Source: an uncultured Clostridia bacterium
GTDB lineage: Bacteria > Bacillota > Clostridia > Oscillospirales > Oscillospiraceae
NCBI GenBank assembly: GCA_945864305.1
Contig: CAMBAJ010000009.1
Coordinates: 1-44,050 of the forward strand
Length of the DNA: 44,050 nucleotides
Direction: 5' to 3'
Part shown: positions 1 through 44,050 of the stretch, one piece after another
Layout: every line of letters begins with the position of its first letter
How positions within the stretch are numbered: the first letter of the stretch is position 1
Translations under genes and position numbers: made by a program
The notes under the pieces: generated by a model
The model's input: only the letters and a program-made list of their open reading frames with translations
Database searches by the model: none
Told to the model about the DNA's origin: nothing

Positions 1-1
1 C

Positions 2-1081
2 CTCTTTCAGAAAGCTTTCTATGAAATTGTCAAGCAGTGTATAGCTGGCGGCCTTATAGATGGAAAAGCCATGGCTGCGGACGGAAGCTACATTCCAGCC
101 AACGTATCAAGAGAAAGTTGGATCGATGTAGAAATAGAAGTTGAGCAAAGTATGCAAAGCTATCTTGACTCCTTGGATGAAGAACTTTCCAACCAGCCGG
201 GGTTCAAAAAGCCGCCAACAAGAATTTCAAAGAAGCGTCGCACCACCAGCCAGACAGATCCAGACAGCGGCTATATTAATCACGGCAGTAAACGCGGCAT
301 TGGGTATTTGATGGAAGCAACTGTGGACTGTAAACACGGCATTTTAACAGGTGTTGATGTATATCCTGCTAATGAGAAGGAAAGCATCCTGGTCTTGCGG
401 CATTTGGAACGGCAAATAAATCTTGGTGCCCGATGAAACGACTTGCTCTGGATCGTGGATATGAAACTGGCGCTGTTCACCGGGGGCTGGAGCTTCTGGG
501 CATTACCGGATATATCCCCGCGATCCAATTTTCCAATCCACCCGAGAAATATGGCTTCTCCTACGACCCGCAACAGGACGCGTTCATTTGTCCGGAAGGA
601 GTTCCTCTTACATACCACAGGCTAAATTGTAATAAATCGACCGGCAAATATCTGCGCTGCTATCAAGTGGAGGGCGACGCCTGTATGCACTGTTCAAAAC
701 GGCCGAACTGTTTTGACAAGGCTGGAATTCGGCACAGAGTGCTGGCCAGCAGCTGCTATCCAGCATTTTTTCAGAGGGCATCAGCGTGTGGGAACTCCTG
801 AATACCTATCCATGATGCGGTTTCGTAAAATCTGGGCCGAGGGTAGCTTTTCCGTTTTGAAACGGGAACACTGCATTTCAAAGATTCGAAAAAGGGGCAT
901 TCTTGCAGCCACGGAAGAATGCCTCCTTGCTGCCATGGCCCTAAACCTTAAGAGAATGGTAAATGCCATCTTTTTCTATCCCCAATTCCAATGTTCTGCC
1001 GGAAAACCTGTGGATTTCGGCGGAATTTTTGCTTTTGTCAACAGGTCCCTTATCTTACCTTATTCCATTTGGTCATGGTAG
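2..1081 (+). pseudogene. IS1182-family transposase, 5'-truncated by window edge and frameshifted
   Basis: Three reading-frame pieces together read as the middle and C-terminal parts of a DDE transposase of the IS1182 type. The frame is open from base 2 and contains the motif AADGSYIPAN with a probable first catalytic Asp. It shifts near 420-433, runs through a Cys-rich stretch (CxxC-like, 'DACMHCSKRPNCF'), and shifts back near the T6 run at about 766. It then continues into 'EGSFSVLKREH', which resembles the family's C-terminal Glu region, and 'ALNLKRMV'. The start lies outside the window. Two frameshifts make an active enzyme unlikely, although the T6 run could also be a sequencing error. 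The exact IS right end is not resolved; it should lie between about 1000 and 1075, where the IclR fragment begins. Confidence 0.8.
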
Positions 1082-1506
1082 AACGGATTTTCCCATACAA
1101 TGTTCCTGTCTGGACACGTTTTTTTGTCGAAGATGATTACCGGGAATTATACTCCACGGGTATTGGCCGCTTGTTTCTCGCCGAAGAAACCGATGAAGAA
1201 ATCGAAAAATATTTTTCCCGCGTAGAACTAAAACCTATGACAGACTATACAATTACAGATAAGGATGATCTTCTGGATCTTATCCGGCAGGCAAGAATTG
1301 ACCACTATTCCGGAAATCTTGGAGAAAATGAAACCTCTATTCATAGCCTGTGCGTTCCGCTCTACGATTATAGCGGAAAAATGGGAGCTGGTATTAGTAT
1401 TTGTGGCCCAAAGGACACCATTTGGGGCAAACATCTTGAGGTCCTGTTGGAAAAACTCCAAAATGTTGCCATTTGCATCTCTCGTGAATGGGGATATAAT
1501 GCTTGA
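1075..1506 (+). pseudogene. IclR-family regulator, C-terminal effector domain only
   Basis: The open frame encodes about 143 residues that match the effector-binding half of IclR regulators. 'VERIFPYNVPVWTRF' followed by 'STGIGRLFLAEETDEEI' corresponds to the usual 'hATalGkalLA' segment. The end, 'SLCVPLYDYSGKMGAGISI', corresponds to the conserved 'siavPvfd..g.vvaaisv' strand. The N-terminal winged-helix DNA-binding domain is missing. The sequence immediately upstream is the transposase remnant, so the simplest reading is that an IS interrupted or deleted the 5' half. The frame continues upstream to 991, but that part reads as IS DNA. No ribosome binding site precedes the ATG at 1075. The fragment is unlikely to be functional. 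Confidence 0.72.
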
Positions 1507-1675
1507 TTCCGATACGTCCTAATGCCACGGTTTGGAGTCCGCCGCCTTTTATTCATGATTAGGCGGGTTACCGGTAAATTTTGCTGCTGAAGTTTCGAAA
1601 TCTTCTTTACTGAAACTGCAGTTGTTTGATCTTGTCCTCAATTTATTACGGTGCAAATACGGAATTTAATCATGC

Positions 1676-2090
1676 TTGTATTTTGACCCAAATGCTGATT
1701 CATTCTGGAAATGGAAGCCCCAACGTCCAGGTTATAGTCCAGAGAAGGGCCAGGAGTTCTCCTCGTGTAGGCCAGTAGTCAACTCCAAGCAGTATGCCGT
1801 CAGCAGCCCTCTCTTTTCTGCCTCCGCCAAATACGGCCCGATTTTTTCCTGTGGGAGTGCCTTCATCTCTTTTTTCTCCATCTTGTGCAGTTTATGGCCC
1901 CTGGCAGAGTTCATAAAGAGCAGTCTTCCCTTGCCCCCTGTTCCAAGCAGTTGTTCAGCAGGGTGTAAATGCGTGGACTACCCTGGCACTCAGGCCCTTG
2001 TTTTTCAGTTCAATGTGCTTATATCTTTGCATTCGGCCATTCTTCTGAAGATCATTGTACCCAAATGGCTCCGAGTTATCAGATTGTTAT
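1676..2090 (-). pseudogene. Decayed tyrosine recombinase (integrase) fragment
   Basis: Reading the minus strand across frameshifts recovers a phage/ICE-type integrase. 'GRMQRYKHIELKNKGLSARVVHAF' is followed by 'TLLNNCLEQGARE' (core-binding domain). Next come 'KMEKKEMKALPQEKIGPYLAEA', then 'LTTGL' and, after a one-base shift, 'GELLALLW', which is the start of the catalytic domain around the first catalytic Arg. At least three frameshifts are visible (near 2000, 1915 and 1750). The rest of the catalytic domain, including the HxxR and Tyr motifs, is not recognisable. The stretch 1507-1675 between this and the IclR fragment holds nothing I recognise. The fragment marks an old integration event and is inactive. 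Confidence 0.7.
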
Positions 2091-2483
2091 CAATCGTGAT
2101 TTTGAACGCTCATCCTTTGTTTTGCGGCGCAATTTTTGAGCACATCCAGCTCCGTCCTCACAGTGGATAAGGGACTGGATGGGATGGGAGGACCGGCTCA
2201 GTGTCAGGTGGCTGACCAATTCCCCTTTTCCCCCAAAACCCTCTTCTATCTTGGGTATGCCCTCATTATTTTCTTCCAGGAGTAGGCTTTTGGGGATGAC
2301 GACCGCAAAATTGATATCATTCTTCCAATTTTGATCCCACCTTGGAACTCCCCGAAAGCCTTCGTAACTGCCCGCACTGCGGACAGAAGTGACCAGACTT
2401 GGCGTCACGCTTGGCGCCAAGTCTTTATTGCAGACAGATTGCCATCTCAGTGCATATTTTTTCATTCCCTTTTTTCCTGACAT
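2079..2483 (-). CDS. Unrecognised ORF, possibly a remnant
   Basis: An open frame of 134 residues starts 'MSGKKGMKKYALRWQ' and is preceded by a purine-rich AGGGGGCG about 7 bases before the ATG, which is a plausible ribosome binding site. I do not recognise any domain. There is no signal peptide or membrane segment. The 3' end slightly overlaps the decayed integrase on the same strand. A hairpin-like inverted repeat (2395-2422, arms GACTTGG/CCAAGTC) lies inside the frame, which argues against a conserved coding gene. It may be a fragment of the same lost mobile element or a chance ORF. Confidence 0.25.
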   Translation of the reverse strand: MSGKKGMKKYALRWQSVCNKDLAPSVTPSLVTSVRSAGSYEGFRGVPRWDQNWKNDINFAVVIPKSLLLEENNEGIPKIEEGFGGKGELVSHLTLSRSSHPIQSLIHCEDGAGCAQKLRRKTKDERSKSRLITI

Positions 2484-2503
2484 AGCAACGCCCCCTATGT
2501 AGT

Positions 2504-2538
2504 TATTGTCCTACAATAGGGCCTTTTGTCTATTGTCC
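2504..2538. repeat. TATTGTCC direct repeats with inverted copy
   Basis: TATTGTCC occurs at 2504-2511 and again at 2531-2538. Between them is the inverted form CTACAATAG (2511-2519). The cluster sits between the mobile-element scrap and the end of the PqqD-like gene. It could be an operator for the ORF at 2483, an old element end, or chance in AT-richer DNA. Confidence 0.35.
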
Positions 2539-2582
2539 GTTTTTACTGGAGCAGTTCACACCGGTCTTGCCTTCTGATATTC

Positions 2583-2852
2583 TCACGCTTCGATCAGCGC
2601 TCCAATCTCCCGCAGCTGCTGCAAAAACTCTTCCACATCTTTCAAGGCGGTCTCCTTCGGTACATCGTACTCTCCGCAGACGTGGTCCGCCAGCTCCTGA
2701 GCCGTGTGCTCTTCTGCCAGCAGATCAAAGATAAACCGGCCCACGCCGTTCATGCTGATCAGCCCATTGAAGTTCGCCGCCGCGGTGCCAATGGGAACAA
2801 GGATATTCTCCCCGGCGATCTCACGCAAAATAAATTCCTTTGAAACCTTCAT
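2583..2852 (-). CDS. PqqD-like RiPP recognition element protein
   Basis: An 89-residue protein of the PqqD family, the small winged-helix fold that binds the leader of a ribosomal peptide and presents it to its radical SAM enzyme. 'NGVGRFIFDLLAEEHTAQEL' is the typical PqqD core ('lN.tg..il.ll...t..el'), and the C-terminal 'DVEEFLQQLREIGAL' is the usual final helix. Its length matches stand-alone PqqD proteins. The frame is open further upstream, but the ATG at 2852 follows GGAGGGAAAT directly and the upstream part lies inside the radical SAM gene. It is the last gene of the minus-strand set, 65 bases after the radical SAM gene. Family assignment is good; the role in peptide maturation is inferred from context. 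Confidence 0.85.
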   Translation of the reverse strand: MKVSKEFILREIAGENILVPIGTAAANFNGLISMNGVGRFIFDLLAEEHTAQELADHVCGEYDVPKETALKDVEEFLQQLREIGALIEA

Positions 2853-2917
2853 ATTTCCCTCCAAAGCGCTCTGCCCACAGAACTGAGCGCCACTCTGTGA
2901 TATTCTCCGTGCTTCAC

Positions 2918-4063
2918 TTATTCCCCGGTCTTCCCCGGAGCATCTCCCGCATGTTCTTCCAGCCAATTCCGGGCATATCCCAGATACGCGCGGGTCCTTT
3001 GACACATATATTCCGGGACGGCGGTAAACGCCCCGGACTCCGCATAGCAGATGGCAGAACACTGGTCGCATGCGCTGCGCAATGGGCAGGCGCTGCATGC
3101 AGGCGGTACCATGATCTGCTCCCGTGCGGACCGGATGCTTGTCCAGGCGCTCTGGAAGCTCTGTGTACCGAGGTCCTCTGAGGGTGTGGTCATCATTCCG
3201 CAGGGGCGTATCTGCCCGTCCCAGGTGACCCAGAAAGTGCTGCTGCCCGCGCGGCAGCGAATCCGCTCTGTCGGTAGCTCCTGGCACTCCTTCTCCGGGT
3301 CGGGAACGCTGTTGCCCGCCAGCATCTCCTCCAGTCTCCGGTGCAGCTCTTCCGGCTGGAAACGGAGGCTGTCATAATCGAATTGCGCCTTGGCCGACTC
3401 GTCCGGCGTCATGCGGTCAGCCTGGAAGCAGCCGTGCTCACAGGCCCGGACCGGTGGGAACATATACGACGCCACTTGAATGTGCAGATTGTGGTCCTTG
3501 GCAAACTGATAGGCAGCCGGTAGATCCTGGTGGTTGTAAGGTGTGACACTGAAATTCAGCTTTACCAGGACCCCCGCGGCCTGTAGGCCCAGAATGCTCC
3601 GGACCACCCGCTCGTAGGCCGACGGATCGCCGCACAGGGCTCCATAGGTCTCCGGCGACGCGCCGTACAAAGTGATATTGATGCGGGAAGGCGGGTCCGC
3701 CGCCAAGAAGCGGATCATCTCCTCGTTGATCAATGTCGCGTTGGAGTTGATGGAGACCATCAGTCCCAGTTTCCGGCAGCCGGAATAGATCTCCCGGAAA
3801 TCCGGCCGCAGAAACGGCTCGCCGCCGGTGAGAAGCAGCAAAAGCGTTCCGGCCTCCTGACACTCCTTCGCCAGCGCCAGCCATTGGGCTGCCGTCCGCT
3901 CCCCTGCCCGGGCCTCCGCGTCGTTGGCCCGTTTGTGGATATAACACATGCGGCAGTCCAGATTACAGCGCGCTGTCAGTTCAAAGGTGCCGGACAGGGG
4001 GATGCCCTGGCTGCCGGCCTTGGCAAACAGGTAATTGCTGTATATTTGATAGGCGTTGCTCAT
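2918..4063 (-). CDS. Radical SAM/SPASM peptide maturase
   Basis: A 381-residue radical SAM enzyme with a C-terminal SPASM domain, the class that makes thioether, C-C or epimer modifications in ribosomal peptides. The SAM-cluster motif CNLDCRMC gives C33, C37 and C40, and TGGEP is at 79-83. Eight later cysteines (270, 288, 323, 326, 332, 335, 339, 354) fit the SPASM pattern CX17C...CX2CX5CX2CX3C...C for two auxiliary Fe-S clusters. The start is the ATG at 4063, behind GGAGGAG; 25 further upstream codons are open but lack this signal. It follows the HPr-kinase-like gene by 25 bases and precedes a PqqD-like protein, so the presumed substrate is the 87-residue peptide encoded at 5010-5273. The exact modification cannot be read from sequence. 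Confidence 0.88.
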   Translation of the reverse strand: MSNAYQIYSNYLFAKAGSQGIPLSGTFELTARCNLDCRMCYIHKRANDAEARAGERTAAQWLALAKECQEAGTLLLLLTGGEPFLRPDFREIYSGCRKLGLMVSINSNATLINEEMIRFLAADPPSRINITLYGASPETYGALCGDPSAYERVVRSILGLQAAGVLVKLNFSVTPYNHQDLPAAYQFAKDHNLHIQVASYMFPPVRACEHGCFQADRMTPDESAKAQFDYDSLRFQPEELHRRLEEMLAGNSVPDPEKECQELPTERIRCRAGSSTFWVTWDGQIRPCGMMTTPSEDLGTQSFQSAWTSIRSAREQIMVPPACSACPLRSACDQCSAICYAESGAFTAVPEYMCQRTRAYLGYARNWLEEHAGDAPGKTGE

Positions 4064-4088
4064 ATGGTAACTCCTCCGCCGTCGTGAT

Positions 4089-4946
4089 TCATGCATCCCG
4101 CGCCATGGCCCGCTCCAGCGTCTCCACCGCGCGTTCATCCGGCGTGCAGGCCAGGGCGTAGACCGGCACAGAGGCCGTCAGGTCCAGCAGCAGATTCAGT
4201 GCCATCTGCCACTCCTCCCGTACTACACTGTCCACAAACACATTGGGGCACAGAGCGGCCACAGCCTGACTGGGGGGCAGGCGGCGGATGGTATTCTCCG
4301 GTGCCTGGGACAGGACCACCACCGCTTTCAGCGGCAAGGACACATTGCGGCAGATGCCGCTGGTGCCGGAGAAAGGCACGCCGTGGGCCATGGGGATGCC
4401 GTCCAATCGGACGCCTGCCTTGTCACCGTTGAGAACCTCCGCACCGCGATGGACGCGCCACAGCTCCGCCTGGGTGGATTTTCCGGTGCCGCTGGGGGCT
4501 GTAAAGAGGATGCCCTTCCCCTGCCAGCCGATGTAGGAGGCATGGAAGATCAGCGTGCGGAAGGGCAGCAGCAGTTGGGGCAGGCTCAGCGTGGACCACA
4601 GGCGCCGGTAATCCGTGGCCCACCGCCAATCCGCGTCCCGCACTGTGAGAACGGCCTTTTCAGGCCGGGCCAGGTCGTAGTCCAGGCGGGCATAGGGACT
4701 GGCTCCGGCGTAGATCATTTGGCAGCGTGTCACTATCGGACCCTTCTGCCAAACTTGGCGCTCGGTCTCACAGAGGCGTGGTTCCCCATCCGGTTCGGGC
4801 ACCTCGGGTACTGCGCGGCAATCAATCAACAGGGCTAGATCATCGTCCGTGCATGCAAAACGCTCCATAACCGCGTCAGTTACTAGTGGAAGGTCCGCAG
4901 AAAGCGTCAAAGTTGTCTGGCAGATTTGAAAAGTGTAGCTTTGCAT
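4089..4946 (-). CDS. HPr-kinase-like P-loop protein of the RiPP cluster
   Basis: A 285-residue protein related to the catalytic domain of HPr kinase/phosphorylase. A P-loop APSGTGKST (150-158) follows 'HASYI' (H135). Then come 'AEVLNGDKAGVR', at the place of the HprK 'ddD' loop, and a Gly-rich 'PFSGTSGICRN'. It is not a canonical HprK: the regulatory N-terminal domain and K3 motif are absent. Such homologues are known in RiPP clusters; in paeninodin-type lasso clusters one phosphorylates the C-terminal serine of the precursor. Here the candidate precursor, encoded just upstream, also ends in Ser. The ATG at 4946 has GGAG about 8 bases upstream; an earlier in-frame ATG at 5006 would translate through the hairpin and is less likely. 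Kinase activity and target are inference. Confidence 0.72.
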   Translation of the reverse strand: MQSYTFQICQTTLTLSADLPLVTDAVMERFACTDDDLALLIDCRAVPEVPEPDGEPRLCETERQVWQKGPIVTRCQMIYAGASPYARLDYDLARPEKAVLTVRDADWRWATDYRRLWSTLSLPQLLLPFRTLIFHASYIGWQGKGILFTAPSGTGKSTQAELWRVHRGAEVLNGDKAGVRLDGIPMAHGVPFSGTSGICRNVSLPLKAVVVLSQAPENTIRRLPPSQAVAALCPNVFVDSVVREEWQMALNLLLDLTASVPVYALACTPDERAVETLERAMARDA

Positions 4947-4960
4947 CTTCTTTTCTCCAG

Positions 4961-4996
4961 AAGAGCGCCTGCCCCCTAAAAGGCGCAGGCGCTCTT
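4961..4996 (-). terminator. Intercistronic hairpin between precursor peptide and maturation genes
   Basis: Inverted repeat with arms AAGAGCGCCTGCC and GGCGCAGGCGCTCTT around a short A-rich loop, located directly after the precursor stop codon and before the kinase ribosome binding site. On the transcribed strand there is no clean U-run after the stem. It is therefore better read as an mRNA 3'-stabiliser or partial attenuator that raises precursor level over enzyme level than as a full terminator. Confidence 0.6.
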
Positions 4997-5009
4997 CTTT
5001 AGCCATATA

Positions 5010-5273
5010 TCAGGAATTGATAACTATGGGCATATTGTTATCCGGTGCAGTAAACTTGCAATACTCAGTCGTCTCGAATGCGTTCCCAGCTTCTACACAA
5101 GTGTCCTCAGAAGTGGTAAAAGAATAGTTATCTGCGATGAAGGCTTCCCACATCTCAGCCAATTCTTGATGCGTTTTGCTCGGAAGAATGACATCAATAT
5201 CGCAAGTCTTGCACAGCGTATTGTTGCCAGAGATGGACAGAGCGATCAGCTTGGGTTTCTCATAAGTTTTCAT
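5010..5273 (-). CDS. Candidate RiPP precursor peptide, four Cys, C-terminal Ser
   Basis: An 87-residue acidic peptide beginning 'MKTYEKPKLIALS', the kind of short basic/hydrophobic leader start seen in Clostridial radical-SAM peptide precursors. Cysteines are at 21, 24 (CKTC), 59 and 72. The peptide ends 'MPIVINS', so the last residue is serine. It has no signal peptide, no double-Gly site and no known enzymatic domain. AAAGGGG lies about 10 bases before the ATG. It starts 21 bases after the sialidase-like gene and is followed by a hairpin, then by the HPr-kinase-like, radical SAM and PqqD-like genes. Position, size and cysteine content support a precursor role; thioether (ranthipeptide-like) links to Cys are possible. 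The identification rests mainly on context. Confidence 0.7.
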   Translation of the reverse strand: MKTYEKPKLIALSISGNNTLCKTCDIDVILPSKTHQELAEMWEAFIADNYSFTTSEDTCVEAGNAFETTEYCKFTAPDNNMPIVINS

Positions 5274-5294
5274 TTCTGTTCAACCCCTTTCTGT

Positions 5295-8200
5295 TCAGCC
5301 TGTCACAGTCCTGGCCTCGCTGGCCACACCGTCTGCATCGTAGGCGACAACCTCGTAGGTCTTGCTCTCAGTGCGCTTGACGGTATCGGTGAACACGTAG
5401 ATATATTCGCTACTCCAACCGCGATCGACCAGCAGAGCGTTGATGGGCTTCAGGGTCTTGCCGTTGATGGTCAGCTCCGCCACATCCGTGGAGGCGGTGA
5501 CGGTCACAGTGACCAGCTTGTTGCGGATCACGTTGATGCTTCTGACGCTGACATCCAGCTTCTCCGGCGTGAACACGGAAGTCTCGGGCTCCTCAGGCTC
5601 CACAGGGGCGGGCGCCATGCGCAGCAGGGAGAGCACAACAGGCTCATCATCAGCGGATACGGCCATCAATTCAACGGTGCCGTTTGTCTTCAGATTGCCC
5701 AGCGCCAGCAGACTGTTTTTAGCCGTGTTGCTGATAGTAACAATACCTCCGTCAGTAGGCGTTACCGCATAGTACATTTCAGTATTGGAGGTAAGCGCCT
5801 GAATCAGTTCACCGTTCACGACCAGATTAGCCGTCGTTCCCTTTGCAACACGTGCGCTGATCTGAACTGTGGTCGCACTCGCAACCTTGAAAGCGATGGA
5901 GCTAGTATTATCCAGATAGACCTCATTCTGAGGACCGCCCATGGTTTCATAGTTGCTCTTCGTCCAATTGCCAGTTGCAGTCTCAGTGTAAGCCGTGAAT
6001 GTCTCGCTATTCAGCGTAGCATCCAACACATTGGTATAGACAGCGCCATATTCGCCCGAAGCAGTATACGCGTCGTTTTCAGTGTTGCGGTAGACACGGA
6101 AACCGTCAATAGTGACCGTGGTGCCTTCCGGCTTTGTTACAGTCGTGGTGGACTCCTCTCCACCGGTGCTATCATCCGTCAGCAACGCATAGGTGGCTCT
6201 GGAGGCATTGTCCAGCTCAGCCAGCGGGCTGTTTCCGTCAAAGTACACGAACTCGACGTCATCGAAGTCCAGACCGTCCGCCAGCAGTTCATCCACCATG
6301 GCGTACACATCGTCCAGGGCGCTGGAGGCGCTGCTGTTGACGCTGAACAGCGCGGGGCCAGCGCTGGCAGCGGAAACACTGGATTCAGCAGTGGTTGCCT
6401 TGCGATAGGCGGCGCGGATGTTCACCGTGTAGCTGCCCTCAGTCAACTCCTCGTGGGCCAGAGGCACCTGAGACAGCGTACCACCACCCACATAGCTGGT
6501 GTCAATGATGATCAGCTTACTGGTCGGACCCTGGAGGAGCAGATAGACATAGCCCGTGTCCGGACCGGCGGTGCCGATCAGGTCGAAGCCGTTGCCATAG
6601 AACGTCGTAGTCAGGTACTTGCTGCCAGTTCCGGAGGTCAGGTCGCTGACCGTCCGGGCGGAGCCCATGCTGTTGCCGGTGCTGCTAGCGTAGGCAATAT
6701 CATAGCCATACCGGATGTCCTGATCAGCGCTCTGCGTACCGCTGATACTGCCAGACTGACTCCACTTCAAATAAGTGTCTTTATCCTTCTCTGTGTTTAC
6801 AGTCAGGAAGTTATCCTCGTACAATACGTTGGAGGCGGGGATGATGTTGACACCGTAGCTCTGGTTACCTGTGAGCGTCAGGGCAACATGATCCGTGCCG
6901 GTCAGCACCTTGTTCGGCGTATAGGTGAAGCTGGTCCCATTGGCGGTAACAGTGCCGAACGTAGCAGTTCCGCTCAAAATTTTAGCTTCGCCAAGCTTAT
7001 TGCTAAGGTTAATGCTCACCGGAAGACCGAAATCGATGACATATTCCGGAACGCTGACGGTGATCTCCGCCACAGCGGATGCATCGGAAGTCAGACTGCC
7101 CGCGCTGTATTGAGAGGAATAGCTGTAGGAGAATTCCGCCGTGTTGGTGATCTTTCCGTCCTTGACCACATCCGCATAATTATCCATGGTCAGCGTCAGT
7201 CTGGTGGTATAGGTATACGTCTTATCAGAGGTGGTAGAGGTTCTCATATCCGGATTGCTGATTCCGTCATTACCGGTCAGGGTATCCGTCAGCTTCTCAT
7301 TGTCATATGTGATCGTACCATAGGTCGCGTTGGTGGCATAGCGGGTCACAACGACGCTGTAGTTGATGGTATCGCCCAGCTCGACCTTCATACCATCGGT
7401 ATAGGTCGTCTCAGTTCCATCATGGGTGATGGACTTGATGGTTTTTTCAACCGTAGGCAGCTTCTGGGCAACGAATTTACATACTGTGGGAGAGCTTGCA
7501 CTGCCCATGCCTTCGTTTGCGTTTTTAGTAATCGTCGTTGCGCCGTCGCAGCCCAGAGCAATCGCGTTGGAGAACAGGACCTTCATCTGGTCGATGGTCA
7601 TGTTGCCCTCCAGCAGCGCCCAGCGGAAACCGTGCAGGGAACCGTTGATCCTTTTCCAGGCGGAATCGTTGTTGCTGGAAGGAATCGTGCTCGTGGCCGC
7701 ATCGTTGAAGGGCCATGCGTCACTGCCCGTGCCGTCCGGATTGCCGTTGGTAAGCGTGTAATACTGATCCGCAGAGCCGGAGATGCTCATGTAGGTCAGG
7801 GCGTAGCCCTCATCCGGCGCGGCGAAGAACATGATGTTGAAGTGGCCCTTATAGGTGCCGTTGCCAGTCCAGTTGCCGGTGGTCACGCCGGTACCGTTGA
7901 CCGGGATCAACTCGCCGCCGTTGATGGAGTAGTAAACGGTGCAGTTCTCAATGGTGCCAATATTAAAGTAAATTCCCTTGGAAGAGATATTGGCATCGGC
8001 GTCACCCTTGGTGACGGTGACCAGCCATTTTTGAGTTCTTACCACATTGCCGTCTGCATCCTTGATAGTGGCGGTGACCGTCACAGGGCTATTGGTGACA
8101 TTCTGTCCCGCAAGAATCGCCTCGTTGGTGTAAGCACCGGCGTTGGTATCATACTTGCCGGCCACGCCCACATAGCTGCTGTCCGCAGAGGACCACGTAA

Positions 8201-10673
8201 CCGTCTGGCCGTCTTCCAGAGTCACAGAGATGGTCTTGGTCTCATTTTCCTTGATGGAGATTGCGGTCCCCTCGGAAACAGTGACGGTATAGACGGTGGT
8301 GTCGGTGGTGACGGTGGTGGTGCCGTCCTTCAGGCCTTTGATGGTGAGTTGACCACCGGACAGTGTCGCGGAGGCAATCGAGCTGTCAGCGACTACAGGC
8401 GCACTGGTGCTGGCGTCCGAATAAGTTGCCGTTCCGCCAACGCCCAGATTCACCGCTTCAGTTTTTCTGTTGACCGTGATGTTGTAGAGCGTACTGCCAA
8501 CCACCACGGAGGTCGTGCCTGCGGATACGCCGGTGAAGGTGATGGTGGTGCTGGGATTGGTCTCAGCCGTGCCCTCCTCAAGTTTAAACAAATACACAGT
8601 ATCTCCGCTGCCACTTGCACCGGCAGTACTGTCCAAAGTAAGATCAGAGATGGTGCTGTTTGTCCACGATGACACGCTGCGGGAGATGGTTACGCCGCTG
8701 GTGCCGGAAATAGCAACCGTTTGAGAGGAGCTTTGTTCTGTAGAGAGGTCATAGCTCCAATTAAACCAACTACGGGTCGCCGTCGGATACAGATAGCCGG
8801 TGGTGCCATGGACCGTCCAGGAAGTTCCGCTGCCATCGAAAGTAAAAACGGCATTGCTGTCGGTTGCAATGGAATCAACGGAAATAACGCCGTCAGTAAT
8901 CCTGACCGGGGTGGTGCCACCGGAGCTGGTCAGCGCATAGGCGTTGCCGGAATTGGCGCTGACGATCAGATACTGGTCATCAGCAGTAATGCCGCTGACG
9001 CCGTTGGTGACCAGCTGCCATTCCTTCGTAGAAGTTACTCCATCTGTACCAACCACATCTACCGTGGCAATACTGGTGTTCAGGCCATCGCCGGTATAGC
9101 TGCTTTTGTAGTTGCCGGTCTCGTCGGTCACAGTCTTCTCCTCGCCCACGGTGAGGTCGATACCCTCGGTGCCAGTGTACTCCCCGACATCAGAACCGGA
9201 TTCGCCGCCGGATTCACCGCCGGATTCACCGCCGGAATCAGCCGTCAGGCCCAGATCATAGGTGGCATAGGACATGGTGTAATAGCAATTACTACCCGTA
9301 CCCCAGGCGCTCTCAGAATCTTCGTACAGGATGGCGACCTTGCCATCGGACAGTTCCGTCAGGCAGGAGTACATGAACTGGTTGTCATTAGATGTAACGG
9401 AGATTGCCTTATCACTCTGCCAGGACATGGTATTACCATCATTGACATAGCCGACGAAAATCTTGCCGTTCAGACGGGCACTGCCTCTGCTGATGTTAGA
9501 GCCAGTCTCATTGGGGCCGGTGGGGCAGGAGACCAGAATAACCTGCTTACCGTCCACAAGCCGGGAGTAAGAAATGGCAGAAATCTGCGTGTTGGAGTTG
9601 GTATCAATACCGGTATTCACAGCGCTGTCCCAACCGTTTGTCCAGGAGTAATCTGCATAGTACAGCTTGGAATTGCCGTTGCGATAGAAGAACCGCAGGG
9701 TGCCGTCCTCCAGCTCCACTACAGCGGACTCAGAACTCCAGGAATCACCGATGAAGTTTGCGCTGCGCTTCCAGGTTTCGCCACCGTCAGAAGAGTAGAT
9801 AAAGCCCATCTGCTGAGAATAAGTGCTTCCATTGTAGCTGTAAACCGGGAAGATAATCTTTCCGCCGGTCACCAAGCCCCGGCCGGGACCTACCAGGCAG
9901 ACCTGCTCAAAGTCGGTCTTCACGTTGGGGATCAAAGTGGGTTCAGACCAACTCTTGCCGCCATCATTGGACTTGGTCAGGTACAGATAGCCGGTCCGAA
10001 CAACCTGATAGGGAGAGTCGGAGAAGAATAGGTTGGAATCGGTGTCATTACCCGTGATGTTGAAGTAGGCATTCACGGTGTAACCCTGGACTTCGTCGCC
10101 GGCGGAACTATAAATTTTGCCATTATCCAGATAGTAGTCGTAGCTACTGTGGTTATTGTTGCTCAACAGAAGCTTGCCATCTCTGTTGAAGCCAACATCA
10201 GTGGAAGGAGCGGTGTTGCCGCTGCCGTTCAGCGCGATACCGTAGGGGTACAGGTCGCAGAGCATATAGACAGTCTTACCATCGGTGGCCAAGGCAGGGT
10301 CAATAAACGCAGTGGAACCGCTGCCATTGTACACATTTTTATTGTCGCCCAGGTAGTTGGCAAAGGTGTAGTTCCAGTTCGCGCCGTTATCGGTGGAATA
10401 GGACACAATGGTGTCCAGACCGCCGCCGTCATAGGTGGTGTTCCAGCGAGCGTCCGCGGCGGCCACCAGGGTGCCGTTATTGAGGGTCACCATGGCAGGA
10501 ATGCGGAAACTGTTGCTGCCGCCAGTGCCCTTGGGGAACGGATTGCCAGTAGTAGTGCCGTCCGCCGGTTTTGTACCCATCTCAACAGCCAGAGACACAA
10601 CGGGGAGCGCAGACAGCAACATTACCAGGACAAGAGCCACTGAAAGCAGTCTGCGGAATCTTTTCTGCTTCAT
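5295..10673 (-). CDS. Giant secreted sialidase-like (GH33) multidomain protein
   Basis: A 1792-residue exported protein. The N-terminus 'MKQKRFRRLLSVALVLVMLLSALPVVSLA' is a signal peptide. Residues about 50-475 form a sialidase propeller: FRIP (56-59, Arg57 of the Arg triad), Asp boxes STDNGANW (93-100), SNDGGKSW (about 235-242) and SSDGGETW (about 294-301), 'SESAVVE' with a candidate catalytic Glu near 315, and a Tyr near 435. A Gly-Glu-Ser linker (about 480-494) follows. The remaining 1300 residues contain Ig-like/Big repeats and beta-rich adhesin modules ('TVTWSSADSSYVGVAG' type). No SLH, LPXTG or other anchor is visible at the C-terminus, which ends 'ASEARTVTG'. It lies 70 bases behind the vWA-SLH gene and directly before the peptide gene. 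Predicted role: release of host sialic acid. Confidence 0.85.
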   Translation of the reverse strand: MKQKRFRRLLSVALVLVMLLSALPVVSLAVEMGTKPADGTTTGNPFPKGTGGSNSFRIPAMVTLNNGTLVAAADARWNTTYDGGGLDTIVSYSTDNGANWNYTFANYLGDNKNVYNGSGSTAFIDPALATDGKTVYMLCDLYPYGIALNGSGNTAPSTDVGFNRDGKLLLSNNNHSSYDYYLDNGKIYSSAGDEVQGYTVNAYFNITGNDTDSNLFFSDSPYQVVRTGYLYLTKSNDGGKSWSEPTLIPNVKTDFEQVCLVGPGRGLVTGGKIIFPVYSYNGSTYSQQMGFIYSSDGGETWKRSANFIGDSWSSESAVVELEDGTLRFFYRNGNSKLYYADYSWTNGWDSAVNTGIDTNSNTQISAISYSRLVDGKQVILVSCPTGPNETGSNISRGSARLNGKIFVGYVNDGNTMSWQSDKAISVTSNDNQFMYSCLTELSDGKVAILYEDSESAWGTGSNCYYTMSYATYDLGLTADSGGESGGESGGESGSDVGEYTGTEGIDLTVGEEKTVTDETGNYKSSYTGDGLNTSIATVDVVGTDGVTSTKEWQLVTNGVSGITADDQYLIVSANSGNAYALTSSGGTTPVRITDGVISVDSIATDSNAVFTFDGSGTSWTVHGTTGYLYPTATRSWFNWSYDLSTEQSSSQTVAISGTSGVTISRSVSSWTNSTISDLTLDSTAGASGSGDTVYLFKLEEGTAETNPSTTITFTGVSAGTTSVVVGSTLYNITVNRKTEAVNLGVGGTATYSDASTSAPVVADSSIASATLSGGQLTIKGLKDGTTTVTTDTTVYTVTVSEGTAISIKENETKTISVTLEDGQTVTWSSADSSYVGVAGKYDTNAGAYTNEAILAGQNVTNSPVTVTATIKDADGNVVRTQKWLVTVTKGDADANISSKGIYFNIGTIENCTVYYSINGGELIPVNGTGVTTGNWTGNGTYKGHFNIMFFAAPDEGYALTYMSISGSADQYYTLTNGNPDGTGSDAWPFNDAATSTIPSSNNDSAWKRINGSLHGFRWALLEGNMTIDQMKVLFSNAIALGCDGATTITKNANEGMGSASSPTVCKFVAQKLPTVEKTIKSITHDGTETTYTDGMKVELGDTINYSVVVTRYATNATYGTITYDNEKLTDTLTGNDGISNPDMRTSTTSDKTYTYTTRLTLTMDNYADVVKDGKITNTAEFSYSYSSQYSAGSLTSDASAVAEITVSVPEYVIDFGLPVSINLSNKLGEAKILSGTATFGTVTANGTSFTYTPNKVLTGTDHVALTLTGNQSYGVNIIPASNVLYEDNFLTVNTEKDKDTYLKWSQSGSISGTQSADQDIRYGYDIAYASSTGNSMGSARTVSDLTSGTGSKYLTTTFYGNGFDLIGTAGPDTGYVYLLLQGPTSKLIIIDTSYVGGGTLSQVPLAHEELTEGSYTVNIRAAYRKATTAESSVSAASAGPALFSVNSSASSALDDVYAMVDELLADGLDFDDVEFVYFDGNSPLAELDNASRATYALLTDDSTGGEESTTTVTKPEGTTVTIDGFRVYRNTENDAYTASGEYGAVYTNVLDATLNSETFTAYTETATGNWTKSNYETMGGPQNEVYLDNTSSIAFKVASATTVQISARVAKGTTANLVVNGELIQALTSNTEMYYAVTPTDGGIVTISNTAKNSLLALGNLKTNGTVELMAVSADDEPVVLSLLRMAPAPVEPEEPETSVFTPEKLDVSVRSINVIRNKLVTVTVTASTDVAELTINGKTLKPINALLVDRGWSSEYIYVFTDTVKRTESKTYEVVAYDADGVASEARTVTG

Positions 10674-10743
10674 AGAACGTTACTTCCCTTCATTCGATCA
10701 GTTTGGGTTTGGAAATCGTCACAGATTCCGGGGGAGGCCGTGA

Positions 10744-12972
10744 TCATTTCACGACCTCGCCGCCGGGGGCGGAGTGGGCGGTGGACCAGGCGTGCTCGAA
10801 AGCGGCCCAATCGCGCTGGGGCAGCTTCTTGGTCCACTTCTCCATGGCCTTGGGCTCACCTCTGAGCGTCAGCCAGGTGTAGTCATGGCTGTTGGTGGCC
10901 TCCTGCATGTCGGCATAGAACCAGTCGCTGGGGTTGTTATCCGGCCAGTTGATCATCTTCTTCTCAGGCAGCAGGTGGTCCTCATCGGGCTTGCGGTTCA
11001 GCGCGCGGTTCACGATGACGCAGGCCTGCGCGCGGGTGATGTTGGTGTTGGGACGGAAGGTGCCGTCCTGGAAGCCCTGGATCAGGCCCACGCGGGAGGC
11101 GGCCTCTACGTAATCGGTGAACCAGGCGTTCTCAGGTACATCGGTGTAGTAGCCCTGGTACTCCATCCTGGTGGTCTCGAAGAAGCCCACAGCGATCTTG
11201 GCGAACTGGGCACGGGTGATCTTGCCGTAGGGACGGAAGGTGCCGTCAGTGAAGCCGTCGATGATGCCCATGTTGCTCAGAGTGGAGATAGCGTTGTTGC
11301 ACCACAGGTCGGAGTTGCAGTCAGAGTAATTGTTGGTCTGGCACCAGTATTTGTCGCGGGCTTCGTCCGTCAGCAGACGGAAGAAGATGGTGGCGACTTC
11401 GCCGCGGGTAATGGTGCCGTAAGGCCGCAGGTAGCCGTCCTTGTAGCCAATGATGTAGGAATAGTGATCGTCGGTGTTCAGAACAGAACTGCCTTCGCTG
11501 CCGCCGACGGTATAGCTCAGCTCGGGATTGGGGAAGTCATGCTTCCCGGTGGTAGTTCCGTCGGGGCCGACGGGCTTCAGATATGCCTGCACGTTGGGAT
11601 AGACGGTATGCTTGCCGGTATCGTTGCTGGGATCCATCAGCTTCGCGGTGTAGGTCAGGGTCATCGTCGTGCCGGGATTGATGTCCTGGACCAGGGTCAG
11701 GACAAACTTCTCATTGGTGCCTGTGCCGGCGGTGTATTTCAATTCGGAACCATCGCCAAAGGTCCAGGTATCACCGCTGTTCTTCCCGACGTAGGTCTCG
11801 CCGTTAATGGTCAGCGTGATTGCCTTAGTGGTGACCAGGTTGAAGTTGTAGCTATTCTTCAGGTTGTCCGTACCATTGCCGATCACATCGGTGATGGTGC
11901 TGCCCCTGGCAATAGTAGCGCTGGCGGTGCCAGTGGTAGCAGTCTTGCCGGCGATCCAATTGATGATATTGCCGATGATTTTTTTCGTGGTCTGCCCGAC
12001 CTCTGTAATCTCGTCATTCTCAGAGACGTCATACAGATTGGCGCTGTTGCCCGCCGCGTACTCGACAAGGTCCCAAGCCAGGTCGGTCAGCTGCTTCAAG
12101 CTGGTATCGCTGGAATAGTACGGATAACCAACAACAAGCATTTTGGCGTTCTTGACATCATCCACGGCCAGCTTAGCAGCGTAGACGCCCTTCTCAAAGT
12201 TGGTATAGAGGTTGTTTCTTTGAATCTCTTCCATAGCACCAGCCAACGTGGTTGAGGTGTATGTGTAAAGCCCCGTTCCGACGTTTATCAGTTTTTTGAT
12301 GTCACCGGCGCTTCTCAGCTGCTTGCCGCTACGAGCCAGCTCGGCGGCATCATTGTTCTGGAGACAGATGTCGCCAGCCATATCATTGATGGGATTGCCG
12401 TTGCTGTCCAGACGCCAGAAGCTGCCGCCGTCCGTGACCAGCACCAGATAGCGGTTGGCGGTGGAAACCTCACTGGTCGAAAGCTTGTTCAGTTCCGCCA
12501 TACCAGCCCGGATACCGGCCTCCACGTTGGTGCCGTTCTGCGTTGCAAGCCACACCAGGGCATCAGTAGAAGTCAACTCCACATTGGTGGCGGAGGTCAC
12601 CTTTTTGAGGTCAAACAGGGTGTGAGCCTCATTGGCGAACATGGTGACGCCCACATAGACGTTCTTATCCTTGAACGCGTCCTTGACAGCGTCGCCCCAG
12701 TCCTGAATCGCAAGGTGACTGCTATCCGTCGTCTTGAGCATACTGTACGTGCTGTCCAGAACGAACTCCACGGCAACAGGCTCGTCCGTGGCGGAACCAG
12801 GCGCGGTTACGGTGAGATTGATCTCCGTCTCCCAGTTCGAATTCAGATTCTTGGCGGTCTTATCGAGCTGGATTCCATCATTGGTGGTCACGCTGGCCGC
12901 CAGTGCCGCCGGCATCGTCCCCAGCAGCATCACTGCCGCCAGAAATCCGGCCAAAACTCTGTGTTTGCGCAT
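10744..12972 (-). CDS. Surface protein with vWA domain and three SLH repeats
   Basis: A 742-residue exported protein. After a signal peptide ('MRKHRVLAGFLAAVMLLGTMPAALA'), a von Willebrand A domain follows. The MIDAS-like segment is 'VLDSTYS' (Asp73), i.e. DxTxS rather than DxSxS, and 'LVLVTDGG' supplies the later metal Asp. A middle beta-rich part with 'TMTLTYTAKLMD' resembles isopeptide/adhesin domains. The C-terminus has three SLH repeats marked by 'GYLRPYGTITRGEVA', 'GTFRPYGKITRAQFA' and 'GTFRPNTNITRAQAC', which bind pyruvylated wall polymer. The ATG at 12972 follows GGAGGTAAGAAT; the longer open frame upstream lies in the leader. A promoter at 13094-13123 precedes it. It is probably co-transcribed with the sialidase-like gene. 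Likely role: adhesion at the cell surface. Confidence 0.9.
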   Translation of the reverse strand: MRKHRVLAGFLAAVMLLGTMPAALAASVTTNDGIQLDKTAKNLNSNWETEINLTVTAPGSATDEPVAVEFVLDSTYSMLKTTDSSHLAIQDWGDAVKDAFKDKNVYVGVTMFANEAHTLFDLKKVTSATNVELTSTDALVWLATQNGTNVEAGIRAGMAELNKLSTSEVSTANRYLVLVTDGGSFWRLDSNGNPINDMAGDICLQNNDAAELARSGKQLRSAGDIKKLINVGTGLYTYTSTTLAGAMEEIQRNNLYTNFEKGVYAAKLAVDDVKNAKMLVVGYPYYSSDTSLKQLTDLAWDLVEYAAGNSANLYDVSENDEITEVGQTTKKIIGNIINWIAGKTATTGTASATIARGSTITDVIGNGTDNLKNSYNFNLVTTKAITLTINGETYVGKNSGDTWTFGDGSELKYTAGTGTNEKFVLTLVQDINPGTTMTLTYTAKLMDPSNDTGKHTVYPNVQAYLKPVGPDGTTTGKHDFPNPELSYTVGGSEGSSVLNTDDHYSYIIGYKDGYLRPYGTITRGEVATIFFRLLTDEARDKYWCQTNNYSDCNSDLWCNNAISTLSNMGIIDGFTDGTFRPYGKITRAQFAKIAVGFFETTRMEYQGYYTDVPENAWFTDYVEAASRVGLIQGFQDGTFRPNTNITRAQACVIVNRALNRKPDEDHLLPEKKMINWPDNNPSDWFYADMQEATNSHDYTWLTLRGEPKAMEKWTKKLPQRDWAAFEHAWSTAHSAPGGEVVK

Positions 12973-13093
12973 ATTCTTACCTCCATTAAACTCTTTGGCA
13001 GCACCGGCGGATGAACGAGGGCATCCTTCCGCCGGAAAGTGTAACAAGGGCGTTACAGCCGCCCGTATCGCTCGCACATATATAATCAAGGCT

Positions 13094-13123
13094 ATTATAG
13101 CATCATGCTTTATGAATAGGCAA
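13094..13123 (-). promoter_or_regulatory. Sigma-A-type promoter of the vWA/sialidase/RiPP unit
   Basis: On the minus strand TTGCCT (13123-13118) is followed after 18 bases by a perfect TATAAT (13099-13094). The predicted start is near 13087, giving a leader of about 115 bases before the vWA-SLH ATG. Confidence 0.7.
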
Positions 13124-13178
13124 CCAAAATTTGGATGGAAAATCTATGTATTTTGCTGGCATTTTGTCATATCGTGTC

Positions 13179-14978
13179 TCAGAACTCCATGGCCATCCGG
13201 CTGGATTCCTCCTCCGACAGCTCTGTGACCCGGCCGTCCATGACCCGGTACACCCGCTGGCAGAGGTTCAGCACGCTGGGCCGGTGGGTGGTGACGACGC
13301 AGGTCTTGTTCGGGCGGTGGCGGATGATATTCCGCAGCACCTGCCGCTCTGTCGCCACGTCCAGGGCAGAGGTGGCCTCATCCAGCAGGAGGACCGGCGC
13401 GTCCTTCAAAATCGCCCGGGCAATGGCGATGCGCTGGGCCTGCCCCTCGGAGAGGCCCTTGCCCCGCTCCCCCACGCTGCTGTGGATGCCGTCCGGCATC
13501 CGGGAGACAAAGTCCCATGCGCAGGCCAGTGTCAGGGCTTCCTGCAATTCCCGGTCCGTTGCGTCCTCCTTCACCATCCGCAGATTCTCGGCAATGGTGC
13601 CGGAGAGAATGGTATTCCCCTGGGGCACATAGGAAAACAGGTGCCGGGTCTCCGCGTTCATCTCCACCTCCAGGCCGTTGGAGGCCCTGAGGTACGCCCG
13701 GCCTCTGTCCGGCCGAACCAATCCCAGGATCAGACGGATCAAGGTGGTCTTGCCCTCTCCCGAGGGCCCCACCAGGGCCACGATCTCTCCGGGCCCGGCC
13801 CGGAAGGCGGAGTCCGTGATCACCGGCGGTCCCCCGCCGTATCCAAAGTCCAGATCCTCCATCCGGACCTCGAACCCGTCCCGGGCATAGGCGTCCAACC
13901 GGCTGCTGTCCGGGATATGCGGCTCCTTGTCCAGTTGGACCAGTTCCCGGATGCGGTGGGCGGAGACGGAGCTGTTGAGAAAAGAGGGCACAAGGCTCAC
14001 CAGGTTGTTGAAGGTGGTGGAGAGTTTCGTGCTCTGGGACAAAAACAGGGTCATGGTGCCGTAGGCGATCTGTCCGGACCACAGCAGGTACAGGCAGTAG
14101 CCGAAGGCGGTGAACTGTACCGCCAATCCCAGGAGCGACAGGGCCGCCTCCGTTTTGATACTGAACAGATTGTAGTCCAGGCTGGCCTTTTTGAACTTCT
14201 CCTGCTGCCCCCGCAGTCCCTTTCCGTAGCGGTCCATCAGGCCGAAGCTCTTGATCGTGTCCAGATTGTAGAAAGCTTCTACCTCAAAGGACATCAGGTC
14301 GCTGCTGAGCCGCTTGACCTCCCGGCTGTGCCTGCGCATCCGCTTGAGCAGATAGCGGGAGCTCAGCAGCAAAAAGGGCGCGCTGGCCAGCGCGATCAGC
14401 GCCATGATCCGGTCATAGTGGAGGATGACGCAGAAGGTCGCCGCGAAGGTGTACAGGCCGATGACGATGCTGGGCAGCCAGCTGATCGCGTTGCTGGCCA
14501 CCGTGTTGACATCGCTGTTGAAGCGGTTCAGCATGTCGCCGTTGACATACCGGCTGAGTTCCAGCCAGTCCGCGTCCAGGATCTTGTCAAAGACAGAGGC
14601 CTGGATATCATTGCTGACATACAGGCTGATCTTGGTGGAGACCCGGGAGATCAGACTGTGGAGAGCCAGGCTCGCCAGGGAAGAACTCACCATGATCGCC
14701 GCCATGACCGCCAGCTTGGAGGCCTGGTAGCCGGTGATGATATCGATGGCGTATTTGCTGGCCACCGCCGAGACCAGACTCAGGGAGGAGCTGGCGATGC
14801 CCAGGATCACATAGCAGGCCACCGCCCACTTGTACCGCCTGGTGTAGGTCAAAATCCAGCGCCAATCCTCCAGAATCTCTCCGAACGTCCCCTCCCTCCA
14901 GCACCGCAGCAGGACGCCCAGAGCTGTGGACTCCAGAAAGCCGGGAGGGCGCCGGCCGTCACGTTCCTTCTGTGCCAT
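13179..14978 (-). CDS. ABC exporter (fused membrane and ATPase domains)
   Basis: A 599-residue half-transporter of the MsbA/peptide-exporter type. Six predicted membrane helices lie in roughly residues 50-330. The ATPase domain has Walker A GPSGEGKTT (404-412), Q453, signature LSEGQ (509-513), Walker B VLLLDE (529-534) and the switch His565. There is no N-terminal C39 peptidase domain, so any leader cleavage would need another enzyme. The start, behind GGGAGGAAG, overlaps the end of the S26 peptidase gene by 20 bases, indicating translational coupling. Exporters paired with S24/S26 peptidases are often found with PqqD/SPASM peptide clusters, so peptide export is the favoured role here. Lipid or drug export cannot be excluded. 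Confidence 0.88.
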   Translation of the reverse strand: MAQKERDGRRPPGFLESTALGVLLRCWREGTFGEILEDWRWILTYTRRYKWAVACYVILGIASSSLSLVSAVASKYAIDIITGYQASKLAVMAAIMVSSSLASLALHSLISRVSTKISLYVSNDIQASVFDKILDADWLELSRYVNGDMLNRFNSDVNTVASNAISWLPSIVIGLYTFAATFCVILHYDRIMALIALASAPFLLLSSRYLLKRMRRHSREVKRLSSDLMSFEVEAFYNLDTIKSFGLMDRYGKGLRGQQEKFKKASLDYNLFSIKTEAALSLLGLAVQFTAFGYCLYLLWSGQIAYGTMTLFLSQSTKLSTTFNNLVSLVPSFLNSSVSAHRIRELVQLDKEPHIPDSSRLDAYARDGFEVRMEDLDFGYGGGPPVITDSAFRAGPGEIVALVGPSGEGKTTLIRLILGLVRPDRGRAYLRASNGLEVEMNAETRHLFSYVPQGNTILSGTIAENLRMVKEDATDRELQEALTLACAWDFVSRMPDGIHSSVGERGKGLSEGQAQRIAIARAILKDAPVLLLDEATSALDVATERQVLRNIIRHRPNKTCVVTTHRPSVLNLCQRVYRVMDGRVTELSEEESSRMAMEF

Positions 14979-15456
14979 GGGGACTTCCTCCCTTCTTCCG
15001 GATATGAGAGATCAAGCCATATGCCCGGCGGAGCTGGGTGCGCAGGGGGCGAAGCCACAGCCAGGGACCCGCGAAAAAACGCCACCAGAAGTCTCCCGGC
15101 CCCAGCCAGGTCCCCTTCCGGCAGACCCGGATGACCACACCGCGTACCTGCTCCGGGACGATGGGGCCCTCGATGTCCTGCTGTCCGTCCCCCACCAGAT
15201 AGTAGTTTCCCTCCGGGTCCACACGGCAGATCCGGTGCATGATGTAAGCGCCATTCCTCCGCTGGAACAGGGCCATGTCCCCCCGCTTCAGAGGGCCCTC
15301 TGGCTTCCGGAAGCTGATCTGATCCCTGCCATGGACCAGAAACGGCGACATGCTGTTTCCGGTAATGGTCAGAGACACGGTCTGCCCCTGTTCCGCGAGG
15401 TCCACAAGCACCGGAAGATAGGTGTTGATATCCACGGTCTTAGGCGTGGGTTCCAT
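14959..15456 (-). CDS. S24/S26-family signal peptidase-like protein
   Basis: A 165-residue protein with the signal-peptidase motif 'ITGNSMSPFL' (nucleophile Ser35), 'RGDMALFQRRNGAYIMHRI' and 'YYLVGDG'. The usual bacterial catalytic Lys is not evident; the conserved His in 'MHRI' suggests the Ser-His arrangement of archaeal/ER-type enzymes. No clear N-terminal anchor is seen, but the segment 'FWWRFFAGPWLWLRPL' is hydrophobic and may be membrane-associated. AAAGGAC lies about 8 bases before the ATG. The gene overlaps the ABC exporter gene. The pair could process and export the peptide encoded at 5010-5273. This link is inference, because two large surface-protein genes lie between them. Confidence 0.78.
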   Translation of the reverse strand: MEPTPKTVDINTYLPVLVDLAEQGQTVSLTITGNSMSPFLVHGRDQISFRKPEGPLKRGDMALFQRRNGAYIMHRICRVDPEGNYYLVGDGQQDIEGPIVPEQVRGVVIRVCRKGTWLGPGDFWWRFFAGPWLWLRPLRTQLRRAYGLISHIRKKGGSPHGTEGT

Positions 15457-15495
15457 GGCCGATGTCCTTTCCTGAAAATTGATAATAGCTGCTCC

Positions 15496-15538
15496 AACAG
15501 GAAAACTGCGCAGATACCTGCTGCGCAGTTTTCCTGTT
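15496..15538. terminator. 18-bp perfect hairpin between kinase operon and peptidase gene
   Basis: The arms 15496-15513 (AACAGGAAAACTGCGCAG) and 15521-15538 are perfectly complementary around a 7-base loop. It probably ends the BY-kinase operon, although the U-tract on the minus strand is weak. The same hairpin could act on the plus strand (followed by TTTT-like sequence). Confidence 0.7.
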
Positions 15539-15567
15539 TTATGCCATACAGCCGGATGTGATTCCGG

Positions 15568-17037
15568 TCACGCCTGCTCTTCCCCGGTCTTTTTATGGCG
15601 GGAGCTGTACTTGCCGTAGTAGCCGCCATAGCCGTAGCCATAACCGTACCCGTAGCCATAGCCGCCGTGGCTGCCCTGGACGCCGTTGAGGACGCAGCCC
15701 ATGATCCGGGTCCCGCTGTCCGCCAGAAGCTGCAGGCTGTCCAGCACATGGGGCACCTGTGCGACGCCGGAGCGCAGCACATAGACCGTGCAGTCCGCCG
15801 CGCGGGCGATGGAGGCGCTGTCCGCCACCAGCCTGCAGGGCGGGGTGTCCAGCACGATGAAATCCGCCTCCTGCCGCAGGGTGTCCAGCAGGGATGCCAG
15901 ATGCTTGGAGCCGATCTGCTGGCGAGCATCCGCCGCGGGCTCATCACCGGCCAGCAGGGAGAGATGGGTGTCCTTCAGGGGGACCAGGTACTTCTTCACG
16001 TCCCGGTCGTTGCCGGCCAGCAGCTCCGGCACGCCTATGGAGGGCTTCCGGATACCCAGGGCCTTTTTCACGGAGGGTTTCCGCAGATCCAGGTCCACCA
16101 GGATCACCTTTGCCCCGTTCTGGCTGAGAGTCAGCGCCAGGTTTGTGGCCACCGTGGTCTTTCCCTCTCCGGGAAGGGTGCTGGTGACCATGACCACCTG
16201 GGCCTTCTGCTTCTTATCCTCCCGCAGGAACTTGATGCGCATGCTGCGCACGCTCTCCTGGAAGGCCCCGGATATCTTTTTGTTCCGGATGGAGATGGTC
16301 CGGTCCACAGCGCCGCTACGCCGTTTGAAAGTCACCTGGGGCAGTGCGCCCAGGCAGCTCTGGTTCAGCTCCTTTCGAATCTCCTCCGCCCCCCGGATGC
16401 TCCGGCGGGTGGCGGCGTAGGCCAGAATCACCAGCATGCCCAGGATCGCCCCCAGCACCGCCCCCTTGCAGACGGTGCGGGCGGGCCGGAACTCGTTATA
16501 GGGCTTTTCCGCCACCGTGGGGACTGTCAGCAGGTTCATCTGCGTGCTGCCCACCACGTAATCCGCCACACGGGGATAGATCTCGATCATCGTGTTCAGG
16601 ATGTCGTAGGCGGCCTGTGGATCGGTGCTAGTGACCTTCAGGGAAAACAAGTTGGTATTCGGTACGGTCTGGGCGGTAATGCTCCCGTTGACATAGTTCA
16701 CGCCCATCTCCTGCCGCAGCATGGACTGCATCAGCTCGGACTGCAGCAGATAGGGAAAGGTCTTGCTCAGCTGTTCCGCCATGGCCTTGTCGTAATAGTT
16801 GGTGGAACCGCCGATATCCGTCAGCATCCAATCCGTCATCTGGATGGTAAAGGTCACTTCCGAGGAGTAGCGGGGCGTATAGCTCCGCCAGCTCCGGATC
16901 CCCTGCGCCGCACCGAAGAGGATGGCCAGGATCACCGGCAGCCAGAACAGCCTCTGAAACGCCTTCCAGAACTCCTGGAGGAGCCGGAACAGGTCGATCT
17001 TCTCCTCGTCCAGCTGATCGATTTTATGATCTTCCAT
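15568..17037 (-). CDS. BY-kinase (Wzz-type modulator fused to CpsD-type tyrosine kinase) with Tyr-Gly tail
   Basis: A 489-residue polysaccharide co-polymerase/tyrosine autokinase. It has a membrane helix at about 32-47 ('LPVILAILFGAAQGI'), a Wzz-like extracytoplasmic part, and a second helix at about 192-208. The cytoplasmic kinase has Walker A LPGEGKTT (288-295), Walker A' VILVDLD (311-317) and Walker B FIVLDTPP (393-400). The tail 460-477 has Y every second residue (GYGYGYGYGYG, then GYYGKY), the site of autophosphorylation in this family. The ATG at 17037 follows GGAGGAATCAC and overlaps the upstream kinase by 14 bases. Both modules in one chain is the arrangement typical of proteobacterial Wzc; many Firmicutes split them. 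Predicted to set glycan chain length together with the CpsB phosphatase. Confidence 0.9.
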   Translation of the reverse strand: MEDHKIDQLDEEKIDLFRLLQEFWKAFQRLFWLPVILAILFGAAQGIRSWRSYTPRYSSEVTFTIQMTDWMLTDIGGSTNYYDKAMAEQLSKTFPYLLQSELMQSMLRQEMGVNYVNGSITAQTVPNTNLFSLKVTSTDPQAAYDILNTMIEIYPRVADYVVGSTQMNLLTVPTVAEKPYNEFRPARTVCKGAVLGAILGMLVILAYAATRRSIRGAEEIRKELNQSCLGALPQVTFKRRSGAVDRTISIRNKKISGAFQESVRSMRIKFLREDKKQKAQVVMVTSTLPGEGKTTVATNLALTLSQNGAKVILVDLDLRKPSVKKALGIRKPSIGVPELLAGNDRDVKKYLVPLKDTHLSLLAGDEPAADARQQIGSKHLASLLDTLRQEADFIVLDTPPCRLVADSASIARAADCTVYVLRSGVAQVPHVLDSLQLLADSGTRIMGCVLNGVQGSHGGYGYGYGYGYGYGGYYGKYSSRHKKTGEEQA

Positions 17038-18505
17038 GTGATTCCTCCGCCTGTTCCGCCGGCTTTCCGCCATGCTGGTGTTTCCGGCTCTGGCCGTATC
17101 CATAGCCGTAACCATATCCATATCCATACCCATAGCCGTAGCCATAGCTGTGGTGGTCATTGGAGAAGGGCATGCTCCTGACATCATTGAAGATGCAGCC
17201 CAGCAGCTCGGCCTTGCAGCCGTTCAGCATGTCTGTCGTATCGTTGATCTGTCCCGCCGGGGCGCTGTCCTGCCGGATCACCAGCAGGGAGAGGTCCGCC
17301 AGGTCCGCCAGGGCCTCCACATCGGAAAAGAGCGCGATGGGCGGGGAGTCGATGATGATGTAGTCCATCTCCCGCCGGGCCTTTTCCAGCAGCCCGGCCA
17401 TGCTCTCCGACGCGATGAGCTCCGCCGCGCTGTCGCTGGCATTGGTGGAGAACAGGGTATACAGGCCCGCCTTCTCCAGATATTCCGGCTCATAGGCCGC
17501 CTTGCCCTGGATGATATCAGCCAGCTCCCTGGCGGGCTCATGATGGAACAGCTTGTACTGGGCGGCCTTGTGCATGTCCGCGTCGATCAGCAGCACCTTC
17601 TTGTTTCCCTGGGCCAGGGCCAGCGCCAGGTTGGCCGTAACGGTGGACTTGCCCTCGTTTTCCAACACGCTGGTCACCAGGATCACCTTCCGGCCGCCCT
17701 TCTGGGCGGCGTACTGCAGCTTGGTCCCCAGCTTATAGATCTCCTCTGTAAAGTGGAAGCTGGCCACCGGCATGGTGATCAGCAGGCCCCGGTTGATCCT
17801 TTTTAGCTTGCTCCGCAGGCTCTTGTTCTTCTCCTCGTGGTGCAGAGTGCCGAAGAGCTTCACGTCCAGCTTCCGCTGCACGGCCGATGTGGTCTGGACC
17901 GTATCGGCCAGAAGAGCCAGGGCCAGCAGCAGCAAAACCATGACGCCCGCGCCGCCCACAAAGGCCATCTTGACGATGCGGGTCCGGTTCACCGGGTTGG
18001 AGGGTGCGGTCGGCACCCGGGGGCCGTCTAATTCCTTCAGGAGTACGTTCTGGAAGACATACTCCGACACGGTATCGTAATTTTCCAGCAGGAGCTGCAG
18101 GGTCTGGAATGCATCCGCGGGAGATTCCGCTGTTACTTTCAGGGTCAGCAGGTTCGTCTCCGGGATCACAGAGGCCTGGAGCGTGCCGGGCAGGCTGGAG
18201 GCCCCCAGCTGGCTGCGAGCCACGCCGCTGAACATATTGCTCTCAAACAGCTGGGTGAAGGTATCCGCGATCTCCGAGGACAGGCTCAGATTGGAGAGCA
18301 CCGAGGAATAGCTGCCGCTCTTCACGCTGACAGCCAGCGTGGCGCTGGCGGTATATTCCGGTTTGTACAGGGTCTGGACAGCCGTCATCGCCAGCATGGC
18401 GGCGATCAGTCCCGCCGCGATGATCAGCAAGATGTCCCTGCCGAGGCGCCGGAGCAGGCAGACGGGATTCAGGTTCGTCCAGTGAAACATCTGATGTTCT
18501 TCCAT
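17024..18505 (-). CDS. Second BY-kinase with nine Tyr-Gly repeats
   Basis: A 493-residue paralogue of the next gene. Membrane helices lie at about 23-43 and 180-200, with a Wzz-like domain between. The kinase part has 'VTSVLENEGKST' as Walker A (EGKS at 284-287), Walker A' VLLIDAD (304-310) and Walker B YIIIDSPP (382-389). The C-terminus carries nine consecutive Tyr-Gly pairs (454-471), flanked by His-rich sequence. Overall identity to the neighbour looks modest apart from motifs and tail, so this is not a recent duplication. It lies 10 bases behind the Ig-like protein gene and overlaps the next kinase, so the two are probably made in fixed ratio. It could form a hetero-oligomer with the neighbour or control a second polymer. 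Confidence 0.88.
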   Translation of the reverse strand: MEEHQMFHWTNLNPVCLLRRLGRDILLIIAAGLIAAMLAMTAVQTLYKPEYTASATLAVSVKSGSYSSVLSNLSLSSEIADTFTQLFESNMFSGVARSQLGASSLPGTLQASVIPETNLLTLKVTAESPADAFQTLQLLLENYDTVSEYVFQNVLLKELDGPRVPTAPSNPVNRTRIVKMAFVGGAGVMVLLLLALALLADTVQTTSAVQRKLDVKLFGTLHHEEKNKSLRSKLKRINRGLLITMPVASFHFTEEIYKLGTKLQYAAQKGGRKVILVTSVLENEGKSTVTANLALALAQGNKKVLLIDADMHKAAQYKLFHHEPARELADIIQGKAAYEPEYLEKAGLYTLFSTNASDSAAELIASESMAGLLEKARREMDYIIIDSPPIALFSDVEALADLADLSLLVIRQDSAPAGQINDTTDMLNGCKAELLGCIFNDVRSMPFSNDHHSYGYGYGYGYGYGYGYGYGQSRKHQHGGKPAEQAEESHGRS

Positions 18506-18515
18506 ACTCCCTCCC

Positions 18516-19322
18516 TCACTCGATCACAACATAGAGGGTCGTGGAGCCCTCGCTTCCATTCTGTCCTCTACAGGTATAGGCCACCTTGTTGACGCCTTCG
18601 CTCAGCCCGTTTTCTGGCAGCTGGACCTCCACATTTTCCCGTTCCGCGCCGCTGACAGTCTCCAGATAGGCCCAGGGGTCAAAGGCCTCTCCGGCCTTCT
18701 GATAGATCAGGTACTCGCTGAGCTGGATGCGCGGCTCTCCCGCCTCGTAGCTGCGGACAACGATATCCAGAGTGATGGTGGCGGTGTCGCCCAGGCTGTT
18801 GGTCACCTCAAAGGTTGCCGGATAAATTCCCTCATTATACGTGCTGGAGCTGCTGGACACGACCCGGATCCGGTCAGAGAGGTCGCCGTCGATCCTGTCC
18901 GAAGCCGTCAGCCGGTCCTTGATCCGCAGAGCGCTGCCCACGGTGTAGCGCAGTTCCTGTTCAAGGGCGAAATGGGGCGGCTGATAATCTGTATACTGGA
19001 TCTCCCGTGTCCTGGTGGCCACGTGGTTGTCGCTGTCCACCACCGCGTAGGTGACGGTGGCGGTGCTGGCTCCGGCGCGCTTGTCCACACCCTGGAGCAA
19101 GATTCGATCCGTCAGGTCGCCGTCCTTCTCGTCCCAGGCCGTCACATCCTTCAGCAGCGCCTCGTCTCCGCCGCCCTCCATAGGGATCGTCAGCGGGGCC
19201 TCCGGGCACTGGATGACGGGGATGGTCTGATCCTCCACGCTCTTTTGATAGATAGTGGACACCACCAGCAAGCCGGTGGATATCACCATGCAGACCAATG
19301 TAAGAATACGAAGTCGTCTCAT
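18516..19322 (-). CDS. Exported Ig-like (DUF5011-type) protein
   Basis: A 268-residue protein with one N-terminal membrane helix or uncleaved signal ('ILTLVCMVISTGLLVVSTIY') followed by three beta-sandwich repeats. Two repeats have the DUF5011/HYR signature: 'VTAWDEKDGDLTDRI...TYAVVDSDNHVATRTREI' and 'LTASDRIDGDLSDRI...ATFEVTNSLGDTATITLDIVV'. No catalytic motif is visible. GAGGAG precedes the ATG. It is embedded between the CpsB phosphatase and the BY-kinase genes, so it probably works outside the membrane with the glycan export machinery, perhaps as a scaffold or polymer-binding partner. That role is inference; the fold assignment is fairly safe. Confidence 0.75.
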   Translation of the reverse strand: MRRLRILTLVCMVISTGLLVVSTIYQKSVEDQTIPVIQCPEAPLTIPMEGGGDEALLKDVTAWDEKDGDLTDRILLQGVDKRAGASTATVTYAVVDSDNHVATRTREIQYTDYQPPHFALEQELRYTVGSALRIKDRLTASDRIDGDLSDRIRVVSSSSSTYNEGIYPATFEVTNSLGDTATITLDIVVRSYEAGEPRIQLSEYLIYQKAGEAFDPWAYLETVSGAERENVEVQLPENGLSEGVNKVAYTCRGQNGSEGSTTLYVVIE

Positions 19323-19390
19323 AGAATCTCCTCAGGATTTTGATACGGATATCTGACGCGCCCCCGGTGCGTCAGCCTCAAATCTCAGTG

Positions 19391-20134
19391 TCAGAACTCT
19401 GCCAGGACCGGCCGCACGGGCTGGTCCTCCAGGATGCGGGAAGGATTTCCCTCCAGCAGAAAATCCGCGATCTCCGTCGAATCACAGTCCGCCGCGTAGT
19501 CCCACACATCCTCCAGGCGGGTGGTCCGCCGGAACGGACTGTGGGCATCGCTGCCGATCAGGTGAAGGCATCCCTCTCCCAGACACCAGTTTGAGATCCG
19601 GGCGGCCCCGCGGCCGAACATGCCGAAGAGGCTCCCCTTGTTGATCTGGAGCACATACCCCTCGTCTATCCACCGCAGCAGGCACTCCCGCTCTGTCTGG
19701 ACGAAGCGGTACCGCTCCGGGTGAGCGATCACCGGCGTGAAGCCCTCCTTCCGGATGGCGTCCAGCATCTGCTCGGCGAACCGCCGGGACTCGTCAAAGC
19801 CGAACTCCACCAGCAGATAATGACTGTCGCCCAGAGGCAGCAGCTTCCCCTGCCGGAGCAGCTGGGGCACCTCCGGCGTCACATAGACCTCCATGCCGGT
19901 GTACAGTTTTAAGGGGATCTCATTCTGCCGCAGCAGCTCATTGAGATGATAAAATCGCTGCCGCAGCGTCTCGGAGCAGTAATTCCGGAACTGGCCGGGG
20001 ACGTTGCAGTGGGGCGTGGTGGCAATGGCCGTAACGCCGCTGTCCACCGCCAGGCGCGCCATCATGTAGCTCTCTTCGTCGGTGGCGGAGCCGTCGTCCA
20101 CCCCCGGCAGGATATGGCAGTGCAAGTCAATCAT
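19391..20134 (-). CDS. CpsB/CapC-type tyrosine-protein phosphatase (PHP fold)
   Basis: A 247-residue metal-dependent phosphatase. 'MIDLHCHILPGVDDG' gives the PHP metal ligands His5 and His7, 'ATTPHCN' gives another, and 'VIAHPERY' and 'GSDAHS' supply the C-terminal ligands. The length matches CpsB/YwqE. In Firmicutes it removes phosphate from the Tyr-rich tail of the cognate BY-kinase and so controls capsule or exopolysaccharide assembly. The two BY-kinases downstream in the same operon are the obvious substrates. GGAGGACGC lies just before the ATG. The gene starts 20 bases after the preceding gene. Confidence 0.92.
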   Translation of the reverse strand: MIDLHCHILPGVDDGSATDEESYMMARLAVDSGVTAIATTPHCNVPGQFRNYCSETLRQRFYHLNELLRQNEIPLKLYTGMEVYVTPEVPQLLRQGKLLPLGDSHYLLVEFGFDESRRFAEQMLDAIRKEGFTPVIAHPERYRFVQTERECLLRWIDEGYVLQINKGSLFGMFGRGAARISNWCLGEGCLHLIGSDAHSPFRRTTRLEDVWDYAADCDSTEIADFLLEGNPSRILEDQPVRPVLAEF

Positions 20135-20154
20135 TCCAGCGTCCTCCAGCGGTC

Positions 20155-20934
20155 TCAGCCGTTGCGGAACGCATTGAGGTAGTACGCCTTTTTCAGGCTC
20201 TTCTCCTCCCGATAGGTCTCCTCCACCTGGCGGGCCAGCGTGTCGTCCTGGCCGGTGGCCTTCAGCAGCTCCCGCAACCGAGACACCACCGCCGCCACTT
20301 TACTGTCGCACTCCTTCTCCATGGCGATCAGCTCATCCATTTTGCTGTACACCACTTTGGTGCGGTTCTCGGAAGTGTGCTCTCCCGCCACATATTCGTC
20401 AATGGCGGACTGCACCACTGCATCCAGCTTTCCCACATACGTGGTCCGCAGAACGTACATAGTGGCAATGAGCTCCTTGATCTCCTGTTCCTCCGGGGTC
20501 AGGGTCTGCTCCGTCTGAGCATCCTGCGCAGTCTGGCCGCTCTGTTCGGCCTGTTCGGTCTGGCCGCTCTGCGCAGCCGAATCCCCCTGCTGGGGCGTCT
20601 GTTCAGGCTGGGCGGGCTGGGCCGCCTGCGTATTCTCTGACGGGGTCGGGCTCTGCTCCAGCAGCTTCTGGGCCGCCTCCTGCGCCGTCATAGATCCGTC
20701 CGTGAGCTGGGCGACCTCCTCATTGCTAAACGTATACTCGCTGATCTGGTACTCGTCCATGGCCTGGTTGAGCGCGGCCTTGTTCTCCTCCAGCCGCTGG
20801 TCCAGGGTATCCCTGTCCATGGTCAGGCCATACCGCAGGGCGCTAAGATTGTTCCACTGCCAGGCCGCCGCAGCCGCTCCGGCCACCACCAGAACGCCCA
20901 CGACTCCCAGTGCGATCTTTGCTCCTTTTTTCAT
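20155..20934 (-). CDS. Membrane-anchored coiled-coil protein with Gln/Ala-rich linker
   Basis: A 259-residue protein of unknown function. One N-terminal helix ('IALGVVGVLVVAGAAAAAW') is followed by a charged helical region. A low-complexity linker rich in Gln, Pro, Ala, Ser and Thr runs from about 95 to 150 ('AAQPAQPEQTPQQG', 'QSGQTEQAEQSGQT'). The C-terminal helical domain ('EQEIKELIATMYVLR...') ends with many charged residues and looks like a coiled coil. It lacks known motifs. It is the second gene of the polysaccharide operon, between the CapD-type enzyme and CpsB. It might tether the kinase complex to the wall or sense it; nothing in the sequence proves this. Confidence 0.6.
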   Translation of the reverse strand: MKKGAKIALGVVGVLVVAGAAAAAWQWNNLSALRYGLTMDRDTLDQRLEENKAALNQAMDEYQISEYTFSNEEVAQLTDGSMTAQEAAQKLLEQSPTPSENTQAAQPAQPEQTPQQGDSAAQSGQTEQAEQSGQTAQDAQTEQTLTPEEQEIKELIATMYVLRTTYVGKLDAVVQSAIDEYVAGEHTSENRTKVVYSKMDELIAMEKECDSKVAAVVSRLRELLKATGQDDTLARQVEETYREEKSLKKAYYLNAFRNG

Positions 20935-20980
20935 AGCAGTCCTATCCTCGTTTCTTCAAACCGGTGCCTGTCTATGTGTA

Positions 20981-22879
20981 CTAACCCACCGCAGTCAGGT
21001 TCTCCACCTGAGCCGCCTCTTCCGCTTCCGCGGCCAGGATGGCGGCTGCGTTGACCTCATCGGGGTCCCGGAAGGTGGGCACCAGGCGGTGCAGCGTCTG
21101 GAAGATCTGCTCCCGGCTGCCGCTCTCCGCCACGGTCTCCAGCTCATGCAGCCAGATCTCCATTTCCGCCCGGTCCACCAGCGGCTTCTCCTCCACGAAG
21201 ATTTTTTCGTTCTCCGTGCGCCGTAGATCGGCGTCCCTGGTCAGCAGTTCCTCATAGAGCTTCTCGCCCGGGCGCAGGCCTACCTCTTCGATCTTGATAT
21301 CCACATTGGGCGTATAGCCGGACAGCTGGATCAGCTTCTCCGCCAGGTCCCAGATGTGCACCGGATCACCCATGTCCAGCACATAGACCTCTCCGCTGCG
21401 TGCAAAGGAACCGGCCTCCAGCACCAGCTGCGCCGCCTCGGGGATGGTCATGAAATAGCGGATGATCCGCCTGTCGGTGACAGTCACCGGTCCGCCGTAG
21501 GCGATCTGCTTTTTAAAAAGGGGGATCACGGAGCCGTTGGAGCCCAGCACATTGCCGAAGCGCACCGCGGCGAACTCGGTTTTGCTGTCCTGCCGCAGGC
21601 CTTGGATCACCTGTTCACAGAGATATTTGGTGGTCCCCATGATGTTGGTGGGATTCACCGCCTTGTCGGTGGAAATCAGCACGAATTTTTCCGCCCCGTA
21701 CTTTCGGGCGGCCATGGCGGTATTGTATGTACCGAGGACGTTGTTTTTCACCGCCTCCTCCGGGCACCGCTCCATCAGCGGCACATGCTTATGAGCCGCC
21801 GCGTGGAACACCAGATTTGGCCGGTAATAGGCAAAGATCTTGTCCATTTTCTCTCGGTCCCGGATAGAGGCAATTTCCACAGACAAGGGGAATTCCGGCC
21901 CATAGCAGTGGATGAAGTCATTCTGCAGCTCATAGGTGGTGTTCTCCGCGATATCCAGGAGCACCAGCCGCTTGGGCTTGTAATTGGCAATCTGGCGGCA
22001 CAGCTCAGAGCCGATGGAGCCTCCGCCGCCGGTCACCATGACCGTCTTGCCCCGGATCAGGGCGTCGATCCGGCTGTTTTCCAACTGGACAGAGGGCCGG
22101 CCCAGCAGATCCTCAATCCGCACCTCCCGCACCTGGGAGGCCAGAGAAGCCGTTTCCCTCTCTAGCTGGGTCATGGGGTCCTCGAAAATGTGCAGATGGC
22201 ATTTGGTGGCGGCGCATACACGCAGAATCTCAGACCGGCGCTGGGGCGTCAGGTTTGAGATCGCCAGGATGATGTCCGTGACGGGCGTATTCTGCAATAT
22301 CCTCTCCAGATCGTCAATAGGGCCCCGGACCTGCACGCCGTGAATGTGTTTGTCCAGCTTGTCCGAAGCGTCGTCGATCATGCAGTAGGGGATGTAGCGG
22401 CTGCCGGGATTGCTCCGCAGCTCATTGAGCAGGTTCACGCCTGACATCCCGGCGCCGATAATGGCCACATAGCGGCCCTTTCTCCCACGGTTGCTGGCCT
22501 TCGTGCGGTACATGCGATAGAGGAACCGGACCGTCAGCATGGCCAGCAGCGCCAGAGCGCTCCCCGTCAGGGCCCGGAAGGTCCAGATGATGTTGGCCCC
22601 CAGCACAAAGTTGCAGATGCTGTATAGGCCGAATCCCAGGCTCATGCCCGCCAGCAGCACAAAGTACTCCCGGCTCTCCGCATAGCGCCAAAGGCTGTTA
22701 TAAGTCCGGAACAGCAGCTGGAACATCAGGACGCACAGCGTCAGAAAGCCGATGTGGAGCACCAGGTTCGAAAAACGGATATCTCCCCGGAACAGCGACG
22801 GAAGAAATAGTATGAAATTACACACAAAAATCAGACAGACATCCAGCAGCAGGACGATCTGCCCACGATACCGAGACAT
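20981..22879 (-). CDS. CapD/PglF-type nucleotide-sugar epimerase/dehydratase
   Basis: A 632-residue membrane enzyme. Four or more helices lie in the first 120 residues. A Rossmann domain follows ('YVAIIGAGMSGVNLLNEL', CoA-binding-3 type), then the short-chain dehydrogenase domain. That domain has the NAD motif TGGGGSIGSE and the catalytic segment 'ISTDKAVNPTNIMGTTKYLCE'. The Thr-Asp-Lys triad instead of Tyr marks 4,6-dehydratases such as PglF/FlaA1, acting on UDP-GlcNAc to start bacillosamine-type or related sugars. The ATG at 22879 is chosen; a TTG at 22924 would add 15 residues, but AGGGAG lies about 12 bases before the ATG. First gene of the operon. Confidence 0.88.
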   Translation of the reverse strand: MSRYRGQIVLLLDVCLIFVCNFILFLPSLFRGDIRFSNLVLHIGFLTLCVLMFQLLFRTYNSLWRYAESREYFVLLAGMSLGFGLYSICNFVLGANIIWTFRALTGSALALLAMLTVRFLYRMYRTKASNRGRKGRYVAIIGAGMSGVNLLNELRSNPGSRYIPYCMIDDASDKLDKHIHGVQVRGPIDDLERILQNTPVTDIILAISNLTPQRRSEILRVCAATKCHLHIFEDPMTQLERETASLASQVREVRIEDLLGRPSVQLENSRIDALIRGKTVMVTGGGGSIGSELCRQIANYKPKRLVLLDIAENTTYELQNDFIHCYGPEFPLSVEIASIRDREKMDKIFAYYRPNLVFHAAAHKHVPLMERCPEEAVKNNVLGTYNTAMAARKYGAEKFVLISTDKAVNPTNIMGTTKYLCEQVIQGLRQDSKTEFAAVRFGNVLGSNGSVIPLFKKQIAYGGPVTVTDRRIIRYFMTIPEAAQLVLEAGSFARSGEVYVLDMGDPVHIWDLAEKLIQLSGYTPNVDIKIEEVGLRPGEKLYEELLTRDADLRRTENEKIFVEEKPLVDRAEMEIWLHELETVAESGSREQIFQTLHRLVPTFRDPDEVNAAAILAAEAEEAAQVENLTAVG

Positions 22880-22941
22880 CAATTCAGTCTTCTCCCTCTC
22901 TATGTTTCTATGTTTTCTTCCCAATTCTCAACATTTTTGCT

Positions 22942-22970
22942 ATTATATGCTTTCTAAACAGGAAAGTCAA
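22942..22970 (-). promoter_or_regulatory. Proximal promoter of the polysaccharide operon
   Basis: On the minus strand TTGACT (22970-22965) and TATAAT (22947-22942) are separated by 17 bases, about 60 bases before the epimerase ATG. This is a near-consensus sigma-A promoter. Confidence 0.8.
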
Positions 22971-22974
22971 TTTA

Positions 22975-23176
22975 CCATGCGCATAATCTCTTTCCTTTGC
23001 CATATCCGCCGGAGACGCACATACGCGTGTCCGCCCCGTATCGCCCTCTGTATCCGGCCAGTAAACCGGCGTTGTAGCGGGCGCCTATTTACCATATTTT
23101 AAATATGCGCAGGCGGCGTTCTCTGCCAGCCGCAGGCAGGTTCCGCGGATGACAACATACAATATTTTACATTTAA
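22975..23176 (-). other. Structured leader between two tandem promoters
   Basis: About 200 bases without a gene. On the minus strand they would be transcribed from the distal promoter. Visible structure: a hairpin at 23011-23034 (arms CGGAGACGC/GCGTGTCCG, one mismatch), a GC-rich stem region around 23105-23150 (GCCTGCGGCTGGC) and the palindrome ATATTTTAAATAT near 23094-23106. I do not recognise a known riboswitch. A processive antitermination or other leader element is possible but unproven. Confidence 0.35.
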
Positions 23177-23182
23177 TGTTTT

Positions 23183-23211
23183 ATTATAACATGGTCCAAT
23201 CATTTTCTCAA
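23183..23211 (-). promoter_or_regulatory. Distal promoter of the polysaccharide operon
   Basis: On the minus strand TTGAGA (23211-23206) and TATAAT (23188-23183) are separated by 17 bases. Transcription from here would give a leader of about 300 bases ahead of the epimerase gene. Confidence 0.6.
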
Positions 23212-23227
23212 CATGATTGATCCTTGA

Positions 23228-23413
23228 ATATGCCCAGAAATCTCAGAAATACCGCTCCATTTTGTGACAGCCGTACACAAGGACATCTCTGAGCGCCTGC
23301 CCCAGTTCAACCGGTCGCTGTATCTGCAAGTCAAAGAGGTATTGGATATCAACAAGGCCCAGCGCCATATCCGGGGCGGCATTGCCACCCGCAAAAAATA
23401 CCGCGGCGTCTGA
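23228..23413 (+). pseudogene. C-terminal gene remnant, family not recognised
   Basis: A frame open from 23228 to the stop at 23411-23413 reads 'TAVHKDISERLPQFNRSLYL' and then 'KAQRHIRGGIATRKKYRGV'. The composition is protein-like (basic, helical) and the end looks like a genuine C-terminus. No start codon with a ribosome binding site exists upstream. It is probably the tail of a lost gene, perhaps from a mobile element. I cannot name the family. Confidence 0.35.
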
Positions 23414-23496
23414 TCCGCATATTTCCACGCTATAAAATCAGTCCATATCTGATTTCCATGGACTTCAGCATGGAACCCCGAAAGGAGGCCTTCGCT

Positions 23497-23811
23497 ATGG
23501 CAAATCCGCCCTGCGGCCACGGCTGGCAGGGTCAACGCGCTCCGGTCCAGGCAGAGTCCTCTCCGGCCAGCGCCGCTGACGCGTCCGGCGCGTCCGGCCC
23601 ATCCGCTATGCCAGAGCCGCCGGTCCGCCGCTGGTCCCATCCCGTGGATGGCATCGACCCGTCGCAATACACCAATCTCAACCGGCAGCTGCATCCTTCT
23701 CTGAACTACATTCAGTACGCGCTGTCCTACCAAAATCAAATGCTGGCGGATATCAAAGCGCTGCTGCAACAGATCGTACTGGACTTACATGAACGGCAAA
23801 CGGAAAAATAG
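23497..23811 (+). CDS. Small hypothetical protein, Pro/Ala/Ser-rich N-terminus
   Basis: A 104-residue protein. The ATG at 23497 is chosen because AGGAGG lies 8 bases upstream; the frame is open 13 codons further without such a signal. The first half is low complexity ('MANPPCGHGWQGQ', then Ala, Ser, Gly and Pro). The second half, 'HPVDGIDPSQYTNLNRQL' followed by 'LNYIQYALSYQNQMLADIKALLQQIV', is an amphipathic helical segment that could oligomerise. No signal peptide or known motif. A good terminator overlaps the stop codon. It stands alone between the polysaccharide operon promoters and the LCP gene. Function unknown; the spore-coat/small acidic protein possibility is only a guess. Confidence 0.6.
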   Translation: MANPPCGHGWQGQRAPVQAESSPASAADASGASGPSAMPEPPVRRWSHPVDGIDPSQYTNLNRQLHPSLNYIQYALSYQNQMLADIKALLQQIVLDLHERQTEK

Positions 23812-23831
23812 CGGCTCTGACCGCTATTTTT
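23804..23831 (+). terminator. Rho-independent terminator
   Basis: Stem AAAAATAGCGG/CCGCTATTTTT with a 6-base loop; it overlaps the TAG stop of the small hypothetical gene and ends in a T-run on the plus strand. Confidence 0.8.
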
Positions 23832-23876
23832 CTAATCTCACTCTGGGACACGCTGAACCCATCGCTGTTTTCCCTC

Positions 23877-23905
23877 TTGTGTTTTCCGCGCAGGGGCTTT
23901 ATAAT
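23877..23905 (+). promoter_or_regulatory. Promoter of the LCP gene
   Basis: TTGTGT (23877-23882), a 17-base spacer and a perfect TATAAT (23900-23905), about 55 bases before the AAGGAG of the LCP gene. Confidence 0.7.
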
Positions 23906-23968
23906 AGGGGCCGTATTATGTAAATCTTTCCCGCGGCCCCGCCGCGCTGCTAAGGAGCGTTGTTTCAG

Positions 23969-24961
23969 ATGTCCAGAACCCACCGCCGCCACAAGCGCCG
24001 CAATTGGGGGCGCACCCTTTTGCTGCTGGTCTTTCTTTTCGCCGCGCTGTACGCCGGTGCCCACTGCATGTTTCGTGCCCCGGAGCAGGCCCAGCAGGAA
24101 CCGGGCTCCACTCAGGAGACAGAGGATGATGCCCAGGCAGAGACGCCTGTCTCCACCCCCGTCTCTACCCACTATGTCCGTAAAGAGGACTTTTACACCA
24201 TCCTGGTCTCCGGCGTGGATGACGGCAACGGCGGAAGCGACACCAACATCCTCGTGGCGCTGGATGCCGCCAACAACTACATATACGGCGTCAGCATCCC
24301 CCGGGACACCAAGGCCTATTTCAACGGCAAGAACCACAAGATCAACGCCGCTTACAACACCGGCGGCATGGAGCTGTTGTCCGACGTGGTGTCTGAACAG
24401 TTGGGCATCCCTGTGGATTACACGGTGCTGGTGAATCTGAAGGGCTTTGAGGCCCTGGTGGACGCCATCGGCGGCGTGGACTTCTATATCCCCGTGGACA
24501 TGGACTACGACGACCCCTATCAGGGCCTGTCCATCCACTTCTCCAAGGGTACGCGGCACCTCAACGGCGCCGAGGCGCTGAAGGTGGTCCGCTTCCGCCA
24601 CAACAACGACGGCACCGGCTACGGCAGCGAGGACATCGGCCGCATGCAGACCCAGCAGGCGTTTTTGAAGGCCGTGGCGAAACAGACGCTGACCCTCTCC
24701 AATCTGGACAAGCTCAGCGACTTCGTGAAGATATTTCAGAACTACGTGGAGACGGACCTGACCATCAACAACCTGGCCTGGCTGGGGAAGGAGGCCATCG
24801 AGATCGGTGCTGAGAACATTGACTTCTCCACGCTGCCCAACGACTGGAAATCCCCCTACATCTACCTTGACCCGGAGGAGACCCTGGTCCTGGTGAACCA
24901 GTACCTGAATCCCTATGTGGAGGACCGCGTCATGGAGGACCTGCATCTTCTCTCCAAATAA
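23969..24961 (+). CDS. LytR-CpsA-Psr (LCP) family glycopolymer ligase
   Basis: A 330-residue membrane-anchored enzyme of the LCP family, which transfers lipid-linked wall polymers to peptidoglycan. After a basic cytoplasmic start (SRTHRRHKRR) one helix follows ('TLLLLVFLFAALYAGAH'), then a Thr/Glu-rich linker. The LCP domain follows, with 'YTILVSGVDDGNGGSDTNILVALD', 'VSIPRDTKAYF', 'KINAAYNTGGMELL', 'GGVDFYIPVDMDYDD' and 'VRFRHNNDGTGYGSEDIGRMQTQQ'. The conserved Asp and Arg ligands of the polyprenyl pyrophosphate are present. The ATG at 23969 is preferred over a TTG at 23960, which lies too close to AAGGAG. It is followed after 31 bases by an SLH protein gene, which fits attachment of the wall polymer that SLH domains bind. 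Confidence 0.92.
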   Translation: MSRTHRRHKRRNWGRTLLLLVFLFAALYAGAHCMFRAPEQAQQEPGSTQETEDDAQAETPVSTPVSTHYVRKEDFYTILVSGVDDGNGGSDTNILVALDAANNYIYGVSIPRDTKAYFNGKNHKINAAYNTGGMELLSDVVSEQLGIPVDYTVLVNLKGFEALVDAIGGVDFYIPVDMDYDDPYQGLSIHFSKGTRHLNGAEALKVVRFRHNNDGTGYGSEDIGRMQTQQAFLKAVAKQTLTLSNLDKLSDFVKIFQNYVETDLTINNLAWLGKEAIEIGAENIDFSTLPNDWKSPYIYLDPEETLVLVNQYLNPYVEDRVMEDLHLLSK

Positions 24962-24992
24962 CGGTCCCCGGCGACTTTAGAAAGGAGCACTC

Positions 24993-26429
24993 ATGAACAA
25001 GCGCGCTCCCGCCCTGCTGCTGGCCATCAGCCTGCTGCTGACCGTGCCGGCCCTGGCGGCTCCCGACAGCACGGAAAACTTTGTCCGTGGTAAGACCTAT
25101 ACCGGCCAGTTCTCCGACCTGACCTCCGACTCCGTATTCTATGACAATGTGGCGGCCCTGTATGAGTACGGCCTGTCCGTGGGCAAGCCCGACGGGACTT
25201 ACGGTCTCCAGGACTCCATGACCGTGGGGCAGGTCGTCATCTTCGCCGGACGCATCCGCAGCCTGTACCGCACCGGCGACCCGGAGCAGGGGCCCGCAGC
25301 CTATGCCGGCGACGGTCCGGCGGCGCTTCCCTATCTCCGGTATCTCCAGGCAGAGGGCGTGTTGGGCACGGAGCTGGACGGCAGCCTGTCCGATACCGCC
25401 ACCCGGGCGCAGGTGGCCCATGTGCTGGCCCGTGTGCTGCCGGAGGAGGCTCTGCCCCCCGTCCATGACGCGCTGATCACCCAGGCTTTGGCTACCGGCC
25501 GCTATATGACCGATGTCACGGACGCCACCCCCTACCGGGAGGACATCCTGACCCTGTACCGCGCCGGGCTTTCTGTGGGCAGCAATGCCTTCGGCTCGTT
25601 TTTGCCGGACGCCCCCATCACCCGGGGCGCCGCCGCGGCCATGCTGACCCGCATGGTGGCCCCGTCTCTGCGGGTCACGCCGTCCTGGAATGTCTCCGCC
25701 CGGTATACCAGAGCCCGGGGCGCCACCCTCGCCAGTCTGGTCCCGGACGGCACCTATACCGCCGCCCCCACCACCGACCAGGAGCTGGAAGGCTGTGTCC
25801 GCCATATGCTGTCCTCCGGCAGCAACGTCCTGTCCCTGCAATATGCGGGTATCTCCCCGCTGGGTGCCCGGGAGGTCATGGAACAAGCGCTGGCCATCAC
25901 GAAATCCTACTGTGAGCAGAGCTACAACACCGCCACCTGTACCTTCAACGAGGCCGGCTCTCTGACCCTGACCTTCTCCGCCACCGACGCAGGAGAGAAT
26001 GAGATCGGCACGTACCGGACCCAGGCCATGGCGGCAGCCATCTCCCTCCACGACCAGCTGTGGGAGAGCGGCCAGCTCACGGCGGACATGACAGAATACG
26101 AAAAAGCCCGGGTCTACTACACCTGGATCTGCGAGAACTGCGTCTACGATTTCAGCGCAGGCACCGACTCCATCAGCCACATCCCGTACAGTCTCTTTTA
26201 CAACGGCACCGCCGTGTGTGACGGCTACACCGGTGCCTATAACCTATTGCTGAAGCTGGAGGGCATCGAGTGCACCGCCCTGTCCACCAGCAGCCACATC
26301 TGGACGGTGGCGGACCTGGACGGCACAGAGGTCCACATCGACACCACCTGGGGCGACAGCGGCAGCACCATCAGCTACGACTACTTTGCCATGACGCCCC
26401 AGCAGTCCTGGAACGCCCATCCCTGGTGA
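24993..26429 (+). CDS. SLH-domain protein with transglutaminase-like protease fold
   Basis: A 478-residue exported protein. The signal peptide is 'MNKRAPALLLAISLLLTVPALAA'. Three SLH-like repeats span about 35-230, marked by 'YGLSVGKPDGTYGLQDSMTVGQV', 'DTATRAQVAHVLARVL' and 'FLPDAPITRGAAAAMLTRM'. The C-terminal half is a transglutaminase-like domain with Cys409 (AVCDGYTGAY), His435 (SSHIWTVADLDG) and Asp450 (VHIDTTWGD), the complete triad. In bacteria such domains usually act as proteases or crosslinking enzymes. AAGGAG precedes the ATG. Co-transcribed with the LCP gene, so it probably sits on the wall polymer. A strong terminator follows. Confidence 0.88.
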   Translation: MNKRAPALLLAISLLLTVPALAAPDSTENFVRGKTYTGQFSDLTSDSVFYDNVAALYEYGLSVGKPDGTYGLQDSMTVGQVVIFAGRIRSLYRTGDPEQGPAAYAGDGPAALPYLRYLQAEGVLGTELDGSLSDTATRAQVAHVLARVLPEEALPPVHDALITQALATGRYMTDVTDATPYREDILTLYRAGLSVGSNAFGSFLPDAPITRGAAAAMLTRMVAPSLRVTPSWNVSARYTRARGATLASLVPDGTYTAAPTTDQELEGCVRHMLSSGSNVLSLQYAGISPLGAREVMEQALAITKSYCEQSYNTATCTFNEAGSLTLTFSATDAGENEIGTYRTQAMAAAISLHDQLWESGQLTADMTEYEKARVYYTWICENCVYDFSAGTDSISHIPYSLFYNGTAVCDGYTGAYNLLLKLEGIECTALSTSSHIWTVADLDGTEVHIDTTWGDSGSTISYDYFAMTPQQSWNAHPW

Positions 26430-26430
26430 C

Positions 26431-26473
26431 AAAAACGACGCTCTGCGGAAATTTCCCGCAGAGCGTCGTTTTT
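26431..26473. terminator. Bidirectional terminator
   Basis: AAAAACGACGCTCTGCGG and its complement face each other around a short AAATTT loop and end in T5, between convergent genes. It serves both the SLH-transglutaminase gene and the DUF3810 gene. Confidence 0.92.
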
Positions 26474-27560
26474 ATCGGTAGTACGCCACCAGCAGGTCCA
26501 CCACGGTGCCGTAGGACTGAATGCCATTCTCGTCTCCGTAGGCCTTCAGAGAGGTGTCGTAGACCTTGTCGGCCACCTTCTGGGCCGCGTTATCCTTGAA
26601 CTGATCCCGGTAGGCATTATTGTATGCCAGGTCCGCTTCCACCGTCTCCGGCAGCGTGTCCCGGATGGTCCAATAGGCGTCCGGGTCTACCCGGTACAGG
26701 GCGTTGCCCAGATAGATGTACCCCATCAGCCAGCCGGAGTAGATGTAGGCCGGGTCTTCGCTGGTGGTGGAGGCCAGCACCGCCAGGAAATTGCATTCCT
26801 GCTCGGAGGCGATTCCCCGCTGGTGGGCCATCTCATGGGCCGCCGTGGAGGGCAGGAGGCAGGCGGGGCTGTCCACGTTCACATTGGCCTCCCCGGTGTA
26901 GGCGCAGTAGAAGCCCGTGAAATTGATGACGCTCATCAGCCGGGAGAAGTACATGGCCTTGACGCCGGTGTCCTCGAACGCAAGAAAGGGGAACTGCTTT
27001 TCCAGCTGGTCATAGACCTCGGGGCTGCTCTCCAGAATCTCCTCCCGGGACACGGCGAACAGGCCCTGTTCGTCCCGCTTCACATCATCGGCTGTGGCGC
27101 TGAGTTGTTGGGCAAAATACTCTGTCACCGCCAGCAGGTCCTCCTTGGCCACCGGCTGGGCGGTGATCCCGGACAGGTCCTGGAAGCTGTCCGTCCAGAA
27201 CAGCACGCCCCACAGCAGGCAGAACCCGGCGTAGATGCCCAGGCAGGCACACAGGCCCCCCAGCACCGCGCTGTAGGCCCGCTGTCCCCTGTGCCCCTTT
27301 GCCCGGGCGACGGCGGCGATGCTCCATGCCGCGTAGGCCAGCCCCAGCAGGATTGCCAGGACATACACCACCTCCATGATGGAGATGTCCGTCCGGTAGC
27401 ACAGCCGTCCCAGGGCCCGCTGGATCGGGAGGGACACATAGGCAGCCAGACCGTTCATCCAGGCCCGGCTGCTCCGGGTGAGCCAAAAGGCTGCCAGCAG
27501 GACTAGGTCCGCCAGCAGCCAGATATGGAGTTTTTTGTGTCTGAGAAAAAACGCTTTCAT
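26472..27560 (-). CDS. DUF3810 membrane protein with HExxH metalloprotease motif
   Basis: A 362-residue protein. Three N-terminal membrane helices ('IWLLADLVLLAAFWL', 'MEVVYVLAILLGLAYAAW', 'GLCACLGIYAGFCLLWGVLFW') precede a large extracytoplasmic domain. That domain contains 'AAHEMAHQRGIASEQECNFLA', a zinc-peptidase HExxH with a downstream Glu (gluzincin-like). The family is DUF3810, whose substrate is not known. The start lies 3 bases after the stop of the OppF-type gene, so it is translated from the peptide importer mRNA. That suggests it may release peptides outside the membrane for import, an inference from operon position. Confidence 0.8.
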   Translation of the reverse strand: MKAFFLRHKKLHIWLLADLVLLAAFWLTRSSRAWMNGLAAYVSLPIQRALGRLCYRTDISIMEVVYVLAILLGLAYAAWSIAAVARAKGHRGQRAYSAVLGGLCACLGIYAGFCLLWGVLFWTDSFQDLSGITAQPVAKEDLLAVTEYFAQQLSATADDVKRDEQGLFAVSREEILESSPEVYDQLEKQFPFLAFEDTGVKAMYFSRLMSVINFTGFYCAYTGEANVNVDSPACLLPSTAAHEMAHQRGIASEQECNFLAVLASTTSEDPAYIYSGWLMGYIYLGNALYRVDPDAYWTIRDTLPETVEADLAYNNAYRDQFKDNAAQKVADKVYDTSLKAYGDENGIQSYGTVVDLLVAYYR

Positions 27561-27563
27561 CGG

Positions 27564-28298
27564 TTACTCCGCCGCAGCCAGCAGCTGCTTCGTATAGGCC
27601 TCTTTCGGGTGGTCGAAAATCTCATCCACGGTCCCCTGCTCCACAATGCGGCCGCTCTTCATCACCAGTACCCGGTCACACAGTTGATAGACCACGTTCA
27701 GGTCGTGGGAGATGAAGAGATAGCTCAGGTCCAGCTCGTCCCGCAGCTGCCGCAGCAGCTTCAGAATCTGGGCCTGGATGGTCACATCCAGCGCCGACAC
27801 CGGTTCGTCGGCAATCAGAAATTTGGGCCGCTGGATCAGGGCCGTGGCGATGCTGACCCGCTGCCGCTGTCCGCCGGACAGCTCCGCGGGCCGGGCTTTC
27901 AGGCACTCTGTAGGCAGCTCCACCAGCTCCAGCATATCCCGGACCCGGCGTTTCCGCTCCGCCGCGTCGTATTTGCCGTAGATTCGCAGAGGCTCCTCCA
28001 GAATCCACTCCACACTGTAAGCGGGGTTCAGGGAGCTGTACGGGTCCTGGAAGATCATCTGGGGCCGCTTCGTATAGTGGACCACCTGTCCCTTGTCGGG
28101 CTTTACCATTCCCAGAATGGTACGGGCCAGGGTGGATTTACCGGTGCCGGACTCGCCCACCAGACCCAAAATCTCGCCGTGGCGGACATCAAAGCTGACA
28201 TCGTGGAGGACCTCGTGATACGCCTTTTTGCGGAGCACGCCGCCTTCCTGGTAGCCGCTGGTCACATGCTGCACGGAGAGGACCAGTTCCTCGCTCAT
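27564..28298 (-). CDS. Peptide ABC importer ATPase (OppF/DppF type)
   Basis: A 244-residue ATP-binding subunit with Walker [11 protein letters not shown]-loop '[21 protein letters not shown]', signature LSGGQRQR, Walker B '[12 protein letters not shown]' and the switch His in 'FISHD'. The 'DPYSSLNP' segment is characteristic of the OppF/DppF subclass. It is shorter at the C-terminus than many OppF proteins and lacks the usual Cys-containing tail. Its start overlaps the OppD-type gene by 4 bases. It works with the OppD-type ATPase, two permeases and the lipoprotein encoded upstream to take up oligo- or dipeptides. Confidence 0.93.
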
Positions 28299-29086
28299 AC
28301 GTCCCCCTCCTTCCGCTTGCGGGTGGGAATGGCGGCGATGAGCCGCTGGGTGTATCCGTCTGTGGGATGGTAGAACACCTGGTCGGTGTCCCCCTCCTCG
28401 ACCAGCTTTCCCTTCTGCATGACCGCCACCCGGGTGCAGAGCTTCCGCACCACGTTCAGGTTGTGGGAGATGAACAGCATGGAGATGCCGGACTCCCGGT
28501 TCAGCTTCTTCAAAAGCTCCAGAATCTGGGCCTGGATGGTCACATCCAGGGCCGTCGTCGGCTCGTCCAGCAGCAGCAAGCGGGGCCGGATGACGATGGC
28601 CGCCGCGATCATGGCCCGCTGGAGCATGCCGCCGGAAAGCTCATGGGGGTACTTGTCATAGACCGCCGCCGGGTCCGGCAGCTCCACCGCCGCCAGGGCC
28701 TCCAGCGCCAGTTTCTTCCGCTCGGCGGGGGACAGCTTCGTGTGGATGCGCAGGACCTCTTCCACCTGGGCACCAATCTTCATCAGCGGGTCCATGGAGC
28801 TCATCGGCTCCTGAAATACCACGCCGATGGCCTTTCCCTGGACCTGCCGCAGCTGTGCCCGGTCCGCGTGGAGCAGCTCCACGCCGTCCAGCAAAATCTC
28901 TCCGGAATAGGCGCACTGTTTGCGGGGCAGCAGCCCCGCCACGCTCATGGCCGTGACGGACTTGCCGGAACCGGACTCGCCCACCAGGCCCACGATCTCG
29001 CCGTCCCGGATGGTCAGGCTGACGCCGGAGACCGCCTCCCGGTCACGGGTATGGAATTTGACATGTAAGTTCTTGATCTCCAGCAT
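28295..29086 (-). CDS. Peptide ABC importer ATPase (OppD/DppD type)
   Basis: A 263-residue ATP-binding subunit. Walker [11 protein letters not shown]-loop '[18 protein letters not shown]', signature LSGGMLQR, Walker B '[13 protein letters not shown]' and switch His in 'FISHNL'. 'QEPMSSMDP' is the OppD-type signature. The start codon overlaps the preceding permease stop (TGATG). Substrate class is inferred from the family: dipeptides, oligopeptides or nickel chelates. Confidence 0.93.
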
Positions 29087-29895
29087 CAGGCCACCTCCCT
29101 GCCCCGGCGTTGCAAGCCCTCGCCGATGAGGCCCACGCCGAACACCAGCAGAATGATGACCAGGCCCGTGCTGATAGCATACCAGGGTGCCATGGTCAGC
29201 ATGCTCTGGGCCTCGGACAGCATATAGCCCAGGGACGCGTCCGGCGGGGTGACGCCGATTCCCAGATAGCTCATGGACGCCTCGGCCAGAACGGCGTTGT
29301 TGAAGCCGATGGTGATGGCCGGCAGCAGCACGGACATGGTGTTGGGCAGGATGTGCACCACCAAAATGCGGCCCCGGGAGGCCCCCATCAGCCGGGCGCT
29401 TTTCACATAGTTCACGTCCCGCAGCGACGCGAAGGCCGTGCGGGTGACCCGGGCAAAGCTGGGGATGAACACCAGGCCCAAGGCCAGGATCACGTTGTAC
29501 TTCTTGCCGGGTCCCAGGATGCTGATGATGACCAGGGCCAACAGGATGCTGGGGAAGGCCGTCAGCGCGTCGTTGAAGCGCATCAGCGCCTCATCCACCA
29601 CGCCGCCGAAATAGCCGGTCAGTGCGCCCACCGCCGTGCCGCACACGGCACCGATGGCAACGGTGGCAATGGCGATGGCGAAGGTGGTCCCGGCGCCCTT
29701 CAGCACCCGGCTGAAGATGTCCCGTCCAAAGTTGTCCGTCCCCATCAGGTGCGCCAGGGAAGGTGCGTCAAACTTGGGCCCTACGGCCATGGCCGAGGGA
29801 TCGTAGGGCGTCCAGAAATAGCCCAGAATGATCAGCGCCGCCAAAAAGGCCGTCAGGATCAGTCCGGCCGTCAGGTAGCCGTTTCTCTGTCTCAT
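29086..29895 (-). CDS. Peptide ABC importer permease (OppC/DppC type)
   Basis: A 269-residue inner-membrane permease with the N-terminal OppC segment 'GLILTAFLAALIILGYFWTPYDP', 'LMGTDNFGRDIFSRVLKGAGTTF' (the conserved GTD..GRD motif) and the EAA-loop region 'SARLMGASRGRILVVHILPN'. The ATG at 29895, behind GGGAGGTGGGTC, overlaps the upstream permease stop by ATGA; 26 more open codons upstream lie inside that gene. It pairs with the OppB-type permease. Confidence 0.93.
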   Translation of the reverse strand: MRQRNGYLTAGLILTAFLAALIILGYFWTPYDPSAMAVGPKFDAPSLAHLMGTDNFGRDIFSRVLKGAGTTFAIAIATVAIGAVCGTAVGALTGYFGGVVDEALMRFNDALTAFPSILLALVIISILGPGKKYNVILALGLVFIPSFARVTRTAFASLRDVNYVKSARLMGASRGRILVVHILPNTMSVLLPAITIGFNNAVLAEASMSYLGIGVTPPDASLGYMLSEAQSMLTMAPWYAISTGLVIILLVFGVGLIGEGLQRRGREVA

Positions 29896-30851
29896 GACCC
29901 ACCTCCCAACCGCAGGCGCGGGTCGATCCGCTGATTGATCAGGTCCGCCACTGTACCGGCCAGCACTACCCACAGCGCCAGGATCACCACGATAGCCTGC
30001 ACCACCGGGTAGTCCCGGTTGGAGATGGACGCCACCAGCAGCCGGCCCAGGCCGGGGATGGCAAAGACCTGCTCCACCACGATGCTGCCCGCCACGATCT
30101 CCGCCATGGTCTGGGCCAGGAACGTGACCACCGGCACCAGGGCGTTTTTCAGCACATGGCGGTAGAGGACGCTGCTCCGGTCGTTGCCCCGGGAAATGGC
30201 AGTCCGGACGTAGTCCTTCTGCATCTCCGCCTGGACGGTGCTCCTCATCATCCGCCCCGTCATGGCGATGCGGGGGATGGCGATGGACACGGCTGCAAAG
30301 AGCATATACTTGACAGCACCCCAGAAATCCTCACTCAGGCCGGGGAACTTGCCGTGGGTGAACCATCTGAGGATCGTGCTGAACACCCAGGTCAGCAGAA
30401 TGCCGGTAAAGAAGGGCGGCACCGCCATACACAGCTGGTTCAGGGCCGTGGAAAGGCCGTCCAGCCGGCCGCCGGCTCTTCCGGCGGAGCGGAGGCCCAG
30501 GGGGATGGAGATCACCGCGATCAGCAGAAAGCTCAGCACGCTGAGGCACAGCGTCACCAGCACCTTGGGGGCGATCAGGTCCCACACCGGCTGGTGATAG
30601 CTGTAGGAGGTGCCCAGGTCGCCGGTGAAAAAGCCGATCAGCCATTCGCCGTACCGCACCAGGAAGGGTCGGTTCAGGCCCATCGCCTCCTCCAGCGCCG
30701 CCACCTTCTCCGGGGTGGCCTGGGTGCCCAGCATGATCTCCGCCGGATTGCCGGAGATCAGGTCAAAGGCCGCAAATGCCAAAAAGGAGACGATGACCAT
30801 GGTCAGCAGCAGCATGGCAATGCGCTTGACTGCGTATTTCATGGTCATCAT
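29892..30851 (-). CDS. Peptide ABC importer permease (OppB/DppB type)
   Basis: A 319-residue permease with the N-terminal signature 'VKRIAMLLLTMVIVSFLAFAAFDLISGNPAE', 'LGTSYSYHQPVWDLI' and the EAA region 'DYVRTAISRGNDRSSVLYRHVLKNAL'. Three closely spaced ATG codons (30851, 30848, 30842) follow GGAAAGGGG; the third has the best spacing, so the true protein may be three residues shorter. Located 39 bases after the binding-protein gene. Confidence 0.92.
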   Translation of the reverse strand: MMTMKYAVKRIAMLLLTMVIVSFLAFAAFDLISGNPAEIMLGTQATPEKVAALEEAMGLNRPFLVRYGEWLIGFFTGDLGTSYSYHQPVWDLIAPKVLVTLCLSVLSFLLIAVISIPLGLRSAGRAGGRLDGLSTALNQLCMAVPPFFTGILLTWVFSTILRWFTHGKFPGLSEDFWGAVKYMLFAAVSIAIPRIAMTGRMMRSTVQAEMQKDYVRTAISRGNDRSSVLYRHVLKNALVPVVTFLAQTMAEIVAGSIVVEQVFAIPGLGRLLVASISNRDYPVVQAIVVILALWVVLAGTVADLINQRIDPRLRLGGGS

Positions 30852-30890
30852 CCCCTTTCCGGGTAAGCGGCAAAGCTGCCGCCTGTCATA

Positions 30891-32444
30891 TTACTCCGCC
30901 CAGCGGACCGTGGACAGGTCCAGGACGTAGATGGGATAGAAGTTCAGGCCTTCCAGTCCCTTGCGGACAGCCACCAGGTCCGCCAGGTCCTGGATATAGA
31001 CGTTGGCGGCGTTCTCCGTCAGGTTGGTCAGCATCTCCTTGTAGATGCCAGTCTGCTCCGCATCGTCATAGCAGGCCTGGGCCTGGGCGAAGAGGGCGTC
31101 GTAGTCCGCGTCGCTGTAGTTGATGAAGTTGTTGCCGGCGGTGGAGGTAAACCGCTCCAGAAGGGCGCGGGCGGTCATATTGGAGGCATCCACGCCCACC
31201 ACGGTGGACTGGTACTGCCGGCCGGCGTACACGTCGGACAGCCAGGTGCCCCACTCCACCAGCTCGATCTTGGCGGTAACGTTGATCTCCTTCAGCTGCT
31301 CCACCAGCACCTGGGCGGTGTCGATGTGGGGCTGATAGTTGGAAGGCACAGTGATGGTCATCTCAAAGCCGTCGGGATAGCCGGCCTCGGCCAGCAGGCT
31401 CTTGGCCTTTTCGATGTCCTTGGTGTAATGGTTGGTCAGGCTGTCGTCAAAGTACTTGCCGAAGGCGGGATACATGCTGGAGCCGATGGGGCTGCCGTAG
31501 CCGTCGAAGGCCAGGTCGATGATGGCCTGCTTGTCCACGGCGTAGCACAGAGCCTGCCGGACGCGGACATCGTCGAAGGGCTTCTCGGCGTTGTTCAGGT
31601 ACAAAGCCTGGACCAGGTTCATGGTGCCCTCTTCCACATAGAAGTCATCGCCCAGCTGGGCCACCTGAGTGCTGGTCAGGTGGGCGAACATGTCGATGGC
31701 GCCGCTCTGGAGGCTCATCATGATGCTGTCGGCGTTCTCAATGATCTTGTAGGTCACCTTGTCCAGATAGGCGGGGGTGCCCCAGTATTCATCGAACTTT
31801 TCCAGGACGATGGAGTCCTGGGCGGTGCGGGACACAAACTTGAAGGGCCCGGTGCCCACGGGGGCGGTGTCCTGCTGGTCATAATCCACGGGCAGAATGG
31901 CCGTTGTCATGTAGGAAATAAATTCGTTGCTGGGTTCGGAAATGGTGATTGCGACGGTGCGCTCATCAAGAATCTCTACCGCCTGGATAACAGAAAACGC
32001 CTCCACCAGGGGGTCTCCCTCAGAGGTGTCGGCGCAGCGATCGATGGAATATTTCACATCCTCCGCCGTCACCGTCTCACCGTTGTGGAACTTCACACCC
32101 TCCCGCAGGGTAAAGGTGTACGTCATTCGATCATCGGAGACCGTGTAGTCCTCGGCAACAGCAGGGATCAAATCACCTGTGGAAGTCGGCTTCATCAAAC
32201 CTTCAAACACATTGAACATGACTTCTTTGGTTCCTGCCGCCACCGCTTTGTGGGGGTCAAGACTCTCGTCCAGGTCCTGGGCGATACCCACCGTGATCTC
32301 GTTGGCGTGGGCTACCGCTTCGGTAGAGCCAGTTTCGTTCTGTCCATCTTCCGAGGCCTTTTCTGTGCTGCTGTCTCCGCAACCGGTGAGTACAGCGCCC
32401 AGGAGGCTGACCAGAAGAAGGAGTGCCATCAGTTTCTTCTTCAT
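30891..32444 (-). CDS. Peptide-binding lipoprotein (extracellular solute-binding family 5)
   Basis: A 517-residue SBP_bac_5 protein. The lipobox 'LGAVLTGCG' gives the lipidated Cys22. The family signature is seen in 'AVAEDYTVSDDRMTYTFTLREGVKFHNGETVTAEDVKYSIDR' (segment at roughly residues 85-130). Later landmarks are 'NNAEKPFDDVRVRQALCYAVDKQAI' and 'VVGVDASNMTARALLERF'. The ATG at 32444 follows AAAGGAG; the 29 open codons upstream are leader. First gene of the six-gene peptide importer operon. Substrate (di/oligopeptide) is a family-level inference. Confidence 0.92.
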   Translation of the reverse strand: MKKKLMALLLLVSLLGAVLTGCGDSSTEKASEDGQNETGSTEAVAHANEITVGIAQDLDESLDPHKAVAAGTKEVMFNVFEGLMKPTSTGDLIPAVAEDYTVSDDRMTYTFTLREGVKFHNGETVTAEDVKYSIDRCADTSEGDPLVEAFSVIQAVEILDERTVAITISEPSNEFISYMTTAILPVDYDQQDTAPVGTGPFKFVSRTAQDSIVLEKFDEYWGTPAYLDKVTYKIIENADSIMMSLQSGAIDMFAHLTSTQVAQLGDDFYVEEGTMNLVQALYLNNAEKPFDDVRVRQALCYAVDKQAIIDLAFDGYGSPIGSSMYPAFGKYFDDSLTNHYTKDIEKAKSLLAEAGYPDGFEMTITVPSNYQPHIDTAQVLVEQLKEINVTAKIELVEWGTWLSDVYAGRQYQSTVVGVDASNMTARALLERFTSTAGNNFINYSDADYDALFAQAQACYDDAEQTGIYKEMLTNLTENAANVYIQDLADLVAVRKGLEGLNFYPIYVLDLSTVRWAE

Positions 32445-32542
32445 GTCGTTCTTCTCCTTTGCATCACTGCCGCTTTGGGTCAGTGTTGGACGGTATTGTC
32501 CGCCCTGACAGAAATGGTTGGCTCTATTCAATTGTAAAAGGA

Positions 32543-32587
32543 GCCTTGCGAAAGGTCGTTATTTTTATAACGAGCCATCCGCAAGGC
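32543..32587 (-). promoter_or_regulatory. Inverted repeat at the start site of the peptide importer operon
   Basis: GCCTTGCG (32543-32550) and CGCAAGGC (32580-32587) flank an inner inverted repeat CGTTAT/ATAACG around TTTT. The outer arm overlaps the predicted transcription start (about 32583). It can act as an operator or as a 5' mRNA hairpin. Confidence 0.6.
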
Positions 32588-32589
32588 GT

Positions 32590-32618
32590 ATTGTACACGA
32601 TAAGGTCTGTGATTGCAA
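32590..32618 (-). promoter_or_regulatory. Promoter of the peptide importer operon
   Basis: On the minus strand TTGCAA (32618-32613) and TACAAT (32595-32590) are separated by 17 bases. The leader to the lipoprotein ATG is about 140 bases. The -35 box lies just downstream of the AI-2E permease gene's end at 32627, so this unit starts separately from it. Confidence 0.72.
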
Positions 32619-32626
32619 GCCCTTTT

Positions 32627-33901
32627 TCAGTTTTTTTCCTCTTCCGGGTCAATTTCCCCCTCCGGTTCTCCAGATGCCTCCGGCTCCGTTCCGCCGGTCC
32701 CGGCGGGATGGTCTGTGGTATAGGCGCCGGTCGCCAGGGGCAGCTTCTTTTTCCGAAGCCGCACGTTCACCATAAAGTCCATCAGGCTGTACAGGCAGGC
32801 GCAGACCGGCACGCCGAAGAACATGCCGGGCAGGCCGAAAAAGCTGCCGCCCACCAGGATGGCGATGATGACCCACAGGCTGGAGAGGCCTGTCTTGTCC
32901 CCCAGGATCTTGGGACCGATGACGTTGCCGTCCAGCTGCTGGAGCGCCAGGACGAAGATCACGAAGTACACCGCCTTCATGGGAGACACCAGCAGGATCA
33001 AAAACGCGCTGGGGATGGCACCCAGGAAGGGGCCGAAGAAAGGGATGATATTCGTGACGCCCACGATGACCGACACCAGGGGCGTATACGGAAATTTCAG
33101 GATGGAACAGCAGATGAAGCACAGAATACCGATGATGAGGGAGTCCAACAGCTTTCCCCGGACAAAGCCGGAAAAAATATCATCCACCTTATGAGCAGCC
33201 CGCAGCACCCAGCAGACCCTATCCCGGGGAAGCAGGCCGTAGACCACCTTCCGGGCATAAGCCGCGCAGGTCTCCTTGGTGGCCATGAAATAGATGGACA
33301 CGATAAAGCCCACCAGCAGATCGCTGAAAAAACTGACCAGACTGAGTACGCCGCCAGCGGCAACGGACATCACCGTCTGGGCCTTTTTCAATGCCTCCGT
33401 CTCCAGCCAGGTGTTGGCCTTTTCATACGCAATATCCATCTGGGCCGCCGCCCAGTTCTCCAGAGCCGGGTTGCTCTCCAGCAGGTGTTCCACCCAGCCG
33501 CTGATGGTGTTGTAATAATTCTCCACATTGGAGATCAGCTGGAAGATGCTCTTGTACAGTTCCGGCAACAGCACGGAGGCCAACAGATAAACCAGCAGTC
33601 CAATGACAGCCCATGTCAGCAAAAGGCTTACCGCCCGGGCACCCGTGGAGATGAGTTTTCCTTTTTCTCTTGCTTTTTTTATCGATGCGGAAAACAAGTT
33701 ATCCTCAAAGAAATTCACCATGGGGGCCAGCAGATACGCGATGAACGCACCGTAGATGACCGGCTGGAGCGCCCCCAGAAACTGCCGCCAGATACCCAGC
33801 AGCACACGGTGTCCCGCCAGGGTATCATAGAACAGCAGGATCGTGCCGACAGTCAGAAATACCGCCACGCCCAGCTTCATATATCCGTTATCCCGTTTCA
33901 T
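32627..33901 (-). CDS. AI-2E (PerM/YtvI) family transporter
   Basis: A 424-residue membrane protein of the AI-2E family. Helices near the N-terminus ('LGVAVFLTVGTILLFY', 'QPVIYGAFIAYLLAPMVNFFE') are followed by a long amphipathic loop, then the C-terminal cluster 'VSVIVGVTNIIPFFGPFLGAIPSAFLIL', 'LQQLDGNVIGPKILG' and 'VIIAILVGGSFFGLPGMFFGVP', which is diagnostic for the family. The last 40 residues are charged and acidic. Family members include autoinducer-2 exporters, Na+/H+ antiporters and sporulation permease YtvI, so the substrate cannot be set. Its promoter shares a -35 box with the divergent lipid kinase gene. Confidence 0.9.
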   Translation of the reverse strand: MKRDNGYMKLGVAVFLTVGTILLFYDTLAGHRVLLGIWRQFLGALQPVIYGAFIAYLLAPMVNFFEDNLFSASIKKAREKGKLISTGARAVSLLLTWAVIGLLVYLLASVLLPELYKSIFQLISNVENYYNTISGWVEHLLESNPALENWAAAQMDIAYEKANTWLETEALKKAQTVMSVAAGGVLSLVSFFSDLLVGFIVSIYFMATKETCAAYARKVVYGLLPRDRVCWVLRAAHKVDDIFSGFVRGKLLDSLIIGILCFICCSILKFPYTPLVSVIVGVTNIIPFFGPFLGAIPSAFLILLVSPMKAVYFVIFVLALQQLDGNVIGPKILGDKTGLSSLWVIIAILVGGSFFGLPGMFFGVPVCACLYSLMDFMVNVRLRKKKLPLATGAYTTDHPAGTGGTEPEASGEPEGEIDPEEEKN

Positions 33902-33934
33902 GGACCGTCCCCCTCATTTGTACCTTCGTTTTTT

Positions 33935-33986
33935 ATTCTACATGCCATATCTGGGAATTGCAATCCTCATTTCGCCGTGATATACT
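33935..33986. promoter_or_regulatory. Divergent promoters sharing one palindromic -35 box
   Basis: The self-complementary hexamer TTGCAA (33958-33963) has TATACT (33981-33986) 17 bases to its right on the plus strand. On the minus strand it has TAGAAT (33940-33935), also 17 bases away. The plus promoter would serve the lipid kinase gene and the minus promoter the AI-2E gene. Confidence 0.65.
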
Positions 33987-34040
33987 GCCTTTTACGCAGT
34001 TTTTACACCCTTCATTTCTGCATGCAGGAGGCCTTATTTT

Positions 34041-34928
34041 ATGGAGCTGAAAAAGCTGCTGATGATTGTCAATCCCCGGGCCGGAAGGAACAAATCCCGG
34101 GGCCCCTTGTTCGACGCGGCCGCCACGCTCTCCGAGGCTGGCTACGCGCTGACGATTCACCGGACCACCGGCAACGGCGACGCCGCAGAAACCGCGGCCC
34201 GGGAGGGCGGCGATTACGATGTGGTGGTGGCCGTCGGCGGCGACGGCACCCTCAACGAGGTGATCTCCGGCCTGATGCGGCTGGAAAAACGCCCCCTGCT
34301 GGGCTATCTGCCCCAGGGCAGCACCAACGACTTCGCCGCCAGTCTGCACGTCTCCGGGAAACCGGCCACTGCCGCCGCGGTGCTGGTGAAGCACGCGCCC
34401 CGCCAGCTGGATATCGGCTGCTGGAACGACCGGCATTTCGTGTATGTAGCCTCTTTCGGCGCCTTCACCCGGAGCTCTTACGCGGCGTCCCAGGCCGCCA
34501 AAAACGCCCTGGGCCACTTTGCCTATATTCTGGAGGGCATGAAGGACCTGAACACCCTGCGCCCCTACAAGGTCAGGCTGACCGCTAACGGCGAGGTTCT
34601 GGACGGAGAATACCTGTTCGGCGCCGTCTGCAATTCTACCTCCATCGGCGGTTTGATGAAACTGGACCCGGAGCGGGTTGTTCTGGATGACGGCAAGTTC
34701 GAGATGCTGCTGGTGCCCAATCCCCAAACCCCCCAGGACCTGCAAAACCTGGTTCTGGCCCTGCTGGAGCAGCGGTATGACCGGGAGGGCCTGGTGTTCC
34801 GCCACGTCTCCTCCGTCCATCTGGAGACCGAGGAGGAGCTCCCCTGGTCCCTGGACGGAGAGTTCGCCCCCAGCGCGCCGGCTGTGGAGATTCGGAACTG
34901 CCATCGGGCCATGACAATGCTGATATGA
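34041..34928 (+). CDS. Diacylglycerol/lipid kinase (DagK/YegS family)
   Basis: A 295-residue soluble kinase. 'LMIVNPRAGRNKSRG' is the N-terminal nucleotide region, 'VVVAVGGDGTLNEVISGL' the family GGDGT motif, and 'GYLPQGSTNDFAASL' the substrate loop. The C-terminal beta domain includes 'PWSLDGEFAP', matching the conserved 'DGE' motif. These enzymes phosphorylate diacylglycerol or related lipids to recycle it into phospholipid. AGGAGG lies 9 bases before the ATG. The stop overlaps the NUDIX gene start (ATGA). Confidence 0.9.
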   Translation: MELKKLLMIVNPRAGRNKSRGPLFDAAATLSEAGYALTIHRTTGNGDAAETAAREGGDYDVVVAVGGDGTLNEVISGLMRLEKRPLLGYLPQGSTNDFAASLHVSGKPATAAAVLVKHAPRQLDIGCWNDRHFVYVASFGAFTRSSYAASQAAKNALGHFAYILEGMKDLNTLRPYKVRLTANGEVLDGEYLFGAVCNSTSIGGLMKLDPERVVLDDGKFEMLLVPNPQTPQDLQNLVLALLEQRYDREGLVFRHVSSVHLETEEELPWSLDGEFAPSAPAVEIRNCHRAMTMLI

Positions 34929-35539
34929 GTCAGGAACTGGAACTGCTGCGCCGCCGGTATGGCGGCCGCCAGCCGGGCCTGCTGGGCGCCCGGCACAGCT
35001 ACGCGGTCCTCTGCCCGCTGTTGGAGCGTCCCGACGGGCTCCATCTGCTGTTTGAGGTCCGGGCTCAGGGCCTGCGCCAGGGCGGTGAGGTCTGTTTCCC
35101 CGGCGGCCGGATGGAGCCGGGAGAGTCCGTCAGCGCCTGCGCGCTGCGGGAGACGGAAGAAGAAATCTCCATTCCCGCCTCCGCCGTCACACTTCTGGGG
35201 ACTCCGGATTTTATCTGCAATCAGAGGGGCTTTTTGCTCTATCCCGTCCTGGGGCTAATCTCGCCTGAGGGCTTTGCCGCCATGCGCCCCTCCCCGGCGG
35301 AGGTGGCGGAGGTCTTTACGGCCCCCCTGTCCTTTTTCCGGGATACGAAGCCTGAACTCTATCATTATGACCTGTTTCCCCAGGTTCCAGACAGCTTTCC
35401 CTATGAAGCCGTAGGGATCCCCCGGGATTATTCCTGGGCCTCCGGGAACGTCGAGGTCCCCGTGTGGCACTGGGACGGCCACCCCGTCTGGGGCATGACG
35501 GCTCGGCTCGTTCGCGATCTGATCTCCACCTTTTCCTGA
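34925..35539 (+). CDS. NUDIX hydrolase, CoA pyrophosphatase type
   Basis: A 204-residue hydrolase. The NUDIX box is 'GGRMEPGESVSACALRETEEEI', and the preceding 'RQGGEVCFP' fits the extra motif of CoA diphosphatases (UPF0035). It would cleave CoA or acyl-CoA to phosphopantetheine and 3',5'-ADP. Translationally coupled to the lipid kinase gene by a 4-base overlap. A strong terminator follows. Confidence 0.88.
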   Translation: MSQELELLRRRYGGRQPGLLGARHSYAVLCPLLERPDGLHLLFEVRAQGLRQGGEVCFPGGRMEPGESVSACALRETEEEISIPASAVTLLGTPDFICNQRGFLLYPVLGLISPEGFAAMRPSPAEVAEVFTAPLSFFRDTKPELYHYDLFPQVPDSFPYEAVGIPRDYSWASGNVEVPVWHWDGHPVWGMTARLVRDLISTFS

Positions 35540-35540
35540 C

Positions 35541-35576
35541 AAAAGTCCCCCGGGGTCAATTGCCCCGGGGGACTTT
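35541..35576. terminator. Bidirectional terminator
   Basis: The arms AAAGTCCCCCGGGG and CCCCGGGGGACTTT flank a short loop between convergent genes (NUDIX and antiporter). Confidence 0.9.
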
Positions 35577-35594
35577 GTTATGCCCCACGTATCC

Positions 35595-36551
35595 TCAGGA
35601 AACCAGCATCACCACATATCCCGCGTACACTGCCAGCATGAGTACGCCCTGCACGCGGTAAAATTTCCCCTTGAGCAGCGGAGGCAGCACCGCCACGCAA
35701 CACAGGAGCAGGCACACGGGTAAGTCCAGCGCTGTGGTCTGGCTGCCGATGGTCAGTCGGCCGCCGGACACCGCCGAGCAGATGGGCAGGATCATGGTCA
35801 GGTCGATAACATTGGCGCCGACGATGTTGCCCACGGACATGGACGCCTCTTTTTTGGCAATGGCCGTCAGGGTCGTCACCAACTCCGGCAGGGAGGTCCC
35901 GATGGCTACCATCGTCACGCCGATGATGCTGGACGGCACCCCCAGCTGCAGGGCCAGTTCACTGCCGTAGTTGATCAGAAGCTGCGAGCCCAAGACGATG
36001 GCCGCGATGCCGATGACAAACATGCCCAGCTTCATGATCATCTGCCGGTAGGAGGTCGTCCGACGCTCGGGGAGGGCCTCCCGCTCCTGTACGCTGCTTC
36101 TGGCATCCACGATGTTGTTGCCCAGATAGACGATGAAGATCACAAACAGCAGCAGGCCCGGCAGGAGCCGCAGCGTGCCGCTCCAGCACAGCACCGTCAG
36201 CAGCGCCGCGCCGACCACCATCAGTATCGCTTTCAGGTTGAATTGCTTCCGGTTGACCACGGATGGGATGCACAGTACGGAAATGCCCAGGATCAAACCC
36301 AGATTCGCGGTGACGGAGCCCACGGCGTTGCCAACCGCCAGATCAACCTCTCCCTGGAGCACGCCGGTGACGGACACCGTCAGCTCCGGCAGCGTCGTAG
36401 CCAGGGACACGATGGTAGCCCCGATGATGAACCGGGGCACGCCGGTGGCCTCCGCGATCCAGACGGCGCCGTCCAAAAACCAGTCGCCGCCCTTGACGAT
36501 GAGCAGCAGCCCCAACAGGAACAGCAGCACTGTGATCCAAATACTACCCAT
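35595..36551 (-). CDS. CaCA-family cation antiporter (YrbG type)
   Basis: A 318-residue membrane protein with two inverted five-helix halves. Each has an alpha-repeat: 'GATIVSLATTLPELTVSVTG' near the N-terminus and 'GVTMVAIGTSLPELVTTLTA' in the second half. These carry the Ca2+-binding Glu residues of Ca2+/Na+ or Ca2+/H+ exchangers. The ATG at 36551 fits best to GGTAGGG; an ATG two codons earlier is too close. The mRNA leader contains a probable Mn2+ riboswitch and terminator, so the protein may export Mn2+ rather than, or as well as, Ca2+. Substrate by regulation is inference. Confidence 0.9.
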   Translation of the reverse strand: MGSIWITVLLFLLGLLLIVKGGDWFLDGAVWIAEATGVPRFIIGATIVSLATTLPELTVSVTGVLQGEVDLAVGNAVGSVTANLGLILGISVLCIPSVVNRKQFNLKAILMVVGAALLTVLCWSGTLRLLPGLLLFVIFIVYLGNNIVDARSSVQEREALPERRTTSYRQMIMKLGMFVIGIAAIVLGSQLLINYGSELALQLGVPSSIIGVTMVAIGTSLPELVTTLTAIAKKEASMSVGNIVGANVIDLTMILPICSAVSGGRLTIGSQTTALDLPVCLLLCCVAVLPPLLKGKFYRVQGVLMLAVYAGYVVMLVS

Positions 36552-36582
36552 ATCCATCCCTACCGTTTCTTTCAAAAAATCA

Positions 36583-36652
36583 GCGAGACCCTTCCTGCGT
36601 GCAAGCAGCTGCCGGCATTTACCGGCAGTTTCACACACAGGAAAAGTCTCGC
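36583..36652 (-). terminator. Regulated terminator of the antiporter leader
   Basis: On the minus strand GCGAGACTTTTCCTG pairs with CAGGAAGGGTCTCGC, with an inner hairpin GCCGGTAAATGCCGGC, followed by T6 (36580-36575). Its 5' arm includes the 3' arm of the upstream aptamer, so the two structures are mutually exclusive. Confidence 0.85.
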
Positions 36653-36735
36653 TTTTTCGACGTGCCCGGGCAGCCCAACGCCGCCGTGTTGACGAGCTCC
36701 ACCGCGCCCGAGGACGCAAGCTACTCCCTTTTCCA
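36640..36735 (-). promoter_or_regulatory. Probable yybP-ykoY (Mn2+) riboswitch aptamer
   Basis: On the minus strand the leader begins AAAAGGGAGTAGC and ends GCGAGACTTTTCC, the two conserved flanks of the yybP-ykoY class. Between them is a GC-rich arm with GTCAACACGG and GCCCGGGCACGTC. AAAAGGGA can pair with the final CTTTTCC as P1. Ligand binding would hold P1 and block the following terminator, switching the antiporter on with Mn2+. Class assignment is from remembered consensus and gene context, not a covariance search. Confidence 0.75.
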
Positions 36736-36751
36736 TGTTCTTTGCGGAAAT

Positions 36752-36781
36752 ATTATATAGAATTCCGGCCCCGTTAGTCAA
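36752..36781 (-). promoter_or_regulatory. Promoter of the antiporter riboswitch
   Basis: On the minus strand TTGACT (36781-36776), an 18-base spacer and TATAAT (36757-36752). The predicted start, near 36745, is about 10 bases before the aptamer. Confidence 0.8.
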
Positions 36782-36863
36782 CGAAAACCGCCAGGGAATC
36801 TCCGTCTTGTCCGGCCCTTCCCATGATATGCGCTTCCCGCCCAGGCATTCCAATCAGCGGAAA

Positions 36864-37973
36864 TCATCGCTTCCCCAGAATCTCCGGGTCAAAGCCGATA
36901 TTCTTCTCCAGAATCATCCCGCTGTTCTCCGTACTCGCGACAGGAGAAAAACCGTAGTCTGTGAAAAACTGCGCGGCTCCGCTGTTCTCCGGCAGGGCCA
37001 CATGCAGTCTCTCGCCGCCGTGCGACCGAGTATACTGCACCGCCTGCCCGATAAGCTGGCCGCCAAACCCCCGCTTCCGGCAGTCCGCCCGAATGCACGC
37101 CAAGGATATCCAGCCGTTCTCCGGGCCAAACTGCACCAGGCCCACCGGCTCCTCTCTCAGATAGCCCAACAGCGTGGGCCTGACAGCGGCATCCGCCAGC
37201 AGGCGCTCTCTGTCAAAGGGCTGCCTCTCCTTCTCTTCCCAGACAGCGGCTATCATCGCCGTCAGAAGTTCCGCGTGGTCCTCCATCCGCAGCGGCTGAA
37301 AATAGAGCCCCGGCTCCAGGCCATTGGCCCTCCGGCGCACCTTTTCCCCCGCCAAGAATTCCGGTGTTTGAAGGTGGCTGTTATCATCCCGGGAGAGTAC
37401 CCGCAGCACGTCTCCCTCCGCCTCGATAACGGAGACCGCCGTGTTGTCTCCAACCGGTGTCTGAGCCATCTGGGCCACAGTATAGCCCTGGAGCGCAGCC
37501 AGAGTCAGGCGGATGGCATAGCCGTGGGAAAATACCGCCACGGTCTTTCCGTTATTCACCCTCGCAATTTCCCGGATGGCGCCCAATGTCCGGTCCAGCA
37601 CCTGCTGCGGCGTCTCCGCATGCTCCACATGCCAGCGTTCGGGGTGGAGGTTGAAATTCTCCATCTGCGCCGGGTCGCTGCGGTAGATATCGCCCCAGGT
37701 CCGCTGTTCCCAGTCACCCACACAGATTTCCCGCAGCTCCGGCACCCGGTGGAGTTCCAGGCCCTTGGGCTTGTAAATAGCGCTAGCCGTGGCGCAAGTG
37801 CGGTACAGGTCGCTGGAATACACTGCGTCAATATGGATATCCGCGAAGCGGCGCTCCAGTGCCCGGACCTGACGCCAGCCCCGGTCTGTCAGGTTGCTGT
37901 CATACTGTCCCTGGGCAATGCGGTACAGATTGCCCTCCGCTTCAGCGTGGCGGATCAAATAAATCGTGGTCAT
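36864..37973 (-). CDS. Histidine phosphatase fused to GNAT acetyltransferase
   Basis: A 369-residue two-domain protein. The first 200 residues are a phosphoglycerate-mutase-like histidine phosphatase: 'YLIRHAEAEGN' (Arg8, catalytic His9), 'VYSSDLYRTCATA', 'LREICVGDWE' and 'VAVFSHGYAIR' (second His). From about residue 225 a GNAT domain follows, with 'LACIRADCRKRGFGGQLIGQAV' as the acetyl-CoA loop and 'SGAAQFFTDYGF' as the C-terminal motif. GGGGAGG precedes the ATG. There is no frameshift or internal start that would split it. A phosphatase and an acetyltransferase in one chain suggests sequential action on one metabolite or a detoxification role, but no substrate can be read from the sequence. 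Confidence 0.87.
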   Translation of the reverse strand: MTTIYLIRHAEAEGNLYRIAQGQYDSNLTDRGWRQVRALERRFADIHIDAVYSSDLYRTCATASAIYKPKGLELHRVPELREICVGDWEQRTWGDIYRSDPAQMENFNLHPERWHVEHAETPQQVLDRTLGAIREIARVNNGKTVAVFSHGYAIRLTLAALQGYTVAQMAQTPVGDNTAVSVIEAEGDVLRVLSRDDNSHLQTPEFLAGEKVRRRANGLEPGLYFQPLRMEDHAELLTAMIAAVWEEKERQPFDRERLLADAAVRPTLLGYLREEPVGLVQFGPENGWISLACIRADCRKRGFGGQLIGQAVQYTRSHGGERLHVALPENSGAAQFFTDYGFSPVASTENSGMILEKNIGFDPEILGKR

Positions 37974-38108
37974 AAAGCCTCCCCAAATCTCAGCATTTTA
38001 TTCAGCAACAGTATAACGTATCCGGAACCTTTTGGCAAATCGAACCGCGGTGTTTTTTTTGCGCTTCTCCGGTCATACTAGTCCCGTGCCGATAAAGGAG
38101 TGACTGTA

Positions 38109-38288
38109 ATGAAAACGTGTACCGGATTTTGGGTCGGTATGAGCGCCGGATTGATGGCCGGCGCGGCAGTGGGGATGATGGTGCCCTGCGGCAGAGATCC
38201 CATGAAAACACAGGTAGGAAAGAGTATCCACAAACTGGGTGTCGCCGTGGACCACGCCGTGGACAACATTGTTTCCGAAATGCGCTGA
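38109..38288 (+). CDS. Small glycine-zipper membrane protein
   Basis: A 59-residue protein. The ATG at 38109 lies 9 bases after AAAGGAG. The N-terminal 27 residues ('GFWVGMSAGLMAGAAVGMMVP') form one Gly/Ala/Met-rich membrane helix of glycine-zipper type. The rest is a short amphipathic helix ('SIHKLGVAVDHAVDNIVSEM'). A clear terminator follows, so it is a stand-alone gene. The layout resembles small YtxH-like or phasin-like stress proteins, but the similarity is only general. Function unknown. Confidence 0.72.
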   Translation: MKTCTGFWVGMSAGLMAGAAVGMMVPCGRDPMKTQVGKSIHKLGVAVDHAVDNIVSEMR

Positions 38289-38295
38289 CGCGCGG

Positions 38296-38324
38296 GCGGA
38301 GGGCGAATGCCCTCCGCTTTTTTT
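38296..38324 (+). terminator. Rho-independent terminator
   Basis: Stem GCGGAGGGC/GCCCTCCGC with loop GAAT followed by T7, directly behind the 59-residue gene. Confidence 0.92.
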
Positions 38325-38344
38325 AAAAAAGTTGAAAATAGGGA

Positions 38345-38372
38345 TTGACTTTTCAGAATCCTTTGCTATAAT
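38345..38372 (+). promoter_or_regulatory. Promoter of tRNA-Ser
   Basis: TTGACT (38345-38350), a 16-base spacer and TATAAT (38367-38372), about 65 bases before the tRNA. Confidence 0.78.
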
Positions 38373-38435
38373 AATGACGCTGTCTCTTCAAGGCAGCAAA
38401 CAACTGTATCAGCAGAGAAGCACTGGAACAGCTAT

Positions 38436-38524
38436 GGAGAAGTCGCCTAGTTGGTCGAGGGCGCATGATTGGAAATCATGTAGGCCCCTAAAGGGTCTCG
38501 AGGGTTCGAATCCCTCCTTCTCCG
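38436..38524 (+). tRNA. tRNA-Ser (anticodon GGA)
   Basis: Acceptor arms GGAGAAG and CTTCTCC pair perfectly. The anticodon loop TTGGAAA lies on the stem CATGA/TCATG with GGA at 38471-38473, reading UCC/UCU. The long variable arm (TAGGCCCC...GGGTCTCGAG) is typical of class II tRNA-Ser. The T-arm GAGGGTTCGAATCCCTC is intact. The CCA end is encoded (38525-38527). Confidence 0.97.
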
Positions 38525-38530
38525 CCAAAA

Positions 38531-38564
38531 AAGGCCTGTAATCCTGAAGATTACAGGCCTTTTT
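38531..38564 (+). terminator. Terminator of tRNA-Ser
   Basis: A 13-bp stem AAGGCCTGTAATC/GATTACAGGCCTT followed by a T-run, starting 4 bases after the encoded CCA. Confidence 0.92.
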
Positions 38565-38608
38565 GTTGTACAATGGCAGTCAGGCAATGGCATCCTGGTT
38601 ATCAGTTA

Positions 38609-38815
38609 TCAAATGAGTGTTTGAAAAGCGCGAGGTCCCATCTTGTGGTGAGGCTCCGCAGCTTTGCAGGGAATCTCTTCGCTTTCAGCTAGAATTTGCT
38701 TCACCGAGTCCGCATCCAGCAACGGGAGATGGCGCAATATCTCCGGCTCGATCTTCGCCAATCTCAGAAGGGTGAAATCGGGACACTGCGGCTGATCCTC
38801 TGTAGGATCGAATAT
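38609..38815 (-). pseudogene. C-terminal gene remnant beside tRNA-Ser, not recognised
   Basis: A minus-strand frame ends at 38609-38611 and reads back 'FDPTEDQPQCPDFTLLRLAK' then 'EPEILRHLPLLDADSVKQIL', ending 'MGPRAFQTLI'. It looks like protein but has no start codon, and upstream it runs into a terminator hairpin. It may be the tail of a gene lost from an element integrated beside the tRNA. Family unknown. Confidence 0.35.
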
Positions 38816-38820
38816 ACAAA

Positions 38821-38857
38821 CAGCCCCCGGATGGCTCCGGGGGCTGTTGTTTTTTTA
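38821..38857. terminator. Hairpin terminator
   Basis: CAGCCCCCGG/CCGGGGGCTG around ATGGCT, followed on the plus strand by TTGTTTTTTT. The minus side has only a short TTTG. It probably also ends the LacI regulator transcript. Confidence 0.75.
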
Positions 38858-38908
38858 CTGGTTTGCCGTGAAAAAACCATGCGGCACACCCGGACCGCCC
38901 CGTCGCTT

Positions 38909-39949
38909 TCAGGAGCGCTCGCTGCGTTCTTCTCGTATGCTGCGGCAGGTGTCCCGCTGGACCAGCGCCGGCGTCAGGAGCCGCTGGGTGAATTCCGCCC
39001 CGTCTCCGCTCTTGATCAGTTCCATCAGCAGGCGCACACCGGAGCGCGCCAGGGCCTCCGTTCTCTGCGAAAAGGTCGTCAGCCGAATCTTGGGCAGAGC
39101 CGCGTAATCGATGTTGTCAAACCCCAGGAGTGATACCTGCTCCGGGATGGCAATGTCCAGTTCATCGGCGGCCTGCATGACACCCAGGGCCATCAGGTCG
39201 GAGGCCGCGAACACCGCCGTCTGGCGGAAGGGCTTCAAAAACAGCTCCCGGGCCAGGTAATAGCCCATCTCGGTGGTGGAGTGGCTCTCCCGGTTCCACG
39301 CGGTCTCCACCTCCATCCCCAGCTCCGCCGCCGCATCCAGAAACCCCCGGTGGCGCAGCAGATGGGTGGCACTGCCCTCCCGCATTCCCAGATAGGCCAC
39401 CTCTCTGTGACCCAGATCATGGAGATACCGGGCCGCCAGCTGGCCGCCCACATAGTTGTCGGTGCTGACGGAGTTGATGCGCCAGGAGGATTCCAGCGGG
39501 GCAAAGGCCCCCAGCAGTACGATGGGCACAGCGGACTGATACCGCTCCAGAAACTCCAGCGCGCTGTTGCTGGCGTTAGTCATCAGAATGCCGTCCACCC
39601 GCTGGCTGATGAGAAAGTCGAACAGCCCGTCGATCCGGCCGTCTCCCGGCTGGCCGCTGCACAGCATGACCTGATATCCCAGCTGGGCGGCGTAGGTCTC
39701 GATGTGCAGAGCCAGGGACGCGTGGAACGGCCCCGCGATATCCGACAGCACCACGCCGATGACGTTGGTGCGGCTGGAAATCAGGCTCCGCGCCAGCAGA
39801 TTGGTGCGGTAGCCCTCCTTCCGGCACAGCTCCAAGATCCGTTGCCGGGTCTCCTCGTTGATCTCCGGTGCGTTGTTCAGGGCTCTGGAGACGGTGGTCA
39901 CGGAAACGCCCGCCATCCGAGCGATATCTTTGATCGTTACACGGCGCAT
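38909..39949 (-). CDS. LacI-family transcriptional regulator
   Basis: A 346-residue regulator. The N-terminal helix-turn-helix 'VTIKDIARMAGVSVTTVSRALNN' and hinge 'NLLARSLISSRTNVIGVVLSDI' are classical LacI, followed by the periplasmic-binding-like ligand domain ('GILMTNASN', 'STDNYVGGQLAARYL', 'AASDLMALGVMQAADELDIAIP', 'LLGFDNIDYA'). The ATG at 39949 is best spaced to GGAGGGGGA; an ATG two codons earlier is too close. It is divergent from an Fbp-type ABC importer, and the region between has three LacI-type operator candidates, one overlapping its own promoter. It therefore probably represses itself and the transporter; the ligand is unknown, likely a sugar or sugar phosphate. Confidence 0.92.
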   Translation of the reverse strand: MRRVTIKDIARMAGVSVTTVSRALNNAPEINEETRQRILELCRKEGYRTNLLARSLISSRTNVIGVVLSDIAGPFHASLALHIETYAAQLGYQVMLCSGQPGDGRIDGLFDFLISQRVDGILMTNASNSALEFLERYQSAVPIVLLGAFAPLESSWRINSVSTDNYVGGQLAARYLHDLGHREVAYLGMREGSATHLLRHRGFLDAAAELGMEVETAWNRESHSTTEMGYYLARELFLKPFRQTAVFAASDLMALGVMQAADELDIAIPEQVSLLGFDNIDYAALPKIRLTTFSQRTEALARSGVRLLMELIKSGDGAEFTQRLLTPALVQRDTCRSIREERSERS

Positions 39950-39983
39950 CAGCATTCCCCCTCCACAGATTGGCATATTTTTC

Positions 39984-39997
39984 TGGTAACGTTTGCA
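39984..39997. promoter_or_regulatory. LacI-type operator candidate 1
   Basis: TGGTAACGTTTGCA matches the family pattern TGnaAnCGnTTnCA with one deviation. It lies between a possible -35 (TTGTGC) and -10 (TATGCC) of the regulator gene on the minus strand, suggesting autoregulation. Confidence 0.6.
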
Positions 39998-40116
39998 CAA
40001 CATTTGGAAATACAGGCCGCCCATTGTCCTCGAGCGTCCCGTCAAGCAGCATAATTTCAGTCCAAAATCTCCCAATTCACCGAATCATTCGCAGAAATTC
40101 AGCCGATAGATTTAAA

Positions 40117-40130
40117 TGAAATCGATTCCG
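40117..40130. promoter_or_regulatory. LacI-type operator candidate 2
   Basis: TGAAATCGATTCCG matches TGnaAnCGnTTnCA except for the last base. It lies midway in the intergenic region. Confidence 0.5.
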
Positions 40131-40231
40131 GTAGGCCCATTATATCAAAAATATCCCTCAGAAGATATTGTGCAAACATCACAAAACAGGATGTTTTATT
40201 TAGTCTCTAATGTGAAAAATGCAAAAGTATC

Positions 40232-40253
40232 TTGACAATTCTTTGTTTATAAT
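40232..40253 (+). promoter_or_regulatory. Possible promoter of the Fbp-type importer
   Basis: TTGACA (40232-40237) and TATAAT (40248-40253) are both perfect but only 10 bases apart, so they cannot both belong to one standard promoter. TATAAT with an unrelated -35 is the likelier use. Confidence 0.4.
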
Positions 40254-40274
40254 GGTAAGGTATTTTTAGAAAGC

Positions 40275-40288
40275 CGAAAACGTTTGCA
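40275..40288. promoter_or_regulatory. LacI-type operator candidate 3
   Basis: CGAAAACGTTTGCA matches TGnaAnCGnTTnCA except for the first base. It would lie about 15-30 bases downstream of the start site set by TATAAT, a position suited to block transcription of the importer. Confidence 0.6.
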
Positions 40289-40357
40289 TGAGTTTTCACA
40301 ATCGCGGCGTGCTTTCCGCTCCAGAATCTTAGGAAAGAGAGAGGGTGCCTTCACGCA

Positions 40358-42223
40358 ATGAAGCAAAACGAGCAAAACTACTCCAAGTCCCGGCGGCTGA
40401 AGAACCAGATCAAAGCGGTCGTCACCAACCCCTACAATGTGATCGTACTGATTGCCATTGTCCTGCTGACCTATCTGATCATCCTTCCGCTGCTGGACAT
40501 GCTGTCCACCACGTTCCAGTTGTCTCAGCGGGACCTGCGTGCCGTCCCCGGCGGTGTGGCCGGTGAATTTACCCTTTACTATTGGCAGCGGCTGCTGGCC
40601 AGTGACCTGTCCAAGAACCTGCTGCTGGTTCCCCTGCTGAACTCTCTGAAGATCGGCGTCGGCGTGTCTGTGTGCGCCATCGCCCTGGGCTCCGTCCTGG
40701 CCTGGCTGATGGTCCGCTCCGATCTGCCTTTCAAGCCCTTCTTCTCCCTGGCGGTCATCATCCCCTATATGATCCCCTCCTGGGTAAAATCCCAGGCGTG
40801 GCTCAGCATGTTCAAGACGCCCCGCGTCGGCGGAGCGGCGGGCTTTGTGGCCTCCATCATGACCTCCATGGGCATGTCCAATGAGACCATTGAGACGATC
40901 CTCTCTCCCATCGCCTATGGCTCCATCGCCATCATCATCGTCCTGACGCTGCACTATTACGCCTATACATACCTGCTGGTCTCCGGCGCACTGGGTTCCA
41001 TCAACTCCGAGCTGGAGGAGATGGGCGAGATCCAGGGTGCCAGTAAAAGCCTCATCCTGCGGAAGATCACCCTGCCCCTGGTGCTGCCCTCCATGCTGTC
41101 CGCCGTCATTCTGACCTTCTCCAAGGCCATCGGCACCTTCGGTACCATCAACTACCTGGGCTCCCCCGTCAACTTCCGCACCCTGTCCAGCGAGCTGTAC
41201 TCCAACTCCAAGTCCCAGAACACCCAGACCGCCTTCGCCATGGCCATCCTGATGATCTGCATCGCGGCTCTGTCCGTGTTCATCAACCAGAAGCTCATTG
41301 GCTCCCGGAAGTCCTACGCCACCATCGGCGGCAAGGGCGGCCGCTCCACCCTCATCGGCCTGGGCGGCTGGAAGCCCCTCATCACCATTGTTCTGTTCAT
41401 CTTCTTCATCGTCGGCATCATCATGCCGGTGGTCATCCTGATCATCGAGAGCTGCATGCTGAAGGAAGGCACCTACTCCCTGTCCAACTTCACGCTGTAC
41501 TACTGGATCGGCGAGGGCAATCCCAACATCATGGAAGGCGTGTCCGGCATCTTCAAGAACAGCAACTTCAAGCTGGCTCTTTGGAACTCCCTGAAGCTGA
41601 CCTTCGTCAACGGTGTGTTCGGTACCATCTTCGGCCAGATGCTGGGCTATATCTGCGCCAAGGGCCGTGGCAAGCTCCACGGCAAGCTGGTGGAGCAGCT
41701 GGTGTTCATCCCCTATCTGATCCCCTCCGTGGCCTTCGGCGGCATCTACCTGTCCATGTTCTCCAAGGAGCAGACGCTGTTCGGCGTGACCCTGATCCCC
41801 GCCCTGTACGGCACCTTCGCCCTGCTGACCCTGACCTCCGTGGTCAAGCACCTGCCCTTCGCCTCCCGCGCCGGCACCTCCAACATGCTGCAGATTAGCG
41901 GTGAGCTGGAGGAGGCCGCCATGATCGAGGGCGCCGGCTTCTTCAAGCGCTTCGTCAAGATCGTGTTCCCGCTGTCCAAGAGCGGCTTTATCTCCGGCTT
42001 TATGCTGATCTTCGTCTCCATCATGAAGGAACTGGACCTGATCATCCTGATCATGACCCCCAAGACCTCCACGCTGCCCTATCTGGCGTTCCAGTATCAG
42101 AACCAGAACTGCCCCCAGGCATCTGACTGCGTGGCGATCGTGATGTTCTCCATCGTGTTCCTGGTGTATGCACTGGCGAATATCTTTGGAGACGCTGACC
42201 TGGCCAAGAGCATGGCCGGCTGA
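40358..42223 (+). CDS. Fbp/AfuB-type ABC importer permease with two fused domains
   Basis: A 621-residue permease made of two tandem binding-protein-dependent domains, each with about six helices. The EAA motifs are 'EEMGEIQGASKSLILRKITLPL' in the first half and 'EEAAMIEGAGFFKRFVKIVFPL' in the second. This fused arrangement is typical for the Fe3+/thiamine/phosphonate group (FbpB, ThiP, PhnV-like). AGAGAGGG precedes the ATG. Its stop lies 26 bases before the ATPase gene. Given divergent LacI control, the substrate may be an organic anion such as a sugar phosphate rather than ferric iron. This cannot be settled from sequence. Confidence 0.88.
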   Translation: MKQNEQNYSKSRRLKNQIKAVVTNPYNVIVLIAIVLLTYLIILPLLDMLSTTFQLSQRDLRAVPGGVAGEFTLYYWQRLLASDLSKNLLLVPLLNSLKIGVGVSVCAIALGSVLAWLMVRSDLPFKPFFSLAVIIPYMIPSWVKSQAWLSMFKTPRVGGAAGFVASIMTSMGMSNETIETILSPIAYGSIAIIIVLTLHYYAYTYLLVSGALGSINSELEEMGEIQGASKSLILRKITLPLVLPSMLSAVILTFSKAIGTFGTINYLGSPVNFRTLSSELYSNSKSQNTQTAFAMAILMICIAALSVFINQKLIGSRKSYATIGGKGGRSTLIGLGGWKPLITIVLFIFFIVGIIMPVVILIIESCMLKEGTYSLSNFTLYYWIGEGNPNIMEGVSGIFKNSNFKLALWNSLKLTFVNGVFGTIFGQMLGYICAKGRGKLHGKLVEQLVFIPYLIPSVAFGGIYLSMFSKEQTLFGVTLIPALYGTFALLTLTSVVKHLPFASRAGTSNMLQISGELEEAAMIEGAGFFKRFVKIVFPLSKSGFISGFMLIFVSIMKELDLIILIMTPKTSTLPYLAFQYQNQNCPQASDCVAIVMFSIVFLVYALANIFGDADLAKSMAG

Positions 42224-42248
42224 GAAGAGAAAGGAGACGACATCCATC

Positions 42249-43370
42249 ATGAGCAAGATCGTACTGACGAATATTGATAAATTCTACGGCAAGAACCACG
42301 TTCTGAAAAACCTGAACCTGACCATCGAGGACGGCGACTTCATGACCCTGCTGGGCCCCTCCGGCTGCGGCAAGACCACCACTCTGCGTGTGGTCTCCGG
42401 CCTGGAAAAGCCCCAGAGCGGCTTCATCCACATGGATGACAAGGAGATCGTCAACGCCGCCGAGGCCTACTTCGCTCCCCCCAGCAAGCGCAACCTGAAC
42501 CTGGTGTTCCAGTCCTACGCCCTGTGGCCCCACATGACCGTGTTCGACAACGTGGCCTTCGGCCTGAAGATCCGCAAGGAGCCCTCCGACGTCATCGCCA
42601 AGAAGGTGGCCAGCGCCCTGGAGCGGATGCAGATCGGCGAGTACGCCAAGCGCTATCCCACCGAGCTGTCCGGCGGCCAGCAGCAGCGTGTCGCCATCGC
42701 CCGCGCCATCGTGTCCGAGCCCCGTCTGCTGCTACTGGACGAGCCTTTGTCCAACCTGGACGCCAAGCTCCGCGTGGACATGCGCTCCGAGCTGAAGCGG
42801 TTGCATCACGAGACCGGCACCACCATCATCTACGTCACCCACGACCAGGTGGAGGCCCTGACCATGTCCACCAAGATTGCGCTGTTCCGCAAGGGCGAGC
42901 TGGTCCAGGTGGCGCCCCCCCTGGAGCTGTACGACAACCCCTGCAACCTGTACACCGCCGACTTCATCGGCAACCCCAGCATCAACTTCGTCAAGGGCAC
43001 CGCCACGGCGGACGCCTCCGGCATGGTGACGGAGAGCTCCGTAGGCCAGATCAGCTTCGACCGGGCCGACATGGCGCCCGATGCGCCCCAGAGCGGCAAG
43101 ATCGACGTCACCCTGGGCATCCGTCCCGAGCAGCTGACCATCAGCCGCGTCCAGGACGACACCCACCGGGTGGAGGGCCACGTCTACTCCGGCATGCCCG
43201 CGGGCTCCGAGACCCTGGTCTCCGTCCGGGTGGGCGGCGACATGCTGACCGTCAAGGAGCTGGGCTCCACCCACTACAGCAGCGACGAGAAGGTCTATCT
43301 GGGCTTCAACCCCAAGAAGATCAATGTCTTCGACTCCACCACCGAGAACCTCATCAAGTACTGCGTCTGA
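42249..43370 (+). CDS. ABC importer ATPase with TOBE domain (FbpC/PotA type)
   Basis: A 373-residue ATPase. Walker [10 protein letters not shown] (36-44), Q-loop '[22 protein letters not shown]', signature LSGGQQQR, Walker B '[16 protein letters not shown]' and switch His in '[10 protein letters not shown]'. The C-terminal 110 residues form a TOBE domain ('[10 protein letters not shown]'). The ATG at 42249 follows AAAGGAG; the longer open frame upstream is the end of the permease gene. It energises the fused permease. Codon use here is strongly biased to C/G third bases, as in highly expressed genes. Confidence 0.92.
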
Positions 43371-43434
43371 TCCTGTACCCCCTGCGGCGGATGCCGCGTC
43401 AAATAAAAAGGAAGAATCTAAGGAGGAAAAGGAA

Positions 43435-44050
43435 ATGTTCAAGCACAAGAACTGGCTGGCTGGCCTGTTGGCCGTGGTCATGCTCTTCACCCTGACCGCC
43501 TGCGGCGGCAGCAAGGAGACTGAAACCAGCAGCACCACTGACTCCCAGACTGAGCAGCCCGCCGAGCAGCCCGCCGCGTCCGAGCTGACCGAGTGGGAGC
43601 AGAGCTCCGGCATCTACAACACTGACGAAACCGACGAGGAACTGTATCAGCAGGCCCTGGAGGAGGGTGCCACCGTGACCCTGTACTCCATCTCCTCCCG
43701 CTGCACCAAGGTTGCCGATGCTTTCATGGCAAAGTATCCCGGCCTGGAGTGCGTGCCCTTTGATATTTCCACCAACGAGCTGCTGGAGAAGGTCACCCGT
43801 GAGTATGACGCCGGCGCCCCCACCGCTGACGTGGTCCACATCAAGGACCAGGACGGCTCCATGTACATCGAATACGTCCAGGGCGGCAAGTTCTATAACT
43901 ACCAGCCCGCTGACATCTTCTCCCACATCGACCCCGAGTACACCGCCACCGCCACTCCGCTGTACATTGAGCTGACTCAGCTCTTCTACAACACCGAGGC
44001 TTATCCCGACGGTTCTCCCATCACCAACATCTGGCAGCTGACCGAGCCCC
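43435..44050 (+). CDS. ABC importer substrate-binding lipoprotein, cut by window end
   Basis: The first 205 residues of a periplasmic-type binding protein. The lipobox 'MLFTLTACGG' places the lipidated Cys at 23; a Thr/Glu/Gln-rich linker follows. The fold begins at 'GATVTLYSISSRCTKVADAFMAKYPG', the start of Fe3+/2-AEP-type binding proteins (SBP_bac_8/13 group), and continues through 'YDAGAPTADVVHIKDQDG' and 'PLYIELTQLFYNTEAYP'. AAGGAGG lies about 9 bases upstream. Co-transcribed with permease and ATPase. The C-terminal ligand residues are outside the window. Confidence 0.9.
   Translation, partial: MFKHKNWLAGLLAVVMLFTLTACGGSKETETSSTTDSQTEQPAEQPAASELTEWEQSSGIYNTDETDEELYQQALEEGATVTLYSISSRCTKVADAFMAKYPGLECVPFDISTNELLEKVTREYDAGAPTADVVHIKDQDGSMYIEYVQGGKFYNYQPADIFSHIDPEYTATATPLYIELTQLFYNTEAYPDGSPITNIWQLTEP

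Follow-up and report, generated by a model that had tools for sequence, protein, structure and literature searches.

The window, the whole 44,050-nucleotide stretch that was analyzed from an uncultured Clostridia bacterium (GCA_945864305.1, contig CAMBAJ010000009.1), carries a gene cluster for a RiPP that a SPASM enzyme likely crosslinks and a kinase-like protein likely phosphorylates at the terminal serine, and that would act at the cell surface together with a giant protein, a reading to which we assign a probability of roughly 70%. Observed directly are the genes and their order, the conservation of the leader, the cysteines and the terminal serine of the precursor, a folded-RNA signal, the pairing of giant and precursor genes, and a domain that the giants share. 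From these we infer the RiPP chemistry and the partnership with the giant as the most likely interpretation.

Organization of the locus

The original prediction, which described an 87-residue, four-cysteine peptide ending in serine together with HPrK-like, radical SAM/SPASM and PqqD-like proteins, was confirmed: all four ORFs are present and co-directional, on the minus strand, as are the other features described below. That prediction covered positions 2583..5273 and so left out the genes for a giant protein, an exporter and an S26 peptidase, which lie between 5295 and 15456 on the same strand.

The discrete RiPP recognition element (RRE) is a PqqD-type protein of 89 residues (2583..2852; Pfam PqqD, 6.5e-18), for which the NCBIfam lasso_PqqD families also give matches (1e-8 and 3.1e-7), both under their cut-offs. 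Next to it lie the genes for the radical SAM/SPASM enzyme (2918..4063; 381 residues; Pfam Radical_SAM, 4.8e-22) and the kinase-like protein (4089..4946 from its likely start) and, at increasing coordinates, an RNA hairpin (4959..4998), the precursor gene (5010..5273) and the gene for a giant protein of 1792 residues (5295..10673), which has a signal-like N-terminus according to a crude signal rule and sialidase-like BNR repeats (Pfam BNR_2, 1.2e-14). A second exported-type protein of 742 residues (10744..12972), with matches to Pfam SLH (S-layer homology; 8.9e-30), VWA_2 (2.8e-9) and, below cut-off, the pilin-tip-like GBS104-like_Ig (0.0057), may belong to the cluster, judging by its position. 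A sigma-70 scan returned 14 promoter-like sites against 6.5 expected; terminator-like sites in the same scan numbered 9 against 10.0 expected.

Among 80 Clostridia loci, which were selected as the best 80 with the help of kinase sequence patterns, the kinase and SPASM genes adjoin in 75; a PqqD match occurs in 54 of the 80.

Conservation of the precursor peptide

The precursor contains cysteines at positions 21, 24, 59 and 72, a YEKPKL leader motif at residues 4–9, and Ser87 as its last residue. Across 33 database homologues MKTYEKP, L20, C21, F52, C59, C72 and S87 are invariant, while C24 is kept in at least 90%. A terminal serine was found in all 33, as well as in 119 of 120 database homologues (the best 120 of 302). 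AlphaFold predicts no stable fold for the peptide (pLDDT 54.5).

According to the original prediction, homologous clusters should contain the small ORF, with its cysteines and last serine conserved. The conservation is evident. As to its presence, a precursor ORF was found in 65 of the 80 loci, whereas none was found in the other 15, many of which lie near contig ends. The locus precursors were chosen by their N-terminal leader alone; 60 of the 65 end in serine and the remaining five have serine next to last. Four of 69 leader-chosen ORFs had been dropped by eye as decoys (L028:404, L041:17814, L079:4087 and L090:4675), none of which ends in serine, so that the fraction with decoys included is 60/69. 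Four additional precursors that lack a recognized ribosome site all end in serine. In 15 held-out loci, not used before, the terminal serine was present in 9/9 precursors, with no precursor found in six of the loci. Controls gave values in the range of 6–20%: 505 of 4398 similarly sized ORFs, 17 of 273 ORFs that passed equal filters but had no leader, and two of ten leader-rule ORFs on the opposite strand end in serine.

Two leader forms occur, YEKPKLIALSxSGN or YxKPxIxFExF, and leader and cysteines are conserved while the cores are variable. Four cysteines are present in 38 of the 65 precursors and three in 19; the others have two, five or six. The apparent lack of a precursor in the closest relatives (L020–L036, L040, L051) proved to be mostly an artefact of search range, the precursor being located in most of them behind the giant, 6–9 kb downstream; L020, L022 and L030 still yielded no precursor.

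The window's own precursor type is rare in genomes, since few believable matches were obtained: as a single query it had matches at E ≤ 0.1 in 16 of 400 genomes of the same family, the only believable ones being those to the window itself and to G099, the genome that contains L021, and an alignment query of 394 genomes of the order added only L019, a three-cysteine precursor behind a giant. A viral origin was considered and rejected, as no relative turned up when viral contigs were scanned with the alignment of precursors.

The radical SAM/SPASM enzyme

The enzyme carries the signature of peptide-modifying SPASM proteins, namely the CxxxCxxC motif (C33/C37/C40), kept in 18 of 18 aligned sequences, together with auxiliary-cluster cysteines; Pfam SPASM matches this region at 4.5e-4, just under its cut-off. 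Eight SPASM cysteines are present, as originally predicted, but only seven of them (C270, C288, C323, C326, C332, C335 and C354) are invariant in the 18 sequences, the exception being C339. The nearest solved relative by profile is SkfB (1.3e-24, radical SAM core only); the likeness to solved relatives covers mainly the radical SAM core of SkfB and PqqE, and most of SuiB.

None of these solved relatives, compared by profile, fixes the reaction of the window enzyme, and the number of precursor cysteines varies from two to six. Both observations would fit a peptide that is phosphorylated and not crosslinked, with the SPASM enzyme carrying out another reaction, such as oxidation or epimerization, and the cysteines forming extracellular disulfides. 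We regard this as rather unlikely. SPASM enzymes with PqqD partners usually modify the precursor core, and the conserved precursor cysteines, taken with the seven conserved SPASM cysteines, fit thioether formation, although they do not prove it. Crosslinking of the core remains our preferred interpretation.

The HPrK/PEPCK-fold protein

The kinase ORF spans 4089–5006, and a start at 4946, suggested by relatives and by a ggag ribosome site, would yield a protein of 285 residues. Its best NCBIfam matches are weak (ScmC, 9.5e-6; HprK_rel_B, 0.0091; HprK_rel_A, 0.015), as is a PDB profile match to HPrK/P (E 0.18). With its AlphaFold model (pLDDT 90.6), Foldseek detected ATP-PEPCK (2.7e-7) and HPrK/P (2.2e-5). 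The predicted fold therefore supports the HPrK-like identity that had been proposed, whereas the sequence link is weak. The protein is not the housekeeping HPrK, which the genome encodes on another contig. Matches to the kinase family at E ≤ 1e-20, some of them partial or distant, were found in 74 of 400 sampled genomes of the window's family.

For lasso-peptide kinases, PMC9266682 reports His-Lys-Asp-Asp as the catalytic residues. In the family described here, H155, the P-loop lysine K176 and D195 are conserved in 85 of 85 sequences, the conservation of K176 and D195 being partly built in by the patterns used to select the loci, while 81 of 85 read NGD[K/R], so that one aspartate of the pair, apparently the second, seems not to be kept. 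When aligned with the genome's own HPrK by hhalign, at a probability of only 4%, H155, K176 and D195 pair with the histidine, the lysine and the second aspartate.

The replacement of the aspartate pair by NGD[K/R], the ranking of PEPCK above HPrK/P by Foldseek, and the weak sequence match to kinase families could indicate that the protein is no serine kinase, but rather a nucleotide-binding scaffold or an enzyme that activates the peptide at its C-terminal carboxylate so that it can be joined to another molecule. We consider this improbable, as the histidine, lysine and one aspartate are retained throughout, with the above-mentioned proviso for the latter two, and each of the three precursor types found with the kinase retains the terminal serine. 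The tie between terminal serine and kinase rests on co-occurrence, all of the loci being kinase-bearing. Our favored assignment remains a serine kinase.

Hairpin, exporter and candidate leader peptidase

Between the precursor and kinase genes, the RNA can form a 14-bp hairpin (4959..4998; −36.9 kcal/mol, z −7.7 relative to dinucleotide shuffles), after which there is no U-run. A folded segment is common at this position: in 18 of 22 sites having the precursor directly before the kinase, the 140 bases following the precursor fold with z ≤ −2 relative to single-base shuffles. The hairpin probably keeps expression of the precursor above that of the enzymes.

The exporter (13179..14978; 599 residues) is MsbA-like (NCBIfam MsbA_rel, 1e-76, below cut-off; Pfam ABC_membrane and ABC_tran), and no peptidase domain was seen in it. 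Its gene is overlapped by 20 bp by that of an S24/S26-type peptidase of 165 residues (14959..15456), which resembles archaeal signal peptidase I (TIGR02228 sigpep_I_arch, 1.3e-4; Pfam Peptidase_S24, 1.2e-4; both below cut-off). This protein is a candidate leader peptidase, in which reading of the sequence points to S35, H74 and D90. S26 matches occur in 13 and ABC matches in 25 of the 80 loci, although just 41 of these loci include over 5 kb of sequence to either side.

Pairing of precursor and giant genes

The stop codon of the giant lies 21 bp before the precursor start. For 44 of 65 precursors, the gene of a giant of at least 1000 residues stops within 50 bp of the precursor gene, as compared to three of 771 other ORFs, and to none of the kinase (0/85), rSAM (0/82) or PqqD (0/60) genes. 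For eight more precursors, the ORF upstream begins less than 1.5 kb from the end of the locus and is possibly truncated. Among the 12 precursors lacking a giant within 50 bp, two are preceded by one at distances of 110 and 195 bp, and two are at contig ends; for the remaining eight, as well as for one precursor located behind an rSAM ORF, no giant was seen directly upstream. As the precursor gene directly follows a giant in many related bacteria, the finished peptide likely works with the giant at the cell surface.

Furthermore, a domain located near the C-terminus of the window giant (residues 1521–1665; 5679..6113) is common to all 46 giants of at least 1000 residues within 800 bp upstream of a precursor, and is found in 54 of the 63 ORFs that immediately precede a precursor. 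The domain profile was iterated on the 80 loci (nine ORFs in the first round, 64 in the last); in held-out loci, not used in building it, six of six giants contain the domain, and a profile built from relatives matches the window giant at 8.5e-31. The window's assembly contains a single copy. In 12 related genomes, 14 of 16 copies are located in kinase-SPASM loci; one copy (L162) has no cluster in reach. The domain corresponds to no Pfam family, none matching more than one of 29 members, and a PDB profile search gave one weak match (P22, 6e-4, 42 columns).

This close association, the near-confinement of the shared domain to these loci, and a gene order of kinase, SPASM, giant, precursor in L023–L029 and L031–L036 might alternatively indicate that the enzymes are surface-protein modifiers that act on the giant, or on both proteins, with the small peptide a mere carrier or recognition subunit. 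We deem this quite unlikely: the YxxP leader, the conserved cysteines and the terminal serine are confined to the small ORF, a terminal serine occurring in only one of the 53 upstream ORFs among those listed (L044); the shared domain contains no invariant cysteine or serine; and the precursor of some clusters is not preceded by a giant. The peptide itself remains, in our opinion, the likely substrate.

Comparison with known systems

The closest correspondence is with the Linear Polyphosphorylated Peptides (LPP) described by Popov et al. 2026 (PMC13381572). Both systems share an HPrK-like kinase (here identified by fold, the sequence link being weak), a discrete RRE with a [Y/W]xxPx leader (here, as judged from sequence, Pfam PqqD and YEKPKL), an archaeal-type SpI/S26 leader peptidase with an MsbA-like exporter (here a candidate, with S26 scores below cut-off), a variable core, and a location beside capsule genes. 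LPP leaders are removed by LppS with help of the RRE (PMC13381572). The differences are several. Radical SAM does not occur as a term in PMC13381572, whereas a SPASM enzyme is present here; LppK phosphorylates Ser3 of the LPP core and not the last residue, while the conserved serine here is C-terminal and the core bears cysteines; the conserved LPP leader, YxxPxVLxHQxIxFETxxS, differs from both leader forms found here; and the window cluster includes a giant protein gene. For the LPP NTP-transferase we chose Pfam NTP_transf_5 as a model; it has no match in the window's assembly, which is 88.6% complete, but 11 of 12 related genomes do have one, as do 15 of the 80 loci. The window kit thus matches the LPP kit with a SPASM enzyme added and the NTP-transferase missing, and the earlier designation as a distinct class was too strong. 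A RiPP pathway that combines a SPASM enzyme, an RRE and an HPrK-fold kinase is supported.

Paeninodin-type lasso clusters likewise have an HPrK-like kinase, a [Y/W]xxP-kind leader, a discrete RRE and a conserved C-terminal serine; PadeK, ThcoK and PsmK act on an extremely conserved C-terminal serine of their precursors, as PMC9266682 states. One of the four catalytic kinase residues seems not to be kept here, the register of the aspartate pair being uncertain. The window cores are longer and contain cysteines, and a SPASM enzyme takes the place of the B2 peptidase and lasso cyclase. A lasso cluster can be rejected, in line with the original prediction: the B2-type leader peptidase (Transglut_core3) has no match in the assembly, and Asn_synthase matches solely on other contigs, so that this locus includes no lasso cyclase.

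Compared by family names, the SynChlorMet cassette (NCBIfam TIGR04248–04251) also combines radical SAM/SPASM proteins (ScmE/F), a PqqD-like ScmD and ScmC, the latter being the best family match of the kinase. However, the scores are all far below cut-offs (ScmC, 25.1 of 125 bits; ScmD, 22.5 of 100; ScmE, 83.6 of 400). Sactipeptide and ranthipeptide systems share the combination of a SPASM enzyme, with SkfB nearest by profile, and a cysteine-bearing precursor, but the discrete PqqD protein, kinase and YxxP leader set the window cluster apart, and a thioether is only putative here.

Proposed maturation and role

By analogy to the known YxxP rule, the YxxPxL leader would bind the PqqD-type RRE, which would present the core to the SPASM enzyme for modification of its cysteine-bearing region, possibly via a thioether or C–C link. 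The HPrK-fold enzyme would phosphorylate Ser87, perhaps several times, as suggested by PadeK, ThcoK, PsmK and LppK; the S26 peptidase, by analogy to LppS, would remove the leader, and the MsbA-like pump may then export the core.

A more specific and tentative reading, which we hold to be possible but not probable, is that the mature peptide would be an integral partner of the giant. Both would be translated from one message; the peptide, once crosslinked by the SPASM enzyme, would dock on the shared C-terminal domain and be attached, by way of a (glycosyl)phosphoryl group at the terminal serine, to the cell surface, a capsule sugar or the giant itself. The results on the shared domain (profile, assembly and 12 related genomes) make this somewhat likelier. 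If true, it would allow gut Clostridia to decorate or anchor giant surface proteins without a sortase, the RiPP serving as the linker and a new protein domain as the receptor for it.

The cluster, whose family is spread through gut Clostridia, would join SPASM core modification and (poly)phosphorylation of a C-terminal serine, which were treated apart in the literature compared. The LPP authors describe the biological roles of phosphorylated RiPPs as unknown (PMC13381572); the pattern of a precursor gene following a giant, together with a domain nearly confined to these loci, would offer a concrete and testable role for such peptides.

Gene content of the cluster

The reading best supported by our analysis is that the whole cluster encodes a RiPP, modified by a SPASM enzyme and phosphorylated at its terminal serine, that works with a giant predicted exported protein. 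On the minus strand of the window, we find genes for an S26-type peptidase (15456-14959), an MsbA-like ABC exporter (14978-13179), a VWA/Ig/S-layer-domain protein (12972-10744), a giant of 1792 residues with a signal-like N-terminus and BNR repeats (10673-5295), the 87-residue precursor peptide (5273-5010), an HPrK-fold protein, here called the kinase (likely start 4946, probably 60 bases later than the ORF start; end 4089), a radical SAM/SPASM enzyme (4063-2918) and a PqqD-type RRE (2852-2583). The peptide, kinase-like, SPASM and PqqD-like genes of the original prediction were thereby confirmed on a single strand. Capsule-type genes on the same strand, encoding two Wzz/ATPase proteins, a CpsB/CapC phosphatase and a Polysacc_synt_2 protein, lie directly upstream of the cluster (within 15568-22924).

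In 18 aligned SPASM enzymes, the three core cysteines and seven SPASM cysteines are invariant; of the eight SPASM cysteines initially proposed, one is not conserved. The nearest solved relatives in a profile search include SkfB (1.3e-24), PqqE and SuiB. The SPASM gene adjoins the kinase gene in 75 of 80 kinase loci.

A 14-bp hairpin (-36.9 kcal/mol, z -7.7) lies between the precursor and kinase genes, and folding at z <= -2 relative to single-base shuffles is seen at 18 of 22 comparable places. Hairpins of this kind are commonly found where the precursor has to be made in excess of its enzymes.

The precursor family and its terminal serine

A search of 5.8 billion proteins returned 33 precursor homologues. 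Their alignment shows MKTYEKP, L20, C21, F52, C59, C72 and S87 to be invariant and the intervening stretch to be hypervariable; judged from this alignment, the putative precursor presents the usual leader-and-core picture. The YEKPKL sequence matches [Y/W]xxPx[L/V/I/A/F/Y], described in two reports as the motif bound by discrete lasso and LPP (Linear Polyphosphorylated Peptides) RREs (PMC13381572, PMC12710340). A structure model of the precursor alone was of low confidence.

To survey related clusters, we used the best 80 of 490 kinase loci, taken from named genomes, and picked candidate precursors using three criteria only: an N-terminal rule, the presence of a ribosome site and no overlap. 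This yielded 69 ORFs in 63 loci, 60 of them ending in serine; four were judged by eye to be decoys, leaving 65 ORFs in 61 loci. Four additional loci contain a precursor with no recognised ribosome site, Ser-terminal in every case. The original prediction had named absence of the small ORF from homologous clusters as evidence against itself: a precursor is present in 65 of the 80 loci, and none was found in 15. Conservation of the last serine, on which it also depended, is borne out, since 60 of the 65 precursors end in serine and the other five carry it next to last (GSY, ASV, SST, ASL, SSN). Ser-terminal ORFs made up 505 of 4398 size-matched controls, 17 of 273 ORFs passing the same filters but without the leader, and 2 of 10 leader-rule ORFs of the opposite strand. 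Database homologues end in serine in 33 of 33 cases and, in a second set (the best 120 of 302), in 119 of 120. Among 15 held-out loci (20 regions minus 5 duplicates), nine have a precursor, all nine Ser-terminal. We draw the link between kinase and terminal serine from this co-occurrence in kinase-bearing clusters.

At least three precursor types can be distinguished, namely that of the window, a three-cysteine type with YCKFT, and a CYHxP or CYNxP type, mostly with four cysteines; nearly all members end in serine. Another set of precursors, longer at 106-138 residues and with two to five cysteines, also ends in serine but has no giant visible directly upstream: L039:1739-2095(-), L048:13443-13820(+), L056:1009-1329(+), L135:11601-11996(-) and L069:96-512(+), the last in a locus cut by a contig end. 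A radical SAM ORF precedes two of these.

The giant proteins and their shared domain

In 47 of 66 cases, the window included, the precursor follows a protein of 1073-2887 residues, with a median gap of 15 bp from stop codon to precursor start; by a crude rule, 44 of these 47 giants have a signal-like N-terminus. A giant ends within 50 bp of 44 of the 65 precursors, and for eight more the upstream ORF is possibly cut by the locus end. The background is 3 of 771 other ORFs, and no giant ends within 50 bp upstream of any of 85 kinase, 82 radical SAM, 60 PqqD, 27 ABC or 13 S26 genes. In the held-out loci, a giant precedes six of nine precursors, three of these within 50 bp. The order in loci L023-L029 and L031-L036 is kinase, SPASM, giant, precursor, which argues that giant and precursor move as a unit.

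The Pfam content of the giants varies (BNR, VWA, Big, GH20, Listeria-Bacteroides repeats and dockerin in the window's giant and five others scanned). A profile seeded with residues 1521-1665 of the window's giant, however, reveals a domain in common: of the 63 ORFs immediately preceding a precursor, 54 have it, including all 46 longer than 1000 residues, usually about 80-170 residues from the C-terminus. The profile has matches in nine of the 15 held-out loci, all six giants preceding precursors among them, and no Pfam family matches more than one of 29 members.

The domain is nearly exclusive to these clusters. Within the window's assembly it occurs just once, in the window's giant, and 11 of 12 related genomes together contain 16 copies. 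By coordinates, 11 of the 16 fall in kinase loci already in the set; of the other five, three adjoin further kinase-SPASM-PqqD genes (L161, L164, L165), one (L163) is in a locus cut by a contig end, and one (L162) has no cluster within reach. The latter, a 2265-residue giant (L162:2260-9057(+)), has no kinase, SPASM or PqqD match in 19.8 kb; it may be an orphan, or a partner supplied from another part of its genome, which also carries the L073 cluster.

Only 1 of 53 upstream ORFs carries an LPxTG-like motif. An aromatic amphipathic tail, scored as at least two F/W among the last ten residues, occurs in 32 of the 53 against a background of 56 of 508. It is absent from the window's own giant. 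In some giants (e.g., L041, L047, L062, L088, L089) an acidic or Pro/Thr-rich linker leads to a tail such as SIRNWFSSWR. The tail is possibly a docking or membrane signal.

Comparison with LPP clusters

According to the LPP report, such clusters are defined by an SpI peptidase, a discrete RRE, an HprK-like kinase, an NTP-transferase and an MsbA-like exporter, and often adjoin capsule genes; their kinase LppK phosphorylates core Ser3, and LppS cleaves the leader with help from the RRE (PMC13381572). The window has every component of this kit except the NTP-transferase, for which no match was found anywhere in its assembly. The NTP-transferase is present in 11 of 12 related genomes selected by hand (the exception being that of L021) and within the locus in 15 of 80 kinase loci. 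One ORF, L076:1569-3314(+), matches both S26 peptidase and NTP-transferase queries and may represent two LPP-type functions fused into one natural protein.

Twenty of the 80 loci also contain relatives of three or more of the five capsule-type proteins encoded in the window; next to the cluster, L028 has relatives of four and L036 of all five, with identities of 25-42%.

Radical SAM is not mentioned in the LPP paper by Popov (0 occurrences; PMC13381572). In the open-licence literature, we found no paper combining radical SAM, HprK and a precursor peptide, and more widely none recognisable as this system by title and abstract.

Distribution and mobility

In a sample of 400 genomes of the window's family, 74 have a kinase-family match at E <= 1e-20, some of them partial; the eight other members of the window's genus included in the sample have none. 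The distribution is therefore patchy, and the cluster probably moves between species. Five kinase matches have one in-frame stop each (G206:C1, G316:C12, G143:C69, G313:C33, G052:C3, as genome:contig), and their clusters are possibly decaying. At 71-1081 (+) the window has frame-shifted pieces that we take to resemble an IS1182-type transposase, followed by an IclR C-terminal domain (991-1506); Pfam gave no match for 71-436. These pieces are consistent with past mobility at the flank of the cluster.

On contig C91 of the window's genome, a 67-residue peptide (L153:1096-1299(-)) resembles the six-cysteine SCIFF precursor and adjoins a PqqD-domain match; the genome may thus harbor a second SPASM-type peptide system.

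Proposed role of the cluster

The gene arrangement, the sequence conservation and the near-restriction of the shared domain to these clusters are direct observations; beyond these, we infer a pathway in which the PqqD-type protein would recognise the precursor via YxxP, the SPASM enzyme would modify it, and a phosphate would be placed on its terminal serine. The S26 peptidase would then cut the precursor and the ABC pump would export the peptide, which, once outside, may physically partner and work together with the giant.
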